DNA from: Proteobacteria bacterium UBA6920 | Lineage (GTDB): Bacteria > Pseudomonadota > Gammaproteobacteria > SG8-11 | Reading direction: 5' to 3' | DNA length: 19,303 nucleotides | Assembly (NCBI GenBank): GCA_002448875.1 | Contig: DKAS01000130.1 | Coordinates: 125 to 19,427 of the forward strand | Shown here: positions 1 through 19,303 of the stretch, in pieces | How positions within the stretch are numbered: position 1 is the stretch's first letter | Layout of the letters: every line of letters starts with the position of its first letter | Translations under genes and position numbers: made by a program | Notes under the pieces: generated by a model | Databases searched by the model: none | What the model was told of the DNA's origin: nothing | The model's input: the letters and a program-made list of their open reading frames with translations, nothing else

Positions 1-60
1 CTGACCAGCCAGGTCGATCCGGCGAAATAATAAGCATCGCCCGCCGCTACCGGACTTTCG

Positions 61-135
61 TTATATTCGTTTTGCCTATTCCGTATATATATTATTATTT
101 TATAGCGCTTTTTTCTTCAAGGAAAGTGTATTTCC
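61..135 (+). promoter_or_regulatory. AT-rich putative promoter and leader of the PqqD/ATP-grasp operon
   Basis: The first 186 bases hold no convincing gene. Bases 61-110 are strikingly AT-rich compared with the GC-rich surroundings, which suits a promoter. A weak -35 (TTGCCT, 72-77) precedes several overlapping -10-like hexamers (TATTAT at 93-98, TATTTT at 96-101), none with ideal spacing. A small perfect inverted repeat, GGAAA-N5-TTTCC at 121-135, lies between this patch and the first gene and could be an operator half-site pair. The call rests on composition and position; the exact start site cannot be fixed. Confidence 0.35.
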
Positions 136-186
136 GCCGTTATATCCGTAAAATCAAAAACGTAGACATTGCTACCAGGTTGCCGT

Positions 187-495
187 ATGACAAAACCAGA
201 ACCCACGTCCGGTAATGAAGTTTTTGACGCCAAGCTGCATACTCTGCTGCGTTTGCCGCTGAAAACGCTGCAGCGCCTGGCGGTCAGCGCCAATGGTTTT
301 GTCTTCGATCCGTCGACTGGACAAAGCTATATGCTCAATGAGACCGGACTGGATTTGCTGCACCGCCTGCAGCAGGCGCCCGAACCCGCGGCGCTGATCG
401 AATCCCTGTTGCACGACTATGCGGTGACGCCGCGCGCCCTGGAGCGCGATCTTCTGGAGTTCGTCGGCTCCCTGCGCGAACACCTGGGAGTATAA
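187..495 (+). CDS. PqqD-like RRE (peptide-recognition) protein
   Basis: This 102-residue protein belongs to the PqqD family, whose winged-helix RRE domains bind leader peptides or hand substrates to partner enzymes in RiPP and related pathways. The typical core is visible: a beta segment with FVFDPSTGQSYMLNETG, a helix LDLLHRL, then a run of helices to the C-terminus (AALIESLLHDYAV, ERDLLEFVGSL). I chose ATG 187, with AGG 8 nt upstream, over an upstream TTG at 169. The next gene starts 4 nt after the stop, so it is probably co-translated with the ATP-grasp ligase. No radical-SAM enzyme and no obvious precursor peptide lie nearby, so the bound partner is unknown. The family call is fairly sure; the role as a recognition subunit for the two following enzymes is inference. 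Confidence 0.8.
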   Translation: MTKPEPTSGNEVFDAKLHTLLRLPLKTLQRLAVSANGFVFDPSTGQSYMLNETGLDLLHRLQQAPEPAALIESLLHDYAVTPRALERDLLEFVGSLREHLGV

Positions 496-499
496 GACC

Positions 500-1570
500 T
501 TGGTTTTTACCTCGACGGTCGCCGTTACCGGCCTGAACGCGCGGCCGGATAACCCGGGTCCGGGTCTGGCGGTGGCGCGCTGCCTGCGCGAGGCACCGGA
601 GTTCCGCGGCCGCATCATCGGCCTGTCCTACGACGCCCTGGATCCCGGCATGTATCTGCGCGACTACTGCGACGCGGTGTACCTCATGCCCTATCCTTCC
701 ATCCGCTCCAGCGACTATCTCAACCGTTTGCAGCAGCTGCAGACTCTGGAAAAGTTCACCTATCTGATCCCCTGTCTTGACGTCGAACTGCCGGGATTTT
801 CCCGCGCCAGCGGCGAACTGGCGGCCATGGGCGTGCATACCTTTCTGCCTACCCATGAACAGCTGCGTATGCGCAACAAAGACAATCTGGAACAGCTGGG
901 ACAGCTGGCCGGCATTCGCACCCCGCGCACGGCGGTGGTGACACGGCGCGATTTTTTTCAGCACTGCGAACGCGACGGCTGGCGCTACCCGCTGGTGGTC
1001 AAAGGCATCTACTACGATGCCCGCATCGTCGATAACCGGCACGACGCGGAACAGGTGTTCCAGGACATTGCCGCCCACTGGGGCTTTCCCGTCATCGTCC
1101 AGGAAATGATCAAAGGCCAGGAGTACAATCTCACCGCCGTGGGTGACGGCCAAGGCCGGCTGTACAACCCGGTGATGATGAAAAAACTGGCAACCACGGA
1201 CAAAGGCAAGGCCTGGGCCGGCGTAACGATAGAAGACGAAACCCTGCTGGCGGCCAGTCGCAACCTGGCGGCGGCGCTCAACTGGCGCGGCCCCCTGGAA
1301 GTGGAGGTCATGCGCGACCAGGAAGGCGTCTACTATATCATTGAGATCAACCCGCGTTTCCCCGCCTGGATCTACCTTTCTGTCGGCAGTGGCGGTAATC
1401 TGCCCATGGATCTGTTGAAGCTGATGCACGGGGAGAGCGTGACAACGGTCACGCCGCGGCCGGGCATGCTGTATATTCGCTATGCAATGGAAACCATTGC
1501 CAGCATCGCCGATTTCGAAGCCCTGGTGGTCGACGGCGGCAAGTCCAGCAACGGTGCCCACTTGACGTGA
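500..1570 (+). CDS. ATP-grasp ligase
   Basis: The 356-residue product has the ATP-grasp fold, which joins a carboxylate to an amine or other nucleophile through an acyl-phosphate. An N-terminal pre-ATP-grasp domain (VAVTGLNARPDNPGPGLAVA, from about residue 7) is followed by an ATP-binding lysine region (PLVVKG, K168), the QEMIKGQEYN strand (about 201-210) and the metal/ATP site EINPRFPAW (E282, N284, R286). It resembles the carbamoyl-phosphate-synthase/PylC-like group more than biotin carboxylase. The start is TTG 500, with GGAG 9 nt upstream and the conserved N-terminal domain beginning at once; no nearby ATG fits. It lies between the RRE gene and the PLP decarboxylase (4 nt gap), so ligation and decarboxylation may act on the same substrate. 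The substrate cannot be read from the sequence. Confidence 0.85.
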   Translation: MVFTSTVAVTGLNARPDNPGPGLAVARCLREAPEFRGRIIGLSYDALDPGMYLRDYCDAVYLMPYPSIRSSDYLNRLQQLQTLEKFTYLIPCLDVELPGFSRASGELAAMGVHTFLPTHEQLRMRNKDNLEQLGQLAGIRTPRTAVVTRRDFFQHCERDGWRYPLVVKGIYYDARIVDNRHDAEQVFQDIAAHWGFPVIVQEMIKGQEYNLTAVGDGQGRLYNPVMMKKLATTDKGKAWAGVTIEDETLLAASRNLAAALNWRGPLEVEVMRDQEGVYYIIEINPRFPAWIYLSVGSGGNLPMDLLKLMHGESVTTVTPRPGMLYIRYAMETIASIADFEALVVDGGKSSNGAHLT

Positions 1571-1574
1571 TACC

Positions 1575-2975
1575 ATGAGCAAACAATCAAGAAAAAAGTG
1601 GCACAAACCGACGATGACGCCGTTTCGCATGGGCGGCATCAACAAGTTCGGCGGCACCGGCAAGGCCGTCTGGCGCGGCGAAATCGACGGGGTGACAATC
1701 AGCGATCTGCTGGCCGCCTGGGGCTCGCCGTTGTTCATCTATTCCGAACACACGCTGCGCCACAACTATGACAACTGCCTGCGCGCCTTCAGCGCGCGCT
1801 ATCCGCGCGTGCAACTGGCCTGGTCGTACAAGACCAATTATCTGAGCGCCATCTGCAACACCTTTCACCAGCAGGGCGCGCTGGCGGAAGTGGTATCCGG
1901 CTTCGAGTATGAAAAAGCCCGCAGTCTCGGCGTGCCCGGCGACAGCATCATTTTCAACGGCCCTTACAAGTCCCGCGAAATTCTGCGCCAGGCCATCGCC
2001 GACAACGCCTGCCTGCACCTGGACAACCTCGACGAGCTGTTCATGCTGGAAGAACTGGCGCAGGAAGCCGGGCGCAAGGTGGCAGTGGGTATACGCTTGA
2101 ATTTCGATACCGGCTACACCGAGCCGTGGAGCCGCTTCGGTTTCAATGTGGAATCGGGGCAGGCGATGGATGCCGTCTGGCGCATCCAGTCCAGCCGGCA
2201 ATTGCGGCTGCGTGGCCTGCACAGCCACATCGGCACCTTCGTACTCGAAACCAAGGCCTATGCCGCGCAGGCCAAACTGATGTGCGAATTCATGCGCCTG
2301 GCCGAGGAAAAAACCGAATGCCGCATCGACTACCTCGATTTCGGTGGCGGCTTCGCTTCGATGAATTCCCTGCAGGGAGTATATCTGCCGCCGGATCAGG
2401 TGGTTCCCAGCCTCGACCAGTACGCCGACGCCATCTGCGACGTGGTGCTGGAAATGACCCATGAGCGTGAGGCGCAGGGTCTGGCCCGGCCGTTGCTGAT
2501 AATCGAAAGCGGACGCGCCCTGGTGGACGATGCCGGTACCCTGGCGGCAACCGTGGTCGCCAATAAACGCCTGCCGGACGGACGCCGCGCCCTGGTGATG
2601 GACGCCGGTGTCAATCTGCTGTTTACCGCCTACTGGTACAACCATGCGGTGACGCCGACGGCGCCGCTGGAAGGCAAACCCGAGGAAACGGTGATTTACG
2701 GCCCCCTGTGCATGAATATCGATGTGCTGCGCTCGCAGGTCATGCTGCCGCCGCTGAATGTGGGCGAACCCCTGTTGTTTCATCCAGTGGGCGCCTATAA
2801 CAATACCCAGTGGCAGCAGTTCATCGAATACCGCCCCAATGTCGTGATGATCGCCGCCGATGGCAGCACCCATCTGATTCGCCGCAAGGAGGATCTGGCC
2901 AGCGTCACCGCGCAGGAAGAGCTGCCACCGCACCTGGCGGTCGCCTTCGGCAAAAACCGGCCCAGATTGTCATGA
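1575..2975 (+). CDS. Fold-III PLP decarboxylase, diaminopimelate-decarboxylase-like
   Basis: This 466-residue protein is a member of the Orn/DAP/Arg decarboxylase 2 (alanine racemase-fold) family, which uses PLP to decarboxylate D- or L-amino-acid centres. Visible landmarks are the PLP lysine in SYKTNY (K86), HSHIGT (216-221), the phosphate-binding GGGF (257-260), ESGR (311-314), GPLC (C379) and GAY (406-408). In classical LysA the Cys motif reads CES.D; here it is CMNID, so the usual substrate-contacting Glu is Met. This suggests a substrate other than diaminopimelate. The basic N-terminal extension (about residues 1-35) is also unusual. The gene overlaps the next by 4 bp (ATGA). Siderophore decarboxylases such as SbnH and PvsE are members of this family acting on amide-linked substrates and are reasonable analogues. 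The family is secure; the substrate is unknown. Confidence 0.87.
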   Translation: MSKQSRKKWHKPTMTPFRMGGINKFGGTGKAVWRGEIDGVTISDLLAAWGSPLFIYSEHTLRHNYDNCLRAFSARYPRVQLAWSYKTNYLSAICNTFHQQGALAEVVSGFEYEKARSLGVPGDSIIFNGPYKSREILRQAIADNACLHLDNLDELFMLEELAQEAGRKVAVGIRLNFDTGYTEPWSRFGFNVESGQAMDAVWRIQSSRQLRLRGLHSHIGTFVLETKAYAAQAKLMCEFMRLAEEKTECRIDYLDFGGGFASMNSLQGVYLPPDQVVPSLDQYADAICDVVLEMTHEREAQGLARPLLIIESGRALVDDAGTLAATVVANKRLPDGRRALVMDAGVNLLFTAYWYNHAVTPTAPLEGKPEETVIYGPLCMNIDVLRSQVMLPPLNVGEPLLFHPVGAYNNTQWQQFIEYRPNVVMIAADGSTHLIRRKEDLASVTAQEELPPHLAVAFGKNRPRLS

Positions 2976-5197
2976 AAAAACCGCTCGCCATGATCCTGGA
3001 ACCGGTGCGTACCATCCTCAAGGGATACGCCTCCATCCTGTTCCTGGAGTCTCCCTGGTCGGGCCTGCTGCTGCTGGCCGCCACCTTCTGGTATCCGCAC
3101 ATCGGTCTGTCGGGGCTGACCTCGGTGGGCGTCAGCTATATCACCGCCGTGGTGCTGCGCTTTCCCCAGGCGAAAAGCGAGATCTATGTCTACAACAGTA
3201 CCCTGGTCGGCCTGTCACTGGGGGCGTTTTTCCCGCTCAACGAATTTCTGGCGGTGATGCTGTTTTTTTCCGCTGTGCTGGCCACCCTGGTGACGGTGGC
3301 GGTAAAGAATGTGATGTACCGCCTGGACAATCTGCCGCCCCTGAGTCTGCCCTTTCTCATCGTCGCCAGTCTGAGCACCACCGCGGCCTATTCCCTGCCG
3401 GGCGCGCATCCGGCGCTGCAATTCAACACCCAGTTGCCACCGCTGCTGTCGCCGCTGGTGGACACCTTTCTCAGCACCCTGGGCGCCGTCTATTTCACTC
3501 CGCACCCGCTGGCCGGCCTGCTCATCTTTGCCGCCCTGCTGTTTGCGTCGCGGTATCTGGCCATTCTGGCCATCGTCGGTTATGCCGCCGGCGTTTTCGG
3601 CTTTCGCATCCTGGCCATTCCGCTGTCCAACGAACTGCTGGTCTGGACCGGCTTCAATTTCATCCTCACTACCATGGCCCTGGGTGGAATCTTTACCGTG
3701 CCGGGCCGGGCAAGTCTGGTGTTCGCCACCCTGGCGGCGGTGCTCACCGCCCCCCTGATACTGGTGGCGCAGAAAATCGTCCTCACCTACCAGATTCCCA
3801 TCATGGTTCTGCCCTTTGTCGTCATCACTACCAGCCTGCTGCTGGTACTGAAGAACCGGCAAACTATGGCCCCGCCCAATCTCACCGACCAGCCAGGCAT
3901 ACCGGAACACAACTTCGAGCGGGCGCGCCTGGCGGCGGTGCGCAACGGCAGAATGGACAGCATCTCTGTACTGCCACCCTTCTTCGGCGAATGGACGGTC
4001 TACCAGGGCATGGAAGGTCGCCATACCCATAAGAAACCCTGGCAGCACGCCCTGGATTTTTATGTCCTCAAACAAAACCGCAGCTATCAGAATTCCGGGC
4101 GGGCGGTGGAAGACTATCACTGCTACAACCTGCCGGTGGTTTCGCCGGTGCACGGCAGCGTGGCGCGCATCCTCGACAAGTTGCCGGACAACACACCGGG
4201 CGATGTCGACCTGGGCAACAACTGGGGCAACTTCATTCTCATTCGCCTGGACAGCGGGCTGCATCTGCTGCTGGCCCATCTGAAACAGAACAGCATCAAG
4301 GTGGCAGAAAACGACCGGGTCAAGCCCGGCAGCCTGCTCGCCCGCTGCGGCAATTCCGGCCGTTCGCCGCAGCCGCATCTGCACATGCACATCCAGACCG
4401 ATGCCCGTCTGGGCAGCGCCACCTACCCCTTTCACCTGTCCAGCGTCATCACCGCCACCGTGGAGCAGGACCACCTCTACCGCCTGACCTGCGTACCGCA
4501 GACCGGTGACAGCGTGTTGGCGATCGAACAGAATACGCCGCTGGCCCTGGACCTGCATTTGCCGGTGGGCCGCACTCTTACCTATGAAATCCGCAATGAG
4601 CGCGGCGATGACATGGGAGAAGTGGAATTCTACGTGGAATTGTCCCTGCAGAACCAGTACCGGTTTGTCAGCTCCGGTGGCGGCAGCAGCGCTTTTGAGG
4701 AAATTAATGGCGTGCTGGGTTTCTATGACCGCCGCGGCGGGAAGGACCGGATTCTGGACATGTGGCTGCTGGCCAACGGGCTGACGCCGCTGTCGGACAA
4801 GGCCAACAGCTGGCAGGATCAGCCCAGCGGTCTGTTGCTGCCGCTGGCGCCCTGGCAGCGCCTGGCCGTACAGCTATGGTATCCGCTGGGCACCGGCATC
4901 AACAGTTCCTATCAACGCGTCTGGGACGGCGACGCCGGCCACTGGCGGCAAACCGGCGTGCATCGTCTGCATTTCGGCATGTTCGGCTACACGGTCCAGA
5001 GCGAATCCATCCTGGTGCCTGAAGTCGGGTTCTCGAATTTTTCCCTGACCTGGGGCAAGCGCAGCCTTCACGCCAGCCTGAAACAGAAGGGACTGCGCGA
5101 GGACGAGGGCATTCCCGGCTGGAGTCTGTATGTCAATCGCCAGCCACCGGCGCCCGACCCGGAGCAAGAGGCGCGGATGAGGTCACGCCATGGTTGA
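2972..5197 (+). CDS. Urea-transporter-like membrane domain fused to M23 peptidase
   Basis: This 741-residue fusion starts at ATG 2972, overlapping the previous stop. Residues about 10-295 are a polytopic membrane domain of the urea transporter (UT) family, with hydrophobic segments at 29-42, 51-63, 92-111, 126-139, 178-206, 222-243 and 248-294. Residues about 335-490 form an M23/LytM-type domain: HTHKKPWQHALDF (H351, H353 or H359 with D362 as candidate metal ligands), LLLAHLK (H435) and GNSGRSPQPHLHMH (H469, H471). A further 250 residues, soluble and beta-rich by eye, are unrecognised. The M23 part is expected in the periplasm. M23 enzymes cut peptidoglycan peptides or glycine-rich links, while UT proteins are channels for urea-like solutes. 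How the two combine here is not known to me. The neighbours suggest a role in moving or processing the product of the upstream ligase and decarboxylase. Confidence 0.82.
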   Translation: MKKPLAMILEPVRTILKGYASILFLESPWSGLLLLAATFWYPHIGLSGLTSVGVSYITAVVLRFPQAKSEIYVYNSTLVGLSLGAFFPLNEFLAVMLFFSAVLATLVTVAVKNVMYRLDNLPPLSLPFLIVASLSTTAAYSLPGAHPALQFNTQLPPLLSPLVDTFLSTLGAVYFTPHPLAGLLIFAALLFASRYLAILAIVGYAAGVFGFRILAIPLSNELLVWTGFNFILTTMALGGIFTVPGRASLVFATLAAVLTAPLILVAQKIVLTYQIPIMVLPFVVITTSLLLVLKNRQTMAPPNLTDQPGIPEHNFERARLAAVRNGRMDSISVLPPFFGEWTVYQGMEGRHTHKKPWQHALDFYVLKQNRSYQNSGRAVEDYHCYNLPVVSPVHGSVARILDKLPDNTPGDVDLGNNWGNFILIRLDSGLHLLLAHLKQNSIKVAENDRVKPGSLLARCGNSGRSPQPHLHMHIQTDARLGSATYPFHLSSVITATVEQDHLYRLTCVPQTGDSVLAIEQNTPLALDLHLPVGRTLTYEIRNERGDDMGEVEFYVELSLQNQYRFVSSGGGSSAFEEINGVLGFYDRRGGKDRILDMWLLANGLTPLSDKANSWQDQPSGLLLPLAPWQRLAVQLWYPLGTGINSSYQRVWDGDAGHWRQTGVHRLHFGMFGYTVQSESILVPEVGFSNFSLTWGKRSLHASLKQKGLREDEGIPGWSLYVNRQPPAPDPEQEARMRSRHG

Positions 5198-6143
5198 GCA
5201 CCGGCGCCTCCACTGGCTGTGCGCCGCCACCGTGCTGGCGGCATGTCCGCTGCTCGCCGACGCCGGTGACGAACAACTGTATTTCAAACTGCTCTACGAA
5301 CAGAACACCACTGCTTACCAGTCCAGCGCCAGATACCGGCAGGCGCAGGGCCGTGGCACCTTCCTGTACCTGGATTACCTGGACCGCGGTGGCTTGATTC
5401 TTGGCAACGGCGAAAAAGTTCTGAACGCGCCCGACGACAGCCTGTACGTGCGGGAAGCATGTTCCGTCTACAGCGCCAGCGTCAATCTCAATCCGGATAA
5501 GCTGGCCGGCAAGTTGAGTATGCGCTACGACAGCTACCAGGTGCTGGATCGTAATGTCGTGGGCTTCACCTATTTTGACGGCAGCACCGGTCAATACGAT
5601 TATCGCGACGCTATCGACAGCCGCGCCTTACAGCTGTCCTACCTGAGCTACGCCGGGGATTTATACCTGGAAACCTCCTATGCGCAGACCCGGCTGCAGG
5701 CGAACCGCAGCGATATCGATGATCTCGCCCTGCGGCAGATCGCGCCTGGCATCGGCACCGATTTCAACCAGAACCAGGACTGGGCCCTGTTCCGCGCCAT
5801 CCTCATCGATCACGACGCCAGCAACCGCCTGCAGCGCAAACGCCACAGCAACGGCTTCCAGCTCAAGGTCACCCACTGGCTGCGCGCAGCCTACTACTAC
5901 CCCAGCAATCTGCAACTGGGTCTGCGCACCGGCCAGGCCCTGATGCCGGTGGACCTGGACGCCGCCGCCGTTTATACCGCGCCGGCCATGCTTACCCGCG
6001 CCTGGTCGGTCGCCGCCGAATGGAAGCTCAACCAGTACCTGCGGGCGATGCTGTATGCCGGCCGGGAGAATTTCGAAGCCGCGCAGACCATTGACAACTA
6101 CACGGCTAAAACACTGTATATGAACATTTCAGCGCTCTGGTAA
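5190..6143 (+). CDS. Putative outer-membrane beta-barrel protein
   Basis: I do not recognise a named family. The 317-residue product begins with a signal sequence (RRLHWLCAATVLAACPLLADA) with a signal-peptidase-I site after ADA (about residue 25). The LAAC stretch ending at C19 also matches a lipobox, so lipoprotein processing is possible. The mature chain is rich in alternating aromatic/polar strands (LYFKLLYEQ, TFLYLDYLD, LYLETSYAQTRL, LRAMLYAGREN) and ends in LYMNISALW, a C-terminal aromatic residue as in barrels recognised by the BAM machinery. The gene overlaps the UT-M23 gene by 8 bp and is followed after 13 bp by the TPR gene, so it is the probable outer-membrane component of this operon. 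Barrel assignment rests on pattern only. Confidence 0.6.
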   Translation: MVEHRRLHWLCAATVLAACPLLADAGDEQLYFKLLYEQNTTAYQSSARYRQAQGRGTFLYLDYLDRGGLILGNGEKVLNAPDDSLYVREACSVYSASVNLNPDKLAGKLSMRYDSYQVLDRNVVGFTYFDGSTGQYDYRDAIDSRALQLSYLSYAGDLYLETSYAQTRLQANRSDIDDLALRQIAPGIGTDFNQNQDWALFRAILIDHDASNRLQRKRHSNGFQLKVTHWLRAAYYYPSNLQLGLRTGQALMPVDLDAAAVYTAPAMLTRAWSVAAEWKLNQYLRAMLYAGRENFEAAQTIDNYTAKTLYMNISALW

Positions 6144-6156
6144 GGAGAATACGCTT

Positions 6157-6774
6157 ATGCACCTCAGGCTGCTCACTTTGTTGTTCTTGATTCTGGCGGC
6201 CCCGGCGTTCGCCGAGGAAAACCTCGATGACTTCTGGAACGAAAGCTACCGTCAGGAAGCCCTGGGCAAGTACCAGGCGGCCATGGAAGTCATGAACAAC
6301 TGGCTGCACCTGCATCCCAATCATGAATTTTCCATCATGCGGCGGGGCTGGCTGTATTACCTGCAGGGCAAGCACAATGAGTCCATCAAGGACTACCAGA
6401 AAGCTCTCAGCCTCAACGATAAATCACTGGAAGCGCGCCTGGGCATGATGCTGCCGCTGATGGCGCAGAACAAATGGCGGGAAGCCATGGTTTACGGCCG
6501 CCAGATCGACGAACTGGCGCCCTGGAACTATTACGCCCATGTGCGCATGCTGCGCTGCGAAGAGGCGCTGGAACAATGGAACACCCTGGCCGACCATGCG
6601 CTGCAGGTCTACCTGCGTTACCCCAGCGACGCCACCATCATCGTCTACCTGGCGCGGGCCTATGAAAAACTCGGCAATGCCAGAGGCGCGGAAAAAGCCT
6701 GGCTGGACGTGCTGGAAAGAGTGCCCGGCCATGTGGAAGCCAGCCAGTATCTGGCCAGCCACCACCGCCGCTAG
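6157..6774 (+). CDS. Secreted tetratricopeptide-repeat protein
   Basis: The 205-residue protein has a clear signal peptide (MHLRLLTLLFLILAAPAFA) cut before EENLDD. The mature chain consists of TPR-like helix pairs: about residues 30-60 (ALGKYQAAMEVMNNWLHLHPN), 64-92 (RGWLYYLQGKHNESIKDYQK), 98-125 and 165-196 (YLARAYEKLGNARGAEKAW). TPRs are protein-protein scaffolds, here expected in the periplasm. AAGGAG (6142-6147) gives a good ribosome site 9 nt before ATG 6157. It is the last gene of the operon, followed by a terminator-like hairpin. A scaffold linking the periplasmic M23 domain and the barrel protein is plausible but inferred. Confidence 0.8.
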   Translation: MHLRLLTLLFLILAAPAFAEENLDDFWNESYRQEALGKYQAAMEVMNNWLHLHPNHEFSIMRRGWLYYLQGKHNESIKDYQKALSLNDKSLEARLGMMLPLMAQNKWREAMVYGRQIDELAPWNYYAHVRMLRCEEALEQWNTLADHALQVYLRYPSDATIIVYLARAYEKLGNARGAEKAWLDVLERVPGHVEASQYLASHHRR

Positions 6775-6834
6775 TGATCTACTTCCCGACCGCTGCCAGC
6801 GCGTGGCGCGGACAGGCGTTCCACGGTACGCCGT

Positions 6835-6865
6835 GCTTGCCACCTGGCCAGGCAAGCGTATTTTT
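6835..6865 (+). terminator. Rho-independent terminator after the TPR gene
   Basis: A perfect 7-bp stem, GCTTGCC (6835-6841) with GGCAAGC (6851-6857), encloses a 9-nt loop and is followed by GTA and five T residues (6861-6865). It lies 60 bp after the TPR stop and before the lexA promoter, so it separates the six-gene operon from lexA. Confidence 0.65.
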
Positions 6866-6912
6866 CGCCTGGCCCACTAATCAGCATCGGCGTGGATTTT
6901 TCTCCGGCCTGC

Positions 6913-6940
6913 TTGCCAGGCGCGCCTGACTGTATATAAT
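6913..6940 (+). promoter_or_regulatory. lexA promoter
   Basis: A -35 element TTGCCA (6913-6918, 5 of 6 to TTGACA) is separated by 16 bp from a perfect -10 TATAAT (6935-6940). The -10 lies wholly inside the SOS box, so LexA binding should block RNA polymerase directly. This is a sigma-70 type promoter for lexA-imuA. Confidence 0.75.
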
Positions 6941-6945
6941 TACAG
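6930..6945 (+). promoter_or_regulatory. SOS box (LexA operator)
   Basis: The sequence CTGTATATAATTACAG is an exact CTGT-N8-ACAG palindromic operator of the E. coli/gammaproteobacterial type. It ends 24 bp before the lexA start and covers the -10 of its promoter, so lexA and imuA should be autoregulated and damage-inducible. I saw no second CTGT-N8-ACAG copy in the window. Confidence 0.9.
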
Positions 6946-6969
6946 TTATCGTAATCGCGTGCCGGCACC

Positions 6970-7575
6970 ATGAAAGAACCCCTGACTCCCCGGCAGGAGG
7001 AAATCCTGCATCTGATACGGGAACATATCGCGCAAACCGGTATGCCCCCCACCCGGCTGGAAATCTGTGACCGGCTGGGATTTCGCTCCCCCAATGCGGC
7101 GGAAGACCATCTGCGCACCCTGGCGCGCAAGGGCTATATCGACATGCTGCCGGGAACCTCACGCGGCATCGTGCTGCGCGAAGACACCGGCCTGCCGCTC
7201 ATCGGCCGGGTGGCGGCCGGCGCCCCGCTGCTGGCCGAACAGAACATCAGCCAGCGCTACGCCCTGGATCCACGCCTGTTCCGTCCGCGCGCCCACTACC
7301 TGCTCAAGGTCCAGGGCATGAGCATGCGTGACGCGGGCATACTCGACGGCGACCTGCTGGCGGTGCACCGCAGCCGGGAGGCGCGCAGCGGTCAGATCGT
7401 GGTGGCGCGGCTGGATGACGAGGTCACGGTCAAGCGCTTCGAGCGCAAACGCAACCAGGTGCGCTTGTTGCCGGCAAATGCGGATTTCGCACCCATCGTC
7501 GTCGATCTCGAGCGCCAGCAACTGATCATCGAAGGTCTGGCGGTAGGCGTCATCCGCAATGGCGGACTGTCCTGA
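6970..7575 (+). CDS. lexA: LexA, SOS-response repressor
   Basis: LexA represses DNA-damage genes and cleaves itself when RecA filaments form. The 201-residue protein is full length. It has an N-terminal winged helix (about residues 1-70) with recognition helix [20 protein letters not shown], nearly the E. coli sequence. The self-cleavage bond is A83-G84 in RVAAGAP, the catalytic serine is S118 (GMSMRDAGI) and the lysine is K155 (VTVKRF). The start ATG 6970 gives the family N-terminus [13 protein letters not shown]; no strong ribosome site is visible. The E. coli-like recognition helix agrees with the CTGT-N8-ACAG box just upstream. imuA follows after 12 bp. Whether the genome holds a second lexA cannot be seen. 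Confidence 0.97.
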
Positions 7576-7587
7576 TGCGGATTATGC

Positions 7588-8214
7588 ATGGAACGTTTGC
7601 CGGGACAATTGCCTCTTTTTGCCGGTCTCTGGCGTGGTCGCGATCGGCCGCCGGCGGCCGTACCGGCACTGCCCACCGGCCTGCCGGAGCTTGACGCCGT
7701 TCTGCCCCACGGCGGCTGGCCGCTGGGCGCGCTGACTGAAATCCTGATCGACCGCGAAGGCATAGGCGAGCTGCGCCTGGTGATGCCTGCCCTGGCCCGG
7801 CTCAGCACGGAAGGCCGCTGGCTGGCCTGGATCTCCCCACCCTACATCCCTTATGCGCCGGCCCTGGTCAAGCACGGCATCGATATCAGCCGGGTCATGC
7901 TGGTGCGACCCAAGGCCGACAGCGATCACGGCTGGGCGGTGGAACAGGCCTTGCGCGCCGGGACCTGCGGCGCCGTCCTGGCCTGGCCACGCAGCGGCGA
8001 TAACCGCCGCCTGCGCCGGCTGCAACTGGCGGCGGAAGCGGGACGCTGCTGGGGACTGCTGTTCCGGCCCTTGAGCTGCGCGCGTCAGGCCTCGCCGGCG
8101 GCGCTGCGCCTGCGCCTGGAGATGAACAGCGACGCCTTGTGCGTCACCCTGCTCAAATGCCGCGGCGGCTGGCCGCGACAGCCGATCAGCCTGGTGCTGC
8201 CAGTGACAACATAA
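7588..8214 (+). CDS. imuA: ImuA/SulA-like translesion-synthesis accessory protein
   Basis: The 208-residue protein matches the ImuA family of RecA-like proteins, which act with ImuB and DnaE2 in damage-induced mutagenesis. The family signature near the N-terminus is present (LPTGLPELDAVLPHGGWPLG, then ALTEIL, about residues 29-54), followed by a RecA-like core (RWLAWISPPYIPYAPALVKHGID) and a C-terminal LRLRLEMN segment. A classical GxxGxGKT Walker A is not seen, as is usual for the family. The length suits ImuA better than the shorter SulA, although pseudomonad lexA-linked sulA genes are related. It is co-transcribed with lexA (12 bp gap). No imuB or dnaE2 follows: the next gene belongs to the resorcinol cluster. 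Confidence 0.82.
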   Translation: MERLPGQLPLFAGLWRGRDRPPAAVPALPTGLPELDAVLPHGGWPLGALTEILIDREGIGELRLVMPALARLSTEGRWLAWISPPYIPYAPALVKHGIDISRVMLVRPKADSDHGWAVEQALRAGTCGAVLAWPRSGDNRRLRRLQLAAEAGRCWGLLFRPLSCARQASPAALRLRLEMNSDALCVTLLKCRGGWPRQPISLVLPVTT

Positions 8215-8381
8215 GGCGCGGCGACGCAATAAGTGCCGATCAGAAACACATTCTATTTATGTTAAGTATTCTGTGTGACCCGCGCGCAGCCCACCGCTGG
8301 GCCGACTAAATATCAATCGCTTACCTGCAATCCGTCATGGCCGGCCGGCAGCGGATCCTTAATGTCAAACGCAGTCACTGT

Positions 8382-8390
8382 TGCTAGAAT
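8382..8390 (+). promoter_or_regulatory. Extended -10 promoter candidate for darA operon
   Basis: TGCTAGAAT fits an extended -10 element (TGn-TAnAAT). No good -35 is seen 16-18 bp upstream, as is common for extended -10 promoters. Transcription would begin near 8397, about 28 nt before the darA ATG. The 210-bp gap from imuA (8215-8424) otherwise holds no gene and no clear terminator, so read-through from the SOS operon cannot be excluded. Confidence 0.4.
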
Positions 8391-8424
8391 ACGCCTGCCA
8401 GGAACATGCTGTAGACCATGGATT

Positions 8425-9372
8425 ATGCGTAAAAAGGTGCTTGTAGTTTATTATTCCCAGACTGGGCAGCTCACTTCAATCGTTCACTCCCTCTGCCGTA
8501 CCCTTGCCGCTGATCACATCGACATCAGCTACGAAGCGTTGCGTCCGATGAAGGCTTACCCTTTTCCCTGGCCCCTGTGGAAATTTCTCGATGTGTTCCC
8601 CGAATGCGTCTATCTGGATGCGCCGCCATTGCAGCCTCTGCAGGTGGATCCCAGTACGGATTTCGATTTGATCATCATCGCCTATACGGTCTGGTTCCTG
8701 TCCCCGTCGCTGCCGATCAGCGCTTTTCTGCAGTCCGACGCCGGCCGGCGGCTGCTGCGCGGCAAACCGGTCATCACCCTCAGCGCCAGTCGCAATATGT
8801 GGCTGACCGCGCAAACCAAGGTGGTGAACCTGTTGACCGCGGCGCAGGCACGCTTGCTGGACAATATCGCGCTGGTGGATAGCGCGCCCAGTCTGGTCAC
8901 CTTCATCACCACGCCACGCTGGCTGCTGACCGGCAAGCGCGAGTCGACCGGCGGCTGGCTGCCGGCCGCTGGTATTGCCGCCGCGGATATCAGCGCCGCC
9001 GGCCGTTTTGGCCACGCCATCGCCGCTGCCCTGCTGGCCGCCACCGGTCCGCTGCATGGACCGCTACTCCAGGGTCTGGGAGCGGTCAAGGTCAATCCGG
9101 ATCTGATCGCCAGTGAACGTATCGGCCACCGCAGTTTTCTCCTGTGGGGCAGACTGCTGCGCGCCGCCGGCCCCGCCGGCAGTGGACGCCGCAAACCCCT
9201 GCTGCTGGTCTACCTGGTGTTTCTGGTGCTGATGATTGTCAGCGTGGTCCCCGTGAACATGTTGCTGCGAAAGTTACTTTCACCGTTTACCGCCAGCAGG
9301 GTACGGCGTTTGCAAACACACTATGAACAACCGTCCGGTTCCGCTACCTTCCGCATGCAGGAACGGCCGTAA
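8425..9372 (+). CDS. darA: DarA, flavodoxin-like dialkylresorcinol biosynthesis enzyme
   Basis: DarA-family proteins (annotated dialkylresorcinol condensing enzyme, later shown to aromatise the ring made by DarB) act on cyclohexanedione intermediates. The 315-residue product opens with a flavodoxin-like strand and phosphate loop, VLVVYYSQTGQ (about 5-15), then IIIAYTVWFLSPSLPI (a flavin-contact-like loop). A hydrophobic segment PLLLVYLVFLVLMIVSVVPV (258-277) near the C-terminus, followed by basic residues, suggests membrane anchoring. I chose ATG 8425, at the start of the flavodoxin strand, although the open frame runs upstream to 8275; the ribosome site is weak. The stop shares one base with the darB start (TAATG), indicating coupling. 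The family call relies mainly on the fold and this neighbour. Confidence 0.78.
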   Translation: MRKKVLVVYYSQTGQLTSIVHSLCRTLAADHIDISYEALRPMKAYPFPWPLWKFLDVFPECVYLDAPPLQPLQVDPSTDFDLIIIAYTVWFLSPSLPISAFLQSDAGRRLLRGKPVITLSASRNMWLTAQTKVVNLLTAAQARLLDNIALVDSAPSLVTFITTPRWLLTGKRESTGGWLPAAGIAAADISAAGRFGHAIAAALLAATGPLHGPLLQGLGAVKVNPDLIASERIGHRSFLLWGRLLRAAGPAGSGRRKPLLLVYLVFLVLMIVSVVPVNMLLRKLLSPFTASRVRRLQTHYEQPSGSATFRMQERP

Positions 9373-10520
9373 TGTCCGCGGTCTACATCACCGCCATGGC
9401 GGCCGAACTGCCCAATGCGCCGGTGAGCAACGATGAAATGGAGGCCATCCTCGGTCGCATCGGCGGCCAGGCCTCACGCGCCCGGCACCTGGTGCTGCAA
9501 CGTAACGGTATCCGCCAGCGCCATTACGCCATCGACAAACACAGCGGCCGCCTTACCCACAACAACGCGCAGCTCACGGCGGCGGCGGTGCGCAAACTCG
9601 ATAGCGACGCATTTTCCATTGACCACTGTCAGCTTCTGGCCTGCGGCACCAGCTCGCCCGATCAACAACTGCCCAATCACGCCGTCATGGTGCACGGTGA
9701 ACTGGGGATTCCTCCCTGCGAAGTCGTGGCCAGCGCCGGCATCTGTACCTCCGGCATGGCGGCGCTGAAGTATGCCTATCTGTCCGTGCTCGCCGGCAGC
9801 TGCAGTCATGCTGTGGCCACCGGATCGGAGCTGGCATCCACTTATATGCTGGCAAGAAATTTCGGCGTGGAATCGGCGGCGCGGGTGGAAGCCCTGAGCC
9901 GCGCCCCGGAAATCGCCTTCGAAAAGGACTTTCTGCGCTGGATGCTGTCCGACGGCGCCGGTGCCGCGCTGTTGCAGAACCGCCCTGCCGCCCGCGGCCG
10001 CAGCCTGCGCATCGACTGGATCGAGCTCTTTTCCTTCGCCAACCTGGCGCCGGCATGCATGTTCGCGGGGGCGCAGCAACAGGCCGACGGCCGCCTCATG
10101 GGCTGGCGGGAATTTTCCGGTCTGGGCGACGTCATCGAGCATTCGCTGCTCAGCGTGCAGCAGGATGTGAAGCTGCTGGATCGCCTGATCGTGCCGCTGA
10201 CCGTGGAGGCGGGCTTTACCGCCCTGCGTCAGCGGCGCGGGCCTTTGCCCGCGGAGCTGGACTATTTCCTGCCCCATTTGTCGTCGGAATATTTTCGCCC
10301 CAAACTGCAGCAAGGGCTGGACAACATCGGCGTGCGCATCCCCCAGGAAAAATGGTTTACCAACCTGGCCAGCCGCGGCAATACCGGCGCCGCCGCCATC
10401 TATCTGATGCTGGAGGAGCTGCTGCACAGCGACCGCTTGCACACCGGGCAGCGGCTGTTGTGTTTCGTGCCGGAAAGCGGGCGTTTTTCCGCCGCCTTTA
10501 TGCTGTTAACCGTAGTCTGA
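9372..10520 (+). CDS. darB: StlD/DarB-family ketosynthase
   Basis: This 382-residue KAS III-like enzyme belongs to the StlD/DarB family, which condenses and cyclises two acyl thioesters to a cyclohexanedione, the precursor of 2,5-dialkylresorcinols or stilbenes. The Cys-His-Asn triad is intact: C125 in SAGICTSGMAAL, H302 in YFLPHLSSEYF and N337 in LASRGNTGAA. Like other DarB proteins it has a long inserted region between the cysteine and histidine blocks. It is translationally coupled to darA. A small HTH-like gene follows after 17 bp with AAGGAG (10521-10526) upstream. The reaction is expected at the membrane or in the cytosol on ACP- or CoA-bound chains. Chain lengths cannot be predicted. 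Confidence 0.9.
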   Translation: MSAVYITAMAAELPNAPVSNDEMEAILGRIGGQASRARHLVLQRNGIRQRHYAIDKHSGRLTHNNAQLTAAAVRKLDSDAFSIDHCQLLACGTSSPDQQLPNHAVMVHGELGIPPCEVVASAGICTSGMAALKYAYLSVLAGSCSHAVATGSELASTYMLARNFGVESAARVEALSRAPEIAFEKDFLRWMLSDGAGAALLQNRPAARGRSLRIDWIELFSFANLAPACMFAGAQQQADGRLMGWREFSGLGDVIEHSLLSVQQDVKLLDRLIVPLTVEAGFTALRQRRGPLPAELDYFLPHLSSEYFRPKLQQGLDNIGVRIPQEKWFTNLASRGNTGAAAIYLMLEELLHSDRLHTGQRLLCFVPESGRFSAAFMLLTVV

Positions 10521-10537
10521 AAGGAGTACCGACAGCG

Positions 10538-10942
10538 ATGAAAATATCCGATGTGCCGCAGGATCGTAACTTAACCCTGCAGGGGGAACGCAAGGCCGTT
10601 TATGCGGTGGACGAACAGGGCCGCTACCGGGTGATCGCCTCCAGCGGCTGGGAAGTAGAAGAAACCGTCACCAGCCTGGCCGTCGATCACTATCGGGAGC
10701 TGGCGCAAAACGCCCGTTCCGCGGTCATGCATGGCGAGCTGGCGCCGCTGGCGTACCACCTGCACGCGCGACGCTATCAAGTGGTGACCCTGGCCCAGGC
10801 TACGGGTTTTTTCCAATGGCAGGTGCGTAGACATTGCCGGCCGCGGGTGTTCGCCCAATTGAACAAAAAAGTTCTGGCGCGCTACGCCGACGCCCTGGGG
10901 ATGAGCATCCAGCAACTGCAAGTCCTGCCGGTGGAGAAATAG
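10538..10942 (+). CDS. Small HTH-like protein of the resorcinol cluster
   Basis: I do not recognise this 134-residue protein. Its N-terminal half (residues 1-75) has a strand-rich opening (KAVYAVDEQGRYRVIASSGWEVEE) followed by a helix (VDHYRELAQNARSAVMHGEL). The C-terminal part (about 82-128) reads like a Cro/XRE-type helix-turn-helix: VVTLAQATGFFQWQVRRHCR, then VLARYADALGMSIQQLQ. ATG 10538 has AAGGAG 11 nt upstream; the open frame extending further upstream overlaps darB and is a shadow. It sits between darB and the BtrH-like gene (7 bp gap) in one operon. It could be a cluster regulator or a structural adaptor; the HTH assignment is by eye. Confidence 0.72.
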   Translation: MKISDVPQDRNLTLQGERKAVYAVDEQGRYRVIASSGWEVEETVTSLAVDHYRELAQNARSAVMHGELAPLAYHLHARRYQVVTLAQATGFFQWQVRRHCRPRVFAQLNKKVLARYADALGMSIQQLQVLPVEK

Positions 10943-10949
10943 ACCCGCG

Positions 10950-11981
10950 ATGACAACCCTGATTCAACGTACCGCTTCCCGTTCCCAGCAGGACTTCGAA
11001 CACCGGCACGCCGCGCACTGCGAAAGCGGTGTCATGTCTTCCCTGTTGCGCCATCACGGCCTGGACATTTCCGAAGCCATGGCCTTTGGCCTGGCATCCG
11101 CGCCGCTGTTCGTGCATCTGCCGTTCGTCCGGGTCGAGGGCTTTCCCCTGACCGCCTATCGGGCCGCGCCGGGCGCGATCATCCGCGGTCTGCAGAAAAC
11201 GCTGGGCGTGCGCATGCGCAGCGAGCGCTTTCGCGACCCGCAGGCCGCCGGCCGCCGCCTGGATACGCTGCTCGATCAGGGTCAGGTGGTCGGCGCACAG
11301 GCCTCGGTATACTGGCTGCCCTATTTCCCGCCGGACATGCGTTTTCATTTCAACGCTCACAATCTGCTCATCTACGGCCGTACAGGCGATGACTACCTGA
11401 TCAGCGACCCGGTAGCGGAACATACGGTGCGCTGCGCGCGCGAGCACCTGGACAAGGCGCGCTTCGCCAGGGGCATCTTCGCCCCCCGCGGCCTGCTTTA
11501 CTATCCGCAAGCCATGCCGCGGCAAGTGCATCTGGAAAACGCCGTGCGCCAGGCCCTGCGTAAAACCTGTTTTCTGATGCTGCGCACCCCCTGGTCCCTG
11601 ATCGGTGTCGGCGCCATACGCCGTCTGGCGGAAAGCGTGCGCCGACTGGCGGATCCGGCGCAGGATCCCCGCTATGCCCGCCTGTTCGTCAGCTTCATCG
11701 TGCGCATGCAGGAGGAAATCGGCACCGGTGGTGGCGGTTTTCGTTTTGTGTACGCGTCGTTTCTGCAGGAAGCCGGGCAACTGCTCGGGCGCAGTGAACT
11801 GGAATCAGCCGCTGTCGCCATGACCGCGGCCGGTGACGCCTGGCGGCAGTTTGCGCTGGCGGGGGCGCGTTTCTGCCAGCAGAAAGCGGGAGTCGGTCTG
11901 GACCAGCTGGCCACCGCGATGCTGGAATGTTACCAGCGCGAACACGCTGTATTTCGCCAGTTGGCCGCCATAAAAACCTGA
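10950..11981 (+). CDS. BtrH-N-type acyltransferase-like protein
   Basis: The 343-residue protein resembles BtrH N-terminal-domain proteins (with a DUF4872-like C-terminus). In butirosin biosynthesis BtrH moves an acyl group from a carrier protein to an amine, using a papain/C39-like fold. A matching triad is visible: C24 in AAHCESG, H137 in FHFNAHNLLIYG and D153 in LISDPVA. The C-terminal half (about 195-343) is helical with repeated RLAESVRRLAD and LARxA-type helices. It ends the + operon, stopping 4 bp before the stop of the oppositely directed CLF gene. With an ACP encoded nearby, transfer of an ACP-bound chain onto the resorcinol or another acceptor is a fair guess. The family is probable; the acceptor is unknown. 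Confidence 0.78.
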   Translation: MTTLIQRTASRSQQDFEHRHAAHCESGVMSSLLRHHGLDISEAMAFGLASAPLFVHLPFVRVEGFPLTAYRAAPGAIIRGLQKTLGVRMRSERFRDPQAAGRRLDTLLDQGQVVGAQASVYWLPYFPPDMRFHFNAHNLLIYGRTGDDYLISDPVAEHTVRCAREHLDKARFARGIFAPRGLLYYPQAMPRQVHLENAVRQALRKTCFLMLRTPWSLIGVGAIRRLAESVRRLADPAQDPRYARLFVSFIVRMQEEIGTGGGGFRFVYASFLQEAGQLLGRSELESAAVAMTAAGDAWRQFALAGARFCQQKAGVGLDQLATAMLECYQREHAVFRQLAAIKT

Positions 11982-11985
11982 TCCC

Positions 11986-12873
11986 TCAGTCGCAGCTTTC
12001 GATAACGAACAGGGCATAGCGCCCCTGCGGCGTGCGGTTGATGTGCAGCAGGGCGCCGCCGCTGAATGCCGCCGCCACGCCGGCGGGCGCCGTGGCATGA
12101 TAGCCCGTGTCACCCCGGTAATCGTTCAAGGTGCCAGCAGCGAAGTGCTGCATGATCTGCGCCTGCGCTTGCGCCTCGACGCCAAAGCCGAACGCCAGCC
12201 GTAGATTCCGCGCCGGCGGCAATTCCGCCAGACACTGAGCCAGCGCTGCGTCACTGTCGGCAAATGCGCAGTAAGTGAAACGAGCGCGGGCATTGGCCGG
12301 CGCGTTGCCGGTCCACAGCCAGTGGCTGGCTTCCGCCATCGGCGTTTGCGCCGGCAGTCCCAGTTGCCGGCGGTGATGCTGCAGGGGAAAGACGCATTCC
12401 TCCACCGCCCCCAGCAGGTACTGCGCCGCCGCCCCGGCTTGCGAAGCTTGAAACATCGCCAGATGCAATGCCGTTTCGAACGGCAGCGTGCGGTGCGCCA
12501 GCGTCAGGCCGCCGCCGGCCAAACCCAGTGCCTGGGCGACATAAAACGGCGCCATATTGTTGGTGATGTTCATGAAATCAAACGGCATCGGCGGCTGCCG
12601 GTCACGCAGTATGCGCTGGCTGACACTGATGACCTGGGCGATATTCCCCGGCGACACAAACAACAGTTCGCACTGCGGCGCAATGCGCGCATCGACGCTG
12701 CGCGCGCAATGGCCGGCACCGGCGAGGGCCAGGTGGATGAAATGATTCAAGCGTCGCAACTTGCCGCCCCACAATTCGGCAATCAGCGGCTTCAGATCGG
12801 GCGCCTGATCGGTCACCGGCCAGGTTTGCCGGCTGGCGGCGTAGATATACAGAGGATGCCGCAAGCTGTTCAC
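11986..12873 (-). CDS. Ketosynthase-like chain-length-factor partner
   Basis: This 295-residue protein matches the beta-ketoacyl-synthase N-terminal-domain family that accompanies FabF-like enzymes in aryl-polyene and resorcinol clusters and is annotated chain-length factor. It carries thiolase-like landmarks (QPPMPFDFMNITNNMAPFYVAQ, here residues 93-114 in part, and GGGLTLAHRTLPFETALHLA), but no cysteine stands where a KS nucleophile would be (about residues 121-138). It is therefore probably non-catalytic and pairs with the ketosynthase encoded just upstream. The start is GTG 12873, two bases after the KS stop, which implies coupled translation and a 1:1 complex. The C-terminal histidine motifs of a full KS are also lacking. 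The ratio and pairing are inferred. Confidence 0.78.
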   Translation of the reverse strand: MNSLRHPLYIYAASRQTWPVTDQAPDLKPLIAELWGGKLRRLNHFIHLALAGAGHCARSVDARIAPQCELLFVSPGNIAQVISVSQRILRDRQPPMPFDFMNITNNMAPFYVAQALGLAGGGLTLAHRTLPFETALHLAMFQASQAGAAAQYLLGAVEECVFPLQHHRRQLGLPAQTPMAEASHWLWTGNAPANARARFTYCAFADSDAALAQCLAELPPARNLRLAFGFGVEAQAQAQIMQHFAAGTLNDYRGDTGYHATAPAGVAAAFSGGALLHINRTPQGRYALFVIESCD

Positions 12874-12875
12874 CG

Positions 12876-14048
12876 TCAGTTGCCGTTACCCAGCAGAATA
12901 CTGCTGTTGTTGCCGCCGAATCCGAAATAATTGAGCATGAGAATACCATCGCCGAAGGCCAGGTGTTCACGCAATGGCGCCAGCATGATGTCGGCGTCCA
13001 TGCTGGCGAAGGTCGGCACTCCGGGCACAAACCCGCTGCGGATACAGGCCAGCAGGGTGATCAATTCGACCACCCCGCAGGCGCCCAGGGTGTGCCCCAG
13101 GTAAGGCTTGAGCGAAGTAAACGGCGGCAGCGGCGCATCGGCGTACAAGGCGCGCATGGCGGCGCCTTCGGCCTGGTCATTGTTGTCGGTGCCGGTGCCA
13201 TGGGCTTTGATCAGGGTCACCGCGCGCCGGTCCAGACCCGCGTCCGCCAGGGCCTGTTCCAGCACCCGGCGTATCGCCGTCGCATTGGCCGAGGTGATGC
13301 TGCCGGTATCGCAGGTATTGGCGCCGCCCAGCACCCGGAACGGCTGGCCGCCGTCGGCCGCCGGGCCCGGCCGGCAGCTCAGCACCACCGCGCCCACTGC
13401 CTCGCCCAGCACCGTGCCGTTGCGGGCGGCGTCGAAAGGCCGGCAGGCATCTGGGCTGAGCAGCATCATGGCGTGGAAGCCTTCGAAGGACAGGCGGTTG
13501 AATATTTCCACGCCCAGGACCACCGCGTGTTCATATACACCGGCGGCGATCATGCGCGCCGCCACCAGCAGCGCATTGGCGCTGGAGGTACAGGCGGTGT
13601 TGAAGGAAAACTCTTCGCCACCAAGGACAAAGTGATCTTTGACATGACCGGCGAGCACGCCGAAACCGACGCTGTACTGGGGCAGGCAGGTGCCATCAAC
13701 GAGCAGATCAGCGCGGTAGCGCCGTTCAAAATCGGAAATATCGCAGGCGGTGCTGCCGCAGAAAACGGCGGTGGCCGATCGCTCCGCTGCGCTCAGCTGC
13801 GCATCGGCCAGAGCCTGGGTGACGCTGAATTGGAGGTGGTCATAGAGCGACGACTCGGCGCCCTGAATTTCCGTGGATGCGAAACCGCAGTAAGGCGCGC
13901 CGGCCGACGCCGTATGCACCGAGTCTCGCAGGGACGGCGCCCGCCCGCCGTCACGGCAGGCGGCGCTCACCTGTTCGCGGCCATCGCCGAGGGCGCAGCG
14001 GATACCGCTGCCCCGGACATAAACCCTGCGCCTGCTTCCTGCCGCCAT
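12876..14048 (-). CDS. FabF-type beta-ketoacyl-ACP synthase
   Basis: The 390-residue enzyme is a KAS II-family ketosynthase that extends ACP-bound acyl chains with malonyl-ACP. The Cys-His-His triad is intact: C153 in FNTACTSSANAL, H283 in KAHGTGTDNND and H319 in KPYLGHTLGACG, with the conserved K314. GFGGNNSSILLG closes the protein as in other FabF enzymes. ATG 14048 follows the ACP stop by 11 bp. Gene order ACP-KS-CLF in one operon points to a dedicated chain-building unit for the resorcinol cluster. Ketoreductase and dehydratase genes are not in the window, so reductive steps, if any, would be supplied by housekeeping fatty-acid synthesis. Confidence 0.92.
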   Translation of the reverse strand: MAAGSRRRVYVRGSGIRCALGDGREQVSAACRDGGRAPSLRDSVHTASAGAPYCGFASTEIQGAESSLYDHLQFSVTQALADAQLSAAERSATAVFCGSTACDISDFERRYRADLLVDGTCLPQYSVGFGVLAGHVKDHFVLGGEEFSFNTACTSSANALLVAARMIAAGVYEHAVVLGVEIFNRLSFEGFHAMMLLSPDACRPFDAARNGTVLGEAVGAVVLSCRPGPAADGGQPFRVLGGANTCDTGSITSANATAIRRVLEQALADAGLDRRAVTLIKAHGTGTDNNDQAEGAAMRALYADAPLPPFTSLKPYLGHTLGACGVVELITLLACIRSGFVPGVPTFASMDADIMLAPLREHLAFGDGILMLNYFGFGGNNSSILLGNGN

Positions 14049-14059
14049 GACCCGCGCCG

Positions 14060-14326
14060 TTATTCCGGTTTTACCAGGTCCGCCAGGCGGTTGACCGTCT
14101 CAAACGCGCGCCTGGCTTCCTTGCTGTCGGTGATCTTGATGCCATAGCGCAGCTGGATGGCCATGGACAATTGAATGGCATCAAGCGAATCCAGTTGCAC
14201 ACCGGACTCCATGCCGAACAGCGGATCGTCGTCGCCGATAGTCTCCGGCGCCACGTCCTTGTCCGACTCCTCCACGATCATGCGTTTGAGCTGGGCCTTC
14301 AACGCCGTATCCAATGATCCCTTCAT
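14060..14326 (-). CDS. Acyl carrier protein
   Basis: This 88-residue acidic protein is a phosphopantetheine-binding carrier. The attachment serine is S47 in VQLDSLDAIQLSM, a clear variant of the usual DSLxxxEL motif. The rest forms the expected helices (TALKAQLKRMIVEES; AIQLSMAIQLRYGI; AFETVNRLADLVK). It lies directly upstream of the FabF-like KS and its partner and is presumably their dedicated carrier, and possibly the acyl donor for the BtrH-like protein. No strong ribosome site precedes ATG 14326. It may have its own promoter, since 138 bp with a TATACT box separates it from the permease gene. Confidence 0.92.
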   Translation of the reverse strand: MKGSLDTALKAQLKRMIVEESDKDVAPETIGDDDPLFGMESGVQLDSLDAIQLSMAIQLRYGIKITDSKEARRAFETVNRLADLVKPE

Positions 14327-14357
14327 GACTGCATTTGACTATTTTTACGACATCCAC

Positions 14358-14363
14358 AGTATA
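14358..14363 (-). promoter_or_regulatory. Possible -10 element for ACP-KS-CLF
   Basis: Reading the minus strand, TATACT lies 32-37 nt upstream of the ACP start and would give a leader of about 25 nt. No good -35 is seen at 16-18 bp. It is offered because the gap between permease and ACP is the only sizeable one inside the minus-strand cluster. Confidence 0.3.
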
Positions 14364-14403
14364 CACGAGATTCCGCCGCGCCAGTATGACCACCCCCACC
14401 CTG

Positions 14404-14428
14404 TCCCGCCCCCTGGCAGGGGACGGGA
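14404..14428. repeat. GC-rich hairpin, REP-like, between permease and ACP genes
   Basis: A 25-base imperfect palindrome pairs TCCCGCCCCCT with AGGGGACGGGA: ten pairs, one mismatch and a three-base GGC loop (five-base loop if the T-A closing pair is left open). It sits within a C-run-rich context (CCACCCCCACCCTGTCCC). No T-tract follows in either direction, so it is not a standard terminator. It resembles the GC-rich intergenic palindromes common in Gammaproteobacteria and could stabilise or attenuate the mRNA between the exporter and the chain-building genes. Confidence 0.55.
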
Positions 14429-14464
14429 ACGCGACGCGAACTTGTGCCTATATTATTGCAGGTC

Positions 14465-15685
14465 TTAGTAAGCGCGGGTGAACAGCAGCAACGCCAGCAA
14501 CAACATCGCGCCGCCAAACCCCAGTAAGGCCAGTGATTCCGGCACCACCGCCGACCAGGGAGCGTGCCGTAGAAACACGTCCAGGTATCCCTCCAGAGCC
14601 CAGGACATGGGAGACACGTCGGCGATCCGCTGCATCACGGGGGGCATGACAAACTTGGGCACCATAATGCCGCCAACGGCACCGAAGATGATATTGAAAA
14701 CACCGCCGAGCGTCGTCGCCTGGGTACTGGTGCGCGCCAGGGTGGCGATCAGCAGGGCGAAGCCGATGGCGGCAAAACTCACGGCGCTGGCGATTAGAAA
14801 CAGGCCGACGAAGGAAGACGGCCAATTCAGCCGGTCACCACCCAGCAGGGGCACCAGATAGCGGCCGACCGCCACCATCAGCAGCAGCTGTAAAAGATTA
14901 ATGGCGTAGTACGGCACTAATTTAGCCAGCAAGGACTGCAGCGGAGAAATATTCAGCAATTGCAGGCGTAAGAAAGTGCCCTGCTGTTTTTCACTCAGAA
15001 AGGTGGTGGACAGGGGCACGATCACGAAAAACATGGCGAAAATAAGCCATGCCGGCACATTCTGCTGCACCGCCGTGGGCGGCGCGATGGTGTCTTCAGG
15101 CCTGCCCGCGGTCAAGGTGGCACCGGGCGCGGCGATGCCATAACGGGTTTGCACGCTGACTGCGCCAATGGCGTCGAGATCCTGCATTCCCGGCGGCAAG
15201 GCGGTACCGAACAGCTGCTGTACCCGTGCTTTGACCGCGGCCTGCCGCAGGGTGGCATAAAGCAGCTCCCTGACATAGGGCTTGACGGTGGGCGCCAGCA
15301 CCACCGTAAGCAATGGCGGCTCACCCGCGCCGCGATCGCTGAGCGGCAAGCGCCGTGCGAAATCATCCGCCAGCCTGACCGTGATGGCGTAAGCCTGCTC
15401 GTCGGAAGAAGTCGATGCCGGCAGCTCCGCGGCCGTGACCAGCTGCGGCCGAAATACCGGATGCTCGCGCAAGGCCCGCACGAACTCGCCACTTACCTCG
15501 GTGGTGGTTGGGACGATGAGCAGGTAGTCGATCCGCACCGCCTGGCGCTCGCCGAATGCTTCCTGCATGGCGATGGACATGATGAGAATAAAAATCGCCG
15601 GTAGAATAAAGAGCACCGCCAGCCCCTGCCAGTCCCGGGACAACAGTCGCAATTCCTTGCTGACCAGCGCCGTGATTTTACTCAT
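14465..15685 (-). CDS. ABC-2 type exporter permease
   Basis: The 406-residue protein is the membrane subunit of an ABC-2 exporter. An N-terminal segment (GLAVLFILPAIFILIMSIAM, about 21-40) is followed by a large extracytoplasmic domain (about 45-225) and a C-terminal block of five or six membrane segments (WLIFAMFFVIVPLSTTFLS; INLLQLLLMVAVGRYLV; FVGLFLIASAVSFAAIGFAL; FNIIFGAVGGIMV; LALLGFGGAMLLLALLLF). I chose ATG 15685, giving MSKITALVSKEL, the usual start of the family, over the in-frame ATG at 15703. It overlaps the ATPase gene by 8 bp. With the ATPase it probably exports the resorcinol-lipid product or a precursor; no drug or lipid specificity can be read from it. Confidence 0.88.
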   Translation of the reverse strand: MSKITALVSKELRLLSRDWQGLAVLFILPAIFILIMSIAMQEAFGERQAVRIDYLLIVPTTTEVSGEFVRALREHPVFRPQLVTAAELPASTSSDEQAYAITVRLADDFARRLPLSDRGAGEPPLLTVVLAPTVKPYVRELLYATLRQAAVKARVQQLFGTALPPGMQDLDAIGAVSVQTRYGIAAPGATLTAGRPEDTIAPPTAVQQNVPAWLIFAMFFVIVPLSTTFLSEKQQGTFLRLQLLNISPLQSLLAKLVPYYAINLLQLLLMVAVGRYLVPLLGGDRLNWPSSFVGLFLIASAVSFAAIGFALLIATLARTSTQATTLGGVFNIIFGAVGGIMVPKFVMPPVMQRIADVSPMSWALEGYLDVFLRHAPWSAVVPESLALLGFGGAMLLLALLLFTRAY

Positions 15686-16622
15686 GCTCGACCGTCGACG
15701 CATTCCCGCGCAACAGCTGCAGATATGCCTCCTCCAGATTGCCAGCGCCGTAGTGGCAGCGTTCGATATGCAGCCCGGCCAACCCGGCTATGCTGCCCAG
15801 AGCGGCCAGCGCTGCCGGTGCGTCGGGGGTATGCAGCGCCAGGTTGCGACCGCCGGCGTCCGTGGCGACAAAACCCTGCTGTTGCAGCTGCGCCAGGCTG
15901 CTGGCGGGCGGTGCGGCGGCGAAGCGAACCTGCAGCTTGCCACTGTGCATCCGCTGCAGCAGTTGTTGCATCGGCCCCTGCAACACGATTCTGCCACCAT
16001 CGATCACGGCCAGATGATCGCAGATCTGCTCCACCTCCTCCAGGTAGTGGGAGGTGTAAATCACAGTAATTCCCTGGCGATTGAGTTCGACGATGCGGTC
16101 GAGAATGAAGCGGCGCGAATGCGCGTCGATACCGACGGTGGGCTCGTCCAGACAAAGCACACGGGGCTGGTGCAACAAACCGATGGCCAGATTCAAGCGG
16201 CGTTTCATCCCGCCGGAATACCTGGCTGCCGGTTTGTCCAGATGTTCGTTCAGACCGGTGATCTGGGCGCAAGCGTCGATACGTGTGTTCCGTTGCGCGC
16301 GGGGCACGCCGGCGGCGGCGGCGAAGAAGCGCAGGTTCTCGCGCCCGCTCAGCGACGGATAGAAGGCGAAATCCTGGGGAACGAAACCGATCTGCCGCCG
16401 CATCGCCGCCAACCTGCCGGCAACGGCCTGTCCATCGAAATGGACCTCACCGGCGGTTTTACCGACCAGACCTACTAGGATGGACAGCAAAGTGGTTTTG
16501 CCGGCGCCGTTGGGTCCCAGCAGGCCGAATAAACTGCCTGTGGGAATGGTCAGATCGACGGCATCCAACGCAACCAGCGGCGGCTTGCCATAGGTTTTGC
16601 TCAGACCGTGCACCTGAAACAT
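15678..16622 (-). CDS. ABC exporter ATP-binding protein
   Basis: This 314-residue ATPase powers the ABC-2 permease encoded next to it. All nucleotide-binding motifs are intact: Walker A GPNGAGKTT (36-44), Q-loop VPQD (Q83), signature YSGGMKRR (135-142), Walker B VLCLDEP (155-161) and H-loop SHYLEEVE (H192). The last 90 residues form a C-terminal extension typical of CcmA/drug-exporter-type ATPases. GGAG is 8 nt before ATG 16622. It is the first gene of the minus-strand cluster (ATPase, permease, ACP, KS, CLF), so the promoter should lie in the 349-bp gap to the chemoreceptor gene. Confidence 0.93.
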   Translation of the reverse strand: MFQVHGLSKTYGKPPLVALDAVDLTIPTGSLFGLLGPNGAGKTTLLSILVGLVGKTAGEVHFDGQAVAGRLAAMRRQIGFVPQDFAFYPSLSGRENLRFFAAAAGVPRAQRNTRIDACAQITGLNEHLDKPAARYSGGMKRRLNLAIGLLHQPRVLCLDEPTVGIDAHSRRFILDRIVELNRQGITVIYTSHYLEEVEQICDHLAVIDGGRIVLQGPMQQLLQRMHSGKLQVRFAAAPPASSLAQLQQQGFVATDAGGRNLALHTPDAPAALAALGSIAGLAGLHIERCHYGAGNLEEAYLQLLRGNASTVEHE

Positions 16623-16971
16623 CTTGCTCTCCGTCCTTGATTCGCTTCATCCCGGCTCCAGCGAGCCGTCGCCGACCCTGCGCTGTCCGAACATTCGACG
16701 CGATCGCCTGCGAATGCGCTTCCCGCCTCCGCGCCGGTGGCCGGCACGCACATTATTCCGCAACTGATCAGGTTAATAAACCAGTATTAGGCGACTAACA
16801 TCGTCGCGGCCGCAGCGCGACCACCAGGCACCAAGGCAGGCATGAATCACAACTATAGGGAAACGGCCGGGGCCACACCGCCCGCAAGCCCGTAGTTGAC
16901 TCCAAGCGGCAACCGGCGATGAGTTTGGCGCTCGACCCCGCACGCGGGGCCGCCCCCCCTTCCCAACCGGT
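16623..16971. other. 349-bp intergenic region between chemoreceptor and ABC operon
   Basis: I see no credible gene here; the open frames are shadows without family features. An AT-rich patch at about 16750-16800 could carry the promoter of the ABC-ACP-KS-CLF operon, but I find no well-spaced -35/-10 pair. A short perfect GC hairpin, CCCCG-CACG-CGGGG (16936-16949), lies 23 bp past the chemoreceptor stop. It lacks a T-run and is at best a weak terminator or mRNA end stabiliser. Confidence 0.4.
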
Positions 16972-18468
16972 TCAGAACAGGGTGACATCCATGCTCGACA
17001 CATCGCCCAGGACTTCGAACTTGAACTTGTCCTTTTCGATCTCGTCGATCAAGTCCACCAGCAGGCCCGCCTGCTTTTCCAGATCGCCGAACTCGCTCAG
17101 CACCAGTTTTTGCAGTTCCCGGTCGTAATCCCAACCGGGGCTGGCGATGGCCAGGGCATCGTTGATGTGGCGATAAATCGCCTGGTGGGGCGCCAGCAAC
17201 CTGGAATAGGTGGGCAGGTGGCTGAAATGCTTGAAACCTATGCCCGACCGGTACCACAGCACGAACTTGTTCTGTGCATAGTCGCCGGTTACCAGACGCC
17301 AGGCTTCGCTGTCGGGCCCGTCGTTCAGTGCCCGGTAACCGTTCTGGATGAAGATCATCAGATCCACCTTGGTCAGAGAGGCGTAGCCAACGATCTGGGC
17401 ATAGGAAACCCGCTGATAGACCTGTTCAGCGATGCGGGAGAATTCGCCGAAATTGGCCTTGAAATGATGGATCGTACCCTTGGTCGCTTCCGCCAGCTCG
17501 TTCATGCTCTTTGCATCCTGCTCCATGGCCACCGAAGACTGCACGAAATCGGCGAGTATGCCATTGATGTTGACGGTGGCATCGCGGGTGGAATTGGCCA
17601 GGCGCTTGACTTCGTCGGCCACCACGGAAAAGCCGCGCCCGTGTTCGCCGGCGCGCGCCGCTTCAATGGTGGCATTGAGCGCCAGTAGATTGATGTTTTC
17701 CGATATTTCCTTGATCAAACCCAGGATCTCCGACACCTGCAGGGTGCGCTGCCGCAGTTCCGCCGCCGAGCGTTTGATCACGCCGATCTTGTCAGCCATA
17801 CCGCCCAGTTCACTGACTACCCGCGACACCGCCGTCTGACCCTCGCCGGCCACCTGCACCGCGCGCTCAGAGATTTCCTCCACCAGATGCAGCTGCTCGT
17901 TGACCTCGGTCAGGTCGTCCTGGGTGCGGTTGAGGTTGTGCAGCAGGTTGGAGGTCTTGAGATAGCCGAGTTCGGCGCGGAGATTTTCCCGGCCTTTCTG
18001 TTTGTGGTGTTCGGCGATGATATCCAGCGACTCGTTGATGCGCTCCATGCCGCCGACGAACAGACCGCGCTGGCCGACGCTTTGCGTATGCCGGTAGTAC
18101 AACTGATCGCGCACCTTGTGAAAACTGGTTTCGGTTTCCTTGAAATATATTTCCGTGAGGTCACACCCATCATTGAGCAAATTGGCGATGCGGGCCATGC
18201 GCGACAGGGTGGGCACCCGGGTGATGCGGTAGTCGAAGCGCCCCTGGCTGAACTCCTCGGCCAGTTTCTCGATATTCGCCAGCAGTTTCTCATCGTGGCC
18301 GATAGTCAGTATGCGCAGCACCATCAGCAGTACCCCCGCCGCGGTCAGGGCCGTGAACAGGGGATCCAGACCATAGCGCAGAAATACCGTCCCCACCATG
18401 GCCAGCATGATGGCAAAGGCGACAAGGCTGGAAACGCGATTGCTATAGAGCCAGGAGAAACTCTTCAT
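16972..18468 (-). CDS. Methyl-accepting chemotaxis-type receptor with degenerate CZB domain
   Basis: The 498-residue receptor has two N-terminal membrane segments with only a short loop between them (about 12-30 and 37-56), so no periplasmic sensor domain. A HAMP-like/linker region follows, then the coiled-coil signalling domain with the kinase-contact hairpin ([23 protein letters not shown], broken here as [13 protein letters not shown] then [20 protein letters not shown], about 254-286). It ends in a region alignable to the zinc-binding CZB domain. Three of four expected Zn ligands are replaced: L370 for His, N400 for Cys and Y432 for the last His; H428 remains. I chose ATG 18468, with GGGGA in front, over an upstream TTG. 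It overlaps the PAS gene by 26 bp, which suggests the PAS protein provides its sensor input. Confidence 0.9.
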
Positions 18469-18970
18469 AATTTCCCCCAAGCTGTGAAATGGCCTGCTGC
18501 AGGACCCCGAGGGACCGTTGCAGGGCGTCAGCAGTAGCGCCGGCTTGCTGTTCTATCTCCCACATCTCTTCATAGATCGGACCGATAATTTGCAGCGCTT
18601 GCTCATTGGGATGGCGCTGCACGATGAAATACTCCTTGAGCACGCCCTGCGGATCACGACCCGGCGTGATATTGGCGAACACCCAGTAACATTCCCGGCG
18701 CCGGCTGCGACATTTGAAATAGACGAAGACTTCGCGCTTGCTTAGCAGTTCCTGCCACATGAAATCCACCATGGCCCGGGGCATGGTGGGATGAAACTGC
18801 AGGGCCAGCGGCCGACCAAGCACCGCATCCTCGCTCAGCGCCTGGCGGTCAAGATACGCCTTGTTGACATAGACCAGCACGCCTTGCGGATCGGTCTTGC
18901 AGACCAGTAGCCGCTGGTCTGCCGAACCACCAGTAGCGGCATCATCAACTATGTCTATAGCCGTGTTCAT
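18443..18970 (-). CDS. Aer-like soluble PAS sensor protein
   Basis: This PAS-domain protein closely follows the sensor half of the aerotaxis receptor Aer, which binds FAD and reads redox state. The PAS core spans roughly residues 20-115: [40 protein letters not shown] (Aer: N..RHPDMP..F), [21 protein letters not shown]-terminal helix ([20 protein letters not shown]) resembles a coiled-coil linker. It has no membrane segment or signalling domain of its own; these are in the overlapping receptor gene. I chose ATG 18970 (175 residues, GGTGGG upstream); an in-frame GTG at 19018 (191 residues) is also possible. The arrangement is like the CetB/CetA energy-taxis pair of Campylobacter. FAD binding is inferred. 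Confidence 0.83.
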
Positions 18971-19048
18971 TGCCAGCACCCACCGGGAATCGCTACCAAC
19001 TAAGTTAATCAAAGTCACCTGTTTCGCAAGCGACTCCGCCCCCTGACT

Positions 19049-19075
19049 GTATCGGAGCGAATTCCCGAGGCCTTA
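19049..19075 (-). promoter_or_regulatory. Sigma-28 (FliA)-type promoter for PAS-receptor operon
   Basis: On the minus strand TAAGGCCT (19075-19068) is separated by exactly 11 bases from TCCGATAC (19056-19049). This fits the enterobacterial flagellar pattern TAAAGTTT-N11-GCCGATAA: 3 of 4 in the core TAAA, 6 of 8 in the -10 block, and correct spacing. Transcription would start near 19040. Chemoreceptor genes are typical FliA targets, which supports the call. Confidence 0.55.
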
Positions 19076-19183
19076 AGCAAAACCCGCGCATAACTTCTGT
19101 TAAAACATGAGGTTAGGGCGCTACCCCGAGGTGGAACCGGTAAAAAATTGTTTCACCCCAGGGCCAGGCCCGCCGTACCGCCC

Positions 19184-19303
19184 TCAGGCCGGCTGGCGCC
19201 GCAATACAATGGCCGCCAGGGGCGGCAACGTGAGGCTGATGGAATACGGCCGCTGCATCCAGCCCTGGCTGTCGGCATGGATGTCCGCGCCGCCATTGCC
19301 CAG
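19184..19303 (-). CDS. glgB: 1,4-alpha-glucan branching enzyme, C-terminal end (partial)
   Basis: Only the last 39 codons and a TGA stop are inside the window; the 5' part lies beyond the right edge. The peptide begins LGNGGADIHAD and contains PYSISLTLPPLAAIVL, the typical beta-sandwich C-terminus of GlgB (GNGG... W..RPHSLSLTLPPLA in many bacteria). GlgB makes the alpha-1,6 branches of glycogen in the cytoplasm. The fragment is too short for a sure call, but the SLTLPPLA ending is distinctive. The next gene downstream is the PAS sensor, 213 bp away (165 bp from its alternative GTG start), apparently with its own promoter. Confidence 0.75.
   Translation of the reverse strand: MGNGGADIHADSQGWMQRPYSISLTLPPLAAIVLRRQPA

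Follow-up and report, generated by a model that had tools for sequence, protein, structure and literature searches.

The likely partner of the RRE protein in this operon, as judged from sequence, is the operon's own PLP decarboxylase and not a precursor peptide. The window, the whole stretch of DNA analysed, is 19,303 nt long and comes from Proteobacteria bacterium UBA6920 (SG8-11; GCA_002448875.1, contig DKAS01000130.1, positions 125-19,427).

A conserved six-gene operon

Six plus-strand open reading frames form the operon and are spaced, in order, by 4, 4, -4, -8, and 13 bp, in agreement with an earlier note that gave the spacing as at most 13 bp. Profile searches identify g1 (187-495, 102 aa) as a PqqD-family RRE protein (PF05402, E 1.9e-11) and g2 (500-1570, 356 aa, putative TTG start) as an ATP-grasp ligase (PF15632, E 8.7e-11; PF02655, E 7e-7) whose only PDB relative is 2pn1 (E 3e-9). 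g3 (1575-2975, 466 aa) is an FslC-like fold-III PLP decarboxylase (PF02784, E 6e-29; PF00278, E 3e-14), and g4 (2972-5197, 741 aa) joins a UT-type channel to an M23 domain and ends in a beta-rich region. g5 (5190-6143, 317 aa) is a predicted outer-membrane beta-barrel, and g6 (6157-6774, 205 aa) matches TPR families and has a probable signal peptide by eye. Both are conserved partners in other operons. g5 matches no Pfam or NCBIfam family, and a protein-relative search returned g5 itself only, leaving the family visible through operon context alone. Its C-terminal Trp is present in 38 of 38 family members (other operons and the window), and an aromatic last residue is common in outer-membrane barrels. 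These matches agree with the families first assigned to the operon.

An AT-rich leader with a presumed promoter precedes g1 on the plus strand (61-186). Its GC content of 0.317 at 61-180 bears out the first description, and the promoter scan lists no plus-strand sigma-70 match of at least 9/12 in it. A weak candidate plus-strand terminator was picked out by eye at 6835-6865 (7-bp stem, 9-base loop, then GTATTTTT). The terminator said to bound the operon has this stem in its favor; against it, the terminator scan lists none at the operon 3' end, and the predicted fold of the isolated stretch differs from the by-eye hairpin.

In 30 of the 54 UT-bearing loci examined, window included, all six genes share a strand and none lies more than 6 kb from the UT gene, so their grouping is not due to chance. 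This was the neighborhood check that the earlier note had proposed, and the six families do recur together. Among the 42 UT loci with at least 3.5 kb upstream, PqqD, ATP-grasp, and decarboxylase genes are each found in 38, and the flanking genes vary by eye among the loci listed. In a sample of 369 genomes of the same class, UT-M23 occurs in 16, a g3-type decarboxylase in 14, and both in 13. The operon is not rare: the corresponding numbers for 398 genomes of the same phylum are 36, 39, and 33, with 20 of the 36 UT-M23 genomes from one family (f207).

In the class sample, UT-M23 lacks a g3 match at E 1e-100 in G233, where the contig starts at UT-M23, in G250, and in G330, which has a g3 fragment at 1.2e-87; g3 without UT-M23 is found in G366 (locus L135), which has a half-UT instead. 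In the phylum sample, UT-M23 stands alone in G404, G430, and G523 (a fragment), and g3 in G401 (L146), G418, G477, and G516 (L147-L149), and G528 and G549 (L150, L151), whose contigs end too early for a following UT gene. L147, L148, and L149 hold RRE, ligase, and decarboxylase genes with no UT-M23 nearby, and L091, L094, and L051 have UT-M23 with g1-g3 absent nearby. The channel is therefore not strictly coupled to g1-g3. The half-UT of L135 adjoins a divergent ATP-grasp/decarboxylase pair, and L089, L095, and L097 carry AsnB amidotransferase and half-UT-TPR genes; both arrangements fit an amide-and-channel theme. We found no description of this operon or of a UT-M23 fusion in open-licence PMC literature, in line with the suggestion that the pathway is possibly undescribed, and a description elsewhere is possible.

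The decarboxylase carries a leader-like N-terminal tail

The g3 protein bears a GPLCMNID motif, and its best PDB match is FslC. It scores 215 bits against the FslC NCBIfam model (cut-off 500) and a nearly equal 207 bits against the LysA model (cut-off 298). Like FslC of rhizoferrin synthesis, it belongs to the decarboxylase family and reads C-M where LysA has C-E in the alignments. Relatives named by their source are called alanine racemase or diaminopimelate decarboxylase and include proteins of Mariprofundaceae. The structure model of g3 has a pLDDT of 82.0 and a pTM of 0.82.

The nearness to FslC among solved structures would suit a siderophore-like pathway in which the ligase replaces an NIS synthetase and the product chelates metal, passing out or in by way of channel and barrel. 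Mariprofundaceae are iron oxidizers, and the vibrioferrin proteins PvsA and PvsE are an ATP-grasp and decarboxylase pair, as in this operon. Unlike NIS siderophore clusters, the six genes hold no IucA/IucC-type synthetase by profile search, as had been claimed, and the FslC-like gene of L136 that does lie near an IucA/IucC gene has neither tail nor RRE. No siderophore receptor was noticed on viewing the listed neighborhoods. We consider a siderophore-like pathway very unlikely.

g3 begins with an RRE-recognition-like tail, residues 1-26 (1575-1652, plus strand), which reads W9-H-K-P12-T-M ... G20 ... N23-K24-F25-G26. W9, P12, G20, K24, and G26 are invariant in 39 aligned rows, and residues 1-22 and 27-29 have pLDDT below 50, mostly predicted disorder. 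These data indicate a conserved, unfolded linear motif. The tail fits the recognition motif of lasso RREs, [Y/W]xxPx[L/V/I/F/A], as given in PMC13381572. None of the NCBIfam models matched any of nine tails, and no PDB chain matched the tail, so its likeness to lasso leaders rests on the published motif. The pattern [YW]xxPx[LVIFAM] is found near the N terminus in 118 of the best 120 g3 database relatives, against a background of 15 in 770 windows of 60 residues. In the two exceptions, P0125 and P0127, the called start is a later Met; the motif match in P0125 is a chance one in the enzyme body.

The motif scan of the loci came back empty for L043, L053, L046, L089, and L101. The sequences of L046, L089, and L101 are incomplete, L053 reads SYEKPII, and the L043 tail is matched by the tail profile. 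YGSPCF in L136 is an enzyme-body match and not a tail; L097 and L098 have tails. Among g3 relatives of at least 380 aa with at least 1.8 kb upstream, the tail and an RRE gene occur together in 44 of 47 and neither occurs in the other 3, with three rows assigned by hand.

Leader-contacting residues are kept in most RRE relatives

g1 matches PF05402 with 44.5 bits (cut-off 23.4) and TIGR04353 with 35.2 bits (cut-off 35), and the lasso PqqD models score below their cut-offs. Its nearest solved relatives are the lasso RREs TfuB1 and TbiB1 (6jx3, E 7.6e-4). According to PMC13381572, LppB contacts its leader through N33, D70, F74, and M78. Mapped by spacing, these residues are N in 40 of 40 g1 relatives (the anchor of the count), D in 32, F in 38, and L or M in 37; L090 and L096 (mis-anchored) and L045 (incomplete) were dropped, and L038 (mis-anchored) and L088 (two-residue insertion) were kept as they came. 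By this alignment the leader-contacting residues are kept in most g1 relatives. The same paper reports Asn and Asp as frequent in RREs for other leaders too, so these two residues are not YxxP-specific. W-type paeninodin RREs have Gly at the position of the g1-family Asn, according to that paper. This Gly contrasts with the Asn found here, though most g3 tails hold Trp.

The g1 reading frames differ in length. Twenty of 43 are at least 240 aa (L097 included as it came), and 14 of these long frames, when aligned, have a TetR-like N-terminal half by eye. Such fusions raise the idea of an enzyme-sensing gene switch: the RRE domain would use the tail to gauge how much decarboxylase there is or what state it is in, TetR-RRE fusions would feed back on transcription, and the window's stand-alone RRE would be either a remnant or the partner of another regulator. 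L088 matches TetR-family models at E 2e-6, below their cut-offs. The TetR_N model reaches L074 at E 0.0028 only, also below cut-off, and does not match L041 or L042. The other 23 frames are short, that of the window among them, and a switch leaves the retention of contacts in stand-alone RREs unexplained. We regard this alternative as unlikely.

A separate precursor peptide

Lasso biosynthesis is among the closest known settings for the RRE and the tail, given the nearest relatives of g1, the motif, and the mostly retained contacts. There the motif is on the precursor, whereas here it is on an enzyme. The six genes also lack a lasso-type B2 protease and an AsnB-like cyclase beside the RRE; AsnB-like proteins, kin of the lasso cyclases, are encoded in L089, L095, and L097 only. 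These proteins, and the RiPP-like pairing of an RRE with an ATP-grasp enzyme, would suit a RiPP pathway whose precursor is unlinked or unrecognized and in which the tail only resembles a leader.

A tail profile was used to search 15 genomes. It recovered the g3 tails of 12 at E 3e-7 or below and that of G020 at 0.058, a level at which a diverged tail can escape. No other ORF with the tail was found in these genomes, everything else scoring at E 0.16 or above; the best scores in G404 and G430, which have UT-M23 but lack g3, were E 1.03 and 1.41, and no tail was found in either. Among small ORFs (ATG starts, 20-150 aa) within 3.5 kb, none conserved across families was found; the largest clusters, 12 of which were listed, comprise three loci each. 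Thus neither search yielded a YxxP-leader precursor, which agrees with the absence of a precursor peptide in the first reading, although a precursor with a different motif could have escaped them. We judge a RiPP pathway quite improbable. The tail motif, the lasso-like RRE, and the lack of another tail carrier instead point to an enzyme of the operon, g3, as the probable partner of the RRE, which would account for the absent precursor.

The channel protein and its M23 domain

A single g4 protein matches both UT (PF03253, E 3e-51) and Peptidase_M23 (PF01551, E 5e-11). VIA-align finds the UT fold and the M23 fold, and the listed rows barely reach past about residue 510 into the beta region. The UT domain (residues 12-292; 3005-3847, plus strand) is predicted N-in/C-in from its profile, charge pattern, and fold. 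Positive charge is found at both of its ends, which places these ends, and hence the M23-like domain (residues ~330-490; 3959-4441, plus strand), in the predicted cytoplasm. A periplasmic M23 domain in an envelope-linked pathway had been proposed, and such a domain would act on peptidoglycan. The charge pattern argues against this location. Two features point the other way: 18 of 24 rows have K or R at position 140, which the topology model puts outside, and the M23 domain has an invariant pair, C384 and C459, that could form a disulfide, fitting a periplasmic site.

Most active-site residues of the M23 fold are retained, with H469, H471, H436, and D362 (the HxH pair, catalytic His, and zinc Asp) invariant in 24 rows. 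Position 358, four before D362, is Q, R, S, or H, and is H in 1 of 24 rows; in LytM the residue four before the zinc Asp is a zinc-binding His. The invariant H353 may stand in for the first zinc His. Wall metabolism likewise involves LysA-like and ligase genes, which suits an envelope role; relatives in wall-less haloarchaea do not. Taken with the charge pattern and the altered zinc-His position, they make a peptidoglycan pathway very improbable indeed. The earlier interpretation is partly supported: the conserved unit is borne out, and the periplasmic M23 domain is disfavored by the charge pattern. In a plasmid search with UT-M23, 29 records match and none covers more than 80% of the query. 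Matches in the 20 rows listed begin at residue 283 or later, in the M23 part.

Urea transport

The UT fold of g4, and the urease and urea carboxylase encoded elsewhere in the UBA6920 genome, invite the reading of the operon as a urea uptake system. Among 46 of the 51 UT-M23 genomes (G485, G523, G524, G543, and G619 were left out), urease is found in 9, urea carboxylase over cut-off in 2, and neither in 37. Only over-cut-off matches were counted because TIGR02712 at E 0.001 is unspecific: it hits every genome searched and the 14 controls alike, mainly in its first ~440 positions, which are biotin-carboxylase-like. g4 also differs from dvUT, UT-A, and UT-B in its fused M23 and beta regions and in its pore. 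The positions of dvUT Q24 and E187 hold Q or E in 0 of 24 rows, and those of T130 and T294 hold Thr in 0, with Ser at T130 in 23; these four are the urea-binding pore residues of dvUT. The hosts without either enzyme and the altered pore indicate that g4 is probably no urea importer. Urea import was rejected for most hosts on these grounds, and as an account of the operon it is extremely improbable.

Proposed pathway

The arrangement that we favor, with about an even chance of being right, is an RRE-docked ATP-grasp/decarboxylase assembly that makes a small amide leaving through the channel. It builds on sequence-level evidence: operon conservation, the tail, the RRE contacts, the co-occurrence of tail and RRE, the failure to find a second tail carrier in 15 genomes, and the channel fold and charge-based topology. 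From these we infer the docking, substrates, step order, transport direction, M23 role, and product as follows. The enzymes would assemble on the cytoplasmic side of the inner membrane, held together by a contact of the RRE-leader type, in which the g1 RRE grips the flexible g3 tail in the cleft that binds the leader in lasso RREs. Docking by g1 may bring g3 to the g2 ligase or to the cytoplasmic face of g4. g2 would couple a carboxylate to an amino acid, which is probably a diamino acid, and g3 would remove the carboxylate of the amino acid, a reaction like that of FslC with citryl-ornithine. On the cytoplasmic side, the M23-type domain of g4 would trim or sense the product, and a small neutral amide would pass through the UT pore. 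In most operons the product might then cross the outer membrane, aided by the g5 barrel and g6.

The wider reading is a lasso-type RRE/leader lock used outside RiPP biosynthesis, and its chances seem to us evenly balanced. The leader motif would sit on an enzyme, with the RRE as its docking clamp, in an assembly line that has no precursor and leads into a urea-type channel with a cytoplasmic M23 domain; TetR-RRE fusions would be transcription factors reading their own enzyme. RREs serve as markers of RiPP clusters, and if enzyme binding is true, RRE mining needs a precursor-less class and the lasso-style peptide clamp is a natural protein-docking part. g4 also suggests that one M23 subfamily may be oriented toward the cytoplasm rather than acting on the cell wall.

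Two further known systems share parts of this design. In daptides an RRE serves a decarboxylation step, as described in PMC10036551. The second is of the ligase-and-amidotransferase kind.

The N-acetylglutaminylglutamine amide operon combines an ATP-grasp ligase with an AsnB-like amidotransferase. The six genes of the window differ in holding a decarboxylase and no AsnB, and the AsnB of L095 scores 213 bits against TIGR03104, below the cut-off of 570.

Operon composition and conservation

The operon spans 187–6774 on the + strand and comprises six genes: a PqqD-family RRE protein (g1), an ATP-grasp ligase (g2), a fold-III PLP decarboxylase (g3), a UT-M23 fusion of a urea-transporter-type channel with an M23 domain (g4), a predicted outer-membrane barrel (g5), and a TPR protein (g6). 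This gene content agrees with an earlier note, as does the close spacing it gave (gaps or overlaps of at most 13 bp). Family searches gave no match for g5. The operon probably ends at 6774, since a lexA-like gene (PF01726) comes next on the + strand, at 6970; the terminator claimed in that note is present as a weak candidate. The lexA-like gene (also PF00717) is followed within 6970–8214 by a SulA-family gene (PF03846), possibly ImuA-like, and a promoter match, TTGCCA-16-TATAAT, lies with this pair at 6913–6940. A second possible biosynthetic group occupies 9372–16622, with KAS-like proteins (9372–10520 and 12876–14048), a BtrH_N/DUF4872 protein (10950–11981), a small ACP (14060–14326), and an ABC-2 permease and an ATPase (14465–16622).

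The gene-neighborhood search suggested in the note identifies the six-gene set as a conserved unit. All six genes occur together in 30 of 54 loci, and contig ends cut many of the remainder. Among 7997 candidates scored with the UT-M23 protein, 786 were relatives at E 0.001, and each of the best 120 of these has both domains. The UT-M23 protein, the decarboxylase, and both were found in 16, 14, and 13 of 369 same-class genomes (E 1e-100 or better for each protein; Fisher p 2.6e-20) and in 36, 39, and 33 of 398 same-phylum genomes (E 1e-60 for UT-M23, E 1e-80 for the decarboxylase; p 1.2e-38), p-values that are overstated since the genomes are related and 20 of the 36 UT-M23 phylum genomes come from one family (f207). 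Several genomes with just one of the two proteins reflect contig ends. PqqD, ATP-grasp, and decarboxylase genes lie within 6 kb and in the same orientation in 38 of the 42 UT-bearing loci with at least 3.5 kb upstream; the other four are L051, L091, L094, and L054, the last with UT only. The order of the barrel and TPR genes is changed in L041, L042, and L044, the pair is upstream in L090, L096, L098, and L099 and on the opposite strand in L092 and L100, and it was not found in the neighborhoods of L047, L048, and L053. Therefore, RRE, ligase, and decarboxylase make up the core, with UT-M23 as its near-constant partner and barrel plus TPR as a module. Three loci (L147, L148, and L149) have the core without UT-M23. 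Congregibacter variabilis, Kaarinaea lacus, and a Mariprofundaceae bacterium are among the named sources of relatives. A Methylococcaceae contig (L002) carries all six genes, and an Ignavibacteriales contig (L004) carries UT-M23 and TPR genes and begins there.

The decarboxylase tail

Alignments of LysA and FslC to g3 start only at residue 36–37 and are preceded by a tail with the consensus K-x-[W/Y]-x-K-P-x-[L/I]-T-P-H-x-x-G-x-x-N-K-F-G. The tail is present in 118 of the 120 best database relatives, and in the other two (P0125 and P0127) gene calls from an internal Met hide it. Residues W9, P12, G20, K24, and G26 are invariant in a 39-row alignment. The structure model is confident for most of the catalytic body; residues 1–22 and 27–29 fall below pLDDT 50, as do short stretches at 348–354, 379–387, and 407–417. 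A tail conserved yet predicted to be unfolded is what a docking motif would be expected to look like. PMC13381572 states that discrete lasso RREs recognize [Y/W]xxPx[L/V/I/F/A], PMC12710340 gives YxxP as the sequence recognized in lasso systems, and PMC6784204 describes a TfuB1 cleft accommodating YxxP and a Leu. The version of the motif in this g3 tail, WHKPTM, ends in Met, whereas the published set has L/V/I/F/A there.

The RRE protein and its candidate ligand

The best solved relatives of g1 are the lasso RREs TfuB1 (E 7.6e-4) and TbiB1 (E 0.056). According to PMC13381572, the LppB leader site is lined by N33, D70, F74, and M78. With the conserved Asn as anchor and LppB spacing applied, the equivalent positions in the g1 family are Asp in 32/40, Phe in 38/40, and Leu/Met in 37/40. 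Rows lacking Asp include L095, L097, L098, and L099, whose partner tail is WEPP. The same paper reports only weak conservation at the Asp place among W-type RREs. The fit is not a neat one, as the W-type RREs it describes have Gly where the g1 family has Asn, even though Trp is the usual residue in the tails here. Because the contact residues are also retained in RREs that bind other leaders, they are consistent with a working leader site but short of proof.

Among 47 decarboxylase relatives that are 380 aa or longer and have 1.8 kb or more of upstream sequence, 44 carry the tail and have an RRE gene; the other three, L137, L146, and L136 (which lies in an NIS siderophore context), have neither. 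When 15 genomes were searched with the tail profile, operon decarboxylases were matched at 14 places in 12 genomes, all with E 3e-7 or better. The G020 operon decarboxylase tail scored E 0.058, G404 and G430 had no match below E 1, and the remaining matches across the 15 genomes, at E 0.16 or worse, revealed no other tail carrier. No small ORF (ATG starts, 20–150 aa) beside the operon is conserved across families. Together, these data suggest the decarboxylase as the simplest ligand for the RRE. The earlier note cast the RRE as presenting peptides to enzymes; the pairing and the lack of another tail carrier in the 15 genomes indicate instead that it probably binds the operon's own decarboxylase, and we regard docking of the tail on the RRE as likely.

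The RRE may also read the decarboxylase for gene control, since 20 of 43 g1 reading frames have a long N-terminal extension, and 14 of these, when aligned, appear TetR-like. TetR family models run on four of the 14 matched L088, matched L074 weakly, and did not match L041 or L042. A single protein joins a TetR-like domain to the RRE in L040, L041, L042, L044, L074–L083, and L088, some of them in the alignment. By eye, response regulator and histidine kinase genes lie immediately upstream of the operon in L041, L042, and L044.

Chemistry and the UT-M23 protein

The nearest solved structure to g3 is FslC (E 1e-53), followed by LysA (E 1e-41). Because FslC is nearest and shares C-M with g3, whereas LysA has C-E there, g3 could reasonably act on an acylated diamino acid. 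At E 0.001, the g2 ligase has a single solved relative, 2pn1, whose function is unstated. Downstream of UT-M23, L089, L095, and L097 encode an amidotransferase of the AsnB type and a protein in which a half-length UT domain is fused to TPR repeats (half-UT-TPR). Parts of g3 lie at both contig ends of L089, which share no identical overlap of 16–300 bases. L135 has a half-UT protein beside a divergent ATP-grasp enzyme and a tailed decarboxylase. The AsnB/half-UT-TPR loci and L135 are suggestive of a small amide together with a pore. The M23 domain, periplasmic in the earlier note, is probably cytoplasmic, judging from the charge pattern of the UT channel. The full assembly-and-export model stands at roughly even chances. 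One locus has a NodU-type carbamoyltransferase ~270 bases past UT-M23 (L090:10417–12261). Membrane-anchored M23 proteins related to the UT-M23 domain occur in haloarchaea and Thermus (L106:3578–4651, L107:2650–3609, and L109:1752–2615), and the haloarchaea that bear them are wall-less archaea.
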